A stretch of DNA of 64,000 nucleotides from Edaphobacter dinghuensis. Lineage in GTDB: Bacteria; Acidobacteriota; Terriglobia; Terriglobales; Acidobacteriaceae. The stretch covers positions 727,149 to 791,148 of the forward strand of contig NZ_BMGT01000003.1 of assembly GCF_014640335.1 (NCBI RefSeq), given 5' to 3'. Below are positions 1-64,000 of the stretch, piece after piece. The translations under genes were made by a program, and so were the position numbers. The notes under the pieces were generated by a model. That model saw only the letters and a program-made list of their open reading frames with translations. It ran no database searches and was not told the DNA's origin. The stretch's first letter is position 1. Each line of letters starts with the position of its first letter.

Positions 1-1767
1 TTGCGTCCGGACGTGAGTCTTGCAAGTGCTTTGGCGCAGGTGGGTGCCGTACAGTATCAGCTCCATCTGCAATATCCGCACGATCCTGTGGCTGAAGATG
101 TTGCTCCACGGTCGCTGAACGAGGACCTTGCCGGGAATGTGAAGAAGTCTTTGAATTTGATGATGTGCGCCGTCGGCTGCATGTTGCTGATCGGCTGTCT
201 CAATCTCTCGAACTTGCTAGTTGCGCGGGGTGCGACGCGGCAAAAAGAAGTAGCAATTCGTAGCGCTCTTGGGGCGCAGCGCGCCACTTTGATCCGTGAG
301 CAGTTGACCGAGAGCGTGTTGATCTGTGTAGCGGGAGGCGTGGGCGGCATTTTGTTATCGATATTTGCTACTCGGTTGCTCGCGCATGCATGGAAAGACT
401 TGCCCACGGCGCAAGGCATCTACATCGATGGATATGTGATTGCCTTTGCATGCGTTCTGATGTTCGTAGCGGCTTTAGTTGCCGGCCTGTTGTCTGCGTT
501 CTCGACGACGGGCAAGACAATGATGAAGGCCCTGCAAACCTCCGCACGCACAGGGGCCAGCAGTGTTTCGCGTACGGCATTACGAAGATCGCTACTCACG
601 GCAGAGATCGGAATCACGGTAGTATTACTGGTTGCTGCGGGGTTGCTGCTCAAGAGCTTTATGCGGCTACGTTCGACTAACGTGGGCTGCATTACCCAAA
701 ACATGCTCACGTTACAGTACAGCCTGCCCGGAAAGAAATACGACATGCCGGAGAAGGTAAATGCATTCAACGAAGCACTGCTGGAACGAGTAAGAGCCCT
801 TCCTGGCGTTCGCGCCGCTGCACTGGGAAACACCGTTCCGGGAGCGGGATATTGGGGGGACTTCGTATTCACCGTGAAGGAGCATCCTCCGCTCAATCCG
901 GACGAGAGCCTGCCCGAAGCAGTGATGCGCTGGGCCGATCCAGGCTATTTCAGCGCCTTGGGAATTCCACTTATGAGCGGCCGGTTCTTTACGAGCGACG
1001 ACCGCGGCTCCCTATCGTACAAAGTGATTGTGAGCCATCAACTCGCTAGTCAATACTTCTCCAATGACAATCCCATCGGCAGGCACCTGCACGTTCCAGC
1101 GCATTTTCATCCAGGTGCACCCAACGATGTCGACTATGAGATCGTTGGCGTAGTCGGCGATACCTTGTACCAGGTTGGCAAAGATTCAAAGGCAGCCATG
1201 TACTTCCCACTCCTTGAAGGAATCAACATTCCCCAGATGCTTGTTGTTCACACGGCGTCGGAGCCGTTGCAATTCTCTGTGCCGGTACAAAAGCAGATTG
1301 CGTCTCTCGATCCGGAGCTTCCGGTCTCCGGTGTGCTTACCATGGATCAGGTGATCGGCGAATCGTTAGTGAATGCAAGTCTGAGCGCGAAGTTGGTACT
1401 GGCCTTAGCCGTTCTTTCGCTGCTGCTGGCTTCGGTGGGATTATATGGAGTGCTGTCGTACCTGGCCACACAACGAATTACAGAATTGGGAATCCGTATG
1501 GCGCTTGGCGCGCAACGCGACCAACTTTTGCGATTGATGCTCGTTGATGGTCTGCAACCAGCGCTGTTCGGGCTAGGGCTTGGGCTGGTGGTGAGCTTCG
1601 CAGCGACACGCATCTTTCAATCGATGCTTTTCGGAACGAAACCACTCGATCCCGTAGTGCTTTCTAGCGTGATGGCTACACTGTTGGCAGTTGCGATTCT
1701 AGCCTGCCTCGCTCCTGCCTGGCGTGCTTCCCGTCTGGATCCAATGCAGGCACTTCGATCCGAGTAG
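1..1767 (+). CDS. ABC transporter permease, ADOP/MacB type (5' end outside window)
   Basis: This is the C-terminal 588 residues of an FtsX-like ABC permease in the cytoplasmic membrane. Two copies of the FtsX core are visible. The first has EVAIRSALGAQRATLIREQ near residue 85 and hydrophobic segments around 100-165. The second has ELGIRMALGAQRDQLLRLM near residue 498 and membrane segments to the C-terminus. A MacB-like soluble domain lies between them (about 225-455). The duplicated core is the hallmark of the acidobacterial duplicated orphan permease family, whose members usually exceed 800 residues, so the start is missing. The protein ends with DPMQALRSE, as ADOP proteins do. The family is often found without a dedicated ATPase gene; its substrate is unknown. 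Confidence 0.9.
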   Translation: MRPDVSLASALAQVGAVQYQLHLQYPHDPVAEDVAPRSLNEDLAGNVKKSLNLMMCAVGCMLLIGCLNLSNLLVARGATRQKEVAIRSALGAQRATLIREQLTESVLICVAGGVGGILLSIFATRLLAHAWKDLPTAQGIYIDGYVIAFACVLMFVAALVAGLLSAFSTTGKTMMKALQTSARTGASSVSRTALRRSLLTAEIGITVVLLVAAGLLLKSFMRLRSTNVGCITQNMLTLQYSLPGKKYDMPEKVNAFNEALLERVRALPGVRAAALGNTVPGAGYWGDFVFTVKEHPPLNPDESLPEAVMRWADPGYFSALGIPLMSGRFFTSDDRGSLSYKVIVSHQLASQYFSNDNPIGRHLHVPAHFHPGAPNDVDYEIVGVVGDTLYQVGKDSKAAMYFPLLEGINIPQMLVVHTASEPLQFSVPVQKQIASLDPELPVSGVLTMDQVIGESLVNASLSAKLVLALAVLSLLLASVGLYGVLSYLATQRITELGIRMALGAQRDQLLRLMLVDGLQPALFGLGLGLVVSFAATRIFQSMLFGTKPLDPVVLSSVMATLLAVAILACLAPAWRASRLDPMQALRSE

Positions 1768-1849
1768 CACCAGCGAATTGGAACTGGCGCAGATACAGTT
1801 TCTTTTGGGCACACCAACAGGTACAGCAATACGAGAGGAAAATGCTGTA

Positions 1850-1881
1850 AAAAAATGGGCTCGATGAAGGCCATCGAACCC
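1850..1881 (-). terminator. Rho-independent terminator of the first TonB receptor gene
   Basis: Read on the minus strand, GGGTTCGATG pairs with CATCGAGCCC (10 bp, one G-U pair) around a 5-nt loop. An A and seven T follow directly. It sits about 25 bp past the stop codon of the receptor gene. Confidence 0.8.
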
Positions 1882-1904
1882 GTGAGGTAAAAGCGTTACT
1901 GTGT

Positions 1905-4900
1905 CTAGAACGTGATCTTCGCCGCCAGTTGGATATCTCTTGATTGATTAGACTGGCTTGTCAGCGTTCCGAAGCTCGACGTTCCCGTACCTTGGTATGT
2001 CTGGTTTGGATTGCTGAATACGACGCTGTTCATCACGTTGAACATGTCGGCCTCGAACTGCATCTTCATGTTCTCCCAGATATCGAACGACCTGCGGACG
2101 CTCGCATCCAGGTTTTGTCCGCCGGGTCCCATCAAGCCGTAGGGTTGTGTGCGCGGAGCGTTGCCAAAGGTGTAAGGCAGTGCATTCATAAAGGCCTGCT
2201 TATCAATGTAAGGTGTACTTCCGGCTGTGCTCGCCAGAAGCCCTTTCCCCCACTTTCCGTTCAGCCGTGCTGTGCCAGCGTAGTTCGGGTTCAGGCTTGG
2301 CATGCAAGTTCCCTGGTTGGGCAGGTTCGAGCAGGTTGCACCCGTGATCGCCAGCGGCTCACCCGAGTATGCTCGATAGATTCCTGACACCTGCCATCCG
2401 CTTGCCAGCGCTCGCGTCCAGGCATTGCCGTTTCCGATATGCCCGCGACCAAACGGCAGGGCATAGACCACTGTCCCTACGCCAACCTTTGGCTGTTCCG
2501 CTGTGCCTGGCGACCGTTCAATCCGGTTCGGAAGCCAACCGCTGCGGAAGTTGCCTTGATCGTCAATCATCTTCGACCAGGTAAAGCTCGCCATAAACGT
2601 CAGGCCATGCAGCGGATGCTGCTGCTTCACTGTCACCTGCAATGCATGATAGTTTGCATTGCCGACGTTTCCATACGTGTCAGAGATACCGGTGTATTGC
2701 GGGAAGGGACGGAGCATCTGCTGCAATGTGCCGCTGAAGCTCGCATACGGTAGAGCGATGCCCGGGATAATTGCATCAGCCTGCGTCAACACTGTCGGAG
2801 TCACCGTGGAGTTCAGCAGACTGCCCAGGGCAAAGTACATCGGATTCAGCTGGTCGCTGTAGAAGCCGCGTGATCCGCTGGTGCGCAGAAAGTGGCTTTG
2901 GCTACCAACGTAGTTCAGATTCATCACGATGCTGTTAGTGAACAATTGTTGAATCCCTACGTTCCAGTTCTCGTACTCCGGCGAGCGTCCTCCCAGATAG
3001 GGGTCCGCGTAGTTCAGATTTCCCGGAGCCGTCGAGCTGAGCGTTGTATATCCGGTGTTCAGCGAAGGATCGAGGAACGGTGGATGGCTATACGCCGGGA
3101 ATCCCTGCGCCAGGTTGAAGGCAGCCACACCAGCGCTCGTCGACGAGATCGTTGGCGTCGAAGAGAAACCGAAGGTTCCATTGCCCTGGTCCGATCCGTT
3201 GGTTCCACCAGTTCCGCCGCCGTGCGAGTACATCACGCCGAAGCCGCCGCGAACCACTGTAGAGTCGGTGATCCGATATGCTGCTCCGACACGCGGCCCA
3301 AAGTTCTTGTAGAACTGGTTGACCGTCGATCGGCAATGGCAGCTATCGGTTCCATTGCCTGCGAACAGCAGCGCTCCCGGAGCATTGACCAACGGGTTAT
3401 TCATGGTCGGGACGAAGAACGAAACGCGGTTCTCCACCTCGTAGAACGGCGGATAATAATCCCATCGCAGACCCAGGTTGATCGTCAGCTTTGGATTCAG
3501 TTTGTAGTCATCCTCAAAGTAAGGCGAGAACGGCCGGAACCGCGCGCCCGTCTCGATCACTGCATTCTCCGTCAGGTTCGATGAGTCCACTGCGCCCAGA
3601 AGGAAGCTTGCAAACCCAAGCCCTGTTCCTGACTGCGCTGTGCCTTTCCCCGTGTATCCTGCCGTCTCTGCCTGTTGGAAGGACAACTGTAGCGGAGAGC
3701 TCTGATTCAGCGTGTTGTTGTACTCGTTATCCTGCAGCCACTGTAGCTGCGCGCCTGCGGTGATGTTGTGTTTGCCGTGCGTCCACTGGAAGTTATCAAG
3801 CAGAATGAAGGCATTCGTCGTCTGCTTGGAGGCTCGCTCTCCCGCCCACTGTGACGGCGCATAGGTTCCACCGAACGAGATCAGAGGAAACGATCCGCTG
3901 GCGTCGCCCGGAGGTAGTCCAGCGATTCCGTAGGAGCTTGCGCCCCACTTTGGCGTAGAGGTTGGGTTCAGCGTAACCGGAACGTTGCGTGCGAACCCAT
4001 ACTTGAGCTGATTCACCATATCGTTGGTGATGACCCAGGTGTGTTCGGCAATAATTGTCTTGGTCAGCGTATCGTTCACCGTTGCGCTTCCATAAGGCAG
4101 AGGCGCCTGAAAGCCGGAGAACGCCGGTAACGAGTTATAGGACCGGCCTGCCGCTACCATCACGGCCAGGGTGTGATGGTCATTCAGTGTCCAGCTTAGC
4201 TTGTCGGTTGTGTTCCATGCATTGTTCGCGCTTGGCTGTCCAAAGATGTAATTGCCGCTCAGGTTGCCGTTGGTCGGCGAAGGAAGTGCAGCCATCAACG
4301 CCTGCGAGATTGGTGAGATCTGCGACGCCGGAATGACATTCACTCCTGCCAACCCCATCGGACCAAGTGCCGGGTTTCCATTCGGTCCGGGCGTACCTGC
4401 ATAGACATAGCCATATTGATACCGGCAGGTTGTGTGGCTCGTGTTTGCTGCCGTGCAGGCCGCTGTCGTCGAAGGATCGTAGATCGGCACATTGTAGGCA
4501 GAGAAGTTTCCTGCCCGTGCTGCGGCCGTAGGAACGGTAAATGTTCCCGGGTTGCTCTCCACCGAGTAATGGTCTCCATCGTAGGAGGCAAAGAGGAACA
4601 ACTTGTCCTTGATGATTGGGCCGCCGATCGTCAGCCCATATTCTGCCTGGTGCTCCTGCGGCTTTTTCGGAGCTCCGGTCGCGGGATTGATCACTGCCTT
4701 CGAAAAGAAGTTCCACGTATCGAGCGCTGTATTTCTGAAGTATCCGAAGACACTTCCATGCAGCTCGTTCGTTCCACTTTTTACAACATAGTTCTCAACG
4801 CCCTGTCCCTGGAACTCCACCGGATAGCTGCTTGTGAGAACCTGCATCTGTTCAAGCGCGTCTACCGACGTTACGCTCGATACGTTTCCGGTGTCGCCCT

Positions 4901-5570
4901 GCGCCTTCGTCTTGTCGATCGCGATTCCTTCGACATAGATTTCGTTATCTCCGCCGCGACTTCCACTGCCGTCGAAGATGCCCGTACCGGCCGTCGTGTT
5001 TACGCCCGGCGTCAGGTAGATGAATGCTGTCGGGTCGCGCTTGCCTCCGCTCAGGTTGATCGGCAGCGCCGAGTAGGTCGACTGCTCGAGCGTGGCTCCC
5101 AGCGTCGCATTCTCTGTATCGAGCGCCGGCGGCTCCTCGGTCACCGTCACGGTCTGCGACGACTCGCCCAGCTTTAGCTGTACCTTTAGGCCGACTGTCT
5201 GAATCGCATTCACGGTAACGTTCTTCTGCTCATATCCGGAAAACCCACTTGCTCGTACCGTCACTGAATATTTCCCTGGATCCAGCGGCGACAACACAAA
5301 GTATCCGCTTGAGGTCGAGGTCCTTTCTGTCTTTACCTGTGTCCCTACGTTAGTTGCGGTCACCGTCGCATTGGGAACTACCGCTCCGCTGGGGTCGGTC
5401 ACCGTGCCCTCGATAGCACCCTCGCCACCGACCTGCGCCATGACCGGAGCCGCGCATAGCAGCGCCGCCAGCAGAACGACCCAAAGCCGAAATGCCCTAC
5501 ACCCAGTCCACTCCAGCGGACCGATCTTTTGTCCGCGCTGCTCCAACTGCCTACCATCAAAGATCCTCAT
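1905..5570 (-). CDS. TonB-dependent receptor, Oar-like, with carboxypeptidase-regulatory-like domain
   Basis: A predicted outer-membrane receptor of 1221 residues that would import oligosaccharides using TonB energy. A signal segment (about 28-46, ending in VMAQ) is followed by a CarboxypepD_reg-like Ig fold (about 50-130, with EGTVTDPSGAVVPNATVTA), a plug region (about 140-260) and a long beta-barrel ending in an aromatic residue (AAKITF). This layout and length are typical of acidobacterial Oar/SusC-like receptors. No SusD-like lipoprotein is adjacent. The start has a good ribosome site, AGGAG, 5 nt upstream. It lies downstream of, and codirectional with, the GH42-GH42-GH29 operon, so it probably imports fragments for those enzymes; the substrate cannot be read from sequence. 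Confidence 0.9.
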   Translation of the reverse strand: MRIFDGRQLEQRGQKIGPLEWTGCRAFRLWVVLLAALLCAAPVMAQVGGEGAIEGTVTDPSGAVVPNATVTATNVGTQVKTERTSTSSGYFVLSPLDPGKYSVTVRASGFSGYEQKNVTVNAIQTVGLKVQLKLGESSQTVTVTEEPPALDTENATLGATLEQSTYSALPINLSGGKRDPTAFIYLTPGVNTTAGTGIFDGSGSRGGDNEIYVEGIAIDKTKAQGDTGNVSSVTSVDALEQMQVLTSSYPVEFQGQGVENYVVKSGTNELHGSVFGYFRNTALDTWNFFSKAVINPATGAPKKPQEHQAEYGLTIGGPIIKDKLFLFASYDGDHYSVESNPGTFTVPTAAARAGNFSAYNVPIYDPSTTAACTAANTSHTTCRYQYGYVYAGTPGPNGNPALGPMGLAGVNVIPASQISPISQALMAALPSPTNGNLSGNYIFGQPSANNAWNTTDKLSWTLNDHHTLAVMVAAGRSYNSLPAFSGFQAPLPYGSATVNDTLTKTIIAEHTWVITNDMVNQLKYGFARNVPVTLNPTSTPKWGASSYGIAGLPPGDASGSFPLISFGGTYAPSQWAGERASKQTTNAFILLDNFQWTHGKHNITAGAQLQWLQDNEYNNTLNQSSPLQLSFQQAETAGYTGKGTAQSGTGLGFASFLLGAVDSSNLTENAVIETGARFRPFSPYFEDDYKLNPKLTINLGLRWDYYPPFYEVENRVSFFVPTMNNPLVNAPGALLFAGNGTDSCHCRSTVNQFYKNFGPRVGAAYRITDSTVVRGGFGVMYSHGGGTGGTNGSDQGNGTFGFSSTPTISSTSAGVAAFNLAQGFPAYSHPPFLDPSLNTGYTTLSSTAPGNLNYADPYLGGRSPEYENWNVGIQQLFTNSIVMNLNYVGSQSHFLRTSGSRGFYSDQLNPMYFALGSLLNSTVTPTVLTQADAIIPGIALPYASFSGTLQQMLRPFPQYTGISDTYGNVGNANYHALQVTVKQQHPLHGLTFMASFTWSKMIDDQGNFRSGWLPNRIERSPGTAEQPKVGVGTVVYALPFGRGHIGNGNAWTRALASGWQVSGIYRAYSGEPLAITGATCSNLPNQGTCMPSLNPNYAGTARLNGKWGKGLLASTAGSTPYIDKQAFMNALPYTFGNAPRTQPYGLMGPGGQNLDASVRRSFDIWENMKMQFEADMFNVMNSVVFSNPNQTYQGTGTSSFGTLTSQSNQSRDIQLAAKITF

Positions 5571-5992
5571 GCAGCTCCTGTCCCAGGCTCGGCTCGTTTC
5601 ATCTCAAACCCGCCTGCGATCAAAATATGAAAATTATTTATAACTAATGGTAATAATGAGCAGAATGTATGGTTGCCAAAATAGCGTTGTCAATAAAGCC
5701 ATTCCGAAAAAAGATCCCAGCGCAGGATTGTGTCCAAAGCCCCTTTTGAACACCACCCTCTTCTGTATCCAGAAACGAAGCTTCCTTGGTCCATTTTTTC
5801 GCGCAAACCTTAGAAGATAAGCGCTGACTACCTCGCAGCGTTGCTCAACATGCGGGCGCTCAGACTGCTTCATTAAGGCTTAATGGTAATAAAATGAAAG
5901 TTAAATAGTTTAATTGCAAGTTACGCGTCATTCCGCAATGTGAAATCGCAGAATGCCACAGCTGAAAAGCCATGGAGACCGGTCAACTCAGA
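5571..5992. other. AT-rich intergenic region with the receptor promoter
   Basis: These 422 bases separate the end of the fucosidase gene from the start of the receptor gene. The part next to the receptor start is AT-rich on the minus strand (TATAAATAAT about 60 bp upstream) and probably holds its promoter. A 79-residue open frame on the minus strand (5634-5873) lacks any recognisable feature and I do not call it. A 12-bp direct repeat is listed separately. Nothing else is recognisable. Confidence 0.5.
5645..5892. repeat. Two copies of TAATGGTAATAA flanking the 5.6-5.9 kb gap
   Basis: The 12-mer TAATGGTAATAA occurs exactly at 5645-5656 and 5881-5892, both in the same orientation, within one promoter-containing gap. 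It could be a pair of binding sites for a regulator or a chance match in AT-rich DNA. Confidence 0.35.
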
Positions 5993-7675
5993 TCAGCATG
6001 TCGTTCTCATACGGAGGACGATAGGGGAGTCGCCGGGCAGGTTAGGCGGAGGAGCCGAGGGCAGGGTAACGTGCAGGCCATCGCGCAATTGTTCGAAGGA
6101 GATATGGGCTGAAGAGCCAAGGAGATCGACGGAGCAGATGGGGGCCGGCAGGTAAGGATTGCCGCGGAAGAGTACATGCATAGTAGCCGTGTTGGAGGTG
6201 GGCCATGCCATGATGGCGGCGTAGAGGATGCGGCCATCGGACGAAGTCGTGTAGCGGATATCCTGCGGCGTATAGGATTGGATGTCCTTGTTCTTTTCCG
6301 TTGAATTCTTGAGTGCTTTTGTGGGGCCTTCGCCGAAGACGGCAAAGGGGCGACTGTTATAGATGGCCTCGCCATTGATGTGCAGCCATGCGCCGATCTG
6401 AAGCAGGACGGTGCGAGCCTGCTCGGGGATGGTGCCGTCGGACTTGGGGCCCACGTTGAGTAGTAAATTACCGTTTTTCGCGACCGTATCAACGAGCTGT
6501 TGCAGCAGCGAGGGCGCGGTACGATACTCATCGTCTTTGACATAGCCCCAGGAGTGGACGGAGATGGAGGTGTCGGTCTGCCAGGGAAGAAGGCGAAGAG
6601 TATCGAGTTTGCCGCGCTCGATATCGAGCGTGGCTGTGTTGGGCGGCATGGCCTCTTCTTTGTAGGTAAGAACAGGCTGTCGCCCCTGCTCGGCAGATCG
6701 ATCGTAATAGTAAGCGGCAAACTGCTGTAGGTAAGACTTGAAGGCAGGCTGACCGATCCACCAATCAAAGTAGATGAAATCGGGATGGTAGTCGTCGACC
6801 AGTTCGGTGGAGCGGGCAAGCCAGGCATCGAGGAAGGATTTGTCGGGTGGAAGCCAAAGCTCGAGATGGTTGGGGTCAGGCTCTTTGCCGAAGTTAGTGC
6901 TGCCATCGGAAGAGGGAAGGGCCATAGCGGCGGCAGGACCGTAGAGCCAACTGGTTTGGGCGGTGCGATTGCGAACGTCGGAATCGACGGTGTTGCCGAC
7001 GCCATACCACCACCAATGCTCGGCAGTGTGAGAGGAGACGCCGAAGTGGAGGCCATGAGCGCGGGTGGCGCGGGCAAGCTCGTCGACGACGTCGCGATGT
7101 GGACCCATCACAGCGGCATTATAAGGCGTCATCGCAGAGGCATACATGGCGAAGCCGTCGCAGTGCTCGGCGACGGGAACGATGTAGCGCGCACCGGCTT
7201 TCTGAAAGAGCGTAATCCAAGCGTCGGGGTCGAAGTGCTCGGCCTTGAAAAGCGGGATGAAGTCTTTGTAGCCGAACTTATCGAGAGGACCGTAGGTGGC
7301 GATCTGGTGTTTATAGGCGGCATTGCTGGGAATGTACATATTGCGCGAGTACCACTCGTTTCCGAATGCCGGAACGGAGTAGACACCCCAGTGAATGAAG
7401 ATGCCGAACTTGGCATCGCGAAACCAGTCTGGCGTTCGATAGTTTTCCAGTGAATTCCAGTTGGCGTGAAAGCGTGCCTTGTTGTTGCTCGGCGCGGTCT
7501 CGGCGTAGACCTTTGCTATCTGGCGATCGATGTGCGTTTGATACTTGGTGGTCGCGGTGGTTTGTGAGAGCAGAGAGGGGACGGTGCAAAAGAGAGCGAG
7601 TGCGGCAAGAGTCTTCACCGCGACACCATAGCAGAGAGCAGGGCAGTTTGTTAGCACGATGCGTGGGTGCATCAT
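5993..7675 (-). CDS. Alpha-L-fucosidase, GH29
   Basis: A predicted exported hydrolase of 560 residues that removes alpha-L-fucose from glycans. The GH29 barrel is clear: FGIFIHWGVYSVPAFGNEWY (about 90-109), AEHCDGFAMY (about 169-178) and HPDFIYFDWWIG (about 297-308), where Asp304 is the expected nucleophile. KNGNLLLNVGPKSDG marks the end of the catalytic domain and a beta-sandwich follows. A hydrophobic segment (about 20-37) is the likely signal peptide; it sits far from the start, so a GTG at residue 20 is an alternative start. The first codon overlaps the stop of the upstream GH42 gene by 4 bp, which favours the longer form through coupling. It is the last gene of a three-gene operon. Confidence 0.92.
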   Translation of the reverse strand: MMHPRIVLTNCPALCYGVAVKTLAALALFCTVPSLLSQTTATTKYQTHIDRQIAKVYAETAPSNNKARFHANWNSLENYRTPDWFRDAKFGIFIHWGVYSVPAFGNEWYSRNMYIPSNAAYKHQIATYGPLDKFGYKDFIPLFKAEHFDPDAWITLFQKAGARYIVPVAEHCDGFAMYASAMTPYNAAVMGPHRDVVDELARATRAHGLHFGVSSHTAEHWWWYGVGNTVDSDVRNRTAQTSWLYGPAAAMALPSSDGSTNFGKEPDPNHLELWLPPDKSFLDAWLARSTELVDDYHPDFIYFDWWIGQPAFKSYLQQFAAYYYDRSAEQGRQPVLTYKEEAMPPNTATLDIERGKLDTLRLLPWQTDTSISVHSWGYVKDDEYRTAPSLLQQLVDTVAKNGNLLLNVGPKSDGTIPEQARTVLLQIGAWLHINGEAIYNSRPFAVFGEGPTKALKNSTEKNKDIQSYTPQDIRYTTSSDGRILYAAIMAWPTSNTATMHVLFRGNPYLPAPICSVDLLGSSAHISFEQLRDGLHVTLPSAPPPNLPGDSPIVLRMRTTC

Positions 7676-9789
7676 CGCGAGCTCTTGGCAACCAGGACAG
7701 CAATGCCCTGTGCCGGAAGGATAATGGTGGTTTGTGAAGGCGCAACGATGAGTGTGGCCTGATGCAGGAGATCTGTGTACGCGGCCGGAAGAGTCATCTG
7801 TCGCGGCTTGCGGGCGTGATTGATCATGATGAGGACTGTACGATCTCCGTTGGCAGATCTACGGGTGCATAATTCGACGTCATCGGGAATCTGCTGTGTG
7901 GCGTGCAGGTCAGCAGCCTTAGCGAGAATGGATGCGAGCAGGTTATCGTCGGGAAGCGTGCCGAGATAGGCGATTGTGCCTCGGCCAATGTGCCGCGTAA
8001 GCATGGCGGGTTGCTGGTCGAGCCATCCTGCGGGGTCGTGATAGGTCAGATCAGTGTGCGTCTCGGGAGAACTGGCGGTAAGCGCTTCAGCCCAGATGTC
8101 GCTGGTGCCTGATCCCGCGCTACCGGTGAGTTTAGGGGCAGGTCTTTGCGGTGCCAACGCATAATATTGCTCGACCTTGCCTCCAAGTGCGGCGGCCAAC
8201 GGGCCGGGTTGGCGCTGAGGGTTCAGGGCGTTGTATTGGTCCTTCATGCCGGAGCGTGGGCCGAGCAGCAGATGGCCGCCTTGTTGAACGTACGCAAGCA
8301 ACCTGGCGGCGAGAGCATCATCGATGACATTGAGCGAGGGAGCTAGCAGGAGTTTGTACTGCGAGAGCGAGCCTGGTTGGGTGGGATCAACAATGTCGAT
8401 GGATTGGCCATTGGACTGTGCGAGGCGCGAGAGTGGCTTGTAAAAGCGGAGCAACACCTGTTGCTGGTTATAGAGCACGCTTTGAGGTTGGAAGTCGATG
8501 GCCCAGCGGGAATCATACGTGTGGAGCAGGGCGATGGTGGATTGCGGCGTAGTGTTGGCCAGTGCAGCTCGCGTGCGAGCAAAGTCTTCTCCTAGTTGCT
8601 GAAGCTCGGAGTAAAGCGGAAGCGGCTTGCCGTCGGGGCCGACGATTGCTCCGTGGTATTGCTCCTGCCCATTCAGTGCGGAGCGCCATTGCCAGTAGAG
8701 AATGGCGTCGGCTCCGTGGCCGACAGCCTGCCATGCGAGGGCGCGGGTCTCGCCGGGGTCGAGAGCATTGTTGATGGGAGCCCAGTTTACCGAGGCAGGC
8801 TGGGTTTCCATGATCCAGAAGTTCTGACGACGCCAACCGCGTACAAAATCGTTGAGCATGGCGTTCTTGGGTGCGTCGAGATGACCTTGGCCGACATAGT
8901 CGTCCCACGCGGCGAGGTCGAGGTCGGCGGTGATGGCGTAATGGTCCCAGTTATCGGACCAGGCGAGACCGCCAATGTTTGTGGTAATGAACTGCGAGTG
9001 CGAAATGAGTGGGCGAAGCGCGTCGATCTGATTGCGCTGAAAGCTGCGCCAGGTGGCCGTGACGAAGTGTTTGTGCTCGAGCAGAAGACCAGGGTTGCCA
9101 TGGGTGGACTCAAGAGGAATCTGCGACCAGGTGGTGTAGGTCTGCGACCAGTAGGCGGTAGTCCAGTGGTAATTGAGATTGGAGAGAGTCTTGTATTTAT
9201 TGCGCAGAAATTGCTCGAACTGCGCGCGCGTAGCGGGGTCGAAGCTCTCGTCGGTGTACTCGTTGCCGATCTGCCAGCCGATGACGTTGGGGTTGTGCCC
9301 ATAACGTCGTGCAAGCTGCGCAACGATCTCGAAGCAGAAACGGCGATAGAGCGGATTGGCGTAGTTGAACTGGCGGCGACCTCCGTGCTCGGCGCGATGA
9401 CCGCCTTCGTCGAAGCGCAGCGTCTGCGGATACTTCGTGGTGAGCCATGCGGGCGGAGCATCAGTAGGCGTGCCCAGGACAACGGCAATGTGATGTTTTG
9501 CAGCGAGGGCAATGGCGCGGTCGAGCCATGCGAAGTCATAGTGGCCTTCGGAGGGCTCTTCAGCCGACCATGCGAATTCGCCGATGCGAACAACGTTGAA
9601 GTGAGCCTGCTCCATCAGACTAAGGTCGGCATCCCAGCGCGACTCGGGCCACTGCTCGGGGTACCACGCAGAGCCAAGCAATGGAGCATCAGGCGTGACA
9701 TAGTGCGTAACACCAGACTGCGCCTGCGAAAGAGCGCAGGTAAGCATAGCCGCACCCAGAGCGGTGATGAGGCGAAGGCGCAGCATCAT
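7672..9789 (-). CDS. Beta-galactosidase, GH42
   Basis: A predicted exported 705-residue GH42 enzyme cleaving terminal beta-D-galactose (or alpha-L-arabinopyranose). A signal peptide (1-24, ending in LSQAQ) precedes the barrel. Catalytic residues are visible: acid/base Glu177 in GWQIGNEYTDE and nucleophile Glu328 in FWIMETQPASVNW. A trimerisation domain follows (about 415-610, with GGHLLLGPRSGMKDQ), then a small C-terminal sandwich. It overlaps its neighbours by 4 bp at both ends, so the three genes are almost certainly co-translated. It is a tandem paralogue of the next gene upstream. Confidence 0.93.
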   Translation of the reverse strand: MMLRLRLITALGAAMLTCALSQAQSGVTHYVTPDAPLLGSAWYPEQWPESRWDADLSLMEQAHFNVVRIGEFAWSAEEPSEGHYDFAWLDRAIALAAKHHIAVVLGTPTDAPPAWLTTKYPQTLRFDEGGHRAEHGGRRQFNYANPLYRRFCFEIVAQLARRYGHNPNVIGWQIGNEYTDESFDPATRAQFEQFLRNKYKTLSNLNYHWTTAYWSQTYTTWSQIPLESTHGNPGLLLEHKHFVTATWRSFQRNQIDALRPLISHSQFITTNIGGLAWSDNWDHYAITADLDLAAWDDYVGQGHLDAPKNAMLNDFVRGWRRQNFWIMETQPASVNWAPINNALDPGETRALAWQAVGHGADAILYWQWRSALNGQEQYHGAIVGPDGKPLPLYSELQQLGEDFARTRAALANTTPQSTIALLHTYDSRWAIDFQPQSVLYNQQQVLLRFYKPLSRLAQSNGQSIDIVDPTQPGSLSQYKLLLAPSLNVIDDALAARLLAYVQQGGHLLLGPRSGMKDQYNALNPQRQPGPLAAALGGKVEQYYALAPQRPAPKLTGSAGSGTSDIWAEALTASSPETHTDLTYHDPAGWLDQQPAMLTRHIGRGTIAYLGTLPDDNLLASILAKAADLHATQQIPDDVELCTRRSANGDRTVLIMINHARKPRQMTLPAAYTDLLHQATLIVAPSQTTIILPAQGIAVLVAKSSR

Positions 9790-11891
9790 CGCTGCTCCGT
9801 TAGCACCGCTACGCCGTGCGGTGCTAACTCAAGTGTTGTTGCGACAGTTTGAGGAACGAGCAGATTCTGCACGGTTGCCGGTAGCGGAATTTGTTTGGAG
9901 CTGGTGGTGTGGTTGATGAGAATCCACACTGGAGGACGGCCCGAGGCCGAGCGCTGCATCAGCTCAACACCGGACGCCAGATTGGGAAGAATGGGATGGA
10001 CGCCTGCGGATGTGAGAATTTGGTCGACGGCAGAGGCAGTGAGTGTGCGGTCGAGCATCGCACCAATGTAGGTGAGCGTGCCTTTATCTACGGTGTTTTC
10101 GACTGCGGCGGGATGGCCAGCAAGCCAGCCGTTGGAGCCGGTGGCATCGGAGCCGTAAGTGAGAAGGACGCGTGCGCCGGGCGTATCGGGCGTGAGCACC
10201 TCGGCCCAGACAGAGACCGTACCGGAGCCCAGTTCTCCCGAAACCCGTGGTGCGGGGTCTTTGGGGTCGAGAGCGTAATATTGCTCGACGTGTGCTCCTA
10301 GTGCGGCGGCGAGCGGGCCGGGTTGTCGCTGCGTGTTCAAGGCATCGAACTGATCCTTCATGCCGGAGCGCGGACCGATGACGAGATGGCCGCCCTGCTG
10401 AACGTAGCTGAGAAGATGTTGCGCGAGCGCGTTTGAAATAACGTTGAGCGCTGGTGCAAATACCACAGCATAGGAGCTGAGGTCGGCATCGGGCGAGATG
10501 ATATCGATGCTCTGCGCGACGGGGGATGCGGCGCGATAGATATCCAGTACAGCCTCGTCGTAGTCGAAGAGCTTGCTATGTCGTTGAAAGTCGATGGCCC
10601 AGTGTGAGTCGTAGGACTGGAGGATAGCGACGCGGCTATGCGGTGAGGTGCCTGCCAGCGCATTCGAGGCGAGGGCGAATTCGGAACCGATCTGCTGCAC
10701 CTCGCGGTAAACCGGAACAGGGAGTCCGTCTGCGCCGAGAAGTGTGCCGTGATACTGTTCCTGTCCATTCAAAGCAGAACGCCACTGCCAGTAGAGAACA
10801 GCGTCGGCTCCGTGTCCCACGGCCTGCCATGCCATCTCGCGAACGACACCCTGTGCTAGCGGAGCGTTGATCGGGCCCCAATTAACGAAGGATGGTTGTG
10901 TCTCCATAAGCCAGAAGTTGCGCTGCTTGTAGCCGCGAACAAGATCATGCTCGGCTGCGTTGAGAACAGGGTCGAGCTGGCCGTCGGGGAAGTAGTTGTC
11001 CCATGCCGCGATGTCGAGGTTACGGTGCAGAGCATAGTGATCGAAGGTGTTGTTCCAGTGCATGGTGTTGGTAGTGATGAACTGGTGCGAGCTGGAAAAT
11101 GGACGAATGGCATTGATCTGGTTCTGGACATATGAAATCCAGGTGTCGGTGACGAAGTGCTTGTAGTCGAGCAGGAGCGCGGGGTTCTCGTTGCGCGAGT
11201 GAAAAGGAATCTGGTTGAAGTTGTCGTAGGTCTGCGACCAGTAGGTAGTGGTCCAGAGGTTGTTCAGGTTGGCGATGGTCTTGTACTTGTGCGCGAGCCA
11301 AAGATGCCATTGCGCTTTGGCGAACGAATCGAAGGTAGGTGCGCCGATCTCGTTGTCGATCTGCCAGCCGATGACGTTGGGATTATGGCCGTAGCGGCGA
11401 GCCATCTCGCGCGCGATGCGAGCAGCGAAGATGCGATAGCGCGGGCTGGTGCACGAGAACTGCTCGCGGTTGCCATGTTCGGCGCGGTGACCATCTTCTT
11501 CGATGCGCAGCGTATCCGGATATTTTGTCGTAAGCCATGCAGGTGGCGCGGCAGTTGGTGTGCCGATGACGACGGCGATGTGATGCTGGGCGGCGAGGGC
11601 GATGGCACGATCGAGCCATGCGAAGTTGTAGTGGCCTTCGGATGGCTCCATCGTCGACCACGCGAACTCCCCAACACGAGCGACATTGATGTGAGCCTGC
11701 TCCATGAGTGTAAGGTCGATGTTCCAACGCGACTCAGGCCACTGCTCTGGATACCATGCAGTGCCGAGACGAAGAGGCGACGGAGAGAGATTCTGGGCGT
11801 AGAGATGAGCGCAGAGAAGAAGCACACAGAGGATGCGGGAGATGAGACGCAAGGAAGCTCCGCTGAAGATGAGGTCGTTGCTAACCAGCAT
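9786..11891 (-). CDS. Beta-galactosidase, GH42 (tandem paralogue)
   Basis: The first gene of the operon, about 701 residues from the ATG chosen here. An upstream in-frame GTG at 11960 would add 23 residues that do not resemble a signal peptide. From the ATG the N-terminus reads as a signal peptide ending in HLYAQ. The domain order matches the second GH42, with the acid/base Glu in GWQIDNEIGAP and the nucleophile Glu in FWLMETQPSFVNW. Long stretches are identical in protein between the two copies (for example around TAWYPEQWPESRWN and HNPNVIGWQI), showing an ancestral tandem duplication followed by divergence, perhaps in linkage preference. Confidence 0.9.
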   Translation of the reverse strand: MLVSNDLIFSGASLRLISRILCVLLLCAHLYAQNLSPSPLRLGTAWYPEQWPESRWNIDLTLMEQAHINVARVGEFAWSTMEPSEGHYNFAWLDRAIALAAQHHIAVVIGTPTAAPPAWLTTKYPDTLRIEEDGHRAEHGNREQFSCTSPRYRIFAARIAREMARRYGHNPNVIGWQIDNEIGAPTFDSFAKAQWHLWLAHKYKTIANLNNLWTTTYWSQTYDNFNQIPFHSRNENPALLLDYKHFVTDTWISYVQNQINAIRPFSSSHQFITTNTMHWNNTFDHYALHRNLDIAAWDNYFPDGQLDPVLNAAEHDLVRGYKQRNFWLMETQPSFVNWGPINAPLAQGVVREMAWQAVGHGADAVLYWQWRSALNGQEQYHGTLLGADGLPVPVYREVQQIGSEFALASNALAGTSPHSRVAILQSYDSHWAIDFQRHSKLFDYDEAVLDIYRAASPVAQSIDIISPDADLSSYAVVFAPALNVISNALAQHLLSYVQQGGHLVIGPRSGMKDQFDALNTQRQPGPLAAALGAHVEQYYALDPKDPAPRVSGELGSGTVSVWAEVLTPDTPGARVLLTYGSDATGSNGWLAGHPAAVENTVDKGTLTYIGAMLDRTLTASAVDQILTSAGVHPILPNLASGVELMQRSASGRPPVWILINHTTSSKQIPLPATVQNLLVPQTVATTLELAPHGVAVLTEQR

Positions 11892-12110
11892 AGAAGAAGC
11901 TGCACGTCTCTGGCAGTCACGTAAAAGCAGGGTTCCGCTATGCGGTTCCTCGATCAGCACGAAGCTAGAGGGGAGGCGACGATAGAGGTGGAATGCAAGT
12001 CATGCTTTACTTCGCCTGCGAAGTCAGGATAAGTAAAGGTACGCTCACAGCATCTACTGTGAAGGATGGACCGGTCGCGCCGGTCTTGACCAAGAGAGGA
12101 ACTAAAGGAA

Positions 12111-12806
12111 ATGGCGCAGATGCTGGCAATGATTCATACAAGTCCCACGCTGACACCGGTCTTCGGCGCGCTCGCTGCCGCGGAGATGCCGGAGGTTGCA
12201 GTGTTTCACATGGTCGATGAGAGCCTGATCAAGGACACGATCAAGGCGGGACGGCTGCGGGGGCTTACGATTCGCCGGCTTTTGGGGTTGATCGAATCGG
12301 CGGAGAAGGCAGGTGCAGACGCGGTGATGGTGACATGCTCATCGATCGGGCCGGGAGTGGCTTTGGCGCAGAAGTTGTTTGATACGCCTGTCGTTCGCGT
12401 CGACGAGGCCATGGCGGAGAAAGCTGTGCTGATGGGAAGACGCATCGGTGTGGCAGCTACACTAAGGACGACGTTAGAGCCGACGATCGCTTTGTTGCGC
12501 GAAAAGGCGGCAGCGGCGGGTCGTGAGATTGAGATCGTTGAATCGTTAAGCCACGGCGCGTTTGACGCTGTGTTGGCAGGCGATACGAAGACGCATGATC
12601 GTATCTTGAGCGAGTCGCTGATACGGGATATGCGAGGAGTGGATCTGGTGGTGCTGGCGCAGGCTTCCATGGCGAGGGTGGTCAAGGAGATGCCAAAGGG
12701 TGCGATCGAAGCGCCTGTGTTGAGCTCGCCGGAGCTGGCAATGCAGCGCGCCAGCGTGATATTGAAAGACGCGCACAGGCTTGAGGCGGTCGGAGCCAAC
12801 AATTGA
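12111..12806 (+). CDS. Asp/Glu/hydantoin racemase-family protein with a single active-site Cys
   Basis: A cytosolic protein of 231 residues with the Asp/Glu racemase fold. The first catalytic-cysteine motif is present (VTCSSIGPG, about 79-87). Where the classical family has a second Cys, this protein reads LAQASMARV, so two-base racemisation by the usual mechanism is unlikely. Related single-Cys proteins are common near sugar operons, but I know of no assigned reaction. The ATG follows a purine-rich stretch (AAAGGAA). The next gene, an MFS transporter, starts inside its stop codon, so the two are translationally coupled and probably act on the same small acid. Confidence 0.8.
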   Translation: MAQMLAMIHTSPTLTPVFGALAAAEMPEVAVFHMVDESLIKDTIKAGRLRGLTIRRLLGLIESAEKAGADAVMVTCSSIGPGVALAQKLFDTPVVRVDEAMAEKAVLMGRRIGVAATLRTTLEPTIALLREKAAAAGREIEIVESLSHGAFDAVLAGDTKTHDRILSESLIRDMRGVDLVVLAQASMARVVKEMPKGAIEAPVLSSPELAMQRASVILKDAHRLEAVGANN

Positions 12807-14062
12807 AGAAGCGGAATGCAGTGTTGGCGTTGCTGTGTGGCGTTAGCGTCATTATCTTTATGGACCGGTTGGCGATTGCGGTTGCCGAGCCGGGAATTCG
12901 TGCAGATTTAAAGCTCTCTCCCGAGCAATGGGGATGGGTGCTGAGCGCCTACGTGCTCTCGAATGCCTTGTTCGAAATACCGTCGGGTGCGCGGGGAGAC
13001 CGGCGCGGGCATAGGTCCGAGCTGACGCGGATCGCTGTGTGGTGGTCGGCATTTACCGCGGCGACGGGCTGGTGCAGAAGTTTTTTTCAGATGGTCGGTG
13101 CTCGTTTTTTGTTCGGGGTGGGGGCAGCAGGAGCATACCCGAATGCAGCAGGCGTGGTATCGCGGTGGTTCCCGGAGAAGGAGCATGCCCGGGCACAGGG
13201 CTTCATCTGGGCGGCGAGCCGGTTGGGTGCAGCCCTGGCTCCCTTGTTGCTGGTGCCATTAGAGCGGGTCTGGGGATGGAAGGCAATCTTCTGGTTGTTA
13301 GGCGGCTTGGGCGCGCTCTGGGCGGTCGCATGGAGGCAGTGGTTTCGCGATACCCCGGAGGAGATGGAAGGGGTGAGCTCTGGGGAGCTCGAAGAGATTC
13401 GTGCCGGAAGAAAGACAAAGACGACGCATGAAGAGATTCCATGGAAAAGGCTGCTCGCGCTGCCGCAGTTCTGGCTGATTGTGGCAGCCTATTTTTGCTA
13501 TGCGTGGGGCAGTTGGTTTTTCTTCGGATGGTTTACAACGTGGCTGACGCAGGGAGCAGGCTTTACGCTCGGCGAGATGGGTATCTTTGCTTCGTTCCCG
13601 TTCGTGATGGCGATGCTTGGAAATCTTGTCGGTGGCTCACTGAGTGAGCGACTGGTAATGCGTTTGGGCGCTGTTCGAGCGTATCGTCTGGTGACCTCAG
13701 TTTGCTTGGCGGTTGGAGCGATGCTGCTGCTCGAGATGAGCTTGGTGCGGTCGCATGTCGCCATCGTGGCGATATCCTCGGTAGCATTCGGCGTGATGGA
13801 TCTGATGCTGCCTGCGGCGTGGGCGATGTGCATGGGGCTGGGGGGAAAGTTCGGCGGAACGGCGACAGCGGTAATGAATACAAGCGGCAATCTTGGCGGA
13901 TGGCTCTGTGCGCTGCTGTTTGGATACGTGGTGAAAGCAACTGGGAATTACAACCTGCCGTTGCGGGTGGTGGCTGGAATGGTGCTGGTGGCGGCGGCGC
14001 TATTTGCTCGCGTGGATTGCTCGCGCGGATTGGAATATCCCCAAGCGGTATCCAGCGAATAA
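12803..14062 (+). CDS. MFS transporter, anion:cation symporter (ACS)-like
   Basis: A membrane protein of 419 residues with about 12 hydrophobic segments. The N-terminal part (FMDRLAIAVAEPGIRADL, about 18-35) and the loop motif GARGDRRGHR fit the ACS family, which takes up hexuronates, galactarate, phthalate and other organic anions. It starts with TTG overlapping the stop TGA of the racemase-family gene (4 bp), which fixes the start. It ends 4 bp before the convergent kinase gene. Substrate probably a sugar acid, inferred from family and neighbours. Confidence 0.85.
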   Translation: MKKRNAVLALLCGVSVIIFMDRLAIAVAEPGIRADLKLSPEQWGWVLSAYVLSNALFEIPSGARGDRRGHRSELTRIAVWWSAFTAATGWCRSFFQMVGARFLFGVGAAGAYPNAAGVVSRWFPEKEHARAQGFIWAASRLGAALAPLLLVPLERVWGWKAIFWLLGGLGALWAVAWRQWFRDTPEEMEGVSSGELEEIRAGRKTKTTHEEIPWKRLLALPQFWLIVAAYFCYAWGSWFFFGWFTTWLTQGAGFTLGEMGIFASFPFVMAMLGNLVGGSLSERLVMRLGAVRAYRLVTSVCLAVGAMLLLEMSLVRSHVAIVAISSVAFGVMDLMLPAAWAMCMGLGGKFGGTATAVMNTSGNLGGWLCALLFGYVVKATGNYNLPLRVVAGMVLVAAALFARVDCSRGLEYPQAVSSE

Positions 14063-14066
14063 AAAT

Positions 14067-15368
14067 TCAGCAAGAGCCGCGAGCGATATGGAAGAAGTCT
14101 TCCGTGCCGATCTGGCCGCCTTTGAGAGTTAGCTCGAGGTAACGTGCGGCTGAGTCAGCGTAGTGAGCGTGGCAGAGCGGAGCGCCGGGCTGAAGACTTG
14201 CCTTCCAAGTCAGAGCGGAGATGCCGAGTTGCTGAACAGCGTGGGAGCTGGTGTCGCCGCCGCAAAGGATGACGCGCGTGACTGGAGTCTGCGCCAGTAG
14301 ACCGTTGAGGAGCTGGCCTAAAGCGATGCCAAGCGACTCGCCTGCGGCCGGCGAGGTGGAAGCGCCGAGAGCAGTGTAGAGGATCGTGTCTTCGCCGCGG
14401 CGCAGGTGGATGCCAGCGGATGCGATAAGTTGATCCCGGTAAGCGATGGAAGTTTCAGCAGCAGAGAGCAGAAGACTGGGATCGATGGGGACACCATGAA
14501 AGCCATGCCCAAGCGCCCAGCGAATCTGTTGCGCGGTGGTCGGCGAGCAGGAACCACTGACGATGAGTAGAGGATTGGCGCGAGCGATGGGTTGAGGCAT
14601 CGGCGGATCGGGGATGAGGTTAGATCCCCGCCATGCAGTGATAAGAGCAGAGGTGAGGCCGGAGCTTGAGGCCGAGAATAGTTGGCGTCGGAGGGCGCGT
14701 TGCCAGAGGATCTCACCGATAACGTTGAGCGAGGCGGGATCGACGGTATCGAAGAAGACGATGCGATGCGCGGCGTTTTGAGCCTCGAGCTCGGAGGTTG
14801 CCGAGGCGAGCGAATCGAGGTGAGCGTGAGCGACGAGACCGATCGGCAGACTCGTTTGTCGCGCGAGGTGATGGCACAAGTTGGGCTCGGTCATAGGTGT
14901 AACCGGATGGTGACTCATGGGATGGCGGTCGATGCGATGGATGTTGCCGTCGGGAGCTGCGGCGAAGAGCTCGCCTTCGAAGACGAAGCGGCGCAGGTGA
15001 GGAGCGCCTACGACGACGGGCACGAAGGCAGGGTCGAACGCGGCGATCCCGAGCTCGATAGCGCGACCGATGCTTCCGTGTTGTGGAGATGAATCGAAGG
15101 TGGAGCAGACCTTGTAGTGCGTGATGGGAGCATGGAACGGGCTGAGCGCGGAGAAGATGGCTGGCAGGTTGGCGGACATCCACTCAGGAGAGCGCGAGCG
15201 ACTGTCGCCTGCTATGCCAAACGCTTGGATGCCGGGAAATCGTTCGAGCTGATTTGCGCTCGGTGGACCGAGAAAGAGGGCGGCGGAGACGCCATTCGAG
15301 GCAAGTTGTTCGAGGACATCGGTCGAGCCGGTGAAGTCGTCGCCGTAATAGGTGTAGAGCAGAGGCAA
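14067..15368 (-). CDS. DUF1537 sugar-acid kinase, resembling 3-oxo-isoapionate kinase (OiaK)
   Basis: A cytosolic ATP-dependent kinase of 433 residues. The N-terminal substrate domain begins with YYGDDFTGSTDVLEQLAS, then THYKVCSTFDSSPQHGSIG (about 102-120). The C-terminal nucleotide domain carries LLIVSGSCSPTTAQQI and LCGGDTSSHAV. The family phosphorylates C4 and C5 sugar acids (D-threonate, D-erythronate, 3-oxo-tetronate, 3-oxo-isoapionate). The DDFTGSTDV...HYKVCSTFDSSP signature together with the adjacent RuBisCO-like gene recalls the kinase of D-apionate catabolism. Start is TTG preceded by AAAGGAC. It is the last gene of the rhamnosidase operon, 29 bp after the RuBisCO-like gene. The exact substrate needs assay. 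Confidence 0.85.
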   Translation of the reverse strand: MPLLYTYYGDDFTGSTDVLEQLASNGVSAALFLGPPSANQLERFPGIQAFGIAGDSRSRSPEWMSANLPAIFSALSPFHAPITHYKVCSTFDSSPQHGSIGRAIELGIAAFDPAFVPVVVGAPHLRRFVFEGELFAAAPDGNIHRIDRHPMSHHPVTPMTEPNLCHHLARQTSLPIGLVAHAHLDSLASATSELEAQNAAHRIVFFDTVDPASLNVIGEILWQRALRRQLFSASSSGLTSALITAWRGSNLIPDPPMPQPIARANPLLIVSGSCSPTTAQQIRWALGHGFHGVPIDPSLLLSAAETSIAYRDQLIASAGIHLRRGEDTILYTALGASTSPAAGESLGIALGQLLNGLLAQTPVTRVILCGGDTSSHAVQQLGISALTWKASLQPGAPLCHAHYADSAARYLELTLKGGQIGTEDFFHIARGSC

Positions 15369-15397
15369 GGGCGCGTGTCCTTTGGTGCCGTTAAGAT

Positions 15398-16681
15398 TTA
15401 GTTGCCGAAGAGTTCAAGCGCAGCAGCCAGCTCGGGGTGAGTCGTCGCATAGGTGTTAAGAGGAATGTCCAAGGTAGCGGCCTCCCATGCCTGCTGAAGG
15501 CTGCGAACACCGGCGACAGGTCCTCCGGGATGGCCCATGATGCCGCCTCCCGCTGCATAGATCAGGTCGGTAGAGTTCAACGCGCGGAAGGTCTCGAGAG
15601 CCTGGCGCGCACTTTGTCCAGAAGAGAAGACGGGCATCACCTCGCAACCCTTGTTGGGTGCAGGGAACATGGGAGTAAGGCAGGCGCGAGCAGAGGCGAT
15701 GACTGAGTCGTCGGACTCGCAGAACTTGTTGCGGAGGCCGTTGACGTGGGTGTGGTCGATGCCAGCAAGCCGCCACAGCTTCTGGAAGGCGACAAAGTTC
15801 ATGCCGAGAGCGGGATAACGGCCAAGCATTCCCCATCCGTTGCGATGGCCATGCACAACGAGTTGCGAGTGAGCACGGAGTGCGGTCATGGCAGGCAAGC
15901 CGATGGAGTTCATCGAGACCATCAGGCAGGTACCGCCTTCGCGTACAAGGTGGTCATGGCGGCGGAGCATCTGGTCGAGTTCGCCGGTGAGGTTGGCGGC
16001 GTACATAATGCGGCGGCCAGTGCGGTCGTGGATCTCGCGCAGAACGCCGAGCACGGCAGAGGTGCGAGCCTCAAAGGGACAAAGTGGACCATCGGACTGA
16101 AGCTCGTCATCCTTAATGAAATCGATGCCTGCTTCCGCGAGGGTGCGAACCTGAGCGGCGGTTTGATCAGCAGTAAGGCCGATGCTGGGCTTGATGATAG
16201 TACCGATGAGAGGACGGTCGTAGACGCCGGTGAACTGGCGAGTTCCGACGACGCCGAACTGCGGCCCTTGGTAGCGATCAAGAAAAGCAGATGGCAATGA
16301 TAGATCGAGCAGCCGCAAGCCGGAGAAGGCTTGGAGCTCTGAAAGATTGCCAGCGACCGTTGCCAGAAGGTTGGGCAGAGATGGGCCAATGTTGTGCAGC
16401 GGCCACGAGAGCGTAACGGTTGCTGTACGGCGGATACCATCCCAGTTCTTCGGCGTGCCGGAGCCGGGGAGAGAAGGAGAGGCGGCGTGCTCGCCCTCGA
16501 CGATACTTTCGACGCGAGCCGCGAACTGTTCGCGGAGCTGATCGGTTTCGCCGGGCACGCGGAGGAAGGTGCCGGTGGATTGCTCGCCGGCCATGGTGGC
16601 GGCGGCCTGCTCGAGAGGAAATGCGGTCTCGATGAAGTACGAGGCGAAGATGCGATCGGGATGAGAGAAGAATGCGGTCAT
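15398..16681 (-). CDS. RuBisCO-like protein (form IV), candidate 3-oxo-isoapionate-4-phosphate decarboxylase/transcarboxylase
   Basis: A cytosolic protein of 427 residues with the RuBisCO large-chain fold. The alpha/beta N-domain (about 1-140) is followed by the barrel: IGTIIKPSIGLT (Lys164), GIDFIKDDEL (carbamate Lys190 with metal ligands Asp192 and Glu193), HGHRNGW (His277/279), HVNGLRNKF (loop 6) and GGGIMGHPGG (phosphate site). Loop 6 lacks the catalytic Lys environment of true RuBisCO, so CO2 fixation is not expected. Proteins of this kind beside DUF1537 kinases are known as OiaC or OiaX, which decarboxylate or split 3-oxo-isoapionate 4-phosphate. Which of the two applies cannot be decided here. 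No small subunit or phosphoribulokinase is present. Confidence 0.88.
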   Translation of the reverse strand: MTAFFSHPDRIFASYFIETAFPLEQAAATMAGEQSTGTFLRVPGETDQLREQFAARVESIVEGEHAASPSLPGSGTPKNWDGIRRTATVTLSWPLHNIGPSLPNLLATVAGNLSELQAFSGLRLLDLSLPSAFLDRYQGPQFGVVGTRQFTGVYDRPLIGTIIKPSIGLTADQTAAQVRTLAEAGIDFIKDDELQSDGPLCPFEARTSAVLGVLREIHDRTGRRIMYAANLTGELDQMLRRHDHLVREGGTCLMVSMNSIGLPAMTALRAHSQLVVHGHRNGWGMLGRYPALGMNFVAFQKLWRLAGIDHTHVNGLRNKFCESDDSVIASARACLTPMFPAPNKGCEVMPVFSSGQSARQALETFRALNSTDLIYAAGGGIMGHPGGPVAGVRSLQQAWEAATLDIPLNTYATTHPELAAALELFGN

Positions 16682-16693
16682 GCGTATGGCGGG

Positions 16694-18490
16694 TCAGGCT
16701 TTCGAGAAGTAGGAGGTATAGGTTTCGTTGGTAATGGAATATAGAGGAACGATCACAGTCTGATTCCCAGCGTCGTCTTCGACAAAGACCTGCGGGGCGA
16801 TCTGCCTGAGTCCAGAGGGAAGTCGTCGGCGGCCATTGGCAGCTTGATTGGAGCCTTCGATGGCGACATATTGCACAGGACCGCGAAGCAGAGCGACAGT
16901 GTTCGGGTTCTGATCGTCGATGGGCTCGGTGCGGAAGTCCTGCGGGAGGGTAAGCTCAAGGCGATCGCCGCTGTGCCATGTACGGCGGATCGCGGCGAAA
17001 GAGCCTGAGCCTGCATTGAGTGATGTAGGTCTGCTGTTGATCCGAAGTGAGGCAGGGCGGGCGAGCCAAGCAGGCAACCGTAGGTAGAGAGTAAAGGTTG
17101 CGGGATGATCAAGAGTGAGTGAAAGCGTAGCGGTATCGGAGATGGGGAAGTCGGTAGTTTGTTCCACATGAATAACGGCGTCATTGTGTGCGAAGTGGAC
17201 GCGAGATGGAGTGTAGAGAGTAACGTAGAGGCCGTCGGCGGAGGTGAAGTAGAGGTTGAGCGGGTAGTCGGCGACGGTCTGCACGAGCGTACCGGAGCAG
17301 CAAGGCCATTTCTTCGGATAGAAGACCTTTTGTGCCGCAGCGGAGTAGGTGGAGTAGTAGGGATAGTCGCCGTTGGAGTCAGGTGATTTGACCGCGAGAA
17401 TGGCGTTGAAGAGAACACGCTCGAGGTTATCAGCGTGCTCGGTGGAACGAGGTACACCGGTTCGCAGCAGATAGCGAGCGAGCTTGGTCGAGGCGTAGGA
17501 GCCACAGGGAGTCTCGAAGTGGTCGACGGTGGTGGAAAGAGAGCTGCACAACTCACCGCGATGGGGCGTGATGAAGGTCTCATTGGGACCCCAGCCACCG
17601 GAGGCAAACTGCTGGGTAGTAGTCAAAAGTTTGAAGGCGTTGGCCAGCGCATCGCGATACTTGGGGTCTCCAAGCGTAAGGTACGCACTGCCTCCGGAAG
17701 ATAGCGCGATAACGTGGGAGTAAGCGTGCTGGCCGGGAAAGGGATCGGCTCCGCGGGCAAGTGGATTAAAGAGCGCCGCATCGAGCAGGTAGCGCTGTGC
17801 GAGTTCGCGGAAGCGTGGATTGCCGGTGAGCTGTGCAGCCGCAAAGAGGTTTTCGGGCATGACGAAGGGCTCGTCGTAAGGCGGGTCTTTCTTGCCGATA
17901 CGGTCGTGGACCTTGGCAGGCAGCAGAGGCTCGGCTCCGGCGAGCACACGGTTGAGCAGAGGAACTGCGGAGGTGTCACCCGAGAGAGTAGCTGCGTCGA
18001 TAAGTCCGATGAAGTGCTTATCGAGGATATAGCAGGTCCAGAGGTTGGTCTCGGGGCGCAGAATGCTCTGGTTCTTTGGGCCAAGGGTCTCTGCGAAGGA
18101 CGCGACGAGAGTTCGAACCTTGTCACGGCACGATGAGTCACCGGTGGAGGCTCCAATGCGGGCGAGACCGGAGATGTATTGGCCGAGAGAGTGTCCAGGG
18201 ACGAAGCCGTTGAGATCGTACCAGCCGCCCATGTCGGGGCCAGGTGCCGGTAGCCCGGCGCGCTGGCGATAGACCTTGAGCAGGCGGTCGTTGGAGAGCG
18301 AGAGGTAGTGTGCGTGGACGGCGTTGTATTGCTGTGCGAGTGGGCCGCCGGTGAGCTGAACAGCGGTGTAGGGAAGCTCCTGTAGCGGCTCGCGTATAGG
18401 CGCAGGCATGGCCGACAGAAGCGGTCGCGCCACCGAGAGTGCAGTAACGGCTGCGGCTGATTTGACGAAGGTGCGGCGAGTTAATGGCAT
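16694..18490 (-). CDS. GH127-type (DUF1680) glycoside hydrolase, beta-L-arabinofuranosidase-like
   Basis: A 598-residue enzyme with a twin-arginine signal (LTRRTFVKSAAAV) and therefore probably folded before export. The (alpha/alpha)6 barrel shows the zinc and catalytic-cysteine pattern of GH127: HFETPCGSY (Glu326, Cys329) and WPCCSGT (Cys397, Cys398), where one of the paired Cys is the expected nucleophile. GH127 and its relatives include beta-L-arabinofuranosidases and the aceric-acid hydrolase of rhamnogalacturonan II. It follows the GH78 gene by 200 bp and ends 12 bp before the RuBisCO-like gene, so it is likely to share their transcript. The sugar released cannot be told from sequence. 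Confidence 0.87.
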   Translation of the reverse strand: MPLTRRTFVKSAAAVTALSVARPLLSAMPAPIREPLQELPYTAVQLTGGPLAQQYNAVHAHYLSLSNDRLLKVYRQRAGLPAPGPDMGGWYDLNGFVPGHSLGQYISGLARIGASTGDSSCRDKVRTLVASFAETLGPKNQSILRPETNLWTCYILDKHFIGLIDAATLSGDTSAVPLLNRVLAGAEPLLPAKVHDRIGKKDPPYDEPFVMPENLFAAAQLTGNPRFRELAQRYLLDAALFNPLARGADPFPGQHAYSHVIALSSGGSAYLTLGDPKYRDALANAFKLLTTTQQFASGGWGPNETFITPHRGELCSSLSTTVDHFETPCGSYASTKLARYLLRTGVPRSTEHADNLERVLFNAILAVKSPDSNGDYPYYSTYSAAAQKVFYPKKWPCCSGTLVQTVADYPLNLYFTSADGLYVTLYTPSRVHFAHNDAVIHVEQTTDFPISDTATLSLTLDHPATFTLYLRLPAWLARPASLRINSRPTSLNAGSGSFAAIRRTWHSGDRLELTLPQDFRTEPIDDQNPNTVALLRGPVQYVAIEGSNQAANGRRRLPSGLRQIAPQVFVEDDAGNQTVIVPLYSITNETYTSYFSKA

Positions 18491-18690
18491 CGCAGGTCCT
18501 TATAAATGGACGCAGTGGAGGCGATGCAGGTAGATCTGCTCATCATGCGGCAGAGTATCGCATTCGGCTGGCCGATGGGCAGCGCGAAGTTGCTGGCTGG
18601 AGCGAAGTCGTCGGATGCCTTGAGAAGTTCAGGCAAAGACGGATAAAGCTGCGATCGAGTTCCAGAGTGCGGAACTGGAAATGACATCGG

Positions 18691-21213
18691 CTACCTGATG
18701 GAAAAGTCGTAGTGACCGGAGTGGGTAAGCCTCTTCGCTTCGGTGTTGTTAGCTCCGGTAGCGGTGGGCAGATAGAGTTCGGCGGACTCGACGCCTTGGG
18801 GCAAGTCAATCGAGAGTGTCTTTGAGTCGAGCGAGAGCCGGATTGCCCCGTGAGGTGTAGCCACGCTGCCGCGGGCATAAGCGAGGCCGAGCAGGTTGGG
18901 GCGAAGCTCGACGGCAGCATAACCGGGAGCCGTGGGACGAATGCCGAGGATGTTTTCACTGATCCACGGAAGCGGACCGGACGACCAGCCGTGAGCGAGA
19001 GAGACGAAGTAGCCGCTCGTGCCGTCGGCCTCAAGCGAGAGGTGGTAGTTGGTCTTGGGCCAGCGCAGATCGTAGGACTCCCAGAAGCTGGTGGCACCTT
19101 CGTCAAGCATGCCGCCCCAGTAATCGCGGAGCCAGTGCAGAGCCTCGCGGGAATGGCCCGTTTGAGACATCGCTTTAATTAGGTAGGCATTGAAGTAGGG
19201 GCTGATCACCTGATCTGTAGGAGAGTCTTGCTTGACCGTAGAAAAGACCTTCGACCATACGGCAGAATCGGCGGCTGGGTCGAGGTTCGTCAACACGGAT
19301 AAGGCATTGAGCTGCCAGGTCTGGCCCACGGTTTGTGTCGCGGGCGAGAGCAGAGCCTCGCGCGCAGCCTCTTGCAACCGGGCGCACTTCTGCTCGTAGA
19401 GCCTCGCGTTCGATTCGTCATTGGCTGCGCGCAGCAGTGCAGGAGCAGCCTGGTAAGCGCGGAGGAACTCGAGAGTCGTACCGATGGCGGTGTCGGGGGT
19501 TGCGCCATACAGACCGGGAGACCAGTCAACGAAGCCCCAGCCCTTGGCGTCTTTCTTCAACAGGCCCGTGGTTGGATCAAGATCGTTGTCCATCGTCTGA
19601 AGCAGACGGAGCAATGCATCGTGCTGGGATTCGACAAAGGCGCGGTCACCTGAGTGCTGGTAAAGAGTCGCCAGTGTGGTGATCCACTGTGCTGTATAGC
19701 CTGTGATGCCGCTTACCGGCTGGTTAGAGCCGGTGATCTCGGCGATATGGGTGAGGGTATCTTCCAATAGCTTCGTGTCACCGAAAGCGGTCAGGATGGT
19801 AGGAGCTTCGACATCGAGGTCGCCTGCCCAGCGGCCGCGATCGCGTTTTGGGGCGTCCCAAATGTCGTCCTGCATGCAGAGGTGGACGGTGTAGGCGGCG
19901 GTCTCCCATATACGGTTCAGGACGGGATCCGAGGATTCAAATGATCCCGCGTACTCTACGGGGTAGACGATGGCCTCTGCATGGATCGAGCGGAAGCTAG
20001 TGGTAGGTACGCCGCGCAGAAAGCGGACTCGAACATAACGAAAGGCAGACTTGGGGCCGCGAGCCACGCCATGAGGTGGAATCGTTAGCAGATTGGTGCC
20101 GAGATAGTTTCCGCCGCGCTGCGTGGTGCTGATGCCGGTGGCGAGTGCTTCTAGCTCAGATTCACCATAGGCGATAGAGACCAGCGTGTCCGTGGATGAC
20201 TCCGACTGGAAGACGATGCGTCCAGCAATCTCGCGTCCGAAGTCGAGCAGGATGCTCGGGGCTTCGGCATCGGTGGGATCCGGCTGGTGAAAGGTGATGG
20301 TAAATGGTGCGCTTGCAGCGGTGCCATGCTGGGTGAGATCGGCAATGTGGTCGAAGCTATCCGCGCCGGGATAGACATGGGTGATCTCGGCTGGGGATAG
20401 AGTGAGAGTGCGAAGCCAGGGGGACATGCCCTGATATCCGGGCCAGCCATACATGCCGGCATCCGCCGACCACTGAAAGAAGTCAATGTTGGATTCGATT
20501 GGGCCGAGAGATTCTACGTGCGGCCAGTTGGAGTCATCGAAGGAGGGCTGCTGCCAGCCGGGGGTAAGGATGGACTCGGAACGCCAGTCCTTATTGGAGA
20601 GGAGAAGCGTATGTGGGTCGGCCTGGCCAAAGGGAGCTGCGACTAATTTAACGGCGAGCACCTCTCCATAGGCGAGCTGCTGGGTGGTTGTGGGGCTTCC
20701 GGCTGTGACGACGCCTTTGCCGCGAACAGCTTCAATGCTGACGACGTTGTCGCCTGTGCGCAGCGCTTTGGTCGCGTCGGTGTGGAAGACGCGGAAGTTA
20801 ATGGGCTGATCGGTGTTGGTGGAGAAATCACCGAGCAGGGTTCCGTTCAGGTAGACACGGGCAGAGCGCGGCCCAGCGATATAGATTGTTCCGCTATTCG
20901 GAATTTTGCTGAGCTTAAAGTGGCCTCGGAAGTAATGGGGAGCGATGCGGCGGTCGATCTCGCTCCAGGGAAATTTGTTGTGGTCATGGCGTTTGGCAGT
21001 CACGTCGCCTGAGGTCCAGATGTACTCCTCGGGGAGTGGGGTGTGGTTGGGGGTGCTGAAGTGCACGTTGCGGGCTGGATCGAGGGGCGTGAGCGCAGAT
21101 GGAGCGATCGTCTGCGATGGCAGCGCAATGGCGCTGGAGAGAAGAGTGCTGATAGCGACAGCGTTTGTTAACCGCGTGATTTGGGTGCGCCGCAGGCAGA
21201 GATTAAAGCTCAT
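18691..21213 (-). CDS. Alpha-L-rhamnosidase, GH78-like
   Basis: A predicted exported enzyme of about 840 residues. A signal segment (about 15-36) precedes two beta-sandwich domains (TIYIAGPRSARVYLNGTLLG near 110-130; LLDFGREIAGRIVF near 325-337) and an (alpha/alpha)6 barrel (about 415-760). The barrel opens with FESSDPVLNRIWETAAYTVHLCMQ-type residues and carries KRDRGRWAGDLDVEA. The Glu of LDVEA aligns with the Glu of the common GH78 motif GDMHPE. A C-terminal sandwich ends the protein. The start is the ATG at 21213; an in-frame TTG lies 6 bp upstream. It is the first gene of the minus-strand operon, facing the hybrid regulator, and is a paralogue of the gene at 43428-45974. Confidence 0.88.
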   Translation of the reverse strand: MSFNLCLRRTQITRLTNAVAISTLLSSAIALPSQTIAPSALTPLDPARNVHFSTPNHTPLPEEYIWTSGDVTAKRHDHNKFPWSEIDRRIAPHYFRGHFKLSKIPNSGTIYIAGPRSARVYLNGTLLGDFSTNTDQPINFRVFHTDATKALRTGDNVVSIEAVRGKGVVTAGSPTTTQQLAYGEVLAVKLVAAPFGQADPHTLLLSNKDWRSESILTPGWQQPSFDDSNWPHVESLGPIESNIDFFQWSADAGMYGWPGYQGMSPWLRTLTLSPAEITHVYPGADSFDHIADLTQHGTAASAPFTITFHQPDPTDAEAPSILLDFGREIAGRIVFQSESSTDTLVSIAYGESELEALATGISTTQRGGNYLGTNLLTIPPHGVARGPKSAFRYVRVRFLRGVPTTSFRSIHAEAIVYPVEYAGSFESSDPVLNRIWETAAYTVHLCMQDDIWDAPKRDRGRWAGDLDVEAPTILTAFGDTKLLEDTLTHIAEITGSNQPVSGITGYTAQWITTLATLYQHSGDRAFVESQHDALLRLLQTMDNDLDPTTGLLKKDAKGWGFVDWSPGLYGATPDTAIGTTLEFLRAYQAAPALLRAANDESNARLYEQKCARLQEAAREALLSPATQTVGQTWQLNALSVLTNLDPAADSAVWSKVFSTVKQDSPTDQVISPYFNAYLIKAMSQTGHSREALHWLRDYWGGMLDEGATSFWESYDLRWPKTNYHLSLEADGTSGYFVSLAHGWSSGPLPWISENILGIRPTAPGYAAVELRPNLLGLAYARGSVATPHGAIRLSLDSKTLSIDLPQGVESAELYLPTATGANNTEAKRLTHSGHYDFSIR

Positions 21214-21247
21214 CGGCAAATCTTAAACGTGAAGTCGGAAATCCAGT

Positions 21248-21265
21248 TGTAAAACATGTTTCACA
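21248..21265. promoter_or_regulatory. Palindromic operator candidate 1 (IclR/KdgR-box-like)
   Basis: TGTAAAACATGTTTCACA is an 18-bp palindrome with one mismatched pair, centred 35-45 bp from the rhamnosidase start. The core AAACATGTTT is perfect. It resembles KdgR-type boxes (TGAAACA-n-TGTTTCA) bound by IclR-family regulators, and the divergent gene encodes an IclR-type DNA-binding domain. Confidence 0.6.
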
Positions 21266-21286
21266 TTTGATTGAATATTCCGCGTA

Positions 21287-21305
21287 TTGGAACTTTCTGT
21301 TCCAA
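21287..21305. promoter_or_regulatory. Palindromic operator candidate 2
   Basis: TTGGAACTTTCTGTTCCAA has perfect 7-bp arms around a 5-bp spacer. It lies 28 bp before the start of the hybrid regulator gene, a position suited to autorepression. The arms recall the TGGAA/TTCCA half-sites of IclR operators. Confidence 0.6.
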
Positions 21306-21332
21306 GAAAATTGAAACAGGGAGTTTGGAGCA

Positions 21333-22550
21333 ATGACGATCTCAAACCTGATGCAAGAGGATATGGATGACGAGGTGACGGCTCCGGCTGGAGGACGGAG
21401 AGGAGATCGTAACGAATCGCAGACCGTACTGAGAGCGTGCGACGTTCTGAAGGCCTTTCAGTTTCGCGGCGAGGAGCTTTGCCTCGCCGACGTCACCGAA
21501 CGGACAGGGCTGCCGAAGACCACGGCATTTCGTCTGCTGCGCACGCTGATTCACGGCGGCCTGATCGAGAGGGCTGGCGCCGGTGTATATCGAAACTCCT
21601 TCGGGCCTGTCTCGGCTAAACCTTACCGCATCGGGTTTGCTTCGCAGGGTGGATCGCCGTTTGCGCAGGAGGTGCAGCGCAGTATTGAACTGGCCTGCGC
21701 GCGAGAGAACCTGCAACTGATCCAGGTGGACAATCGCTACTCGGCGCGCGAAGCGTTGCGAAATGCCGATGTATTGATCAAGGAGCATGTGGACCTGGTG
21801 CTGGAGTTCCAGACCTACGAGCGCGTCGCTCCTGTGTTGGCTGCGAAGTTTCTGGAGTCAAATACGCCCGTGATTGCGATCGAGGTTCCTCATCCGGGGG
21901 CGACCTACTTTGGCGCGAACAACTACAAGGCGGGCCTGATTGCGGGGCGCGCATTGGGACGTTGGACTCGAGAGAGCTGGAAGTGTAAACCCGAGCAGGT
22001 GCTACTGCTGGAGCTGCCAATCGCAGGTTCGCTTGTGGAGTTGCGTACAACCGGTTTTGTGGATGGTCTGAGAGCGGAGCTGCCTGAAGTTGGGAATGTG
22101 CCCGCGATTCATCTGAATGGACGTGGCGACTTTGAGCAGGTTCTGGAGACGATGCGCCAGTTTCTGCGGCGATCGCGTGCGAAGCGCACCCTGATCGGCA
22201 CGGTGAACGATATCTGCGCTCTGGCGGCGCTACGGGCGTTCGAAGAGGTTGGAGCAAGCGAAAAGATCGCGATCGTAAGCCAGAACTGTATTCCCGAGGT
22301 GAGGAACGAGTTGCGTCGGCCCGGGACTCGACTGGTCGGTTCGGTAGCTTATTTTCCCGAACGGTATGGAGAGGAGATCATTCCTCTGGCGATGAGCATT
22401 CTGTCGAAGAAGGCGCTGGCCTCGACGGTGTTTGTGAAGCATCAGCTGGTGACTCCGCGGAATGTGGACCTTATCTATCCCCTCGACGATAAAACAATCT
22501 CGGCGGTGAAGTCGAAGGCGAGTCTGCTGCGATCGACTGCCGTGGCGTAG
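21333..22550 (+). CDS. Hybrid regulator: IclR-type winged helix fused to periplasmic-binding-protein-like sugar sensor
   Basis: A cytosolic transcription factor of 405 residues. Residues about 28-85 form an IclR-like winged helix (VLRACDVLKAFQFRGEEL, then DVTERTGLPKTTAFRLLRTL). In place of the usual IclR effector domain there is a type I periplasmic-binding fold of the LacI/RbsB kind (about 95-380): YRIGFASQGGSPFAQEVQRS, ADVLIKEHVDLVLEF, YFGANNYKAGLIAGRALG and NDICALAALRAFEEVG. It would bind a free sugar. It is divergent from the rhamnosidase/RuBisCO-like operon, with two palindromes between, and lies 22 bp before the GH79-like gene, so it probably controls both and itself. A GGAG site precedes the ATG. 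Confidence 0.85.
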   Translation: MTISNLMQEDMDDEVTAPAGGRRGDRNESQTVLRACDVLKAFQFRGEELCLADVTERTGLPKTTAFRLLRTLIHGGLIERAGAGVYRNSFGPVSAKPYRIGFASQGGSPFAQEVQRSIELACARENLQLIQVDNRYSAREALRNADVLIKEHVDLVLEFQTYERVAPVLAAKFLESNTPVIAIEVPHPGATYFGANNYKAGLIAGRALGRWTRESWKCKPEQVLLLELPIAGSLVELRTTGFVDGLRAELPEVGNVPAIHLNGRGDFEQVLETMRQFLRRSRAKRTLIGTVNDICALAALRAFEEVGASEKIAIVSQNCIPEVRNELRRPGTRLVGSVAYFPERYGEEIIPLAMSILSKKALASTVFVKHQLVTPRNVDLIYPLDDKTISAVKSKASLLRSTAVA

Positions 22551-22572
22551 TCAGAAGATACAACGAAGGGAA

Positions 22573-23976
22573 GTGAACGTGGACCGACGTAGGTTTTTGG
22601 TGGGGGCAACGGCAATGGCCGCGGCCACGCGGTGGTCAGCCGCAGAGCAGAGCAATATATCGCAGGTTTCGCTGACGATTGGAAGTGTGTTGCCAGTCTC
22701 GGTGCCTAAGGAGTTTGTCGGCCTGTCCTATGAGAGCGCGCAGTTAGCGAATCCGGAGTTCTTTTCAGTGAAGAATAAGGAGCTGGTGCGACTGTTTCGC
22801 GAGCTTGCGCCGAACGGCAACCTGAGGTTAGGTGGAGGGTCGAGCGAGTACACCACTTACTCGGATGAGGCTGTAGCTGGCCCTATGCCATTTGAGGTGT
22901 TTGGGCCGGATACGTCGAAGACAGCGAAGAAGGGAACTGTTACTTCGGCTCTTGCATTGAAGAACTTGCGAGGGTTTCTCGATGCCGTGAACTGGTCTTG
23001 CCTGTATGGGTTGAACCTGGGACAAGGAACGGCTGAAGCCGCCGCGCATGAGACCGCAGCAGTGCAGCGAATACTGGGGCCGCGTCTGCTGGCCTTTCAG
23101 ATCGGCAACGAGCCGGATAGCTTTCGGAACCGGTTCCGGGCCGCTAGTTATGGCCCGGCAGATTTTATTGCGGAGTGGGAGAGATTTCACAGCGCGATTG
23201 TGAAGGTGACACCACAGGCCCGGTTTGCAGGGCCGGATATCTCGAACAAGCTGCCGTACCTCACGGCGTTTGCGGAGATCGCGCCGAAGTATCCTGACGT
23301 GGTTCTGCTGACGAGTCACTATTATGCGATGGGGCCTGCGAGTTCACCTGAGGCTACACTCGACAATCTCTTATCTCCGTATCCGAAGCTGACGACGCTG
23401 AAGCGGCGTGATCTGCATGTGATTGCAGAGGCACAGGCTACGGCGCATCTGCCCTATCGCATGTCGGAAGGAAATTCGTGTTGGGACGGCGGCAAGGCTG
23501 GTGTCTCGGACACGTTTGCTTCGGCGCTCTGGTGTGCCGATTACATGTTGCAGTGTGCTGCGCGAGGATGGGCGGGCGTGAATCTGCACGGTGGCGGCAA
23601 TGGCTACTACACGCCGATCGCCGGTGCGCCTTCCACGGGATTCATCAGGCGGCCTGAGTACTTCGGAATAAAGTTTGCACAGCGGTTTGTCGGCACGACG
23701 GTGCTTGGTGTGACGCTGACAGGTGCGAGCCCGCTGGTAGATGCATTTGCATTTGAGTCTTCACGCGGGCGGGAGCTTGTTCTCATTAATAAGACTTCGC
23801 AGGATCTCGCTTGCGAGCTTGGGGACGGGATCGCGGGCAGCCTTGTGCTGACGCTGACAGCTCCAGCAATCGATGCGAAGGAAGGTGTGAGACTGGCGGC
23901 AGAGCATGGAGGATTCGATCGCGTTATCAAAGCGCAGGCATACAGTGCGAGTGTCTTTAGGCTTCGTAAACAATAG
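22573..23976 (+). CDS. GH79-like glycoside hydrolase (beta-glucuronidase/heparanase family)
   Basis: A 467-residue enzyme with a twin-arginine signal (VDRRRFLVGATAMAAAT), start GTG. The clan-A barrel has LRLGGGSSEYTTY (about 84-96), acid/base Glu180 in FQIGNEPDSF and a probable nucleophile Glu286 in LHVIAEAQAT. The C-terminal part (about 375-467) is a beta-sandwich, as in GH79. Members remove beta-glucuronic acid or its 4-O-methyl form from plant arabinogalactan, or cleave heparan sulfate. Gene order puts it under the hybrid regulator. GH30 or GH39 are less likely alternatives. Confidence 0.78.
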   Translation: MNVDRRRFLVGATAMAAATRWSAAEQSNISQVSLTIGSVLPVSVPKEFVGLSYESAQLANPEFFSVKNKELVRLFRELAPNGNLRLGGGSSEYTTYSDEAVAGPMPFEVFGPDTSKTAKKGTVTSALALKNLRGFLDAVNWSCLYGLNLGQGTAEAAAHETAAVQRILGPRLLAFQIGNEPDSFRNRFRAASYGPADFIAEWERFHSAIVKVTPQARFAGPDISNKLPYLTAFAEIAPKYPDVVLLTSHYYAMGPASSPEATLDNLLSPYPKLTTLKRRDLHVIAEAQATAHLPYRMSEGNSCWDGGKAGVSDTFASALWCADYMLQCAARGWAGVNLHGGGNGYYTPIAGAPSTGFIRRPEYFGIKFAQRFVGTTVLGVTLTGASPLVDAFAFESSRGRELVLINKTSQDLACELGDGIAGSLVLTLTAPAIDAKEGVRLAAEHGGFDRVIKAQAYSASVFRLRKQ

Positions 23977-24020
23977 GGAAGGAAGAAATGGACTAATTGT
24001 TGAATAGGTACAGAGGAGCA

Positions 24021-24057
24021 AAGAGAGAGGGACGCATTATGCGCCCCTCTCTCTCTT
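24021..24057. terminator. Hairpin between convergent genes, possible bidirectional terminator
   Basis: AAGAGAGAGGGACGC pairs with GCGCCCCTCTCTCTCTT around a 5-nt loop with a small bulge. It lies between the GH79-like gene and the convergent TonB receptor gene. No long T tract follows on either strand, so termination efficiency is uncertain. Confidence 0.55.
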
Positions 24058-24070
24058 GAATCGTGGTTGT

Positions 24071-27000
24071 CTAAAAAAGGATGTGGATGCCACCCTGAAT
24101 CTGACGGTTGGTATTGAGCTGTGAGGTGATCGTGCCGAAGGAGCTTGCCGTCGGAGAGACGTTGGCCGGCTGAAACTGCACATGGTTGAGCGCGTTGAAT
24201 GCGTCGATGCGAGGCTGGAGAATGACGCGGTCGCCGAGAGAGAAGTTCTTCAGCACCGAGAAATCAAAGTTGTTGTTCGCATCCGAGCGAAGCAGATATG
24301 CAGGGAAGGTACGGTAATTATAGGAGTTGGGCTGGTCGGCTGCAACCCGGTCGAAGACCGAGGTGTTGAAAGACGTGCCTTGGGCCTGATGTGGGTGGTT
24401 GTTGAAGTCGTGCCAGTTGCCGTTATAGATCGCGTTGCCCCATGAGATAGGCTGTCCCGAGAGCGCCTGGTAGATGCTGGTAAGCTGCCAGCCGCCGATG
24501 ACTTCATCGGCGAGGCGTGACTGGTTAGCGAAGGCACGGCCGCGTCCGAAGGGCAGCTGATAGATCAGAGTTAGGGTCAAGTGCTGCGGAAAGTCTGAGC
24601 TAGTCTCTCCGTAGGAAGGCCGCTCACCCTGGTTTAGTGTGGACTGCGCACCCAGTTGACGAGAGTATTCGTAGTTCAGGTCGAACTGCAAGCCGTGAGA
24701 CATGCGCTTGGTGACGCGAGCAATAATCGCGTTGAAGCTGGCGTTCTGGTTTGGCACGAGCTGCTCCGTGACCGAGGAGTATTGCGGATACGACTGCAGC
24801 AACTGTGCGGTGCCGATCGTGGAACTGGTATTGTAGGCAGTGCCATTCGCAATGGTGATGCCGTTCGGAGTGACTGCCGAGGGGAAGAGTCCCTTGAAGG
24901 GGTTCTTGACCGGCGCATTCAGAGCGGTTGTCAGAGCGGAGTTGATGGTTGGGGTACGGCTCAAAAGGGGCAGCAGCGGAATTGCGCTGACGTTGAGCGA
25001 AGAGGAGAGATGGACAGAGTGGGCCGTAAATCCGCTGACCTCTACAAGCCACGTCTTGCCAAATTGCTTTTGCACGTCGAGGCTGGCCTTCTCGGTATAA
25101 GGAACATGAAGCTGTGAGAAGAAGATCGCGCTGCTTCCCAGATTAGTGTTTACTCCCAGCGATGATCCGTAGGGAAGCTGCAAAGGATTAACAGAATTGT
25201 TGAAAGGATCGGAGAGACTGCTCACCGGCACTTGATCGGTCTGGTTGGTGGAGTTCGAGAGATAGTTTGTTGTCGCGGAGTAGCCGTAGCTCTGTGGAGC
25301 GTTGTAGTCGTTGTATGGGTTGAAGTAGATACCGAAGCCACCGCGGATCGCGAGCGTTCCATGCCACTGCTCCGGTGCCCAGGCGAACCCAATGCGCGGG
25401 CTGACGTAAGCAGCCGGTGTCTTATAGGCATAGCGTTGAGACGGCGTCGCATAAACCAGGCCGCCGACCGGTTGGAAGCTGGCAGCGGGAAGCAGGGGGC
25501 TTGGTGAAGCAGCGTAGTTGAGTTGAGCCTGAGAGGTTGCGGCGTTGGTGGCAGTGGGGTTGAAGCCGGTGACGGCGCGGTTTCCGCTCTCCACGATGGA
25601 GGTCTCGCTTTCGATGCGGACGCCCATGCTGACGGTGAAGTTTGGCTCAATCTTCCAATCGTCCTGAGCCCATCCGCCGAAATACCAGTTGTTGTACTGG
25701 AAGCGCGGATTGATGGCTTCACTACCGCTGGTGGGAAGGCCGAGTTCAAAGAGCGCAAGCGAGCTTCCAAATCCCTGCGCGTTGGCTGACGAGGTCGCAG
25801 TCATCGGACCGCCATTCGCTGCTTTGAAGCTGAAAGCTCCGTTTGCTGCGGATCCGGATACTGTTGAGTTTTTGTTGAGGCGGATGTCCGGGCCGAACTT
25901 GATGTTGTGGCGTCCGATGGTCTTATTGAAGCTTGCAAACAGCTGAATGGTGTCGAAGTAGGCCTGACTGCCGGGCTGCGCGCTCAGGCTTGGAACTGAT
26001 GCGCTGTCATTAAAGGTGAGATAGGGGATTGCGAGTGCGGTGGAGTTCTGATCAATGTACGAAGGAAATCCGAAGCTGCTGGGTTTGATGCCCGCGCTGT
26101 TGGGTGTTGACGAGTTTTCCGAGCGGCTGAAGCCGAGGCGTACGTCGAGGTTGGTGGTTGGGTTGAAGCTGTGGACATCTTCTGCGAAACCGCCCCACAG
26201 AACAACCGTAGAGGCTGTACCGGTCAGTTCATTATGAAAGATGTTGGACTGTGTCTTGTTGTAGGTGCTTTGGTGACCTTCAAACGAGACGCGGTCCGCA
26301 TGGGTGGCATTGATATCGATTCGACCTTCGTTGGATTTGTAATTGTCAGTAGCCGGGCTGCTGGAGAAGTAGTTGTTCTCGCCGTCGGGTGTGGTCGAGG
26401 CACCGGAGTAATTCGGCAGGGGGATGAACTTGAGGTAAGCCTGCGTTACAGGGCTGATGGAAAGACCGGCGTTGGAGAGAATATTGCCGGGGATGGGCGA
26501 GCGCGTCACCAGCTTCTTGCTTGAGTTATATACGCCACTATAAGGATTGTAGAGCTGACCGTTGGAGGTTCCGCTCAATAGGGCAGAGAAGTCGCCGTTG
26601 CGCTCTGCCTGGGTTGGCACGCTGGTAATAGTTGTTGACGGAGAGTTTCCCTTGTAGCCTTCGAACGCATACATAAAGAAAACCTTGTTGCGTCCATCAA
26701 ACAAGTGAGGAATGCGAACGGGGCCGCCGATATTACCACCGAACTGATTGAAGTGTGTGGAGGGGGCCTGCGTGCCGGACGGCGTGAAGTAAGGCTTCGC
26801 CGTGAGTGGGCGCGATCCTTGGTAGTACTCCGATACCGTGCCGTGAAACTCGTTCGTCCCGGACTTGGTGGTGATGTTGACCGTTCCGCCGGAGGTGTCG
26901 CCCAGCGCAGCGTTGGCGCTGAACTCATCGATGCGCACGGCATCGACCGCATCCAGCAAGGGACTGTAACCAGCGGTGCGGCTGGAGTCCTGCATGTTGG

Positions 27001-27598
27001 GAACGCCGTTGATCAGAAGCTCGTTCGAGGCCGAAGCGCCGCCGCCGAGCGAAAAGTCATCGGCTGTGCTGTTGTCGAAGGGGCGAGTCTGCGAAGCTGC
27101 GTGCTTGCCCTTGGCGACAACGCCGAAGCCGAAGCGCGCAAATCCGAGCGGCGAGCGGCCATTGCTTGGAAGGTCTTCAAGCTCTTCCGCGGTAAGCGTC
27201 TGACCGGTCGTTGCTGTTGCAGTGTCGATCAGAGGCGTTGAGCCGTGGACGGTCACCGTCTCATCGACCTCGCCGATTGCCAGCGTCACATTTTCGCTTA
27301 CCGTCTGCTCGGTCTGAAGGACAAGACCCGCATGCGTGTGGGTCTTGAACCCGGCGAGAGAGACAGTCACGTCATAGGTTCCCGGCTGCAGGAAGGGGAC
27401 CGTGTAGTCGCCGGCAGAGTTCGATTTGGCATTGGTAATAACGCCAGTGCCATCGTTCTTGATGGCGATATTCGCACCCGGAATCCTGGCGCCGGAGGAA
27501 TCGCTTACATGGCCTGTCAAAGTGGATCGTGTTTCCTGGGCAGATGCACTGAAAACAGCGAAGAAGACAACAAGGAGGAGTACGATACAACGTTTCAT
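24071..27598 (-). CDS. TonB-dependent receptor, Oar-like (second)
   Basis: A predicted outer-membrane importer of about 1175 residues. The start chosen has GGAG about 9 nt upstream; an in-frame start 21 bp earlier adds seven residues without a signal. The signal peptide ends in FSASAQ (about residue 20). A CarboxypepD_reg-like domain follows (TGHVSDSSGARIPGANIAIK, about 27-46), then plug (ITTKSGTNEFHGTVSEYYQG near 247-266) and barrel ending in HILF. It lies downstream of the IclR gene on the same strand, with 128 AT-rich bases between, so it may have its own promoter. No SusD partner is near. Confidence 0.9.
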   Translation of the reverse strand: MKRCIVLLLVVFFAVFSASAQETRSTLTGHVSDSSGARIPGANIAIKNDGTGVITNAKSNSAGDYTVPFLQPGTYDVTVSLAGFKTHTHAGLVLQTEQTVSENVTLAIGEVDETVTVHGSTPLIDTATATTGQTLTAEELEDLPSNGRSPLGFARFGFGVVAKGKHAASQTRPFDNSTADDFSLGGGASASNELLINGVPNMQDSSRTAGYSPLLDAVDAVRIDEFSANAALGDTSGGTVNITTKSGTNEFHGTVSEYYQGSRPLTAKPYFTPSGTQAPSTHFNQFGGNIGGPVRIPHLFDGRNKVFFMYAFEGYKGNSPSTTITSVPTQAERNGDFSALLSGTSNGQLYNPYSGVYNSSKKLVTRSPIPGNILSNAGLSISPVTQAYLKFIPLPNYSGASTTPDGENNYFSSSPATDNYKSNEGRIDINATHADRVSFEGHQSTYNKTQSNIFHNELTGTASTVVLWGGFAEDVHSFNPTTNLDVRLGFSRSENSSTPNSAGIKPSSFGFPSYIDQNSTALAIPYLTFNDSASVPSLSAQPGSQAYFDTIQLFASFNKTIGRHNIKFGPDIRLNKNSTVSGSAANGAFSFKAANGGPMTATSSANAQGFGSSLALFELGLPTSGSEAINPRFQYNNWYFGGWAQDDWKIEPNFTVSMGVRIESETSIVESGNRAVTGFNPTATNAATSQAQLNYAASPSPLLPAASFQPVGGLVYATPSQRYAYKTPAAYVSPRIGFAWAPEQWHGTLAIRGGFGIYFNPYNDYNAPQSYGYSATTNYLSNSTNQTDQVPVSSLSDPFNNSVNPLQLPYGSSLGVNTNLGSSAIFFSQLHVPYTEKASLDVQKQFGKTWLVEVSGFTAHSVHLSSSLNVSAIPLLPLLSRTPTINSALTTALNAPVKNPFKGLFPSAVTPNGITIANGTAYNTSSTIGTAQLLQSYPQYSSVTEQLVPNQNASFNAIIARVTKRMSHGLQFDLNYEYSRQLGAQSTLNQGERPSYGETSSDFPQHLTLTLIYQLPFGRGRAFANQSRLADEVIGGWQLTSIYQALSGQPISWGNAIYNGNWHDFNNHPHQAQGTSFNTSVFDRVAADQPNSYNYRTFPAYLLRSDANNNFDFSVLKNFSLGDRVILQPRIDAFNALNHVQFQPANVSPTASSFGTITSQLNTNRQIQGGIHILF

Positions 27599-27726
27599 TC
27601 TTGAAACTCCGGTTAACAAATTTGCAAAGGTTGCCTAGCCTCGACAAATTAGAGGAATTTAAGAACGAATGTCAATGATATTGAAAATTAGTTTTTGTAA
27701 TTATCGTAATTTACGTTTTTAGCTCT

Positions 27727-28569
27727 CTACAAACTCTCCGCAATGGAGGTGGCGGCCTGCAAAACTGCCGCTTCGATCTCTCGTTCGCGCTTCGCGTCCA
27801 TCCGGTTGGAGGGAGTAGAGACACTGATGGCGGTAACGACCGGTTTGGAGGTGGATTTCACGGCTGCAGCGAAGCAGATGCCTCCGCGAATGGACTCCTC
27901 GCGGTCGCAGGCGACACCAGATTCACGAATCACGGAGAACTCGGCGAAGAGGCGTTGGCGATCGGTGATGGTGTGCTCAGTCCGAGGTGTAAGTCCATAT
28001 ACTTCAAGCATTCGGTCGGCCAGCGGGCGGTCCTGAAAGGCGGTAATGGCCTTGCCCAGCGCGGAGCAATGCGGCGGCAGAACACGGCCAATCTTGTTGG
28101 TCATGCGGATCTCGTGGAAGGATTCGAGGCAGTCGAGGACATGGATACGATCATCGAAGAGAAAGGCCAGGCTGGCCGTCTCGTTGAAGGCGTTTACCAG
28201 GCTCTCCATCTGGGGGCGGGCTACCTCGCGAACGTGATCAGCCGCCCGCACCAGCCAGCCGAAGATAAGCCGCGGAGAGAGTTGATAGGTGCCGTCGCGG
28301 TCCTGTCGCAGATACTCGTGCCGTTCCAACGTGCGGAGTACACGGAATAAGGATGACTCGGGGAGGCGCATCCGGGCGCTGATCTCTTTGAGCGAAAGCG
28401 GGGTCTGGCCGTCGAAGCAGTCGAGCACGTCAAGAGCGCGGCCGATAGATCGGAGGTAATAGACCTCGTCGCCTTGAGCATCGTCAGCATTCTGCAGAGC
28501 CCACTTGGGAATGCGGCGACGGACGGCTTTCTTCGATGCTTGCGACTCTGTGCTGCTGACCTTGCTCAT
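27727..28569 (-). CDS. IclR family transcriptional regulator
   Basis: A cytosolic regulator of 280 residues. The winged helix lies at about 38-100 (SIGRALDVLDCFDGQTPLSL, ISARMRLPESSLFRVLRTL). The IclR effector domain (about 105-275) carries ALGKAITAFQ and GGICFAAAV-like motifs with the usual AISVSTP end, which binds small acids or sugars. It has an unusual basic N-terminal tail (KKAVRRRIPKWALQ). It is divergent from the DUF5060/apiosidase-like gene and upstream of the second TonB receptor, the expected place for a local regulator of both. Confidence 0.9.
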   Translation of the reverse strand: MSKVSSTESQASKKAVRRRIPKWALQNADDAQGDEVYYLRSIGRALDVLDCFDGQTPLSLKEISARMRLPESSLFRVLRTLERHEYLRQDRDGTYQLSPRLIFGWLVRAADHVREVARPQMESLVNAFNETASLAFLFDDRIHVLDCLESFHEIRMTNKIGRVLPPHCSALGKAITAFQDRPLADRMLEVYGLTPRTEHTITDRQRLFAEFSVIRESGVACDREESIRGGICFAAAVKSTSKPVVTAISVSTPSNRMDAKREREIEAAVLQAATSIAESL

Positions 28570-28632
28570 GTCTGAAATCTCACGCTTTATGGATAGCTAT
28601 TGCCGTAAGGCAACGCGGTCTTGCATTCGAGC

Positions 28633-28677
28633 GTTATTGTAGCGCCAAACCGTGATATTTCGTTTTAGCGCTATAAC
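28633..28677. promoter_or_regulatory. Imperfect inverted repeat, operator candidate in the iclR divergent region
   Basis: GTTATTGTAGCGCCAAAC (28633-28650) and GTTTTAGCGCTATAAC (28662-28677) are inverted copies with a 3-base insertion and two differences. They lie just upstream of a -35 element, between the divergent iclR and DUF5060 genes. Confidence 0.4.
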
Positions 28678-28689
28678 TTTCATTTTGAA

Positions 28690-28719
28690 TTGACATTCTT
28701 CATGCCGATTGGGTACAAG
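28690..28719 (+). promoter_or_regulatory. Candidate sigma-70 promoter of the DUF5060/apiosidase-like gene
   Basis: A perfect TTGACA (28690-28695) is followed after 18 bp by TACAAG (28714-28719), about 84 bp before the ATG. An inverted repeat sits directly upstream. Confidence 0.45.
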
Positions 28720-28802
28720 GGGAGACCAGTTGGCTCTTTTTCTGTCTTGGCGACGCCAGGTGCGTCGGATACCGCGGATAGCGCAGACTTTGGAAGGAAG
28801 AA

Positions 28803-30398
28803 ATGGATCGTAGAGATGTACTGAAGCTGAGTGCCGCGACGCTTGTAGCGGCGTGGCAGCCGGGTGGGTTAGTTGCAGAGGCCGAGGGCCGTCCGGCCGT
28901 ATCGGCAAACATTGAGCGGTGGGGATTATTTGAAGTAGAGTTCAAAGGGCCTGTGACAGGAAATCCGTTCAAGGATGTGACTCTGACCGCAGCATTTACT
29001 CAGGGGCATCGGACCGTGGAGGTCAGAGGCTTTTACGACGGCGATGGCGTCTACCGTGTCCGATTTATGCCTGACGAGCCCGGCTCATGGAGCTATAAGA
29101 CCGCCAGTTCGGTGGCAGAGCTCAATGGAAAGACAGGCGCTTTCGAGTGCGTTTCGGCAAAGGCAGGCAATCATGGTCCGGTGACCACGGCGCACCAGTT
29201 TCACTTCGAGCACGCCGATGGAACACCGTATTTCCCTTTTGGAACAACAACTTACGCGTTCCTGTTCACAAGCGAAGAGAATGCAGCCAATTCACTGGCA
29301 GGGATGAAAGGGATGTTCAACAAGAGCCGTGTTTGCATCCTGCCGAAGCCATTAGGCGAAGGGTCGCAGATTCTGCCCTTTCCTGTGAGCGGGGCCGACC
29401 AGAACGGGCGCGGCGGTACAAACGACTACACGCGGTTTAATCCGGCTTATTTTCAATTGCTGGAGAAACGGATTCTGCAGCTTCAGGCGGCTGGCATCGA
29501 GGCCGATTGCATCCTCTTTCATCCCTACGACGCCTGGGGCTATAAGGCAATGCCGGACGAGGTCGACGACTTCTACCTGAGGTATGTGGTGGCCAGACTT
29601 TCCGCATTCCGGAATGTGTGGTGGTCGATTGCGAACGAGTACGATCTGGTGAAAGCGAAGACGATGTCGGACTGGGATGGTTTTTTCCGCGTGGTAGAGA
29701 CGGAAGACCCCTATGGCCATCTTCGGTCGATTCATCACTCCAGGGTGATCTACGATCACTCGAAGCCGTGGTGCACCCATGCCAGCTTACAGAGCTACGA
29801 CTTCGAGAAGTCAGCCGAGCGAAGGGCGGCATGGAACAAGCCGATTATCTATGATGAGGTTCAATATGAAGGAGACATCGAGCGGCGCTGGGGGAACCTG
29901 TCTGCCGAAGAGATGACGCGCAGGTTCTGGCTGGCCACGGTGCGTGGCAGCTACGCGTCACATGGCGAGGTCTTTATCTCAGCCGATACAGGGCCGCATG
30001 CGCACGAGTCGAGCTGGTCCGATGCAGGAAGATTGCGCGGCGAATCGGCGACACGAATTAAATTTCTGCACGATGTAGTGGCGAAGTATACGAAGGTTGG
30101 CCTGAACGAGTTTGAAGGATCGTACTATCTCTCGGTAGGTACGCCGAATGAGCTTTACCTCTGGTACTTCGACTATCATCGGCCAGCGCGGTATGAGTTT
30201 CCTCTGACAGGCACGGGGAACTTTGAAGCCACCCTAATCGACCCCTTCGCGATGACTGAGACGAAGCTGCAGGGAACGTATTCGGGGAAGTCGCGGATCG
30301 ATCTGCCGAACAAACCTTACCAGGCGATTGTGTTCAGGAAGGTCTCAGATGCGAACGGTAAGCCGGTGCACGATGCTCCACCGCAGGATGAGCCATAA
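28803..30398 (+). CDS. DUF5060 / apiosidase-like (DUF4038) glycoside hydrolase
   Basis: A predicted exported enzyme of 531 residues with an N-terminal signal (MDRRDVLKLSAATLVAAWQ, Tat-like). A DUF5060 Ig-like domain (about 35-125, with PDEPGSWSY) is followed by a barrel of the apiosidase-like family (about 128-440). Catalytic candidates are Glu279 in WWSIANEYDLV and Glu352 in PIIYDEVQYEGD. A C-terminal DUF5605-like sandwich ends the protein. The barrel family includes GH140, which removes D-apiose from rhamnogalacturonan II, but many relatives have no known substrate. GGAAG precedes the start. The next gene follows on the same strand after 59 bp. Confidence 0.78.
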   Translation: MDRRDVLKLSAATLVAAWQPGGLVAEAEGRPAVSANIERWGLFEVEFKGPVTGNPFKDVTLTAAFTQGHRTVEVRGFYDGDGVYRVRFMPDEPGSWSYKTASSVAELNGKTGAFECVSAKAGNHGPVTTAHQFHFEHADGTPYFPFGTTTYAFLFTSEENAANSLAGMKGMFNKSRVCILPKPLGEGSQILPFPVSGADQNGRGGTNDYTRFNPAYFQLLEKRILQLQAAGIEADCILFHPYDAWGYKAMPDEVDDFYLRYVVARLSAFRNVWWSIANEYDLVKAKTMSDWDGFFRVVETEDPYGHLRSIHHSRVIYDHSKPWCTHASLQSYDFEKSAERRAAWNKPIIYDEVQYEGDIERRWGNLSAEEMTRRFWLATVRGSYASHGEVFISADTGPHAHESSWSDAGRLRGESATRIKFLHDVVAKYTKVGLNEFEGSYYLSVGTPNELYLWYFDYHRPARYEFPLTGTGNFEATLIDPFAMTETKLQGTYSGKSRIDLPNKPYQAIVFRKVSDANGKPVHDAPPQDEP

Positions 30399-30457
30399 AG
30401 ACAAAGAGGAAGTGCAGGCGAAGCCTACGCAACCATAGCTTGAGAGTGGCTGAGTGA

Positions 30458-33211
30458 ATGAATAAGAAAATTATTGGTTTGGTTCTGATGGTGTCGTCCT
30501 GGGGTGTGTGCTGGAGCGCATGGGCGGCTCCGCGTATTGAGGTATCGGCGCATGCAACGCCGCGAGAGATGTTTGCGGCGCAGCGACTGCGGGAGGCAGT
30601 GGCAAAGCTGCCCGGCCATGAGCGGATTCTGCTTGCGACGAGACACGATGCGCTTCTGGCCGCCTATGACAAGCAGGTGCCGGACCTCTGGCCCAACGCG
30701 AAGGAAGCTTTTGTGCTGAAGAGGCTGGGCAACACGATCGTTATTGCCGGCCTCGATCCGTCGGGCGTGTTGTATGGCGCCGAAGAGCTGATCGATCGCG
30801 TCCATGCCGCGGGTGCGCTGCCGAAGACGCTGGAGTTTGAAGACCATCCGCAGTTGAAGATTCGCGGCGTCGCGATCGGTCTGCAGAAGCCGGAGCTGAC
30901 CTACGAGAATGCTGAGTACGACTATCCGTATACTCCCAAGGATTTTCCATGGTTTTACGACAAGGCGCAGTGGACGAGATATCTCGATCAGCTTGCTGAG
31001 CAACGCACGAATGCGTTGTTCCTGTGGAATGGACATCCGTTCACTTCGCTGTTGAAGCTGCCAAAGTATCCCGAGGCGCAGGAACTGCCGACGGCACAGC
31101 TTGAGCAGAACATTGAGATGTTCCGCTGGATCACCAAAGAGGCGGACAAGCGTGGCATCTGGGTCCTGCAAGGGTTCTACAACATTCACCTGTCGCACAA
31201 CTTTGCCCGCGCGCATCATCTGCCCTTTCACTTGTCGGCGCCGACAGCGCTTTCGAGTGAGTACACGCGCTATTGCATCTCGGAGTTTATTCGCGAGTAT
31301 CCGAACGTCGGAATCTTTATGACGCTGGGCGAGGCGATGGGGCCTCACTATGGGCCGGAGTGGATCTCGAAGACGATTATCCCCGGCGTACTCGATGGGC
31401 TGGCTGAAGAAGAAAAGCAAGTAGGCCATCCGGTGGAGCAGCCGCCGATCGTGGTGCGGGCGCATGCGACGGACATCGATCAGGTGATGGCAGTCGCTCG
31501 GCCGTTGTATTCGAACATCGATACCATGTGGAAGTGGAATGGTGAGTCGCTGACTTGGACGAACATTCGCGGAAGCGTGAAGCAAAGGTTCGAGTCGATG
31601 GTAGCAGGCTCGAACAACACTATCGTCAATATTCATCTGCTCTCAAACTTTGAACCGTTCCGGTGGGGCGATCCCGACTTTGTGCGTGAGACGGAGCGGA
31701 ACTTTGTAAAGCTGGGAATCGGCGGCGTGCACGTGTATCCGTTGCGCTACTGGGATTGGCCTTACAGCGCGGATAAGACAGAGCCCTTGCTGCTGCAGAC
31801 GGATCGCGATTGGATATGGTTCGCAAGCTGGGCACGGTACGCATGGAATCCGGAGAGAGATCCTGCGCTCGAGAAGACCTACTGGAGCGAGCAGTTTGCG
31901 CGACGGTTTGCATCGCCGGGAGGAATGAACGCAGTTGGTCACAACGATACGGTAGTCGGGCTGGAGTCTCTGGCTACGACGGCAGCAGAGAAGCAAAAAC
32001 CGTCAGCTACAGAGATGCAGACGGGCGAGCATCTACTGGCGGCCTACGAGCTCGAGGGGCAATGCGCCCCCGAGGTCATACGGCGGTTGGGCATTACGGA
32101 GGGGAATAGACAGGTCTTGTCGCTGGGCATGACGATGCCGCAACTGATCGACGCAGCGCGATTCAATCCTGCGCAGACATTGTGGACAGCGGATGCTCCC
32201 GATGGAGAGCGCCTCGATGAGTGGGTTGCGAACGAAGTAAAGGGTGGAAAGCACCACGGAGAAAATCCGCTGGGAGTAGCTGCGGATGCGGTGCAGAAAT
32301 CTGCCGAGTCGGTGAAGCAGGCTGAAGCCGCCGCGCCGGGGATCGCCGCCGATGCCAAACCGGAGTATGAGCGCGTGTTGAACGACATGCGCGCGAACGC
32401 TGCGTTGATGGAATTCTATGACCATAAGGTACAGGCTGCGGCGCTCGTGATGCGTTATGGATACGATCATGACCGGTCGCATCTGACGCAGGCGAGAACA
32501 CTGTTGGCGGCGAGTGTGGATGACTTTGCACATCTGACAAAGTTGACGACTTCCACTTATCGGAATGCGGCTGGCATGGAGACCTCGCAGCGGCAGATTC
32601 CGGTGCGCGGAGGTCCCATGACCAATCACTGGCGCGACCTGCTGCCGGTCTATCAGAAGGAGCTTGCGATCTTCGACAACCGATTGGCTGCGCTGCAATC
32701 AGGCGCGGCGATCTCTGAGGCGAAGCCGACGCGGTTGCCCGAGGTTGGATTCTCGCTGGCACCTGGCGCAGGCGAGGAGTTCACTGTGGCGAAGGGAACG
32801 AGCCTGTATGAGGATGCGGCATCGCCTATCGTCTCCGTTGTGCCGGAGCTGGATGGACTGAAGGGAATCCGAGTATCGACGAAACAGGAGACGCCGATTC
32901 ACTTCAGGCTGGATAAGCCTGCGCAGATTCTGGTGGGCTTCTTCAAGTCGAACTCGAGAAAGCAGATGAATGTATCGCCGGCCACGGAGCAGTGGAACAT
33001 TCTGTTGCCGAACGCGGTGTCGGAGGCGAAGGGGTTGCCGATCAGCGTCTGGACCAAGCCGCTGCCTGCGGGTGAGAACGATCTTGATCTGGGCAAGGGC
33101 GCTTATGTAGTGCTCGGATTTATCCCCGAGGATGTGCATGTGACGCCCCATGTCAGCTTCGATTCAGTCAAAGGTGGACCTCCAAACCTGGACTGGATGT
33201 TTGAGAATTAG
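30458..33211 (+). CDS. Putative glycoside hydrolase with GH20b/GH67N-like N-domain, family unknown
   Basis: A predicted exported protein of 917 residues (signal 1-23, ending in AWAA). Residues about 25-130 resemble the small N-terminal domain of GH20 and GH67 enzymes (IVIAGLDPSGVLYGAEELID). A barrel-like region (about 135-480) follows, with KIRGVAIGLQ, NALFLWNGHPF, GIFMTLGEAMGPHYG (Glu292) and MWKWNGESLTW as possible active-site segments. The rest is helical, with a C-terminal sandwich (about 755-917). I do not recognise the family. The context suggests action on a plant oligosaccharide, perhaps uronosyl. Confidence 0.65.
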   Translation: MNKKIIGLVLMVSSWGVCWSAWAAPRIEVSAHATPREMFAAQRLREAVAKLPGHERILLATRHDALLAAYDKQVPDLWPNAKEAFVLKRLGNTIVIAGLDPSGVLYGAEELIDRVHAAGALPKTLEFEDHPQLKIRGVAIGLQKPELTYENAEYDYPYTPKDFPWFYDKAQWTRYLDQLAEQRTNALFLWNGHPFTSLLKLPKYPEAQELPTAQLEQNIEMFRWITKEADKRGIWVLQGFYNIHLSHNFARAHHLPFHLSAPTALSSEYTRYCISEFIREYPNVGIFMTLGEAMGPHYGPEWISKTIIPGVLDGLAEEEKQVGHPVEQPPIVVRAHATDIDQVMAVARPLYSNIDTMWKWNGESLTWTNIRGSVKQRFESMVAGSNNTIVNIHLLSNFEPFRWGDPDFVRETERNFVKLGIGGVHVYPLRYWDWPYSADKTEPLLLQTDRDWIWFASWARYAWNPERDPALEKTYWSEQFARRFASPGGMNAVGHNDTVVGLESLATTAAEKQKPSATEMQTGEHLLAAYELEGQCAPEVIRRLGITEGNRQVLSLGMTMPQLIDAARFNPAQTLWTADAPDGERLDEWVANEVKGGKHHGENPLGVAADAVQKSAESVKQAEAAAPGIAADAKPEYERVLNDMRANAALMEFYDHKVQAAALVMRYGYDHDRSHLTQARTLLAASVDDFAHLTKLTTSTYRNAAGMETSQRQIPVRGGPMTNHWRDLLPVYQKELAIFDNRLAALQSGAAISEAKPTRLPEVGFSLAPGAGEEFTVAKGTSLYEDAASPIVSVVPELDGLKGIRVSTKQETPIHFRLDKPAQILVGFFKSNSRKQMNVSPATEQWNILLPNAVSEAKGLPISVWTKPLPAGENDLDLGKGAYVVLGFIPEDVHVTPHVSFDSVKGGPPNLDWMFEN

Positions 33212-33238
33212 GGCTCGATAAACCTAATAACTAAAACA

Positions 33239-33261
33239 AAACCCGGCCACATGCCGGGTTT
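33239..33261. terminator. Terminator between convergent genes
   Basis: AAACCCGGC and GCCGGGTTT form a 9-bp stem around a CACAT loop, followed by GTTCTTT on the plus strand. A-rich DNA precedes it, giving T-rich DNA on the minus strand, so it can serve both convergent genes. Confidence 0.75.
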
Positions 33262-33281
33262 GTTCTTTGCTGCGCGTTGTT

Positions 33282-34298
33282 TTATTGTTGCGGATCGTGG
33301 CGGGAGAGAAGTCGTTGTGCTTCAGCCTGGGTGACCTGAAAGAAACTTCCGTGTTTAGCTGCATCGGGAAAGTGCATCTTGTCGTCGACGCTCGACCAGT
33401 GAATCCAATCGGTGGTCTCGACACCCTCATAGCGAGGATGTGGCGGGCGGTAATGGTCGTAGTAGACGATCGCATGATTGCCCACTTGAATAACGGAGGG
33501 ACCTTCGGACCAACTCTCGTTGATCGGGCCGGAGAGCTTACCCCACGGGCCGGAGACAGTAGGAGCAGATGTCCAGCGCTCGTTATAGAGGAGTGGGTCG
33601 ACGGTCTGATCTTTGAGCACCATCACGACATCGTGTTTATTGTTAGTCGTGCGATGGAAGAGTGTAGCGTCGATAACGGGGAAGCCGCGGTCGAAGAACT
33701 TTTCGGGCTTCGAGAAGTTTTTCCAGTCGGTTGTGCGTGACGACCAGATGCGCAGGCCTTCACCGGGAGTATGGGTGACAGGATTGGCGTTGAAGGAGGC
33801 AGAGAAGATGATGAGCCAGTCATTGTGCTGCTTGTCCCAGTAGGCCTCGGGAGCCCATGTATTCTGCACGTTAGGGAAGGCAGACATGATCTCGATCTTG
33901 CGCTGTGGAGACCAGTGCATCAGGTCGTCGGAGTCGGAGACACCGATGGCGTTGCCATGCCACGCCCAGGTAAAGACCATGCGGAAGTGATGACCATCAG
34001 GGGTGCGTGTGATGTAGACGTCGCGCATCAACTCGCTGGGAAGATCGGGCTTGACCCAGGGCTGTCCATCGTTGAGGGGCGTAAAGGTGTAGCCATCGCG
34101 GGAGAGGGCGAGGTAGATGCCCTGATCGGCAGGCTCGTGAAAGTATACGAAGACCCACGGATCGGAGGGTTTGAGATTTGTAGTCCTGATACTGACAGGC
34201 GTGTGAGTGGTCTTCTTCATAGAAGACTGCGCCGCAAGAGGCAGAGCTTCCGCAGCGAACGAGAACAGGATGAGAGTTATCAGAATTTGTCTGATCAT
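33282..34298 (-). CDS. GH43-like five-bladed propeller glycosidase
   Basis: A predicted exported enzyme of 338 residues from the ATG used here, where a signal peptide begins (MIRQILITLILFSFAAEAL). An upstream in-frame start 51 bp earlier would bury it. The propeller shows MRDVYITRTPDG (Asp93), FTWAWHGNAIGVSDSDDL, TWAPEAYWD (Glu151), PVIDATLF (Asp210) and SWSEGPSVI (Glu265), matching the spacing of GH43-type Asp-Asp-Glu sites. GH43 enzymes act on arabinan, xylan or galactan. It is in line with the FGE/sialidase fusion gene 85 bp upstream. GH117 or another clan-F-like family remains possible. Confidence 0.75.
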   Translation of the reverse strand: MIRQILITLILFSFAAEALPLAAQSSMKKTTHTPVSIRTTNLKPSDPWVFVYFHEPADQGIYLALSRDGYTFTPLNDGQPWVKPDLPSELMRDVYITRTPDGHHFRMVFTWAWHGNAIGVSDSDDLMHWSPQRKIEIMSAFPNVQNTWAPEAYWDKQHNDWLIIFSASFNANPVTHTPGEGLRIWSSRTTDWKNFSKPEKFFDRGFPVIDATLFHRTTNNKHDVVMVLKDQTVDPLLYNERWTSAPTVSGPWGKLSGPINESWSEGPSVIQVGNHAIVYYDHYRPPHPRYEGVETTDWIHWSSVDDKMHFPDAAKHGSFFQVTQAEAQRLLSRHDPQQ

Positions 34299-34382
34299 TA
34301 TTAACGGCTTTAGTTTGGAGTTCCGTGTTCGGGCTTTGGGTATGCCCATTTAAAGGCATACCCGGAATGACGAAGTCGTAGC

Positions 34383-36830
34383 TTACATGCCCGGTGGTGG
34401 TGGTAGTTTGTCCTGACCGGGAATCTTGTCGGGAGTCATCTTGGGGGCGTTGGAGTCCAGCAGTGTCTTGTTGCGCCAGTGCGAGAGTACGGTGGGGTGG
34501 CCCTGAGCGTCGTAGTTCTGCCAGGTCCATGTGCCATCCGCGTTGTACGTTTTTAGCCATATCAAATCGCCGTCTTCGAGCTGATAGCTTTCTTCGCCGG
34601 TCTTTTTTCCGGCGTGGAAGCTGACGTTCCACATAGGATGGCCGTCGGGGTAGAAGAAGCGTTCGGGGCCTTCGAGCAGAACGCGCCCGTCAGCGGTGAT
34701 GATGGTAGACCAGGTGGACTTGAGCTTCCCATTGGGGTAACGCTCGGTGTGTCTCCGCAAGGAGTGGGCTGCGGTTGTTGCACCGGCCTCCTCAGCAGTA
34801 AGGTCTCCGGCGGACGAGTCGAGGACCCATGCCTCGTTGAGTTCTATCTCATAATTCGTCGTGTTCTTGGTGGTGGCGATGTGGATGATGCCGTCCGGCC
34901 CCTGCGTGGCTGTAGTGTAACCAACGGTAAGGATGTTGCCTGGCAGCTTCTTCTGCGTCCACGTCTTGCCATCGTCAGAAGAGAGGGCGACATACGAGCC
35001 GTCCTTATGAATGTGTTTCTGATGGTTGGGATTGTAGTCGGCGACGAAGAAGAGCTTGCCGTCGAGCAGACGGATAACCGAGGGACGCTCGCCCGAGGCG
35101 AGAGGATCGAAAGGGGTCTTCGATTTAATCCACGTCTTGCCGTCATCGTGCGAGGTGGCAAGCGGCATGCGGCCGTCGATGCTGGAGTTCTTGCCGCCGA
35201 AGCCAAGCAGGTCGCCGTCTTTGGCGAAGACAAGGGTGGTATGGCGGCCCGCGGTGCGGCCTCCGGTATCAAACCATGTCTTGCCATCGTCGTGTGATGT
35301 CCAGACGGCGGAGATGGAGCCGTTGCCGTCGGCGTCGCGTCCGGTGGAGTCGGTGGGGATATAGATAGCGCCATCAGGCCCGCGAACGATGGAGTTAATC
35401 GGCTGCGAAACGTAGCGGCCAATGGGCTTGGGAAAGTTAGGAAAGTGAGCAGCGGACCATGAGGCTCCGTTGTCTGTCGATGTGGCCCACGCGAAGGGCG
35501 GTGCACCGATCAGGCGCGAGAATCCCCAGAAGAACCAGACGCGGCCATTGGATTGAGACTGAAATTTGGGATCGTTCCAGATGACAGGAGCAGCGAGCCC
35601 GGCGTCGGCGAAGATGGGGAAAGGTTCGGGCATGTCCCAGTCTTCGGTCCCAGCGCGGCGGCGGAGGACCATGACGGTCTGGTCGGGGTCGTCTTCGTAG
35701 TCGGGGGAGTTGTAGAAGGCTGCGAGCAGGTCGCCGTTAGGGAGAACTTGAATGGCGGAGTTGTGGTAGTTGACGCCGAGGCCACGCGGCAGGCCCAGGG
35801 CCCATCCGGTCGTGCTCATCTGCTGTCCATTAAGGTTTAGGAAGAGCTCGTGCGTCTGGTAGAAGGGCCGAGTCGGGTCGGGATGCCCGATGGCTTTGCT
35901 GAGTGCCGGGGTGCCGAGGATCGACTGCTGGTGCACAGCGGTCTCAAAAAAGTAAGACTGCGCTGGGGTGAAGTTTGCCTTCGGCATGGGCGCTTCGACG
36001 ATGCGGAAGCCGACGTTGCCGCTCTCAGCCGAGTAGCTCGGCGGCAGGCTTGCGCGATTGGCTGGGCGCGAGAAGTAAGGTGCTGTAGCCGGAAGATTGA
36101 GATCGGGAGAGGTCTTGGTAGCGGTGTGGCGCCAGTCAAGGCCGCCGCCGCGAATGACCTTGGTCATGGAGGAGATGGCACCGGTGGGATCAGTCTGAAG
36201 CTTGGGCTGGTAGGGACCGTAGTTGTCCAGTGTCCATTCGGGACGACCGATCTGCATGTTTTCGACACCAAAGGCGTTGGGATGATCTAAAGGCGTGGGA
36301 CTGTCAGAGGTACCGAAGAGTGCTGTGCCTCCTGCGCGGGAGACATACTCCCATTCGGACTCGGTGGGTAGCCGGTAAAATTTGCCGGTCTTTTTACTCA
36401 GCCATGCGCAATAGGCCATCGCCTGCTCCCACGAAACTCCAGCGGCATAAGCGGGAGTAGCGGTATGGGGTTTATAAGTCGGGTCGAACTGCGCGAACTC
36501 GGCGGGAGAGACCTGGGTGATGCCGATGCGAAAGGCGTGGGTGATATGGACGATGTGAGCAGGAAGCTCATCGAAGTCGCCGTGTTTGGGGCGCGAAGAG
36601 GTGACCGGGCTTTTGAGGATCGTTCTTGGAATGGCCTCGGCGTCGGAACCCATGCGGAAGCTGCCGGGATGTACGAGGACGGTGGCAGGAACTCCGTTGG
36701 GCGAAAGCTGTGGAGCGTTGCCGGGCATGCGAGCGAGTACGCCATCCTTCTGCGCGTGAAGCGCGGGGGGAAGAAGGAGTGTCAGTGCGAGGGCAATGAC
36801 GCTGGTGCGGTTAGTTGCGGGGGTCAACAT
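34383..36830 (-). CDS. Fusion of formylglycine-generating-enzyme-like and sialidase-like domains
   Basis: A predicted exported protein of about 815 residues. The ATG chosen is preceded by GGAG at 5 nt and opens a signal peptide (ALALTLLLPPALHAQ). A start at 36971 would overlap the upstream gene by 160 bp. An FGE/SUMF1-like domain spans about 45-280 (VLVHPGSFRMGSDAEA, TQVSPAEFAQF, LPTESEWEYVSRAGG, GNVGFRIVE). A BNR propeller of the sialidase type spans about 330-690, with repeated Asp-box motifs (SHDDGKTW, SSDDGKTW, STDNGASW). The tail (about 700-790) has repeats like YPNGKLKSTW and FYPDGHPMW, as in YwqK/MORN-type proteins. No sulfatase gene is present, so the FGE part may not modify a sulfatase. 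Confidence 0.8.
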   Translation of the reverse strand: MLTPATNRTSVIALALTLLLPPALHAQKDGVLARMPGNAPQLSPNGVPATVLVHPGSFRMGSDAEAIPRTILKSPVTSSRPKHGDFDELPAHIVHITHAFRIGITQVSPAEFAQFDPTYKPHTATPAYAAGVSWEQAMAYCAWLSKKTGKFYRLPTESEWEYVSRAGGTALFGTSDSPTPLDHPNAFGVENMQIGRPEWTLDNYGPYQPKLQTDPTGAISSMTKVIRGGGLDWRHTATKTSPDLNLPATAPYFSRPANRASLPPSYSAESGNVGFRIVEAPMPKANFTPAQSYFFETAVHQQSILGTPALSKAIGHPDPTRPFYQTHELFLNLNGQQMSTTGWALGLPRGLGVNYHNSAIQVLPNGDLLAAFYNSPDYEDDPDQTVMVLRRRAGTEDWDMPEPFPIFADAGLAAPVIWNDPKFQSQSNGRVWFFWGFSRLIGAPPFAWATSTDNGASWSAAHFPNFPKPIGRYVSQPINSIVRGPDGAIYIPTDSTGRDADGNGSISAVWTSHDDGKTWFDTGGRTAGRHTTLVFAKDGDLLGFGGKNSSIDGRMPLATSHDDGKTWIKSKTPFDPLASGERPSVIRLLDGKLFFVADYNPNHQKHIHKDGSYVALSSDDGKTWTQKKLPGNILTVGYTTATQGPDGIIHIATTKNTTNYEIELNEAWVLDSSAGDLTAEEAGATTAAHSLRRHTERYPNGKLKSTWSTIITADGRVLLEGPERFFYPDGHPMWNVSFHAGKKTGEESYQLEDGDLIWLKTYNADGTWTWQNYDAQGHPTVLSHWRNKTLLDSNAPKMTPDKIPGQDKLPPPPGM

Positions 36831-38508
36831 CTTCTCCTGCGGGTTGGACTGAGTGAGGAAGGGCCGCCGAGAGGTGGCCGAGAGTTGCGCGACGGGCGAT
36901 GACCTTTCCGTCGACAGCGATCGAGAGCCCCTGGCCGCGATGGTAGCGGTGGCCGGTGGAGTCCCAGGCAATGGTCAGAAGGTGATGGTGATAAGGCAGC
37001 GCGTCGATGGCGAACCAGGGCCACGCTTTGGGGTCGATGGCCGGGGTGATCTCGATGGTGTCGTCGGCGCGAGGGCGAAGGCCGATGAGGCCGGTAATCA
37101 GGGGGTCGGCAAAGCCGGAGTGGTTGTAGTAGTTGCCGCGGCCGACCTGCTTATGTTTTTGGAGGAGCATGTCTTTGGCGATCCACTCGTCGGTGTCGGC
37201 GTCGTAGTCTTCATCGATCCAGTCGATGAGCCTGCCGTTGGGCAGGTGAATATGCTGGGCCAGAACGTAGCGCGAGAAGAGAAGGCGGTAGTCCTTGAAG
37301 TCGATGGTGTGGGAGCCGGGCGAATCGAGATAGGCCGCCATGGCGTTGAGAGTCTGGGTCATGGCAAAGGGCCACGCGGGGCCGTTCCAGGTGCACTGGT
37401 CGGAGGAGACAAAGCGGAAGCGCGGGCTGCGGCGCTCGGCGGTGGTGGCTCCATACTTGCCGTCGAAGCCTTGAGGGTCGAAGAGCTGGTTCCAGGCGAC
37501 GGCGTGGCTAGGCGCGGGAGAGGAGAAGTTCCACGGGTTATAGCCGATTAGCTCGCGGACGCCAGCGAGCTTGAGGATGGTGCCAGGATCGATGAACTTC
37601 TTCTCCGCGCGGATGCCGGAGTCCTTGGCGGGGGAGACGACCTCGTAGAACTGGTCTCTGGGGTTCCACAGGACGGTTTCGATCAGGCGGTTCAGCTTGT
37701 CAGCTTTGGCTGTGTACTCGTTGGCTAACTGCTGGTTGCGAGCAAGCAGCGCAGTGGCGGCGATGGCTCGTGCGTCCGAGACCATATAGCTGTTGAGCGT
37801 GGGCCGATAGCCGTCGCCGGAGATGGACTTCTCCATGGCGTCCCGGGTGTCGATGGACCAGAAGAGGCCGTTGGAGTCTTGCTGGGCGGTCTCCCAGTCG
37901 TGGTAGACGCGAGTCAGTTGCGGTAGCAGCGAGGTAGCAAGTGATCTGTCGCCGTTGGCGAGCGTGACTGCACGGACGGCGGTGGCCATGGCGGCGGAGT
38001 ACTTGCGGATGTTGGGGGAGCCGGGGACGTCGGGCTTATACCAGAAGCGGGCGTCGTCTTCGGCGATGGCCTCGGTGTGAAGCCAGCGGGCTTCGCCGAG
38101 ATGGAAGGGGGCGGCATCGACGAGCGCACCGTAGGAGCCGTCAGGATGTTCCGGGTTGGGGAAGTTGGGCTTAGGCAGCCACTCGGTGATGACGTAACCG
38201 GTGGGTGTATCGACGACGTGTTTTTTGAAGGCGTACCAGCGGAAGTAATACATCTCCTCGGTGGCTTTGTCGGGAGAGTCGAAGAAGGGAATCTCCTGCT
38301 GCATCCATGGCCACGCCGCTTCGGCAGGCTGCCCGGAGGAGGACGGCTCACCGTTGTAAATCTTGCCGGTAGCGGCGAGCTCGTCGGCTTCGAAGGTGGT
38401 GACGTAGTGGCGGTAGTTGGCCGGGTTGAGGAGAGGAGGCTGGGCGAAGGCGGCAGCAGACGCTAAGAAGAGGAGAAGGGCGGCGCGGGCTGAGGTATTG
38501 GAGGACAT
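36811..38508 (-). CDS. GH63/MGH1-like (alpha/alpha)6-barrel glycoside hydrolase
   Basis: A predicted exported enzyme of 565 residues (signal 1-22, ending in AFAQ). The whole protein is an (alpha/alpha)6 barrel with FRWYAFKKHVV (about 88-98), DSNGLFWSIDTRDAMEKSI, TLNSYMVSDARAIA, WNGPAWPFAMTQTL and GRGNYYNHSGFADPLITGLIG, typical of MGH1-like proteins. Family members hydrolyse alpha-glucosidic or alpha-mannosidic bonds, but many in polysaccharide loci are unassigned. It overlaps the start of the FGE/sialidase gene by 20 bp, so these genes form an operon with the GH43-like gene. Confidence 0.78.
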   Translation of the reverse strand: MSSNTSARAALLLFLASAAAFAQPPLLNPANYRHYVTTFEADELAATGKIYNGEPSSSGQPAEAAWPWMQQEIPFFDSPDKATEEMYYFRWYAFKKHVVDTPTGYVITEWLPKPNFPNPEHPDGSYGALVDAAPFHLGEARWLHTEAIAEDDARFWYKPDVPGSPNIRKYSAAMATAVRAVTLANGDRSLATSLLPQLTRVYHDWETAQQDSNGLFWSIDTRDAMEKSISGDGYRPTLNSYMVSDARAIAATALLARNQQLANEYTAKADKLNRLIETVLWNPRDQFYEVVSPAKDSGIRAEKKFIDPGTILKLAGVRELIGYNPWNFSSPAPSHAVAWNQLFDPQGFDGKYGATTAERRSPRFRFVSSDQCTWNGPAWPFAMTQTLNAMAAYLDSPGSHTIDFKDYRLLFSRYVLAQHIHLPNGRLIDWIDEDYDADTDEWIAKDMLLQKHKQVGRGNYYNHSGFADPLITGLIGLRPRADDTIEITPAIDPKAWPWFAIDALPYHHHLLTIAWDSTGHRYHRGQGLSIAVDGKVIARRATLGHLSAALPHSVQPAGEDVDPRN

Positions 38509-38705
38509 AATGGCAGTCGACGGAGTTCACTATAGCGAACGAAAGTTGGAGTGGGCAACGAGAAATGAAAATTATATGACAAATACGAAAGTAGATTAGG
38601 CGATCCTGCGCAGAACACGAGGCTCCGGCGATGGGGGCAAAGGTCGATCTGTGGATTTTGCGCAGTCTCTACAGCCACCTGAAAGGCACGTGGAGGCTAG
38701 GCATT

Positions 38706-38732
38706 GCAAAAACGAATTCCGCTTTGCGGATT
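38706..38732 (-). terminator. Possible terminator of the CE15-like esterase gene
   Basis: On the minus strand TCCGC-AAA-GCGGA forms a short stem followed by ATTCGTTTTTG. It lies about 30 bp past the esterase stop codon. The stem is only 5 bp, so this is tentative. Confidence 0.45.
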
Positions 38733-38759
38733 GGCCGGTGGCTCACATAACGTCGTCAG

Positions 38760-40145
38760 TTATCGAGAAATCGGCGATGGAGATGTGGCGGTGGCAACGG
38801 AGGCAGGAGTTTGTTTACCCCAGAGATTGTCGAGGAAGAGGATGTAGTTCTCCCAGTCGAAGTCTGTGACGTCATGTTTGCCGGTGCGCTCGTGATAGGC
38901 GACGAATCCGTCGAGGCCGATGGGATGATCGATGGCAGGAGGCTGCGCATTGGGTGGCAGGGCGGGTTTGCCGAGAAGGGTGTAGACGCGGGATGCGCTG
39001 AGGGCGGAGAGAAACTCGCCTTTAGGATCGGACCACTCGTCGCCCTGTGCCGAGGCAACATAGAGTGGGCGTGGAGCCATGAGGGAGACAAGGAGGTTAC
39101 CGTCGGCGGGGATCTCGGAGTCGTGACCGACCCACTTGGCGTAGTTGGGGCAGAACCAGTAAGGGAAAGAGTGCTCAAGGTGATAGACGGTTTCGCCAAG
39201 AGCGCGACGCTGGATGGACTGGCCGCCATGGCCGCTCTCGGTCGAGAGCAGGGCATCGAAACGCGGGTCCTGGGCAGCGGCCCAGTCGGCGGCTTTGCCG
39301 AGGCGGCTGTGTCCGGTGACGGCGATATGGTTAGGGTCGATGCGTGGATCAACGAGGAGGGAATCGAGAGCACGAGAGAGACCCCATGCCCAGGCACCGA
39401 CGGCTCCCCAGGCGTTGGGCGCGGCGAGTTGAACAGGCGTGCTGTAGAGGTTGCGGACGCTGTACTGGGCTGCGTCTTTGAAGTCGGCTTCGAGATCGCC
39501 GTAGTAGATAGTCGCGAGCCCATAGCCGTGGGTGAGAAGCATCCGTACCTGCCACTGTTGAGTGGCGGTACCGCGGGTGCTGTCGGCGGGAAGCTCGTGG
39601 AGAAGAGTGGATGATCCCTTGGGCTTGGACCAGAGCGGAGTCGGGAGGATGCCGGGATCATCCACGACAGACTGATTGCCGGTGAAGTTCAGACCGAGCA
39701 CGATCGGAATCGGGCGATGTGCGGCGACCGCGGCAGCGGGGAGATAGAGCAGGATACGAAGGTTGTGCAGGGCTTCGGCTGGAGGAGTGATACCCGGTGC
39801 AGACTCGAAGGTGAGATCGATTTGCTCGCGGACGGCGAGGCCGTCGAGGGCGTGATCGTTGTGTTCGACGACGCGGGCGTGAGCGACGGCGTGGAGGGCG
39901 GCGGGAGGTGTGACGCCGAAGACATTCTCTTCGAAGAGGTGCAGAATCTCGGGCCGGCGCTCAGTGGTCCACTGCTTGGCCGTGGTGACGGGAGCGCCGT
40001 TGGAGAGGCGGAGGGGATCGAGCAGGGTATAGGGGGCTATCTTCGATTCGTCGTAGTTGTAGCCGGGGATGTGCTGGGCCGGAGCGCGAAGGAGGGAAAG
40101 GAGGACGACGGGGAGGAGGGCTGCGATTAAGTAATGTCTCGCCAT
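38760..40145 (-). CDS. Glucuronoyl esterase-like protein, CE15 family
   Basis: A predicted exported alpha/beta hydrolase of about 461 residues. The ATG used here opens a signal peptide (LIAALLPVVLLSLLRAPAQ); an in-frame start 57 bp upstream would overlap the divergent gene's region. The nucleophile elbow is VTGHSRLGKAA (Ser280), close to the CE15 GxSRxGK pattern. A conserved Glu segment (STESGHGG, about 301-308) and the likely catalytic His near RTGKHDVTDFDW follow. CE15 enzymes split ester bonds between 4-O-methyl-glucuronic acid and lignin alcohols; acidobacterial homologues can have broader specificity. The gene lies 251 bp upstream of the GH63-like gene on the same strand, with a hairpin between. 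Confidence 0.82.
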   Translation of the reverse strand: MARHYLIAALLPVVLLSLLRAPAQHIPGYNYDESKIAPYTLLDPLRLSNGAPVTTAKQWTTERRPEILHLFEENVFGVTPPAALHAVAHARVVEHNDHALDGLAVREQIDLTFESAPGITPPAEALHNLRILLYLPAAAVAAHRPIPIVLGLNFTGNQSVVDDPGILPTPLWSKPKGSSTLLHELPADSTRGTATQQWQVRMLLTHGYGLATIYYGDLEADFKDAAQYSVRNLYSTPVQLAAPNAWGAVGAWAWGLSRALDSLLVDPRIDPNHIAVTGHSRLGKAADWAAAQDPRFDALLSTESGHGGQSIQRRALGETVYHLEHSFPYWFCPNYAKWVGHDSEIPADGNLLVSLMAPRPLYVASAQGDEWSDPKGEFLSALSASRVYTLLGKPALPPNAQPPAIDHPIGLDGFVAYHERTGKHDVTDFDWENYILFLDNLWGKQTPASVATATSPSPISR

Positions 40146-40276
40146 GTGGTCTGATGATCTCCGCGGTGCGTAGATGAGTTTATTACTGAAAGTAAATGGC
40201 ACCTAGTGAAAACTCTTTCTTGACAGAAGCATATGGCGCAGGTTGCCATAGATGGCGAGTGCTTGAGGATGGTTTT

Positions 40277-42208
40277 TTGAACGAGAACAGATTGCGTTGT
40301 GTACGAGTGCTGGGATGCATGGGGCTGCTCGCGTTATGTGCAGGCAAGGTATGGGGACAGCAGGCGCTGCGGCTGCCGGAGGCCCAACCGGTAATGCAGG
40401 AGGCAGCGCAACGATTTACGTTTGCTTCGGATGGACCTGCCGGGCCAGGATGGACCAGGCCGGATGCGATTGCGCGGGTATATGGGAATGAGTCGCTTCC
40501 GGTGCTGTTTCGGCGGACACTGCGACTGGATCAGGATGTGCCGCGGGAGTCGAAGCTGTCGTGGATCTTTACCGGGCCGCATGCCGGGTTGACGGTGGAG
40601 CTGACGGACACGAAGGTGCATTTGGTGGAGAGGTATTACGACTCGGTGGCGCTGAGCGGCGGAAGCTATCCGGACAAGGTGGTGCGCGAGCAGGAGCGAC
40701 AGTTTGTAGGGCATGTGCGCGAGTTGACGGTAGTGGCGGATGCTCATCTTTCGGTGATGGTGATACTGAACGGAGAGAAGGTGATCGAGGCTCCGCTGGT
40801 CTTCGACCTGACGCGGCAGCAGTTGATGTTTTCCGGTCCGCGGAACGAGCACATGGTTTTATCAGGAGCGCTGCTCAAAGAGAGGACCGGTGAGACGACA
40901 GTATCGGTTGAGCCAGGCAAGACGCACCAGGTGATGTTGGGATTTGGTGGTAGCCCCAGTATTCCGGCCTACGCTGAACTGAGTGACGAGGGCAAGAAGG
41001 AGTACTGGGCGATCCTGCGTCGGTACAACCTGCTGATCGATCGCGAGTACCCGATGGGCACGCAGATGAAGCAGGACCTGTCGAATGTAGACGATCTGCA
41101 CGATGCGACTCCTCATTACTATGGCGACAACTTTCCTAACGGAGAGGTCTCGGACTTTGAGTACAGCAGGAAGACGCGCGAGATGGGCGGCATGGTGCTG
41201 TACGAGATGTGGGCGCTGCCTTCGTGGGCGATTGAGGCTTATACCAACACGGGTAAACCGGTAATCGACGCGTGGGGCAAGGTCGTAAAGAAGGCGGCGA
41301 AGCCTGACGTGTATGCGCGAACGGTGGTGGAGTTCTGCCGGAAGGCGAAGGAACGTTCGGGAGCGGCGCCGGAGATTGTCGGGATCGAGAACGAGGTGGA
41401 GCAGCCGCCACAGGTCTTCGCCGCGATGACGACGGCGCTGCGCAAAGCGCTTGATGCCGCGGGATTTCAAACGACGAAGATTCAGATGGCCGATGCGCCC
41501 TATATGTGGATAGCTGTGAATCGGGTGAAGGATTTGAAGGGCTATCCCGAGGCATGGAAGGCCACCGATTACACGGCGGCGCATCAGTACGACTACCAGG
41601 AGTTTCTGGCAAATCCGGATATGTATGACGAGCGTCTGCAGTCGATGCGAGAGGAGAGCGAAGGTAAGCCGTTTCTGGCGACGGAGATCTGCCTGAACGA
41701 TGGAGCTTATCAAGAGCCTTCGTATCGCGTGGCGTTACAGGTGGGACAGTTATACCAGAAGGATTTGACCGAACTGGACGCCGAAGCCCTGATGTATTGC
41801 TGGCTTCTGCTCGATGTGGAACAGCCGACATTTGGAAGCTCGCGATCGTTGTTGGTGCCGGACAGATCGCAAGGTGAAGTACCGGTGGCATCGAGCTTCG
41901 AGTTACGGGTGTTGGGGGCCTTCAGCCGGCACGTGCTCAAAGGGATGAAGCGGGTAGAGTCGGAGAGCGGTGATAAGGACCTGTTGACGGCGGCGTTTAC
42001 CGACGGCACGAAGAGCTCGTTGATTGTGATGAACCGGTCGATCGAGGCAAAGAGGTTGAATGTGGAATGGAAAGGCCCGAAGTGGACGCGGATGGAGAAG
42101 ACGAGCTTTTACTTGGAGAATGTCGAGAGCGCGGCACCGGAAGAGGTTGTGGTTCAGTCGGGTGAGATCGTGACGTTGTCGAACTTCAGCGCGGAAGAAC
42201 AAAAGTGA
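40277..42208 (+). CDS. GH30-like clan-A glycoside hydrolase with N-terminal sandwich
   Basis: A predicted exported enzyme of about 643 residues. No ATG fits: the longest frame would begin inside the divergent esterase region. The TTG at 40277 has GAGGA upstream and starts a plausible signal peptide (ending AGKVWGQ). A beta-sandwich region (about 40-200) precedes a clan-A barrel: QVMLGFGGSPSIPAYAEL near 218-235, VLYEMWALPSWAIEAY near 307-322, acid/base Glu373 in IVGIENEVEQ and nucleophile Glu470 in FLATEICLND. A small C-terminal sandwich follows. GH30 members cleave glucuronoxylan, galactan or beta-glucosides. The next gene overlaps by 4 bp. Confidence 0.75.
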   Translation: MNENRLRCVRVLGCMGLLALCAGKVWGQQALRLPEAQPVMQEAAQRFTFASDGPAGPGWTRPDAIARVYGNESLPVLFRRTLRLDQDVPRESKLSWIFTGPHAGLTVELTDTKVHLVERYYDSVALSGGSYPDKVVREQERQFVGHVRELTVVADAHLSVMVILNGEKVIEAPLVFDLTRQQLMFSGPRNEHMVLSGALLKERTGETTVSVEPGKTHQVMLGFGGSPSIPAYAELSDEGKKEYWAILRRYNLLIDREYPMGTQMKQDLSNVDDLHDATPHYYGDNFPNGEVSDFEYSRKTREMGGMVLYEMWALPSWAIEAYTNTGKPVIDAWGKVVKKAAKPDVYARTVVEFCRKAKERSGAAPEIVGIENEVEQPPQVFAAMTTALRKALDAAGFQTTKIQMADAPYMWIAVNRVKDLKGYPEAWKATDYTAAHQYDYQEFLANPDMYDERLQSMREESEGKPFLATEICLNDGAYQEPSYRVALQVGQLYQKDLTELDAEALMYCWLLLDVEQPTFGSSRSLLVPDRSQGEVPVASSFELRVLGAFSRHVLKGMKRVESESGDKDLLTAAFTDGTKSSLIVMNRSIEAKRLNVEWKGPKWTRMEKTSFYLENVESAAPEEVVVQSGEIVTLSNFSAEEQK

Positions 42209-43350
42209 GGATGAAAGTGGCAATAAGTGGAATGCGATGGCTGGTGGCTGCGGCGGTAATAGCTTGTGGCGTGGGAGCAAGAGCCCAGGTGGCGCACAAC
42301 ACAGATGCAGGAGTTCAGCCGAAGGGCGAGATGATCTTTCAGCCGGGATCGGCCGGGTTTGCGCAGTGCCACGCTTCGACAGTAGTGGAGTTGAAGGACG
42401 GCGGATTAATGGCTGCGTGGTTTGGAGGAGCAAGGGAAGGCGCGCCGGATGTGGCGATATGGACCTCGCGTTATGAGCATGGTGTCTGGTCGAAGCCGGT
42501 AGAGGCCGCTCGTGCAAAGGGCGTGCCGACGTGGAACCCTGTGCTGTTTCATACGAAGGACGGGCGGCTGTGGCTTTACTACAAGGCAGGCAAGGATACG
42601 GGAAGCTGGTCGGGCCAGCGGATGTGGAGCAAGGACGAGGGGAATACCTGGTCGAAGCCCGAGCAGCTACCTGCAGGTCTGCTGGGGCCAATTCGGGCGA
42701 AGCCGCTTGTGCTGGCTGACGGAACGGTGGTGAGCGGCTCCTCGGTTGAGGCTTATAAGACATGGGCGGTGTGGATCGAGCGTAGCGTGAACAACGCGGA
42801 GACGTGGAAAAAGATTGGGCCGATGGTGGTGACCGAGGCGCAGGACAAGGCGGAGCCGCCGTCACCCGAACCGCCGATGGACAGCATGGAGCTACGCAAG
42901 AAGGACCATGAACCGCGGACATTTGAAGGCATTATTCAGCCCTCGGTCGTACGCATGGGTGGAAGGCATCTGCGCTTTTATGCGCGGTCGAAGACATTGG
43001 CATCGAAGGTGGTGGTGGCGGACTCCTTCGATGACGGTGTGACCTGGGGCAAGACACGCTTCATTGATGTGCCGAATAACAACTCGGGGCTGGATGTAGT
43101 GGTACTGAAAGATGGGCGCGTGGTGATGATCTTCAACGATACGCCAAGGGGAAGATCGCCGCTGAACCTTGCCGTGAGCCGCGATGGCGAGCACTTCCGC
43201 GTCTTTGCCACGCTGGAGCAGGGTGCGGGAGAGTATTCGTATCCAGCGCTGATTCAGGATAAAGACGGCGATCTGGATATGACGTATACCTGGCATCGGA
43301 CGGCGATCAAGCATATGCATCTTCCGTTGAAAGAAGTGCCGGCGCGCTGA
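42205..43350 (+). CDS. Sialidase-like (BNR) exported protein
   Basis: A predicted secreted six-bladed propeller of 381 residues with a signal peptide (ending GARAQ, about residue 28). Motifs are AQCHASTVVELKDGGLMAAWFGG (about 53-75), VPTWNPVLFHTKDGRLWLYYK, SKDEGNTWS and SFDDGVTWG Asp-boxes, GIIQPSVVRMGG and GEYSYPALIQDKDGDLDMTYTW. This set defines a sialidase-like family common in plants and soil bacteria, distinct from classical neuraminidases. Its substrate in plant-glycan loci is unknown; acidic sugars such as Kdo or Dha are possible but unproven. It overlaps the GH30-like gene by 4 bp and precedes the second GH78 by 77 bp, giving one operon. Confidence 0.8.
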   Translation: MRMKVAISGMRWLVAAAVIACGVGARAQVAHNTDAGVQPKGEMIFQPGSAGFAQCHASTVVELKDGGLMAAWFGGAREGAPDVAIWTSRYEHGVWSKPVEAARAKGVPTWNPVLFHTKDGRLWLYYKAGKDTGSWSGQRMWSKDEGNTWSKPEQLPAGLLGPIRAKPLVLADGTVVSGSSVEAYKTWAVWIERSVNNAETWKKIGPMVVTEAQDKAEPPSPEPPMDSMELRKKDHEPRTFEGIIQPSVVRMGGRHLRFYARSKTLASKVVVADSFDDGVTWGKTRFIDVPNNNSGLDVVVLKDGRVVMIFNDTPRGRSPLNLAVSRDGEHFRVFATLEQGAGEYSYPALIQDKDGDLDMTYTWHRTAIKHMHLPLKEVPAR

Positions 43351-43427
43351 TAGCGTTGTGGCGGACAATTGAAATTCGTATTGGGCCCGGGGCCTGCGTG
43401 TTGCAAGAGATCGAGTGAGGTTCGTGC

Positions 43428-45974
43428 ATGAAGAAGCTGGTTGTGTTGGCAGTGTTGCTGTTGGTATCGGTGGCGGGATACACCGCGTGGGCGCAGGACC
43501 TGCCACTGACGCAGACTCTGGTGCCGAGTACGATCTCTCCGCTGGACCCGACGCGTGAGATGACTGCGGCGCCGGTGCTCGAAGGGCGTATTCATAAGCC
43601 ATTGCCTGAGGAGTATGTGTGGACGGCAGCAGAGGCAAAAAGCGACAAGCTGATCTATACGTTTCCTGCGATTACTGAGCAGACGGAGCCGCATTATTTT
43701 CGCGCTCACTTTCAGGTGATGGCTGTGCCAAAGGAGGCAACGCTTTACATTGCAGGGCCACGCTCAGTCTCGGTCTGGATCAATGGACAGCTCGCGGAAA
43801 AGGTGGCGAGTGATACAAGCTCGCCGCTGGGAATGCATGTGTTTGCCATGCCGGTGGTGAAGTTGCTGCATACCGGAGCGAATGTGATTGCGATTGAAGC
43901 TGTGCGCGGGCGTGGCGTTACGGGTTTTGCAAACAGCGCGTTGGTACGGCAGCAGACCTTCGGCCAGGTGCTGGTAGCGAAGATTGTGCCGCGCGAGCCG
44001 GGTGTGGTGGCTGCTGATCTGATGCATAGCGGAAGTGACTGGAAGAGCTCGACGGTGGCGGAGAGCGGATGGCAGAGCGCGAGCTTTCATGACGCTGCGT
44101 GGAAGCCTGTGATGTCGCTCGGTGGAATCGAGAGCAACATTGAGCTGTTCCAATGGAACGCGGATGCGGGGCTCTATGACTGGCCGGGATATGACGGAAT
44201 CTCGCCGTTCCTGGCACATCTACCGCTGCATGTCGATAAGGTGCTGGCGAGTTATGCGGGACGCGGCAGCTTTGAGGGATTAGGGAATTTGACAAGCGAC
44301 AGCGGAGATGTGGTGGTGCATCTGCCTGCGGCGCAGGTAACGGATGCAAATGGGCCGAGCCTGTTTCTCGACTTTGGACGAGAGCTGACGGGAAGGCTCG
44401 AGATCGTGAGCGACTCGAATACGCCGATGAAGGTGACGGTGCAGTTGGGCGAATCGGAGTCCGAGGCGCTCAAGGTACCCTACCTGGGTGTCAACGAGAT
44501 GACGATTGCGCCGCATGGAGTGGGACACTCGCCCAAGTCGGCGTTTCGCTATGCGAAGGTGCGCTTTCTCGCGGGAGCGCCGGAACTGCGGATCAAGTCA
44601 ATTCACGCGGATCACATCTACTACCCGGTGAAGTACGAAGGCAGCTTCGAGAGCTCGGATGCGATGCTGAATCGGATTTGGGAGACAGGAGCGTACACGG
44701 CACATCTGTGCATGCAGGACGGCGTGTGGGACGCGAGTAAGAGAGATCGCGGGCGCTGGATGGGCGACCTCGATGTGAGCGGCCAGGTAATTGAAGATGT
44801 CTTTGCGGACAAGACCCTGATGGAGGACACGCTCGATCGTCTGCTGGGTGCCGATCCGAAGCAACTGGTGGACCAGCATGTAAACGGAATTCCGGGGTAC
44901 TCGTCGTTCTGGTTTACAGGAGTAGCCGATTTTTATCGGCATACAGGAGACAAGGCGTTTCTCGAGCGCGAGCACGATCGCATGTTGCAACTGCTAACGC
45001 TGGTTGACAGTGAGTTCGATGCACGCGGCATCTATGCGAACAAGAGCAATGTGTGGCTATACGTCGACTGGTCGCCAGATCTGAATGGAGATACGCCAGA
45101 GACGCGACGGGCAACGACGCTCGAGTTCGTTCGTGCCTATCACGCAGCCTCATACCTGCTGCACGAGATCGGCGATGAGACCAACGCGGCGAAGTATGCG
45201 CAACGAGCGGATACGGTGAAGGCCGCGGCAGAGAAGTATCTGACGGATGCTAAGACAGGAACCTTTGGTCCGCGCTGGCAGACCAATGCTGCGGCGGTGA
45301 TCAGCGGGGCAGCAGGGCCGGAGCGCTATACGGCGATCTGGAATGATGTGTTGTCGCAGGTTGGCAAGGATGCTGGGCCGGGACTCGGGCATGGGCCGAT
45401 CATGTCGCCTTATTACGGCGATTACGTGCTGAGGGCGATGGCAGAGATGGGGCATCGCGAGGATGCACTTCAGTGGATGCGCCAGTTTTGGGGCGGAATG
45501 CTCGATGAGGGAGCGACGAGCTTCTGGGAGGCGTATGACGTGGACTGGTACAAGGAAGACTTTCACGCATCGCTGCAAGCGGACAATCGCTCGGGGTACT
45601 TTGTCTCGCTCGCACATGGATGGTCGGCCGGCCCTACAGCATGGCTGACGCAGCAGGTATTGGGAGTTCAGCCGACAGGAGCAGGATTTGAGACCGTGAA
45701 TCTGCGGCCTGATCTGCTTGATCTCGAGTGGGTGAAGGGTACAGTGCCGACGCCGCGCGGGCTGATCACGGTGGATACGAAGAAAGCCAATACTGGGATG
45801 ACGCTCGTAGTCGATCTGCCTCAGGGAGTGGTAGCGAGGCTGTCGGTGCCAGTAGCTAAGGGGACTACGAGCGTAAGGGTGAATGGAGAAGTTGAAAAAG
45901 GAGAGAGTGTCGAAGGTGGGATGCGCTGTGTCGTGGTGTTAAAGCAGGCGGGACATTACGTCGTCGGCGAATAG
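43428..45974 (+). CDS. Alpha-L-rhamnosidase-like protein, GH78 (second paralogue)
   Basis: A predicted exported protein of 848 residues (signal 1-22, ending in AWAQ) with the same domain order as the GH78 at 18.7-21.2 kb: two N-terminal sandwiches, (alpha/alpha)6 barrel (about 395-740) and C-terminal sandwich. Shared segments include PLPEEYVWT, IAGPRSVSVWINGQL, GGIESNIELFQWNADAGLY and SFWEAYDVDWYKEDFHASLQAD. The catalytic-loop motif reads KRDRGRWMGDLDVSG, with Ser451 where the paralogue has Glu, so the general-acid residue may be lost or moved. GTGAGG lies upstream of the ATG. It is the third gene of the GH30-like operon. Confidence 0.85.
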   Translation: MKKLVVLAVLLLVSVAGYTAWAQDLPLTQTLVPSTISPLDPTREMTAAPVLEGRIHKPLPEEYVWTAAEAKSDKLIYTFPAITEQTEPHYFRAHFQVMAVPKEATLYIAGPRSVSVWINGQLAEKVASDTSSPLGMHVFAMPVVKLLHTGANVIAIEAVRGRGVTGFANSALVRQQTFGQVLVAKIVPREPGVVAADLMHSGSDWKSSTVAESGWQSASFHDAAWKPVMSLGGIESNIELFQWNADAGLYDWPGYDGISPFLAHLPLHVDKVLASYAGRGSFEGLGNLTSDSGDVVVHLPAAQVTDANGPSLFLDFGRELTGRLEIVSDSNTPMKVTVQLGESESEALKVPYLGVNEMTIAPHGVGHSPKSAFRYAKVRFLAGAPELRIKSIHADHIYYPVKYEGSFESSDAMLNRIWETGAYTAHLCMQDGVWDASKRDRGRWMGDLDVSGQVIEDVFADKTLMEDTLDRLLGADPKQLVDQHVNGIPGYSSFWFTGVADFYRHTGDKAFLEREHDRMLQLLTLVDSEFDARGIYANKSNVWLYVDWSPDLNGDTPETRRATTLEFVRAYHAASYLLHEIGDETNAAKYAQRADTVKAAAEKYLTDAKTGTFGPRWQTNAAAVISGAAGPERYTAIWNDVLSQVGKDAGPGLGHGPIMSPYYGDYVLRAMAEMGHREDALQWMRQFWGGMLDEGATSFWEAYDVDWYKEDFHASLQADNRSGYFVSLAHGWSAGPTAWLTQQVLGVQPTGAGFETVNLRPDLLDLEWVKGTVPTPRGLITVDTKKANTGMTLVVDLPQGVVARLSVPVAKGTTSVRVNGEVEKGESVEGGMRCVVVLKQAGHYVVGE

Positions 45975-45981
45975 AGCGCAA

Positions 45982-46007
45982 ATCGGCATCCGTTTCCAGA
46001 TGCCGGT
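45982..46007. terminator. Hairpin between convergent genes
   Basis: ATCGGCATC and GATGCCGGT form a 9-bp stem with one G-U pair around an 8-nt loop, directly between the stops of the convergent GH78 and Fe-ADH genes. No T tract follows on the plus strand, so its role as terminator is uncertain. Confidence 0.45.
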
Positions 46008-46008
46008 G

Positions 46009-47163
46009 TCAGGCAAAGCACGCAGCGTAGATCTGTTCGACGTCATGCCTTGTTAGTTCGCGAGGGTTGTTGCTCAGCAGCCTCTGAACAGTGAGTGCTG
46101 CTTCGGCCAAGTGGGAAATGGAGTTGCGGCCAATGCCATGGTGAGCCAGGTTGGTATCGATGTTGCAGGTACGAGTTAATGCTTCGAGTTGAGCGGCTCC
46201 TGCATAGGCAGTTTCCAACGGAGTCGATTTGAGTTCTGCTCCTAGAGCGAGAGCTACGTCGGCGTGACGCTCAGGAGAGGCAGCAGCATTGAAGCGAAAG
46301 ACCGTCGAAAGAAGAATTGCGTTAGAGAGGCCGTGCGGAATATGGAACTCGCCACCTAACGGATAGGCGAGGGCATGGACAGCAGCGGTGTTGACCGGGC
46401 CGAGGCAGAGCCCTCCATAGAGGCTGGCGAGAGAGAGGCCTTCGCGTGCCTCCGCATCATTACCGTCGTGGGTGGCGCGAGCAAGGAAGCGAGCGCAGAG
46501 GCGAATGCCTTCAAGAGCGTAGAGATCGACAAGAGAATGCGCGTGCTTATTGGTGTATGCCTCGATGCAGTGGGTGAGAGCATCGAGGCCTGTGAAAGCC
46601 GTAACGGCGGGTGGCACGGAGTGAGTAAGTGTTGGATCGATGAAGGTGGCATCGGGAACAAGGCATGGACTGATAACTCCCTTTTTGATCTGCGCTGTTT
46701 CGTCGAGGAGGATGGCGTTGGGTGAGACCTCGCTGCCCGTGCCCGAGGTCGACGGTATGCAAACGAGGTGACAGTTGCGCGAGCGTAGTAGGCCGATGCC
46801 GAAGGTGTCCTCGATGCGCTGCGCGTTATGAAGAAAAGCGGCAAGCAACTTGGCGAGATCGAGCGCGCTACCTCCACCGATGCCGAGAATGCAGGTCGGT
46901 TCTGTGGCGCGAGCGCGCTCGAGCGCAGCGTGGAAAGAAGAGAGAGTAGGCTCGCCGGCTGATGCGCGATCAGAGGTGACGGGAATGCCGGTGGTGGAGA
47001 GTTGTCGCTTGAGGTGATCGATCGTAGAGTGCAGCGAGGCAGAGTAAACGATGTGGATGCGAGGCTGCGGCAACGCGCTCAGGTAATCGAGCGCGTTTGT
47101 CAAACAGCCGCTTCCGAAGACGAGGCGGTTGGGTTGCAGCAAGGTGATGGTGCGCATCGGCAT
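46009..47163 (-). CDS. Iron-containing alcohol dehydrogenase
   Basis: A cytosolic NAD(P)-dependent oxidoreductase of 384 residues, group III alcohol dehydrogenase. The nucleotide-binding motif is GIGGGSALDLAK (about 94-105). All four metal ligands are present: Asp194 and His198 in GLDALTHCIEAY, His263 in AAVHALAYPLGG and His277 in FHIPHG. Relatives reduce lactaldehyde to propanediol (FucO), maleylacetate or short aldehydes. It starts 2 bp after the stop of the HpcH/HpaI aldolase gene, so the two are probably co-translated, and the pairing suggests it handles the aldehyde product of that aldolase. Confidence 0.9.
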   Translation of the reverse strand: MPMRTITLLQPNRLVFGSGCLTNALDYLSALPQPRIHIVYSASLHSTIDHLKRQLSTTGIPVTSDRASAGEPTLSSFHAALERARATEPTCILGIGGGSALDLAKLLAAFLHNAQRIEDTFGIGLLRSRNCHLVCIPSTSGTGSEVSPNAILLDETAQIKKGVISPCLVPDATFIDPTLTHSVPPAVTAFTGLDALTHCIEAYTNKHAHSLVDLYALEGIRLCARFLARATHDGNDAEAREGLSLASLYGGLCLGPVNTAAVHALAYPLGGEFHIPHGLSNAILLSTVFRFNAAASPERHADVALALGAELKSTPLETAYAGAAQLEALTRTCNIDTNLAHHGIGRNSISHLAEAALTVQRLLSNNPRELTRHDVEQIYAACFA

Positions 47164-47165
47164 AG

Positions 47166-47987
47166 TTAGCGAATCACGGACTCCTGCTGACGATTTTTGG
47201 ATACCCCTTTGGTGGCGAGGTCGATGGCCTGGTTGGCAGCGTCAAGCGCGAGTTGCGCTCCCGCTTTGAGGGCAGTGATGTTGTTGGTGCAGAAGAGAAG
47301 ATCGACGCCGAGACGAGCCCAGTGAGGAAAGTCAGCAGCTCCGCAGGCGGTGACGATCTTCTTGTTGTGTTTGCGTGCGGTTTGAACGATCTGCTCGGCA
47401 GCCTTGAGAAGCTTAGGGTGGCTGGTCTCGCCGGGGATACCGAGGCTGGCGGCGAGGTCAGCGGGTCCGATGAAGAGATCGACATCGGGAATGGCGGCCA
47501 GCTCTTCGATGCGGGCGAGGGCTTCCTTGGTCTCGATCTGTGCGAGCAGCGTGAGCTCCGAGTTGAGCCTTTGCTGCTCGGCGGGAACATTGTCGACGAT
47601 GCCATAGCGAAGGGCACGAGAGACGGAGAAGAAGCCGCGTGCACCGACGGGCGCGAAGCGAGCATACCGGACAAGCTCGGCGACCTGCTCAGGCGTATCG
47701 ACCATGGGGATGTCGATCATGTCCGGCCCGCACTCGGCAGCTTTGAGCACGGATTCACGGCGCGCGTCTGGGATGCGAATCATGGTGAGCATGCCGGTGC
47801 CGGCAGCCATGCGGCAGAGGTCCGCAGCCTCGGCAAAGCTGATGCCTGCGTGCTCCATCTCGATCCAGACGACCTGGAAGCCCATGTAGCGGGCGATCTC
47901 AAGAAAGACGGGGTCGTAGGAGTAAAGCGCTGCTCCGAGCAGAGGCCTGTTGTTGGCTTGCTGAATTGCTTTATGAAGGCGGTTCAT
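47166..47987 (-). CDS. HpcH/HpaI aldolase (2-keto-3-deoxy-L-rhamnonate aldolase type)
   Basis: A cytosolic class II aldolase of 273 residues. The frame is open to 48263, but the ATG at 47987 has AGGAGT about 6 nt upstream and matches the family N-terminus; the longer form overlaps the symporter gene. Expected active-site residues are His46 (IEMEHAGIS), Arg71 (MIRIPDA), Glu152 (IETKEAL) and Asp177 (FIGPADLAASLG). The family splits 2-keto-3-deoxy sugar acids into pyruvate and an aldehyde; RhmA gives L-lactaldehyde. With two rhamnosidases, a fucosidase and a downstream Fe-ADH, a role in deoxysugar acid breakdown is reasonable. The dehydrogenase and dehydratase steps are not in the window. Confidence 0.88.
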   Translation of the reverse strand: MNRLHKAIQQANNRPLLGAALYSYDPVFLEIARYMGFQVVWIEMEHAGISFAEAADLCRMAAGTGMLTMIRIPDARRESVLKAAECGPDMIDIPMVDTPEQVAELVRYARFAPVGARGFFSVSRALRYGIVDNVPAEQQRLNSELTLLAQIETKEALARIEELAAIPDVDLFIGPADLAASLGIPGETSHPKLLKAAEQIVQTARKHNKKIVTACGAADFPHWARLGVDLLFCTNNITALKAGAQLALDAANQAIDLATKGVSKNRQQESVIR

Positions 47988-48028
47988 CGGTACTCCTGTG
48001 TGGTTGCGTGCGTCAGTCAATGATTCTC

Positions 48029-49567
48029 CTAGATATTTGCATGGATGCGGGATTGCGATTGCTTGTGTCGCCAGCCGTGCCAGGTAAGATCTGTGGCGAT
48101 GGGCGTTCCGGGCAGAAGAAGGCTGGCAATGATGCCGACGACAAGAAGGATGACGTGACCGATCGCGCCGATCATGTAGTCGTGCCAGGAAAAGTTCCAA
48201 TGGCCGAGGTCGAGTATCTTGCCGCCTTCGGTCAGCGTGGCCCAGGTGGTAAACAGCAGGCACGCGAGCAGGCCGGCGAGTGCTCCCTGGCGAGTGGCTC
48301 GCGGCATTAGGAAGGCGAGCAGGAACAGGCCGGCCAGACCTCCCGCAACGACGGCGGTGATGGTGTAGTAGAGCGAAAGCGCGCTGCCCTGTGTGTGGGC
48401 GAGGCGCAGCGCGACGAGAGCGGCAGCGACACCGCTTAGGGCAACGACGACGCGTCCGGCTCGAAGAAGTTCGCGATCGGTCGAGCGAGGCCGGGCGAGC
48501 TTGTAGAAGTCTTCGACGGCGATCACAGAGAGGCAGTTCATGTCGGAGGCGAGCATCGACATGGCCGAGCCGAGCAACGCAGCAACGAAGAGCCCTGCGA
48601 GTCCTGAGGGAATGTGCGTGACGAGGAAGTGCGGAAAGATGCCGTCAGACTTCGTGATGGTGGCGGGAATGTGCTCACCGGTCAGGCGATAGAAGCTCCA
48701 GAGCAGACTGCCAATGAGCATGAAGCCGATCCAGACCGGAAGGCAGAGTCCCGCGCCGAGAGCGATGCCGCGAACGGCGGCGCGATCGGATCTGGCGATA
48801 AGGTAGCGTTGAACCACACTCTGGTCGCCAGTATATTTCTGCAGGTAGAAGAAGAAACCGTAGATGACAAGGACGATGATGGTCGGCTTATCAAAGCGAA
48901 GAGCGGTGCTGCCCAGGCTCATCTTATGGTGAGTCCAGGCATCGCTGAGTACAGCGTGAGGGCCCTGCGGAGGAAGGAAAAGAAGATAGCAGAGCGAGAC
49001 GATGATCCCTGCCCAAAGCACAAAGCCCTGTACGACATCGCTCCAAACGACAGCTTCGACACCGCCGAGAATAGTGTAAAAAATCGTGACGGCGGCTGTA
49101 AGCAGAATGATCGAAGAGATGTGCCAGCCCGTCATGCTCGAAAGCGTAAGCGCTAGCAGATAGAAGACGAAGCCCATCTTGGAGAAGTGGCCGATGGCGA
49201 AGGCGAACGAAGAATAGAGCCGGACACCTGTGCCAAAGCGGAGGCCGAAGTATTCGTAGGCGCTCATGCAGACGACGCGGCGGAAGAACGGCACAATCAC
49301 CGAGCCTATGAGAGCGAGTACTCCAACGAAGAGTATTCCGGGAACGAGCAGCGACCAGTCGCCTGCGTAGGCAGCGCCAGGATACGCGATGAAGGTGACG
49401 CTGGTGATGATGGTGGCAAGTAGTGAAAGGCCCATGGCCCAGCCCGGAATAGAGCGTCCGGCGACGAAGTAGTCCTCGGTGGTGCGCTGACGCCGCGCAA
49501 ACCGCAGGCCGATAGCGACGAGGCCTGTAAGGTAGGTGGCGATAACGAGGATGTCGAGTGCGCGCAT
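48029..49567 (-). CDS. Sodium:solute symporter (SSS family)
   Basis: An inner-membrane Na+-coupled transporter of 512 residues with about 13 hydrophobic segments. The N-terminal SSS motif is present (RTTEDYFVAGRSIPGWAMGLS, about 29-49), with YTGDQSVVQRYL near 235-246 and GSAMSMLASDMNCLS near 325-339. Family members import sugars, sugar acids, vitamins or myo-inositol. It sits 41 bp upstream of the aldolase and 16 bp after the PdxA2-like gene on the minus strand, so it is probably the uptake component of the sugar-acid operon. Confidence 0.9.
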   Translation of the reverse strand: MRALDILVIATYLTGLVAIGLRFARRQRTTEDYFVAGRSIPGWAMGLSLLATIITSVTFIAYPGAAYAGDWSLLVPGILFVGVLALIGSVIVPFFRRVVCMSAYEYFGLRFGTGVRLYSSFAFAIGHFSKMGFVFYLLALTLSSMTGWHISSIILLTAAVTIFYTILGGVEAVVWSDVVQGFVLWAGIIVSLCYLLFLPPQGPHAVLSDAWTHHKMSLGSTALRFDKPTIIVLVIYGFFFYLQKYTGDQSVVQRYLIARSDRAAVRGIALGAGLCLPVWIGFMLIGSLLWSFYRLTGEHIPATITKSDGIFPHFLVTHIPSGLAGLFVAALLGSAMSMLASDMNCLSVIAVEDFYKLARPRSTDRELLRAGRVVVALSGVAAALVALRLAHTQGSALSLYYTITAVVAGGLAGLFLLAFLMPRATRQGALAGLLACLLFTTWATLTEGGKILDLGHWNFSWHDYMIGAIGHVILLVVGIIASLLLPGTPIATDLTWHGWRHKQSQSRIHANI

Positions 49568-49583
49568 GGGTTCGTGGAATCTT

Positions 49584-50567
49584 CTATGTTGTGGTAGTTT
49601 GCTGCAAACGATGACGAGCCATGGTGGCGGCCATGCGAATTGCGGCTTTCATGTTAGCGGCATCGGCGATATTTTTACCGGCGATGTCGAAGGCGGTGCC
49701 GTGGTCGACCGAGGTACGGATGATGGGAATCCCGAGGGACATATTGACTGTGGCCTCAAAGTCGAGGAGCTTCATAGGAATGTGCCCCTGGTCGTGATAC
49801 ATGGCCACAACAAGATCATGAGAGCCACGCGCGGCACGAAAGAAGATGGTGTCCGGAGCGACGGGGCCTTCGCAGTCGATGCCTCTGGCGCGGCAGGCTT
49901 CGACCGCAGGTTGAATAAACTGCGCGTCTTCGTTGCCGAAGAGCCCGTGCTCGCCAGCATGAGGATTGAGACCGCAGACGGCGATGCGAGGGTGCGATTT
50001 GCCGAGAAGCTTCATCGCTTCGTTGCCAAGCTCGATAGTGCGGATGATGCGTTCGGTGTTGAGATTGCAGGCTTCGCGCAGTGCGATGTGGGTGGAGACA
50101 TGGACGACGCTGAGGTGCTGACCTGCGAGCAGCATGCGAGAGTCGCTGTTGCCGCAAAGTTCGGCGATGTATTCGGTATGACCGGAGAAGGGAATGCCGT
50201 TCAGGGTAACAGCCTCTTTATTAAGTGGCGCAGTGGCCATTGCGTCGGCCTCGCCGTGAAGACACATGAGCGTCGCGTCATGGACGTAGCGCATAGCGGC
50301 AGCACCGTATTCGGCGCGCAGTTCACCCGGCTGGACGACGGCATCGGCGGGCAGGGTAGCGAGGTCACGGAACTCGACAGGGAGTGCGTCCATGCGAACC
50401 CCGGTGCAGCGCTCGGCTGGAACAAGCGCGGGACGGTCGCCGAGGACAATGAAGCGAGCAAGGCCACTGATCTCGGAATCTGCCAGTGCTTTGAGTGCGA
50501 CTTCAGCGCCGACACCGGCAGGGTCGCCGAGCGTGATGACGACTGTGGGATGGAGCGGGTTCGACAT
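49584..50567 (-). CDS. PdxA2-like 4-phosphate dehydrogenase of four-carbon acid sugars
   Basis: A cytosolic NAD-dependent oxidative decarboxylase of about 327 residues in the PdxA family. Motifs are ITLGDPAGVGAEV, DAMATAPLNKEAV, FSGHTEYIAEL, GLNPHAGEHGLFG and AMYHDQGHIPMK, carrying the metal-binding His residues. PdxA2 proteins beside DUF1537 kinases oxidise 4-phospho-D-threonate or -erythronate, which yields dihydroxyacetone phosphate and CO2. The ATG is used here; a TTG 18 bp upstream overlaps the stop of the kinase gene and is also possible. Vitamin B6 synthesis (true PdxA) is the alternative, but the neighbouring kinase argues against it. Confidence 0.88.
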   Translation of the reverse strand: MSNPLHPTVVITLGDPAGVGAEVALKALADSEISGLARFIVLGDRPALVPAERCTGVRMDALPVEFRDLATLPADAVVQPGELRAEYGAAAMRYVHDATLMCLHGEADAMATAPLNKEAVTLNGIPFSGHTEYIAELCGNSDSRMLLAGQHLSVVHVSTHIALREACNLNTERIIRTIELGNEAMKLLGKSHPRIAVCGLNPHAGEHGLFGNEDAQFIQPAVEACRARGIDCEGPVAPDTIFFRAARGSHDLVVAMYHDQGHIPMKLLDFEATVNMSLGIPIIRTSVDHGTAFDIAGKNIADAANMKAAIRMAATMARHRLQQTTTT

Positions 50568-50581
50568 GGATTGCGTGCGGT

Positions 50582-51760
50582 TCAAACGTGTACCTCTTGA
50601 GATTTGGACGCGAAGCTTTGGGAGATGCAGTAGAGCAGGTCGGGAGAGCCGAAGCCGCCGCTCTTTAATATGACAGGTACGCCATCGAAGGCTCCGCCCA
50701 CTGCGGTGCCTGCGGGAACGCCGGGAGCGATCTCGTGAGTCAGAAGAAGAGTCTCAATGCCGAGGACGCGGCAAAGCTGCGAGGCGGTCTCACCGCCGGT
50801 CATAAAGAGGCAGCCTATGGATTGAGGAGTGAGATGTTTTAACGCGTCTCGGATCTCGCTCTCAGTGGTTTCGCTGCGAATAGGCAGCAGAAGATCGGCA
50901 ATTGGAGACGGCGTGGAGAGCGTCGAGTGTTCCGAGATGCCAGTGGCGCGTTTAAGGTGATCTACCTGTGCGGTTGTGACGGCGTGGGGGCTGCCGATGA
51001 AGAAGACTACAGGCCCAGTCCGCCGGAATTGAGTACGCGGCTCCTGAGATGCAGGCAGCGTACTTGCGATCGCATGAGCGAGACCACCGGAGCCTATCCA
51101 GAGAACACGCTTTTGCAGAGACTTTGCGGCATGTACCAACTTGATGAGGTCGGCCTGTTCGACTGCATCGCAGAGAAAGACGGGGCGAGTCTGGCCTAGC
51201 TGCTGGTTGAGCCGGGCAGCGATAGCGTCGATGGAGAGGCTCGCCGGAAGCTGGTGTGGCCGATGGTCGGCGAGCATGTCGAGCAGAGAGAGCGTTCGTC
51301 TGCCGCAGACATCATCAATCATGAGGTTGCCATTGATGACGGTGCGGCTAAGCGCAGGGTAGGCAGGGCAGATGACAGCGAAGTCGAAGGAGAAGGAGCG
51401 AAGCGCAGAAGCGATTTCGACAACGGTGTTGCCTCGAAAGACGGAGTCTACCTTTTTAAAGACCTCGATATCTTCAGGTAGAGACTCTGCGATCCGGCTG
51501 ATCCGGCGAGCAGCCTCCGAGGGCGGCAACTCGCGGGACTCGGTAGTGATGGCCCAGGTGGTCTTTGCAGGATTAGGAGGAGCGTCGGATAAATGGGATA
51601 AATAGATACGGATGCTGTCGTATGCGACGGCGAAGGGGGCAGCGGCATCGCAGGCGCCGGTAAGATCGTCAGCGATGATGGCGAGAGGACGGAGATTCGA
51701 GCCTGCCGATCTGCCAACCGGTTCAGGACCCTGCTGATTTGCGTCCTTGCCGCTTAGCAT
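50582..51760 (-). CDS. DUF1537 four-carbon acid sugar kinase (DtnK/DenK type)
   Basis: A cytosolic kinase of about 392 residues. It has AIIADDLTGACDAAAPF near the N-terminus, EVFKKVDSVFRGNTVVEI, VFFIGSPHAVTTAQV and CLFMTGGETASQLCR with LKSGGFGSPDLL at the C-terminus. The ADDLTGA form and the next gene (pdxA2-like) match D-threonate/D-erythronate kinases, which differ in signature from the kinase at 14.1-15.4 kb. The ATG at 51760 follows GGGAG; the longer TTG start at 51823 has no such site. It is the first gene of a minus-strand operon kinase - pdxA2 - symporter - aldolase - Fe-ADH. Confidence 0.86.
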   Translation of the reverse strand: MLSGKDANQQGPEPVGRSAGSNLRPLAIIADDLTGACDAAAPFAVAYDSIRIYLSHLSDAPPNPAKTTWAITTESRELPPSEAARRISRIAESLPEDIEVFKKVDSVFRGNTVVEIASALRSFSFDFAVICPAYPALSRTVINGNLMIDDVCGRRTLSLLDMLADHRPHQLPASLSIDAIAARLNQQLGQTRPVFLCDAVEQADLIKLVHAAKSLQKRVLWIGSGGLAHAIASTLPASQEPRTQFRRTGPVVFFIGSPHAVTTAQVDHLKRATGISEHSTLSTPSPIADLLLPIRSETTESEIRDALKHLTPQSIGCLFMTGGETASQLCRVLGIETLLLTHEIAPGVPAGTAVGGAFDGVPVILKSGGFGSPDLLYCISQSFASKSQEVHV

Positions 51761-51902
51761 TCCCAAGTGTCTCCCTATGTGATGAGTGATTCTTTCAAAT
51801 GAATGGAAATCATGGCAAGACAATTTTCGGATTTGTGTACAAAATGGAAGTAATCAGTTGGCAAGCAAGCCAAAGAAAGAGCCAATTAAGGAGTAACCAG
51901 AC

Positions 51903-52760
51903 GTGGAAGAGGTCTTGATGAAGCCTGTTTTGAAGCATATAGCGAATCTTTGGACGTTGACGGAGCATCCTACAGCGGAAAATGAATGGACGTTGGACAA
52001 GAAGCTCGATGCAATCCGCGATGCGGGATTTGATGGCGTCTGTTGGGCGCCGAGCCGCGAACTGTGGGAGGGAGCGAAACGGCGAGGGCTGATCTTTGTG
52101 GGGGGGATGGCGTCCGGGGATGCGGGTGCTTTTCCCGAGATTGTGCAGGACCTGAAGCGCTTCGGTGCGTTACATGTAAATGTTCAGCTTGCAAGCGACG
52201 AGATGCTAACCCCGCAAGCGTTGGAGCTGACGCTGGCGCTGATGGCCGAGGCAAAACGGGAGGGCTTACTCCCCGCGATTGAGACACATCGAGGAACTTG
52301 CACCGAGACTCCCGAGAAGATGTACGCGCTGGCTGACGCGTATGAGCGAGCAACCGGCGAGCCGCTGCCGATCTCCTGGGATTTTTCGCACTTTGCAGTC
52401 GTCAAACACCTTGTGCCGGAGAACTTTGTAGAGCGGCTGCTGGTTCGGCCGGAGCTGGTGCAGAATGCACAGCAGTTTCACTTCCGCCCGTTCAACGGGC
52501 ATCACGTCCAGGTTCCGATTACGAACAGTAGAGGCGAGCTAACGCAGGAGGTTCTGAACTGGATACCGTTTGCCGAGGCCGTGCTGGAGTGCTGGCTCGC
52601 CGGAAATCCTGAAGGCGGCCGAGAGATCTTCATCTGTCCGGAGCTTGGGCCAGTAGAAGGCGGATATGCGCTCTCCACGTTCCCCAATAGCTGGGAGGAC
52701 GCGAAGGTACTGCGTGCGGAGATCGAGAAGATGTGGCAGCGAGTCTTAGAGCGAAGCTAA
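51903..52760 (+). CDS. Sugar phosphate isomerase/epimerase family protein (xylose-isomerase-like barrel)
   Basis: A cytosolic barrel protein of 285 residues. Metal-site candidates are visible: Glu in LPAIETHRGT (about 120-129), Asp in ISWDFSHFAVV (about 156-166), His in QFHFRPFNGHH and Glu in FICPELGPVEGG. The family includes isomerases, epimerases and dehydratases of sugars and inosose, so the reaction cannot be named. GTG at 51903 has AAGGAG upstream; an ATG 15 bp later with AGAGG is an alternative start. It is divergent from the DUF1537 kinase/PdxA2 operon and its stop overlaps the convergent AraC gene by 4 bp. Confidence 0.78.
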   Translation: MEEVLMKPVLKHIANLWTLTEHPTAENEWTLDKKLDAIRDAGFDGVCWAPSRELWEGAKRRGLIFVGGMASGDAGAFPEIVQDLKRFGALHVNVQLASDEMLTPQALELTLALMAEAKREGLLPAIETHRGTCTETPEKMYALADAYERATGEPLPISWDFSHFAVVKHLVPENFVERLLVRPELVQNAQQFHFRPFNGHHVQVPITNSRGELTQEVLNWIPFAEAVLECWLAGNPEGGREIFICPELGPVEGGYALSTFPNSWEDAKVLRAEIEKMWQRVLERS

Positions 52761-53584
52761 AGATTGTGTCGCCTCTGATACTCGGCCGGAGAGCATCCGG
52801 CGAGTTGACGAAAGACGCGATGGAACTGTGGATAGCTGCCGAAGCCTGCTTCGAAGGCGGCTTCGAGAAGAGTAGGTGCGTGGCCGGTCTGGCGCTGCGC
52901 GTCGTATTGCTCGAGAAAGCGCTGCATGCGTTGCCGGTTGCGAAAGTCAACGATAGAGAGGCCTGTCTGCTGCTTGAAGAGGCGGCTGAGGCGTGCGGGG
53001 CTAAGCCCGACACGATGGGCCAGATCGTCGAGGTTATGCGCTGCGGAGTTATGCAGAATCAGATGCGCTGCGCGCTCGACGGCGGGATGAATATTGCGTG
53101 CAGAGACCTCTCCAGCGCTCTGGAAGCACTTCCAGCTGTGAAGCAGAGCATAGGCCAGCCCCGCATTGAGCAGCCCTGGTTCAGCGGTGGCCGTGGAAAG
53201 GTTGCTGAAGATCTCTTCGAAGTGAGCGATGTCCTGTTGTTTGAGACGACGGCAGGCGTCGGCAGCCAACGATTTCTGCAGAAGCGAGCGTGAGGCAGCA
53301 TCGGTAGCATGGCGCTTGATGGCGCGGCGTTTGAAGACGACGATCCACATCTGGAAGTCGGGAGTCTGTTCAATCAGCACGTGTTCCTGTGCAGGAAAGA
53401 GCCAGAGAAGATCGCCACGACGAATCTGGTAACGGAGGTTATTGAGTAGATAAGTCCCGGTGCCTCGGGTGACGAGGTTCAGCTCGAGCTCGGCGTGGTG
53501 GTGACGCCGGTTGGCCCCCGCAGGGTTGGCATAGCGCCAGGCCATGCCGTCGAGTTTGGGAGGAAGATTGAGGCGCTGCAACAT
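52757..53584 (-). CDS. AraC family transcriptional regulator
   Basis: A cytosolic regulator of about 275 residues. The N-terminal half is a cupin-like sugar-binding domain (NRRHHHAELELNLVTRGTGTYLL-type residues, about 25-50; GDLLWLFPAQEHVL). The C-terminal half has two helix-turn-helix units (NLDDLAHRVGLSPARLSRLFKQQ; LEAAFEAGFGSYPQFHRVFRQ) ending in GCSPAEYQRR. The start used is the ATG at 53584; a TTG lies 21 bp upstream. It is divergent from the PhyH/GPH/GH31/beta-helix genes and likely regulates them. Confidence 0.88.
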   Translation of the reverse strand: MLQRLNLPPKLDGMAWRYANPAGANRRHHHAELELNLVTRGTGTYLLNNLRYQIRRGDLLWLFPAQEHVLIEQTPDFQMWIVVFKRRAIKRHATDAASRSLLQKSLAADACRRLKQQDIAHFEEIFSNLSTATAEPGLLNAGLAYALLHSWKCFQSAGEVSARNIHPAVERAAHLILHNSAAHNLDDLAHRVGLSPARLSRLFKQQTGLSIVDFRNRQRMQRFLEQYDAQRQTGHAPTLLEAAFEAGFGSYPQFHRVFRQLAGCSPAEYQRRHNL

Positions 53585-53658
53585 GGCGACAAAAAATGAT
53601 AACAAGTTGGACGGAAATGAGAAGCCATTCGTTAGGGCGATGGGCTAAAGTTTCAGGC

Positions 53659-54480
53659 ATGAAGATTACTGACCAGCAGCGTGAACTCTACCGTACTGAA
53701 GGCTACATGATCCTGCCGGGCGTGATTCCGCCGGCGATGCTTGAGATGCTGCGTGAAGAATGCTCCTACTACCTGGGCTACTACGACTCGATTATGGACG
53801 CGAAGGGTGTTCAGACCGAGAACATCAGCCACCGAGGAAAGCGATACTTCATCAACAACCGCTACAGGCTGAGCAATCGGCTATGGCAATTCATCTTTAG
53901 TGATCTGATGGCAGAGGTGGCGCGCGCCACTGTAGGCGATGAGGCTTATCTGTTCCACGAACAGTGGGTAGTGAAAGGCGCGGAGCAGGGAATGAAGTTT
54001 GCCTGGCACCAGGATAGCGGCTACGTAAAATGGTATAACCCGACCACGGAGCACAAGCCTTATGTGACCTGCTGGTGCACGCTCGATGACGTCAGCGAAG
54101 AGAATGGAACCGTGTACCTGCTGCCACACTCGCGTGGCGGCACGAAGTCCAGGATCATTAACCATACAAAGGAAGATGGAACGAATGACCTGATCGGCTA
54201 TACCGGCAGCGACCCCGGCGATCCTGTGATTGTGCCTGCGGGCAGCATTGTGGCGTTCGATAGCTTTGTATTTCACCGCAGTGGGCCCAACCAGACGGAG
54301 CGCATGCGGCGCATCTATCTGCCGCAATACAGTGCAAAGCCCATCGATCGTCCGGATGGAAAGCCTTGGGCGATGGCCACGCCATTTCTGAAGGATGGAA
54401 AGAACATCTATAGCCATGCTGAAGATGCGGCAGAGCGGTTCGGGCCTTTTCCGGAGACAAAAAAAGAGAGCGTTGCCTAA
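53659..54480 (+). CDS. Phytanoyl-CoA dioxygenase (PhyH) family Fe(II)/2-oxoglutarate oxygenase
   Basis: A cytosolic protein of about 273 residues. The iron-binding triad is present: His117 and Asp119 in FAWHQDSGYV and His206 in VFHRSGPN, with Arg217 as candidate 2-oxoglutarate contact. LYRTEGYMILPGVIP near the N-terminus is typical of the family. The frame is open 63 bp upstream, but the ATG here matches family N-termini and avoids overlap with the divergent araC gene. Such oxygenases hydroxylate or O-demethylate small molecules. Its position before a sugar symporter and GH31 suggests a carbohydrate or aglycone substrate; this is inference. Confidence 0.83.
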   Translation: MKITDQQRELYRTEGYMILPGVIPPAMLEMLREECSYYLGYYDSIMDAKGVQTENISHRGKRYFINNRYRLSNRLWQFIFSDLMAEVARATVGDEAYLFHEQWVVKGAEQGMKFAWHQDSGYVKWYNPTTEHKPYVTCWCTLDDVSEENGTVYLLPHSRGGTKSRIINHTKEDGTNDLIGYTGSDPGDPVIVPAGSIVAFDSFVFHRSGPNQTERMRRIYLPQYSAKPIDRPDGKPWAMATPFLKDGKNIYSHAEDAAERFGPFPETKKESVA

Positions 54481-54502
54481 AGTAGCTTGGCGATGGTCTG
54501 AT

Positions 54503-54539
54503 GCAGTAGGCTGCGGCAGCGCGGCTGGCAGCCTACTGC
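54503..54539 (+). terminator. Strong hairpin after the PhyH gene
   Basis: GCAGTAGGCTGC and GCAGCCTACTGC form a perfect 12-bp stem around a 13-nt loop, followed by TCTTTG. It lies 22 bp past the PhyH stop. The T run is short, so it may only partly reduce transcription into the symporter gene or protect the mRNA end. Confidence 0.55.
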
Positions 54540-54610
54540 TCTTTGCGCTTCAGGTAAGAGAGATGTCGGTTGGGCATTAGCGGAACGATTCACAAAAAGT
54601 ACAGGATCCG

Positions 54611-55972
54611 ATGAGCAAAAGAGCGCTTACAACGCGGCTTAGCTATATGTCGAGCGAAGTCGCGGGCCAGTTGATCTTCTGCGTCATCTCGTTTTATCTG
54701 CTGAAGTTTTATACCGACGTCTACGGGATCCCTGTGGTCGCGGCCGGATCGATTCTGTTGGTCGCACGCTGTGTGGACGCGCTGGATGCGCCGTTATGGG
54801 GCATCGTCTTTGAGAAGACGCATAGCCGTTGGGGAAAAAGTAGACCCTGGTTTCTCTGGCTGTGCGTACCGTTTGCTCTGGCAGGGGCGTTGATGTTCAT
54901 CACGCCGAACTTTGGGCCGACGGCAAAGATTATCTACGCAGCTGTTACCTATATGGCCTGCAGCATTCTGTACACGGGCATCAATACGCCAGTGACTGCG
55001 ATCCTTTCATCACTCACACCCGATTCGCATGAGCGACTGGTGCTGACTAGCTACAGAATGGTTGGGTCGAAACTCGGCGTACTCTTTGTGAACCTTACGG
55101 TGCTATGGCTGGTAATGCGGTTGGGGCATGGCAACGATCGCAAGGGATTTGTATTCGTGATGCTGCTATATGCGATCGGGAGTGTCGTGCTGTATCTGAC
55201 AGCATTTCGTAATCTGCGCGAGACGGTGGCAGACGACAGAAAGCGGCTATCGGTGAAGCAGAGCCTTTGTGCGCTGAAGGGCAATGCCCCATGGTTGATC
55301 ATCTTTCTGAGCAGCTTGTTTTTCTGGATCGCCTTTATTGCCCGCATCTCTGCCGCGCCATTTTTCTTTCAATATGTGATGCATCGTACGGACCTGGTTT
55401 CGGTGGCGAATAGCTTCGATCTGATTTCACTGGCGAGTATTCTTTTGCTGCCACAGTTCTGTCGCATGGTGTCCAAGCGCACGGTTTGGGTATTGGGACT
55501 GGTGACCTCTGCCCTCGCGCAGCTTGTAGTAGCTGTGGGCGTTCGGAGCCATTGTGTCGAGATTGTGATGACAGGTTGGGCGCTGGGTTTTCTGGTGAGC
55601 GGGGTTGCGATGGCAATGCCGTTTTCGCTGCTCTCCGATAGCGTCGACTATGGGGAGTGGAAGAGTGGCGTTCGTGCCGCAGGCTTGCTCACGGCGATCG
55701 GTGCGGCGTTCTGTCTGAAGGCTGGAAGCGGATTGGGAGGAGCGCTGCCTGCCTGGATACTGTCCGCATTCGCATACGTGCCGAACGTGGCGCAAAGTGC
55801 GCGTTCGATTCAAGGAATTGTGATCAGTTGTGTCTGGCTGCCAGCCGTTGCTTATGTGATTGCGGCGGTGCCTGTGATGTTTTATTACCGCTACGAGCGC
55901 CTGGAACCTAGTATTCGCCACGAATTGGAAGAGCGCAGAAGAGCAACAGCGATAATGAGCAGCAGCATTTAA
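54611..55972 (+). CDS. GPH-family sugar:cation symporter (MelB-like)
   Basis: An inner-membrane transporter of 453 residues with about 12 hydrophobic segments. The MelB signature is clear: ARCVDALDAPLWGIVFEKT (about 56-74) and SRWGKSRPWFLWLCVPFA (about 76-93), and SDSVDYGEWKSGVRAAGLL near 337-355 in the C-half. The family imports glycosides, pentosides and hexuronides with Na+ or H+. It is followed after 17 bp by a GH31 gene lacking a signal peptide, so it probably imports the alpha-glycoside that the GH31 splits inside the cell. Confidence 0.9.
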   Translation: MSKRALTTRLSYMSSEVAGQLIFCVISFYLLKFYTDVYGIPVVAAGSILLVARCVDALDAPLWGIVFEKTHSRWGKSRPWFLWLCVPFALAGALMFITPNFGPTAKIIYAAVTYMACSILYTGINTPVTAILSSLTPDSHERLVLTSYRMVGSKLGVLFVNLTVLWLVMRLGHGNDRKGFVFVMLLYAIGSVVLYLTAFRNLRETVADDRKRLSVKQSLCALKGNAPWLIIFLSSLFFWIAFIARISAAPFFFQYVMHRTDLVSVANSFDLISLASILLLPQFCRMVSKRTVWVLGLVTSALAQLVVAVGVRSHCVEIVMTGWALGFLVSGVAMAMPFSLLSDSVDYGEWKSGVRAAGLLTAIGAAFCLKAGSGLGGALPAWILSAFAYVPNVAQSARSIQGIVISCVWLPAVAYVIAAVPVMFYYRYERLEPSIRHELEERRRATAIMSSSI

Positions 55973-55989
55973 GTGCGAGTGGACAGAGA

Positions 55990-58464
55990 ATGTTTCAGAT
56001 AGAAAAACAGGCAGAGGCGATCGTTTTTCAGCGTGCTGGGCAGCGCCTACGCGTCGTTTTTGCAGCTGCTGGGATTGCACGAATTACCTATACCGAGCAC
56101 AGAGACTTTGCTGATCATCCAAGCCGAATCGTAGTAACCGCGAGCGAACGCATCGCATTCGATCTGCGTGAATATACAGAGAAATGGGTTATCGAGAGCT
56201 CCGGTTTAGTAGTCCACGTCAGCAAAAAGGCTGGAGCGCTCTCCTTCTTTACTCCAGGGGGGAGGCTGCTGTTTCGTGAGCCGGAGCGAGGAGGAAAATG
56301 GCTCACGTCAAAGAAGGTTATAAAAAATGTGTTTGATAACTCCTCGGCTCTTCAGATGCAAAGCATCGACGGAGCAAGATCCTCAGCGACAAATTATGAG
56401 ACGATCGTCGATCGCGAAGCCTTTGAAGCGAAACTGGAGTTTGTATTTTCAGAAGGTGAAGCACTGTTTGGTCTCGGCTCCCATGAGGAGGGCTACAGCA
56501 ATCTGCGCGGACGCTCGCGGGAGTTGTATCAGCAGAATATGAAGGCCGTTGTGCCTCATCTGGTCTCGACGCGAGGTTATGGCGTGCTCATGGACTGTTG
56601 CTCGTTGATGACGTTTCATGATGATGCATTGGGATCATACTGGTGGGCCGATGTCGTGGAGGAGCTGGATTATTACGTAATCGCCGGTGAAGACTTTGAT
56701 GAGGTGATGCGCGGCTATCGCAAGCTCACCGGCGTTACTCCACTGCCGCCTAAGTGGGCGTTTGGGTATGTGCAGTCAAAGGAGCGCTACGTTACCGCCG
56801 AGGAGATGCTGCAGGTGGTTGAGGAGCATCGTCGTCGAGAGGTGCCGCTCGATTGCATCGTGCTTGATTGGAAGTCATGGCCGAACGACGCTGGATGGGG
56901 ACAGAAATCATTCGATCCGATCAGATTTCCGGATGCCGCTGGCTTTACTCGTAAGCTGCATGAGCTTGGTGCGAGACTGATGGTTTCGATCTGGCCGATC
57001 ATGACTGGCGGTTGCAAGAATCAACGCGAATTGATTGGCAAGGGACTAATGCTCGGTAATCAAGCTACCTACGATGCCTTTCGTGCTGAAGCCCGCACAT
57101 GCTATTGGGAGCAGGCCCGACGCGGCCTGTTCTCAAATGGTGTGGATGCCTGGTGGTGTGACTGTACGGAACCCTTCGAAGCGGACTGGTCGGGTGCGGT
57201 GAAGCCGGAGCCTCATCTGCGGCTGGCGATCAATACCCAGGAGTCGAAGCTCTATCTGGATGCGGGAGAGATCAATGCTTACTCACTGCTGCACTCGCAG
57301 GGCATCTATGAAGGACAGCGTCGTACCGAAAGCGCGAAGCGTGTATTGAACCTTACGCGATCCTCTTATGCAGGACAGCATCGCTACGGAACATTTACGT
57401 GGAACGGCGATGTGTGCGCCACATGGGAGACGTTGCGACGGTGCATTCCCGAGGGAGTAAATTTCTGCGCCACCGGTGAGGCTTATTGGACCGTCGATGC
57501 AGGTGGATTCTTTGTTGACAACAAGCCGGAGCTTTGGTTCTGGCGTGGAGAGTATCCGGGCGGATGCCGCGGATTGACGGCAATGGATGCACTCGAACCG
57601 GACCCGAAAGACTCTGGCTCGACGGATAAGGGATTCTGGGAGTTATACACGCGGTGGTTGCAGTATGCGGCGTTTCTTCCGATGATGCGATCGCACGGCA
57701 CTGATGTCGCCCGTGAGATATGGCGCTTCGGAGACGCAGGTTCGATCTTCTACGATGCAATTGCGGCGTGTATCCGTCTACGATACCGATTGATACCTTA
57801 CCTCTACTCGATGGCGGCGGCTATCACGTTTGACGGCACAGCGATGGTAAGAGCACTGGCATTGGAGTTCCCGAAAGATGCTCAGACCCACAACATTATG
57901 GATGAGTACATGTTTGGCCGTTCGCTCATGGTCTGCCCGGTTGTCTGTCCGATGTACTTTGGGCCAGGATCGCAACCTCTGGCTGAAGAGCCGAAGACAC
58001 GACCAGTCTATCTTCCTGAAGGAGCAAGTTGGTTTGACTTCTGGAACGGAGCAATCTACGAAGGTGGTCAAACTATTGTTGTCGGTAGTCCCATTGATCG
58101 GATACCGCTGTTCGCGCGCGCCGGCTCGATTCTTCCGATGACAGAAGTGATGCAATATACCGATGAGGTGCGCGATGCTCCATATGAGATACATGTTTAC
58201 ACAGGTGCAGATGCGCAGTTTGATCTCTACGAAGATGCGGGAGACGGTTACGGATATGAGCGCGGAGAGCACGCATTTATTCGCATGCGATGGCATCAAC
58301 GTCAGGCAGAGCTTGTAATCAAGAAACGAGAAGGCAGCTTTGCTGGCATGATGGAGGGACGGAATTACCGCATTGTGTTCTTTGGGCCGGAAGGCCGTTA
58401 CGAGCGCGCGCTACGTTACACCGGTGAAGAAGTGCGGGTGCAGTTGGGCGAAAGGGAAAATTGA
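55990..58464 (+). CDS. GH31 alpha-glycosidase (alpha-xylosidase/alpha-glucosidase type), cytosolic
   Basis: A GH31 enzyme of 824 residues without a signal peptide. The N-terminal sandwich (about 1-245) includes GEALFGLGSHEEGY. The barrel has PPKWAFGYVQSKERY (about 253-267), nucleophile Asp391 in DAWWCDCTEPFEADW, acid/base Asp474 in WNGDVCATWETL, and MMRSHGTDVAREIW. C-terminal sandwiches follow (FWNGAIYEGGQ). The Cys-Asp-Cys around the nucleophile differs from the usual WLDATEP and may reflect an unusual substrate. Alpha-xylosidase, alpha-glucosidase and other GH31 activities are all possible. It lies between the symporter gene and the beta-helix gene in one operon. Confidence 0.88.
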   Translation: MFQIEKQAEAIVFQRAGQRLRVVFAAAGIARITYTEHRDFADHPSRIVVTASERIAFDLREYTEKWVIESSGLVVHVSKKAGALSFFTPGGRLLFREPERGGKWLTSKKVIKNVFDNSSALQMQSIDGARSSATNYETIVDREAFEAKLEFVFSEGEALFGLGSHEEGYSNLRGRSRELYQQNMKAVVPHLVSTRGYGVLMDCCSLMTFHDDALGSYWWADVVEELDYYVIAGEDFDEVMRGYRKLTGVTPLPPKWAFGYVQSKERYVTAEEMLQVVEEHRRREVPLDCIVLDWKSWPNDAGWGQKSFDPIRFPDAAGFTRKLHELGARLMVSIWPIMTGGCKNQRELIGKGLMLGNQATYDAFRAEARTCYWEQARRGLFSNGVDAWWCDCTEPFEADWSGAVKPEPHLRLAINTQESKLYLDAGEINAYSLLHSQGIYEGQRRTESAKRVLNLTRSSYAGQHRYGTFTWNGDVCATWETLRRCIPEGVNFCATGEAYWTVDAGGFFVDNKPELWFWRGEYPGGCRGLTAMDALEPDPKDSGSTDKGFWELYTRWLQYAAFLPMMRSHGTDVAREIWRFGDAGSIFYDAIAACIRLRYRLIPYLYSMAAAITFDGTAMVRALALEFPKDAQTHNIMDEYMFGRSLMVCPVVCPMYFGPGSQPLAEEPKTRPVYLPEGASWFDFWNGAIYEGGQTIVVGSPIDRIPLFARAGSILPMTEVMQYTDEVRDAPYEIHVYTGADAQFDLYEDAGDGYGYERGEHAFIRMRWHQRQAELVIKKREGSFAGMMEGRNYRIVFFGPEGRYERALRYTGEEVRVQLGEREN

Positions 58465-60527
58465 TGCGTCGGCTTTTATTGATGACCGTACTGCTGGGCA
58501 CTACAGGATGGCACGCTGTTGCCGCAAAGAATGACGCCGATGCTGTGGTCATCGCAGTCTCGCCAAAGGGCGACGATGCATCCGATGGAAGTGTGGCGCA
58601 CCCATTTCGCACCTTGCAGCGGGCGCAGGCCGCAGTGCGGCAGGTGAATAGCGCGCACGATGTTGTCGTTCAGATCGCTGATGGTATTTATCGTGTTGAA
58701 CACCCGCTGCTGTTTCGCACACAGGATGGCGGCCAGAACGAACATAAAGTTGAATGGCGAGCAGCCGAAGGAGCGCATCCGATCATCAGCGGTGCAATGC
58801 GTGTTGAGGGTTGGCAGATGTGGGACGCTACCCGCAAGATTTATGTGGCCGATGTTCCTGTAGGCATCGATACACGTCAGTTGTGGGTGAATGATCAGAT
58901 GGAGCCGATGGCGTCGATGGAGTTACGACGTAGCGACTGGACATTTACCAGGCAGGGCATGGTGCTCAGAGCCGGTATAGCCAACCCTCTTGAGAAGCTC
59001 AAAGATGAGCATCGTCTCGAGCTGCGGGCTACAGGCTTCTTTACTGCGCGAGTGTCGCCGGTGGAGCGTGTCGAGAGTGAACGGCTCGTGATGCGGCAAC
59101 CAGCATGGGATAACAATTTGTGGGGCTATGACACGGTGGAGAAGCCATTCCACCCAGAGCTTTCGCACCTCTATCTAACCAACGCGCCGCAACTGATCTC
59201 GAAGCCCGGAGATTGGTTTCTCGATCCCGAGAAAGGAAAGCTTTACCTGTTGCCGCCAAAGGGCACTGATATCGCCACCATGGACGTAGAGCTACCGCGA
59301 GTTGCTGCACTCGTCTCAATTAGTGGCACGTTGAGTGAGCCGATTCAAAATCTGGCGTTTCGAGGAATTCAGTTCTCTTATACGAGTTGGACTGGTCCCT
59401 CGGGCAACGAAGGATATGCGAGTCAACAGAGCGGCTCATATCTGGCAGGCATCGCAGAGGCTTATCCTGCCGACCCCATCAAGACCTGCGCGCAGGGATG
59501 CACGGCGTTTGAGAGCATGCGCAACGAGTGGCATCAGATGCCCGCGGCAGTTCAGGTCTCTGCCGCACAACAGATTACCTTTGAGGGAGATGAGTTCTCG
59601 CATCTCGGTCAGTACGCGCTTGGGGTAGGGAATGACGACGACGCCACCCTCTCCGGCATCGGACTTGCGACAGGCGACATTGTGATCGAGGCCAATGTCT
59701 TCAAAGAAGACGCTGGCGGAGCAATCCTGGCCGGTGGAGTCCAGCGCGATGCGCATCACCCACGCGATCTGCACCAGATCAATCGTCAGCTCATCGTCCG
59801 CAGCAACCGAATCGAATCGGTGAGCAAGGATTACTCCGACAACAGCGCGATCCTGAGCACATATGATTTGGGTGCAGCGATTCTGCATAACGATATCTCC
59901 AACGTGCCGTACGATGCGATCGATATCGGCTATGGATGGGGGATCCAGGACCCCGGTGGTAATCCGAACTATCGTTTCCGCATGCACGGATACGACTGGA
60001 AGCAGAACCTTGTGTACGAAACGCCAACGACGCATCGGGATGTAATAGTCGCCAGCAATAGGATTCATGGAGCCAAAAAGTTATTCCACGATGGCGGCGC
60101 GATCTACAATCTCTCAGCCAGCCCCGGCACGTTGATTACGGAAAACTACATCTTCGACAACAATGCGCTGATCGGCCTCTACCTCGACGAAGGATCGCGC
60201 TACATCACGGTGCGCCGCAATGTCGTGCAGGATGCGGGGAGTGAGTGGTTGAACGTTAATACGGTGCATTCTGCCTATCCCATGCGCATCTCTCCCAACA
60301 ACAGGGCTGTTAGCAATTGGCACGACGGAACAAAGATTGGCGGTCTGTGGACCAACTACCAGGACAACCTGATCGTCGACGACCACCTGATTACGGATGG
60401 AAAGTGGCCTGCGGACGCTCAGGAGGTAATGAAGAATGCCGGGATCGAGCCCGAGTTCGCGCCGATAGTGAATGCAATCGAGGCTGATGGGCAACGAACG
60501 AAAAACACTCGTTCGGCGGATAAATGA
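58464..60527 (+). CDS. Right-handed parallel beta-helix exported protein (GH141-like candidate)
   Basis: A predicted secreted protein of 687 residues. ATG overlaps the stop of the GH31 gene; a TTG three bases earlier is the alternative. The signal peptide (LLLMTVLLGTTGWHAVA) is followed by a beta-helix start typical of pectinase-like folds (VSPKGDDASDGSVAHPFRTLQRAQAAVRQ, about 31-59; key residues D39, G40, P45, T48). Later parts carry helix rungs (NLAFRGIQFSYTSW; IVRSNRIESVSKDYSDNSAI; ILHNDISNVPYDAIDIGYGWG). This layout resembles GH141 proteins, which include a rhamnogalacturonan II fucosidase and a xylanase. GH120 or a polysaccharide lyase are alternatives. Confidence 0.75.
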   Translation: MRRLLLMTVLLGTTGWHAVAAKNDADAVVIAVSPKGDDASDGSVAHPFRTLQRAQAAVRQVNSAHDVVVQIADGIYRVEHPLLFRTQDGGQNEHKVEWRAAEGAHPIISGAMRVEGWQMWDATRKIYVADVPVGIDTRQLWVNDQMEPMASMELRRSDWTFTRQGMVLRAGIANPLEKLKDEHRLELRATGFFTARVSPVERVESERLVMRQPAWDNNLWGYDTVEKPFHPELSHLYLTNAPQLISKPGDWFLDPEKGKLYLLPPKGTDIATMDVELPRVAALVSISGTLSEPIQNLAFRGIQFSYTSWTGPSGNEGYASQQSGSYLAGIAEAYPADPIKTCAQGCTAFESMRNEWHQMPAAVQVSAAQQITFEGDEFSHLGQYALGVGNDDDATLSGIGLATGDIVIEANVFKEDAGGAILAGGVQRDAHHPRDLHQINRQLIVRSNRIESVSKDYSDNSAILSTYDLGAAILHNDISNVPYDAIDIGYGWGIQDPGGNPNYRFRMHGYDWKQNLVYETPTTHRDVIVASNRIHGAKKLFHDGGAIYNLSASPGTLITENYIFDNNALIGLYLDEGSRYITVRRNVVQDAGSEWLNVNTVHSAYPMRISPNNRAVSNWHDGTKIGGLWTNYQDNLIVDDHLITDGKWPADAQEVMKNAGIEPEFAPIVNAIEADGQRTKNTRSADK

Positions 60528-60551
60528 TCTCGTACAAAGAGCGGCTACCTG

Positions 60552-61631
60552 CTATGCAGGCGATCCGGCGACGTGTCTGTATTCAGGAGTGAAGCCCAGT
60601 TCGCTTGCATAATTCAGGATGCGCTCAAAGTCGAGGTTGATCGTCGCTCCGGCCTTCTGGGTAACCTCATCTTCGATGGGAAGGTCAAAATCGTCCGCGC
60701 CAAATCGCAACCCATCGAGCGCTCGTTCATTTTGGGTAAGCACTGATGTTCGAATGCGCGGAATGTTGTCCAGATAAATTCTGCTCAGAGCGAGATGCCG
60801 CAGATACTCAGCGGTTGTAATCTCAATGCCGCCAATCTGTGTGAAGTAAGGCTTGAAGGTCCAGCAGAGAAAGCTGGCAAGGCCTCCGGTCTCATCCTGA
60901 AAATTACGAGTACGCTCCAGATGCTCAAGACGCTCATCCAGCGTCTCATCGAAGCCGATGACCATGGTTGCCGTCGTCTTCAAGCCAGCCTCCACGATCG
61001 CCCGCTGTGCCTGAAAGTATTCGGCAACGGTGTATTTGAACTTGGAATGGCGCGCGCGAAAGTCTTCGGTAAGAATCTCGGAGCCGCCACCGGTAATCCA
61101 GCGCACACCTGCTGCCTTCAGACGAGCGGCAGCTTCGGGAAGGCTTAGCTTTGCATGGTCTGCAAGGTAAAGAAATTCGGCAATAGTAAGCGCATAAAAC
61201 TCAATGGAGTCGCCATAACGCTCTCGAATCGAAGCAAACAGGTCGCAGTAATAGTCAAGTGGAAGCTGAGGATTGAAGCCCCCGTTAAAAGCAGCAAGGT
61301 CTCCGCCAAGCGCGAGCAATTCATCCAGCTTTGCGAAGACCTCTTCCTGGCTCAGCACGTAACCGCCACTGGCACCCGGCAGTTTGTAGAAGGCGCAGTA
61401 GTCGCACTGAGCGACACAGACATTCGTGTAGTTGACGATGCGCATCACCATGTACGTGCAGGCATTCGGCGCATGGAACCGATTGCGGACCGTGCTCGCC
61501 AGTGAGCACAGATCGGAGTCGGAGGCATTCTTCCACAGCCAGCGAGCATCTTCGGCATCAATGCGAATGCCTTTGTCTACCTTGGCGGCAATCGCTGCAA
61601 GGCTGTTGTCAATCGCTACTGCGTTACCCAT
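60552..61631 (-). CDS. mqnC: Cyclic dehypoxanthinyl futalosine synthase, MqnC-like radical SAM enzyme
   Basis: A cytosolic radical SAM enzyme of 359 residues of the futalosine route to menaquinone. The cluster motif is NVCVAQCDYCAFYK (Cys72, Cys76, Cys79). Later segments AAFNGGFNPQLPLDYY, VRWITGGGSEILTEDFR, TTATMVIGFDETLDERLEHL and IRTSVLTQNERALDGLRFGADD fit MqnC, which cyclises dehypoxanthine futalosine. The frame is open to 61967, but the ATG at 61631 gives the normal family length of about 360; the extra 112 residues are unlike the family. It is a housekeeping gene between sugar genes. Confidence 0.85.
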   Translation of the reverse strand: MGNAVAIDNSLAAIAAKVDKGIRIDAEDARWLWKNASDSDLCSLASTVRNRFHAPNACTYMVMRIVNYTNVCVAQCDYCAFYKLPGASGGYVLSQEEVFAKLDELLALGGDLAAFNGGFNPQLPLDYYCDLFASIRERYGDSIEFYALTIAEFLYLADHAKLSLPEAAARLKAAGVRWITGGGSEILTEDFRARHSKFKYTVAEYFQAQRAIVEAGLKTTATMVIGFDETLDERLEHLERTRNFQDETGGLASFLCWTFKPYFTQIGGIEITTAEYLRHLALSRIYLDNIPRIRTSVLTQNERALDGLRFGADDFDLPIEDEVTQKAGATINLDFERILNYASELGFTPEYRHVAGSPA

Positions 61632-61853
61632 AACTTCATTGTATGGCCGTTGCGACAGAGGAGTGAACTGGCGGTAAATCGAACGGGATCGCGAAACTTT
61701 CAGCGCTAGGCTCACGTCAATGAATTCCAGTAAGGAACTATTTCCCAATTGCATATTGCGGGGTGTATAAATCTCTCGCGTAAATCTTCCGGCTGTCCGT
61801 CTCGTCACATCGAGCGCCCTTGAGTGTTCGATCGCAAAAAAGGAGCATTCCTG

Positions 61854-63260
61854 ATGTATCGTTTTGCCCGTAATCTTCTGGCTGCCTTCACACTCACCGC
61901 GGTTATAGCCCCATTCGTACTGGCAGAAAATCTTCCCACTACGTGGGTCGATAAGGACACCGGCCATCGCGTCTTCCGTCTAACCAATGAACCCGGCTCG
62001 TCGGGCTTCTACTTCAACGTCAACGCCTATACCCCCGATGGTAAGGAGATGGTCTACAACGCTCCCGATGGAATCCACGTATTCGACCTGGCCACACGCA
62101 CGTCCAAGCTGCTGGTTCCTAATCCGCCGCGTCCCGCAAATGCAGATGGAGCCAGCGCATTTCGCTCCGGAGTACATGCCATCGTCGTTGGCAAAAAGAC
62201 GCCAAGCGTCTTCTTCTCGAAGTTTGATCCCGCGACCAAAACCAGCTCGGTCTACTCCGCGAATGTATACACCGGCGCAATCAAGAAGCTCGTAGCGCTG
62301 CCGCCTCGTGCAAGTGTGGTCACAGTCAACGCCGATGAGACCCTGGCCGCAGGCACCTATATTGAAGGCAAAGGCGAAGACTACGGAGAACATCGCGTGA
62401 ACCCTTCGGGAGTGAAGCCCGGCTTTCTCGTTCAGCCGCAGAACAAGGGCGAGATGATGGAGAGACGACTCGCTGCGCATCTGCCACTGGTGCTATTCAC
62501 CATCAACCTCCAGACAGGAAAGATGACCACGCTGCTGCACAGCACCGACTGGATCAACCATCTGCTCTTTTCGCCCAGCGACCCGACCCTGCTGATGTAT
62601 TGCCACGAAGGCCCGTGGCAAAAGGTCGACCGCATCTGGATGATCCACACCGACGGCACGCACAATACGCTGATCCACAAACGCACCATGGCAATGGAGA
62701 TCGCCGGTCACGAGTTCTGGGGACTTGATGGTCAGACGATCTGGTACGACTGGCAGTATCCCAAAGGTGAGGACTTCTTTCTCGCCGGCTACAACCTTGA
62801 GACACATAAGCGGACTGCCTTCCATATGCAGCGCAACGAGTGGTCGATTCACTTCAACCTTACCAAGGATCTCGACCTCTTCACCGGCGACGGTGGCGAT
62901 CCAGGCCAAGTGGCCAAAGCCCCGGACGGAGAATGGATTGAGCTGTTCCATCCTCAGATGTTGAAGGTCGACGGCATCAACGAGCCGGACTTCTGGCAGC
63001 CCGGCGTCTTTCATGCCGAGCATCTCGTGAACATGTCCCATCACAACTATCGTCTCGAGCCGAATGTTCGCTTCTCTCCGGACAAGAAGATGGTGATCTT
63101 TACCAGCAACATGTTTGGCGACAGCTACGTGTTCGGTGTTGAGGTTGCTAAAGCTGTCAATCCACTGGCATCGGAGATTCACTCCACGCCGCGACTGGCA
63201 AAGAAGTTCAACCCCGTCGATCCAACGCCATTACACGCGTCGTCAGCGGCCCCCAGATAG
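61854..63260 (+). CDS. Oligogalacturonate lyase-like protein, PL22
   Basis: A seven-bladed propeller of about 468 residues. The ATG is preceded by AGGAG at 8 nt and opens a signal peptide (LLAAFTLTAVIAPFVLA), so the protein is probably periplasmic; classical Ogl enzymes are cytosolic. Family motifs are NVNAYTPDGKEMVYNA, DWINHLLFSPSDPTLLMYCHEGPW, HEFWGLDGQTIWYDW, SIHFNLTKD and MSHHNYRLEPNVRFSPDKKMVIFTSNM, where the His residues should bind Mn2+. PL22 splits unsaturated digalacturonate, giving 4-deoxy-5-threo-hexosulose uronate. It provides direct support for pectin use and precedes an MFS gene. Confidence 0.88.
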   Translation: MYRFARNLLAAFTLTAVIAPFVLAENLPTTWVDKDTGHRVFRLTNEPGSSGFYFNVNAYTPDGKEMVYNAPDGIHVFDLATRTSKLLVPNPPRPANADGASAFRSGVHAIVVGKKTPSVFFSKFDPATKTSSVYSANVYTGAIKKLVALPPRASVVTVNADETLAAGTYIEGKGEDYGEHRVNPSGVKPGFLVQPQNKGEMMERRLAAHLPLVLFTINLQTGKMTTLLHSTDWINHLLFSPSDPTLLMYCHEGPWQKVDRIWMIHTDGTHNTLIHKRTMAMEIAGHEFWGLDGQTIWYDWQYPKGEDFFLAGYNLETHKRTAFHMQRNEWSIHFNLTKDLDLFTGDGGDPGQVAKAPDGEWIELFHPQMLKVDGINEPDFWQPGVFHAEHLVNMSHHNYRLEPNVRFSPDKKMVIFTSNMFGDSYVFGVEVAKAVNPLASEIHSTPRLAKKFNPVDPTPLHASSAAPR

Positions 63261-63272
63261 TCTGGACTATCG

Positions 63273-63309
63273 AACTCCCCGATGCAGGACTGTTATGCCT
63301 CGGGGAGTT
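63273..63309 (+). terminator. Rho-independent terminator of the PL22 gene
   Basis: AACTCCCCGA and TCGGGGAGTT form a perfect 10-bp stem with a small inner GCA/TGC pairing in the loop, followed by TTAAATTT. It begins 12 bp after the lyase stop. Confidence 0.8.
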
Positions 63310-63355
63310 TTAAATTTAGTCGGTCCTGCATCTCCTCAAAAGAGCAGGATCGTAC

Positions 63356-64000
63356 ATTTCGTGTAATCTGGGCAGGCTGTCATTCAACTACGATCGGACT
63401 GCTCAACTGCAACACACAGCCACATCGAGCGAAGAAACCCACGTACAGCGTCGCCGCTGGCGCATCGCCTGGTTGTTAGGGATAGGCGTTCTGGTCAACT
63501 ACTTTGACCGCGTAAACCTGTCAGTCTCGCACCAGGCTCTCATCACAACCTTCGGCATCTCGGCAGTCACCTTCGGCTATCTCTCCGGTGCCTATAACTG
63601 GACCTACGCCATGTTCCAGTTGCCCATCGGTGTCTTGCTCGACAAATTCGGCATTCGCCGTGTCGGTCTTATCGGAACATTTCTGTGGGGCATCGCCTCC
63701 TTCGGCGCAGCAATTACGCCAAATTTAGGAGGCTTCTTCGCAGCCCGGCTACTGTTGGGCGTTGGCGAAGCCCCTACCTTTCCTGCGAACGCAAAGGCCA
63801 TCGGCTATTGGTTTCCAGCGAAAGAGCGCTGCTTTGCCACAGCCATCTTCGACTCTGCCGCAAAATTTTCTTCCGCTATCGGCGTGCCTATCATCGGCAT
63901 CCTGCTGTTAAAGGTGGGCTGGCGATGGAGCTTTGCCATCACCGGAATCGTCAGCCTTATTTATTTCCTCTTCTTTTGGAAGATCTATCGTGACCCAAAC
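63356..64000 (+). CDS. MFS transporter, ACS-like (3' end outside window, start uncertain)
   Basis: The frame is open to the right edge and encodes the N-terminal half of an MFS anion symporter: RRWRIAWLLGIGVLVNYFDR, AMFQLPIGVLLDKFGIRRVG, LLLGVGEAPTFPANAKAIGYWF and GWRWSFAITGI. Relatives import hexuronates such as glucuronate and galacturonate, fitting the PL22 gene just before it. In this frame there is no ATG, GTG or TTG between the upstream stop (63317-63319) and the first membrane segment. ATT at 63356, preceded by AGCAGGA, and several CTG codons are the only candidates; TTG at 63473 would cut into the first helix. The start given is therefore a guess. Confidence 0.75.
   Translation, partial: MSCNLGRLSFNYDRTAQLQHTATSSEETHVQRRRWRIAWLLGIGVLVNYFDRVNLSVSHQALITTFGISAVTFGYLSGAYNWTYAMFQLPIGVLLDKFGIRRVGLIGTFLWGIASFGAAITPNLGGFFAARLLLGVGEAPTFPANAKAIGYWFPAKERCFATAIFDSAAKFSSAIGVPIIGILLLKVGWRWSFAITGIVSLIYFLFFWKIYRDPN

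Follow-up and report, generated by a model that had tools for sequence, protein, structure and literature searches.

We analysed a window of 64,000 nucleotides from Edaphobacter dinghuensis (NZ_BMGT01000003.1); all coordinates are positions in this stretch. Near its first quarter lie a gene for a RuBisCO-like protein (RLP) and, 29 bp away on the same strand, a gene for an OiaK-like DUF1537 kinase carrying the motifs DDFTGSTDV and HYKVCSTFDSSP, an arrangement that the first-pass annotation had described correctly. The same annotation had placed the pair directly behind exported glycosidases, and genes for GH127 and GH78 enzymes indeed precede it on that strand (Table 1). Convergent with the kinase gene, whose TTG start codon is the start called by the gene finder, is an MFS transporter gene with a 4 bp overlap with a racemase-fold gene.

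Table 1. Genes and gene clusters of the window around the RLP–kinase pair.
Feature	Position	Strand	Basis or remark
GH29 alpha-L-fucosidase-like	5993..7675	-	
GH42 beta-galactosidase-like	7672..9789	-	
Second GH42-like	9786..11960	-	same cluster as the other GH42; only a weak GH35 match in NCBIfam
Asp/Glu-racemase-fold protein	12111..12806	+	one catalytic Cys (C76); recurrent partner
MFS transporter	12803..14062	+	best NCBIfam model a galactonate-type subfamily, 217 bits (cut-off 395)
DUF1537 (four-carbon acid sugar kinase family) protein, OiaK-like, 433 aa	14067..15368	-	SBD_N and NBD_C, NF042436
RLP, 427 aa	15398..16681	-	Pfam, NCBIfam, alignment, predicted structure
GH127/146-type hydrolase	16694..18490	-	12 bp upstream of RLP gene
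GH78 alpha-L-rhamnosidase-like	18691..21219	-	200 bp upstream of GH127 gene
IclR-HTH and periplasmic-binding-domain regulator	21333..22550	+	
DUF5060/DUF5605 protein	28803-30398		58-bit PF13204 match
GH138-like protein	30458..33211	+	matches to PDB BPa0997 and NF049878
Second DUF1537-PdxA cluster	49584-51823		

The RLP matches the Pfam families RuBisCO_large (215 bits) and RuBisCO_large_N (38 bits). Its predicted structure (pLDDT 89) superimposes on PDB 3nwr, an RLP of Burkholderia fungorum and the nearest solved structure (50% identity), with a Z score of 51.8 and an rmsd of 1.8 over 403 residues; 3nwr, whose entry title names no function, groups in our tree with the RLPs L119/L120 and not with the GH127 group described below. 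The KDDE motif at residues 190-193 had been assigned the carbamate and metal site, and this stands: K190 occupies the carbamate lysine position and D192/E193 are the metal ligands. Conversely, NGLRNKF had been taken for a loss of the loop-6 lysine, but alignment with the true archaeal RuBisCO 6hun places K319 in the corresponding column (K334), which holds lysine in 94 of 95 aligned rows. Further residues of RuBisCO type are H279, R280, H312, S353, N112, E33 and K164. The protein thus agrees with RuBisCO at 15 of the 19 active-site positions checked and deviates at those of W66, T173, K177 and G380. We rejected a bona fide RuBisCO: K175, K201, D203, E204, H294 and K334 have their counterparts, but K177 is replaced by S166. 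A methylthioribulose-phosphate enolase, which the first-pass annotation had raised as the competing placement, was likewise set aside on profile scores far below the cut-offs for the methionine-salvage RLP MtnW (2,3-diketo-5-methylthiopentyl-1-phosphate enolase; TIGR03332, 141.7 bits against 513.6; NF007095, 185.3 against 409).

The best NCBIfam model for the RLP is OiaX (NF042437), at 444.4 bits against a cut-off of 700 that is reached in none of the 26 relatives' genomes. OiaX, the 3-oxo-isoapionate-4-phosphate decarboxylase, shares with our RLP the RuBisCO fold, the carbamate and metal residues and a DUF1537 kinase nearby. However, it is only about 44% identical, and all five annotated OiaX rows lack E60, N123, H327 and S379, showing D, G, Q and G or C instead, whereas our protein has E33, N112, H312 and S353 at these positions. 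With the cut-off missed widely and four catalytic positions different, we rejected an assignment to OiaX. OiaC, also suggested in the first-pass annotation, is not known to be an RLP; the RLPs are OiaX, a decarboxylase, and OiaT, a transcarboxylase/hydrolase characterised in Xanthobacter autotrophicus that converts 3-oxo-isoapionate-4-phosphate to 3-phosphoglycerate and glycolate. Of that earlier comparison, OiaX and OiaK thus remain as the nearest named families, and naming the RLP OiaC or OiaX is not supported. The accessible text of PMC6302742 confirms the two reactions, decarboxylation and transcarboxylation/hydrolysis, though not the names OiaX and OiaT.

The RLP carries the residue set that we call OiaT-type, a criterion for carboxyl transfer and hydrolysis that is our own rather than a published one. 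Because it keeps 15 of the 19 RuBisCO positions, including the four lost in OiaX, RuBisCO-type carboxyl transfer followed by C-C hydrolysis, as in OiaT, appears more likely than plain decarboxylation. OiaT is the probable type of the non-OiaX RLPs found beside a presumed D-apionate oxidoisomerase (ApnO); these presumed OiaT-type rows have the same residue set and, among the matches listed, are 56-67% identical to ours. Glycolate-oxidase-type genes in three sphingomonad clusters fit such a reaction, whose product would need them. Unlike the OiaT setting, E. dinghuensis is without the apiose enzymes searched for, as detailed below. The kinase matches SBD_N (168 bits) and NBD_C (105 bits), and its best NCBIfam model is that of the DUF1537 3-oxo-isoapionate kinase OiaK (NF042436), with which it also shares a conserved pairing with an RLP; its 415.3 bits fall below the cut-off of 700, as do the 417.5 bits of the kinase at an ApnO-type locus (L126).

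A single scan recovered at least 550 related stretches, and of the 72 loci outside the GH127 group (a set that leaves out the OiaX loci L127 and L128, and from which L011, the same locus as L009, was removed before counting), 68 have a DUF1537 kinase close to the RLP; the pairing is therefore not a matter of chance. GH127, RLP and kinase share one strand in all 16 GH127-context loci, the window and 15 others, drawn from acidobacteria and proteobacteria, so that the link between pair and glycosidase recurs across phyla and is not a one-off. All 16 RLPs keep E60, T65, N123, K175, K201, D203, E204, H294, R295, H327, K334 and S379. They also fall on one side of one branch in a quick tree supported by SH-aLRT only and rooted for drawing only, where the grouping has a value of 90, below the 95 mark; PDB2qyg, L129, L126 and L118 have long end branches, and RLP copies in L092-L117 and rows shorter than 370 aa were left out. 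Across 41 related genomes, a close RLP, the GH127 and the racemase-fold protein are present in exactly the same three. The GH127 of Terriglobus albidus DSM 26559 is interrupted.

This gene order kept over two phyla and the joint presence and absence in 41 genomes argue against GH127 and the RLP–kinase pair having no common substrate, with pectin side-chain hydrolysis merely bundled with a separately fed route for a sugar acid such as 2-carboxy-D-arabinitol (hamamelonate) or a tetronate. DUF1537 kinases use several four-carbon acids, according to the accessible text of PMC10971088, and the second DUF1537-PdxA cluster suggests that such acids are used here, yet we regard the arrangement as distinctly improbable.

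An MFS carrier of this type lies near the RLP in 13 of the 16 loci (in G014 it and the racemase-fold gene were missed by the gene caller and seen by tblastn; at L015 the racemase-fold count is limited by a short contig). Four ApnO-type loci also adjoin a racemase-fold protein and an MFS gene, and neither is therefore specific to the GH127 context. A standard Asp/Glu racemase has two catalytic cysteines; here C76 is kept, but the second position is taken by Gln184, a glutamine shared by all 18 rows compared. When the model of the racemase-fold protein was matched to known structures, no other racemase-family enzymes came up, an observation that carries no evidential weight.

RLP positions 114, 229 and 311 differ between the GH127 and ApnO contexts. 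The GH127-context clade is marked at position 229 by a change from F (or C, L) to A, V or P, and at 114 by F or Y giving way to S (12 rows) or W (4 rows); our protein has A229 and S114. We had predicted that small residues at 114/229 would go with the racemase-fold gene. This failed, and they go with GH127 instead: L031, L038, L066 and L070 have a racemase-fold gene and a presumed ApnO, yet F/F at both positions, and L021 and L022, with a racemase-fold or MFS gene and no GH127 read, have mixed residues.

The most familiar explanation would be ordinary D-apiose/D-apionate catabolism, with 3-oxo-isoapionate-4-phosphate as the substrate of an RLP of OiaT or OiaX type. We took the PF16896 protein as the presumed ApnO from its context (NF042435, tried as an ApnO model, is an unrelated dehydratase model), and it lies beside the RLP–kinase pair in 55 of the 72 loci outside the GH127 group (54 plus L124, where the gene is cut). 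Apiose is moreover a constituent of rhamnogalacturonan-II (RG-II), as stated in the accessible text of PMC11747546. Whole-genome searches covered 14 of the 16 GH127-context loci (all except L015 and L122). Six of these 14 genomes, all sphingomonads with RLPs 71-73% identical to ours, encode a presumed ApnO, always on the contig of the RLP and 14-27 kb away from it, together with the D-apionate lactonase ApnL and strong apiosidases; in them the pair may simply serve apiose.

In the E. dinghuensis genome, which is 99.97% complete, searches for PF16896 and for ApnL (NF049900) gave no match; the same searches were positive in 11 of 23 genomes for PF16896 and in 12 of 20 for ApnL (5 above cut-off). 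The sole PF13204 (apiosidase, GH140) protein is a weak match of 58 bits (Pfam threshold 26.5), whereas in the ten GH127-context genomes with a strong match the best such protein scores 232-386 bits. With ApnL, a presumed ApnO and any strong apiosidase all missing, the known apiose route appears to be interrupted in this genome, and the RLP–kinase pair probably serves a substrate other than D-apiose or D-apionate handled by the known enzymes. The link to D-apionate drawn in the first-pass annotation is thus doubtful for this organism, although it may fit the six sphingomonads. Neither PF16896 nor ApnL was found in G012, G014, G042, G044, G072 and G073, and G074 has no PF16896 protein and an ApnL match of only 238 bits. 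An apiose pathway could still run if the ApsD, ApnL and ApnO steps were taken by unrelated enzymes or if apionate or 3-oxo-isoapionate were imported via the MFS carrier; given these absences and the context-dependent residues of the RLP, we consider it unlikely.

We then considered the source glycan. The GH138-like protein, encoded 14 kb from the pair, scores 512 bits against BPa0997, which we take to be a GH138 enzyme, and 781 bits on NF049878 (alpha-galacturonidase, cut-off 1300). Its presence nearby makes RG-II the likely source, GH138 being grouped with RG-II debranching in the accessible text of PMC7922503. The window resembles the RG-II loci of Bacteroides thetaiotaomicron in grouping together GH138-like, GH78, GH127-type and GH42 genes (a family list taken in part from PMC7922503). 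It differs in that the accessible text mentions no RLP or kinase for those loci, and in lacking both a GH127 of BT1003 type and a strong GH140. We do not count the GH29 gene towards RG-II chain B, because GH139 alone is reported to cleave 2-O-methylfucose (accessible text of PMC12282258). A 743-aa protein encoded in the sphingomonad clusters was rejected as GH139, with no PDB, Pfam or NCBIfam match.

Side chain B of RG-II contains aceric acid (3-C-carboxy-5-deoxy-L-xylose), which may be the substrate as a special case of an RG-II branched sugar-acid route. Aldose-ketose isomerisation would turn it into a homologue of 3-oxo-isoapionate with CHOH-CH3 replacing CH2OH, and kinase and RLP would then yield 3-phosphoglycerate and lactate, or 5-deoxypentulose-1-phosphate and CO2. 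No ApnO, ApnL or ApsD would be needed, in agreement with the ApnO and ApnL absences, and the GH138-like gene as RG-II marker, the GH127-type gene that precedes the RLP gene in 16 loci, most of them with an MFS gene nearby, and the clade-marking residues at 229 and 114 all point the same way. In their accessible text, PMC5698469 and PMC10850190 assign the aceric acid hydrolase BT1003 to GH127, and also report GH127 members that cleave L-arabinofuranose and anhydrogalactose. The hydrolase here, with a Tat-like N-terminus (judged by eye) and E326-T-P-C329 and C397 C398 at the expected Zn/Cys site, was predicted to be of BT1003 type, and this failed: it scores 87.6 bits on the aceric acid hydrolase model NF049879 (cut-off 950), and a profile comparison puts it closer to BT0349 (200 bits) than to BT1003 (116 bits). 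Two ApnO-type loci (L028 and L057) carry this kind of GH127 too, the isomerase is only a candidate, the bulky W at 114 stands in 4 of the 16 rows, and the expected link between small residues and the racemase-fold gene did not appear. Aceric acid as substrate is therefore rather doubtful.

Taken together, we favour, with a probability of roughly 0.55, a reading in which RLP and kinase stand at the centre of a pathway degrading a branched-chain sugar acid from RG-II. It draws on the family placement (OiaX and OiaK as best models), on the RuBisCO residues kept in 16 of 16 rows against four lost in 5 of 5 OiaX rows, on the common tree branch, strand and three-genome distribution described above, and on the missing PF16896 and ApnL beside a GH138-like gene. 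Against it, the GH127-type enzyme could be a plain beta-L-arabinofuranosidase that sits next to the pair for operon convenience. The exported GH127-type enzyme, with its GH78, GH42 and GH29 partners, would free a sugar that the MFS carrier brings in as the acid. An isomerase or dehydrogenase, perhaps the one-Cys racemase-fold protein, would convert the acid to a 2-carboxy-2-hydroxy-3-keto compound, and the kinase would phosphorylate the CH2OH adjoining the ketone. The RLP, Mg-activated via the K190 carbamate, would then perform RuBisCO-type chemistry on the phosphorylated compound: CO2 would leave to give an enediolate and be added back at the adjacent carbon, and hydrolysis would yield 3-phosphoglycerate plus a small 2-hydroxy acid, as in OiaT. 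In broader terms, the gene set that E. dinghuensis shares with distant bacteria probably breaks down an unusual branched pectin sugar acid. In its full form for aceric acid, which seems unlikely, GH127 would free the acid, the racemase-fold protein or a dehydrogenase would give the keto form, and after the OiaK-like kinase the RLP would split by carboxyl transfer and hydrolysis a natural analogue of the six-carbon intermediate of RuBisCO, giving 3-phosphoglycerate and lactate. We found no catabolic route for aceric acid in the open-access literature, as far as its accessible text goes (subscription papers and preprints lay outside this scope); if true, this would be the first, and it would supply a missing piece of the complete bacterial breakdown of RG-II.

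RuBisCO-like proteins document in nature the capabilities of the RuBisCO fold; to our knowledge only a few reactions have been assigned to them. The clade described here retains most of the RuBisCO active site, stands at least partly apart from the known apiose enzymes and is linked, in two phyla, to a pectin-type hydrolase; its genes form a short list for a possibly new reaction. The regulator gene with IclR-HTH and periplasmic-binding domains adjoins the module in three further loci (G012, G014 and L046).

The RuBisCO-like protein (RLP) and the DUF1537 kinase are encoded by intact open frames 29 bp apart, and a profile search found Pfam matches covering both domains of each protein. The first-pass annotation had described this pair behind GH127-type and GH78 genes, which holds, and an RLP lacking the loop-6 lysine, which does not, as K319 occupies the position of K334. 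The RLP is the only PF00016 match in the source genome (4.5 Mb, 9 contigs, 99.97% complete). Its closest relatives among the matches listed are from Terriglobus albidus and a Granulicella sp. (on a contig of genome G014, which belongs to the genus of the window).

Features of the window and of related loci
Feature	Coordinates	Strand	Remarks
GH42, GH42 and GH29 genes	5993-11960	-	beyond the racemase-fold/MFS operon
Racemase-fold protein and MFS carrier operon	12111-14062	+	convergent with the kinase-RLP operon, 4 bp past the kinase
DUF1537 kinase	14067-15368	-	
RLP	15398-16681	-	427 aa
GH127-type hydrolase gene		-	12 bp upstream of RLP
GH78 gene		-	200 bp further upstream
467-aa protein	22573-23976	+	Tat-like N-terminal signal, by eye
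DUF5060/weak apiosidase-like/DUF5605 protein	28803-30398	+	directly before GH138-like gene
GH138-like protein	30458-33211		
670-aa protein	40196-42208	+	inside pectin-type locus
BNR_2 sialidase-fold protein	42205-43350	+	
Second DUF1537 cluster	46009-51823	-	
L012 (T. albidus) GH127-type gene	8072-9982		broken by in-frame stop; RLP and kinase frames open
L015 SDR-cluster gene	3649-4428		between GH127 and RLP
L122 BNR_2 relative	19007-20089		Croceibacterium plasmid, beside RLP cluster
L137 743-aa protein (cluster 15)	1960-4191	-	

Among curated models the RLP scores best with OiaX, the D-apiose-route decarboxylase (444 bits), and the kinase with OiaK (415 bits). Both models have a cut-off of 700, by which the RLP is not OiaX and the kinase is not OiaK; the RLP shares about 44% identity with annotated OiaX members, and a profile search of the genomes of 26 close relatives gave no score reaching the OiaX cut-off. 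A methionine-salvage RLP was rejected, with model scores far under the cut-offs. The nearest solved structure, 3nwr, is 50% identical (predicted model pLDDT 89, Z 51.8, rmsd 1.8). Together with loci L119 and L120 it forms a separate clade, 48-51% identical to the window RLP and with a kinase alongside, distinct from both OiaX and the ApnO group.

We examined 19 active-site positions in what we take to be RuBisCO numbering; columns from N123 onward were readable against the true archaeal RuBisCO 6hun, and the E60-T65-W66 stretch, outside that alignment, was placed by motif. Fifteen are RuBisCO-like (E60, T65, N123, K175, K201, D203, E204, H294, R295, H327, K334, S379, G381, G403 and G404, with K201 corresponding to K190 of the RLP), and four differ (K177 to Ser, W66 to Phe, T173 to Ile and G380 to Ser). 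Residues E60, N123, H327 and S379 act in carboxylation, hydration and C-C cleavage by RuBisCO. All four are kept by the window RLP and lost in all five annotated OiaX rows, and the RLP is therefore more likely to be an OiaT-like transcarboxylase/hydrolase than a decarboxylase. PMC6302742 describes Agrobacterium radiobacter and Xanthobacter autotrophicus RLPs that carry out decarboxylation and transcarboxylation/hydrolysis of 3-oxo-isoapionate-4-phosphate. Judged by sequence, the pair works like OiaK with an OiaT-type RLP, and OiaX/OiaK membership fails the curated cut-offs. The first-pass observation is thus mostly right and its interpretation partly so.

Related RLPs occur in two genomic contexts. 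A gene panel was run by tblastn on 90 loci, made up of eight plasmid loci, two own-genus stretches and the best 80 of at least 550 genome stretches, which are those nearest to the query and a sample rather than the whole family. A PF16896 protein, presumed from context to be ApnO, is present in 55 of the 72 RLP loci outside the GH127 group (54 by the panel, and L124 with a cut copy), and some of these loci also have genes resembling ApsD and ApnL; the ApnL of L123 was confirmed by NF049900 (899 bits, cut-off 750). In the second context, found in the window and 15 further loci, GH127-type, RLP and kinase genes share one strand, and the panel detected ApnO within none of these 15. A gene from the SDR dehydrogenase cluster lies between GH127 and RLP in two of them (L015 and L018), hinting at an oxidation step in the route. 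All 16 GH127-context rows, covering Acidobacteriota, sphingomonads and one other proteobacterial genome (L032), make up one side of a single branch (SH-aLRT 90) in a 95-row quick tree; the context thus represents one change, and no statistical association test is possible. L028 and L057, with ApnO plus a divergent GH127-type gene, fall on the other side.

Whole-genome searches covered 14 of the 16 GH127-context loci. PF16896 had no match in eight genomes, including the source genome, and was found in six, all sphingomonads, each time on the same contig and 14-27 kb from the RLP. ApnL followed the same split except for a 238-bit match in G074. A strong PF13204 apiosidase was found in the seven sphingomonad genomes and in G014 (232 bits), G073 and G074; G012, G042, G072 and the source genome (58 bits only) had none. 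Because PF16896, ApnL and a strong apiosidase are all missing, the known apiose route looks broken in the source genome.

Among 41 related genomes, a close RLP, GH127 and racemase-fold protein (the latter two at 60% identity or more) occur together in exactly three (G000, G012 and G014); elsewhere the searches showed an RLP edge fragment of 47 residues (G030), GH127 relatives of at most 45% and one 21-bit racemase-fold match (G040). The unit seems to have been gained or lost jointly. The racemase-fold protein matches aspartate and glutamate racemases in predicted fold (Z about 21), and Gln184 replaces one of the two catalytic cysteines in all 18 rows; an isomerase-like one-base proton shift is possible. 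Since its gene also lies beside four ApnO-type loci, the protein may serve the pathway in general.

The substrate may differ between the two contexts. At columns chosen as best separating GH127 (n=16) from ApnO (n=53) rows or as lying beside a catalytic residue, RLP position 114 is S or W in the former against F or Y in the latter, position 229 is A, V or P against F, C or L, and position 311 is T, V, S or L against M, I, L or V; 6hun has F at 114 and A at 229. The predicted model places 229 and 311 in strands of the barrel, with 114 lying two residues away from N112. These differences are compatible with an altered substrate, and kinship alone could yield such columns.

In profile comparisons the window GH127 scored 200 against 5opj (which we take to be BT0349), 143 against the GH127 4qjy, 116 against 5mqo (presumably BT1003) and 53 against HypBA1. 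Aceric acid, a sugar acid of rhamnogalacturonan-II (RG-II), is a candidate substrate: on chemical grounds a single aldose-ketose isomerisation would suffice to give a homologue of 3-oxo-isoapionate, and BT1003, an aceric acid hydrolase, belongs to GH127 (PMC5698469 and PMC10850190). However, the window GH127 is not BT1003-type (87.6 bits, cut-off 950), and its E-T-P-C differs in spacing from the E-x-C read from PMC10850190. The substrate may be either a branched RG-II sugar acid, with aceric acid slightly favoured, or apionate supplied by non-standard upstream enzymes.

The GH138-like protein, which points to RG-II as the probable source glycan, scored 512 bits against the PDB entry of BPa0997, which we take to be GH138, and 781 bits against the alpha-galacturonidase model NF049878 (cut-off 1300); the other module loci examined did not yield such a protein. 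PMC7922503 places GH138 in a group linked to RG-II debranching. The clusters of sphingomonads encode GH106, GH78, RhaT and an apiosidase that scores 388 bits with 3kzs/5msy. Those of G043, G044 and G067 include GlcD/E/F-like genes (GlcF above its cut-off, GlcD under). Oxidation of glycolate would fit an OiaT-type RLP that releases it, but G044 carries the Glc genes without presumed ApnO.

Several further proteins were noted. The DUF5060/DUF5605 protein has 41% relatives in two sphingomonad clusters, and the BNR_2 protein, at a guess an RG-II ulosonic-acid hydrolase, is 39% identical to its L122 relative. Searches of Pfam, NCBIfam and PDB, at the thresholds applied, matched neither the 670-aa protein, a possible carbohydrate enzyme, nor the tested copy of a 743-aa family present in seven sphingomonad clusters; at E 0.001 the 467-aa protein matched nothing in Pfam or NCBIfam. 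The second DUF1537 cluster resembles a route for four-carbon acids of the D-threonate/D-erythronate type: it has a PdxA-type dehydrogenase, an HpaI/HpcH-type aldolase and, by eye, a sodium-solute-type symporter and an iron-type alcohol dehydrogenase.
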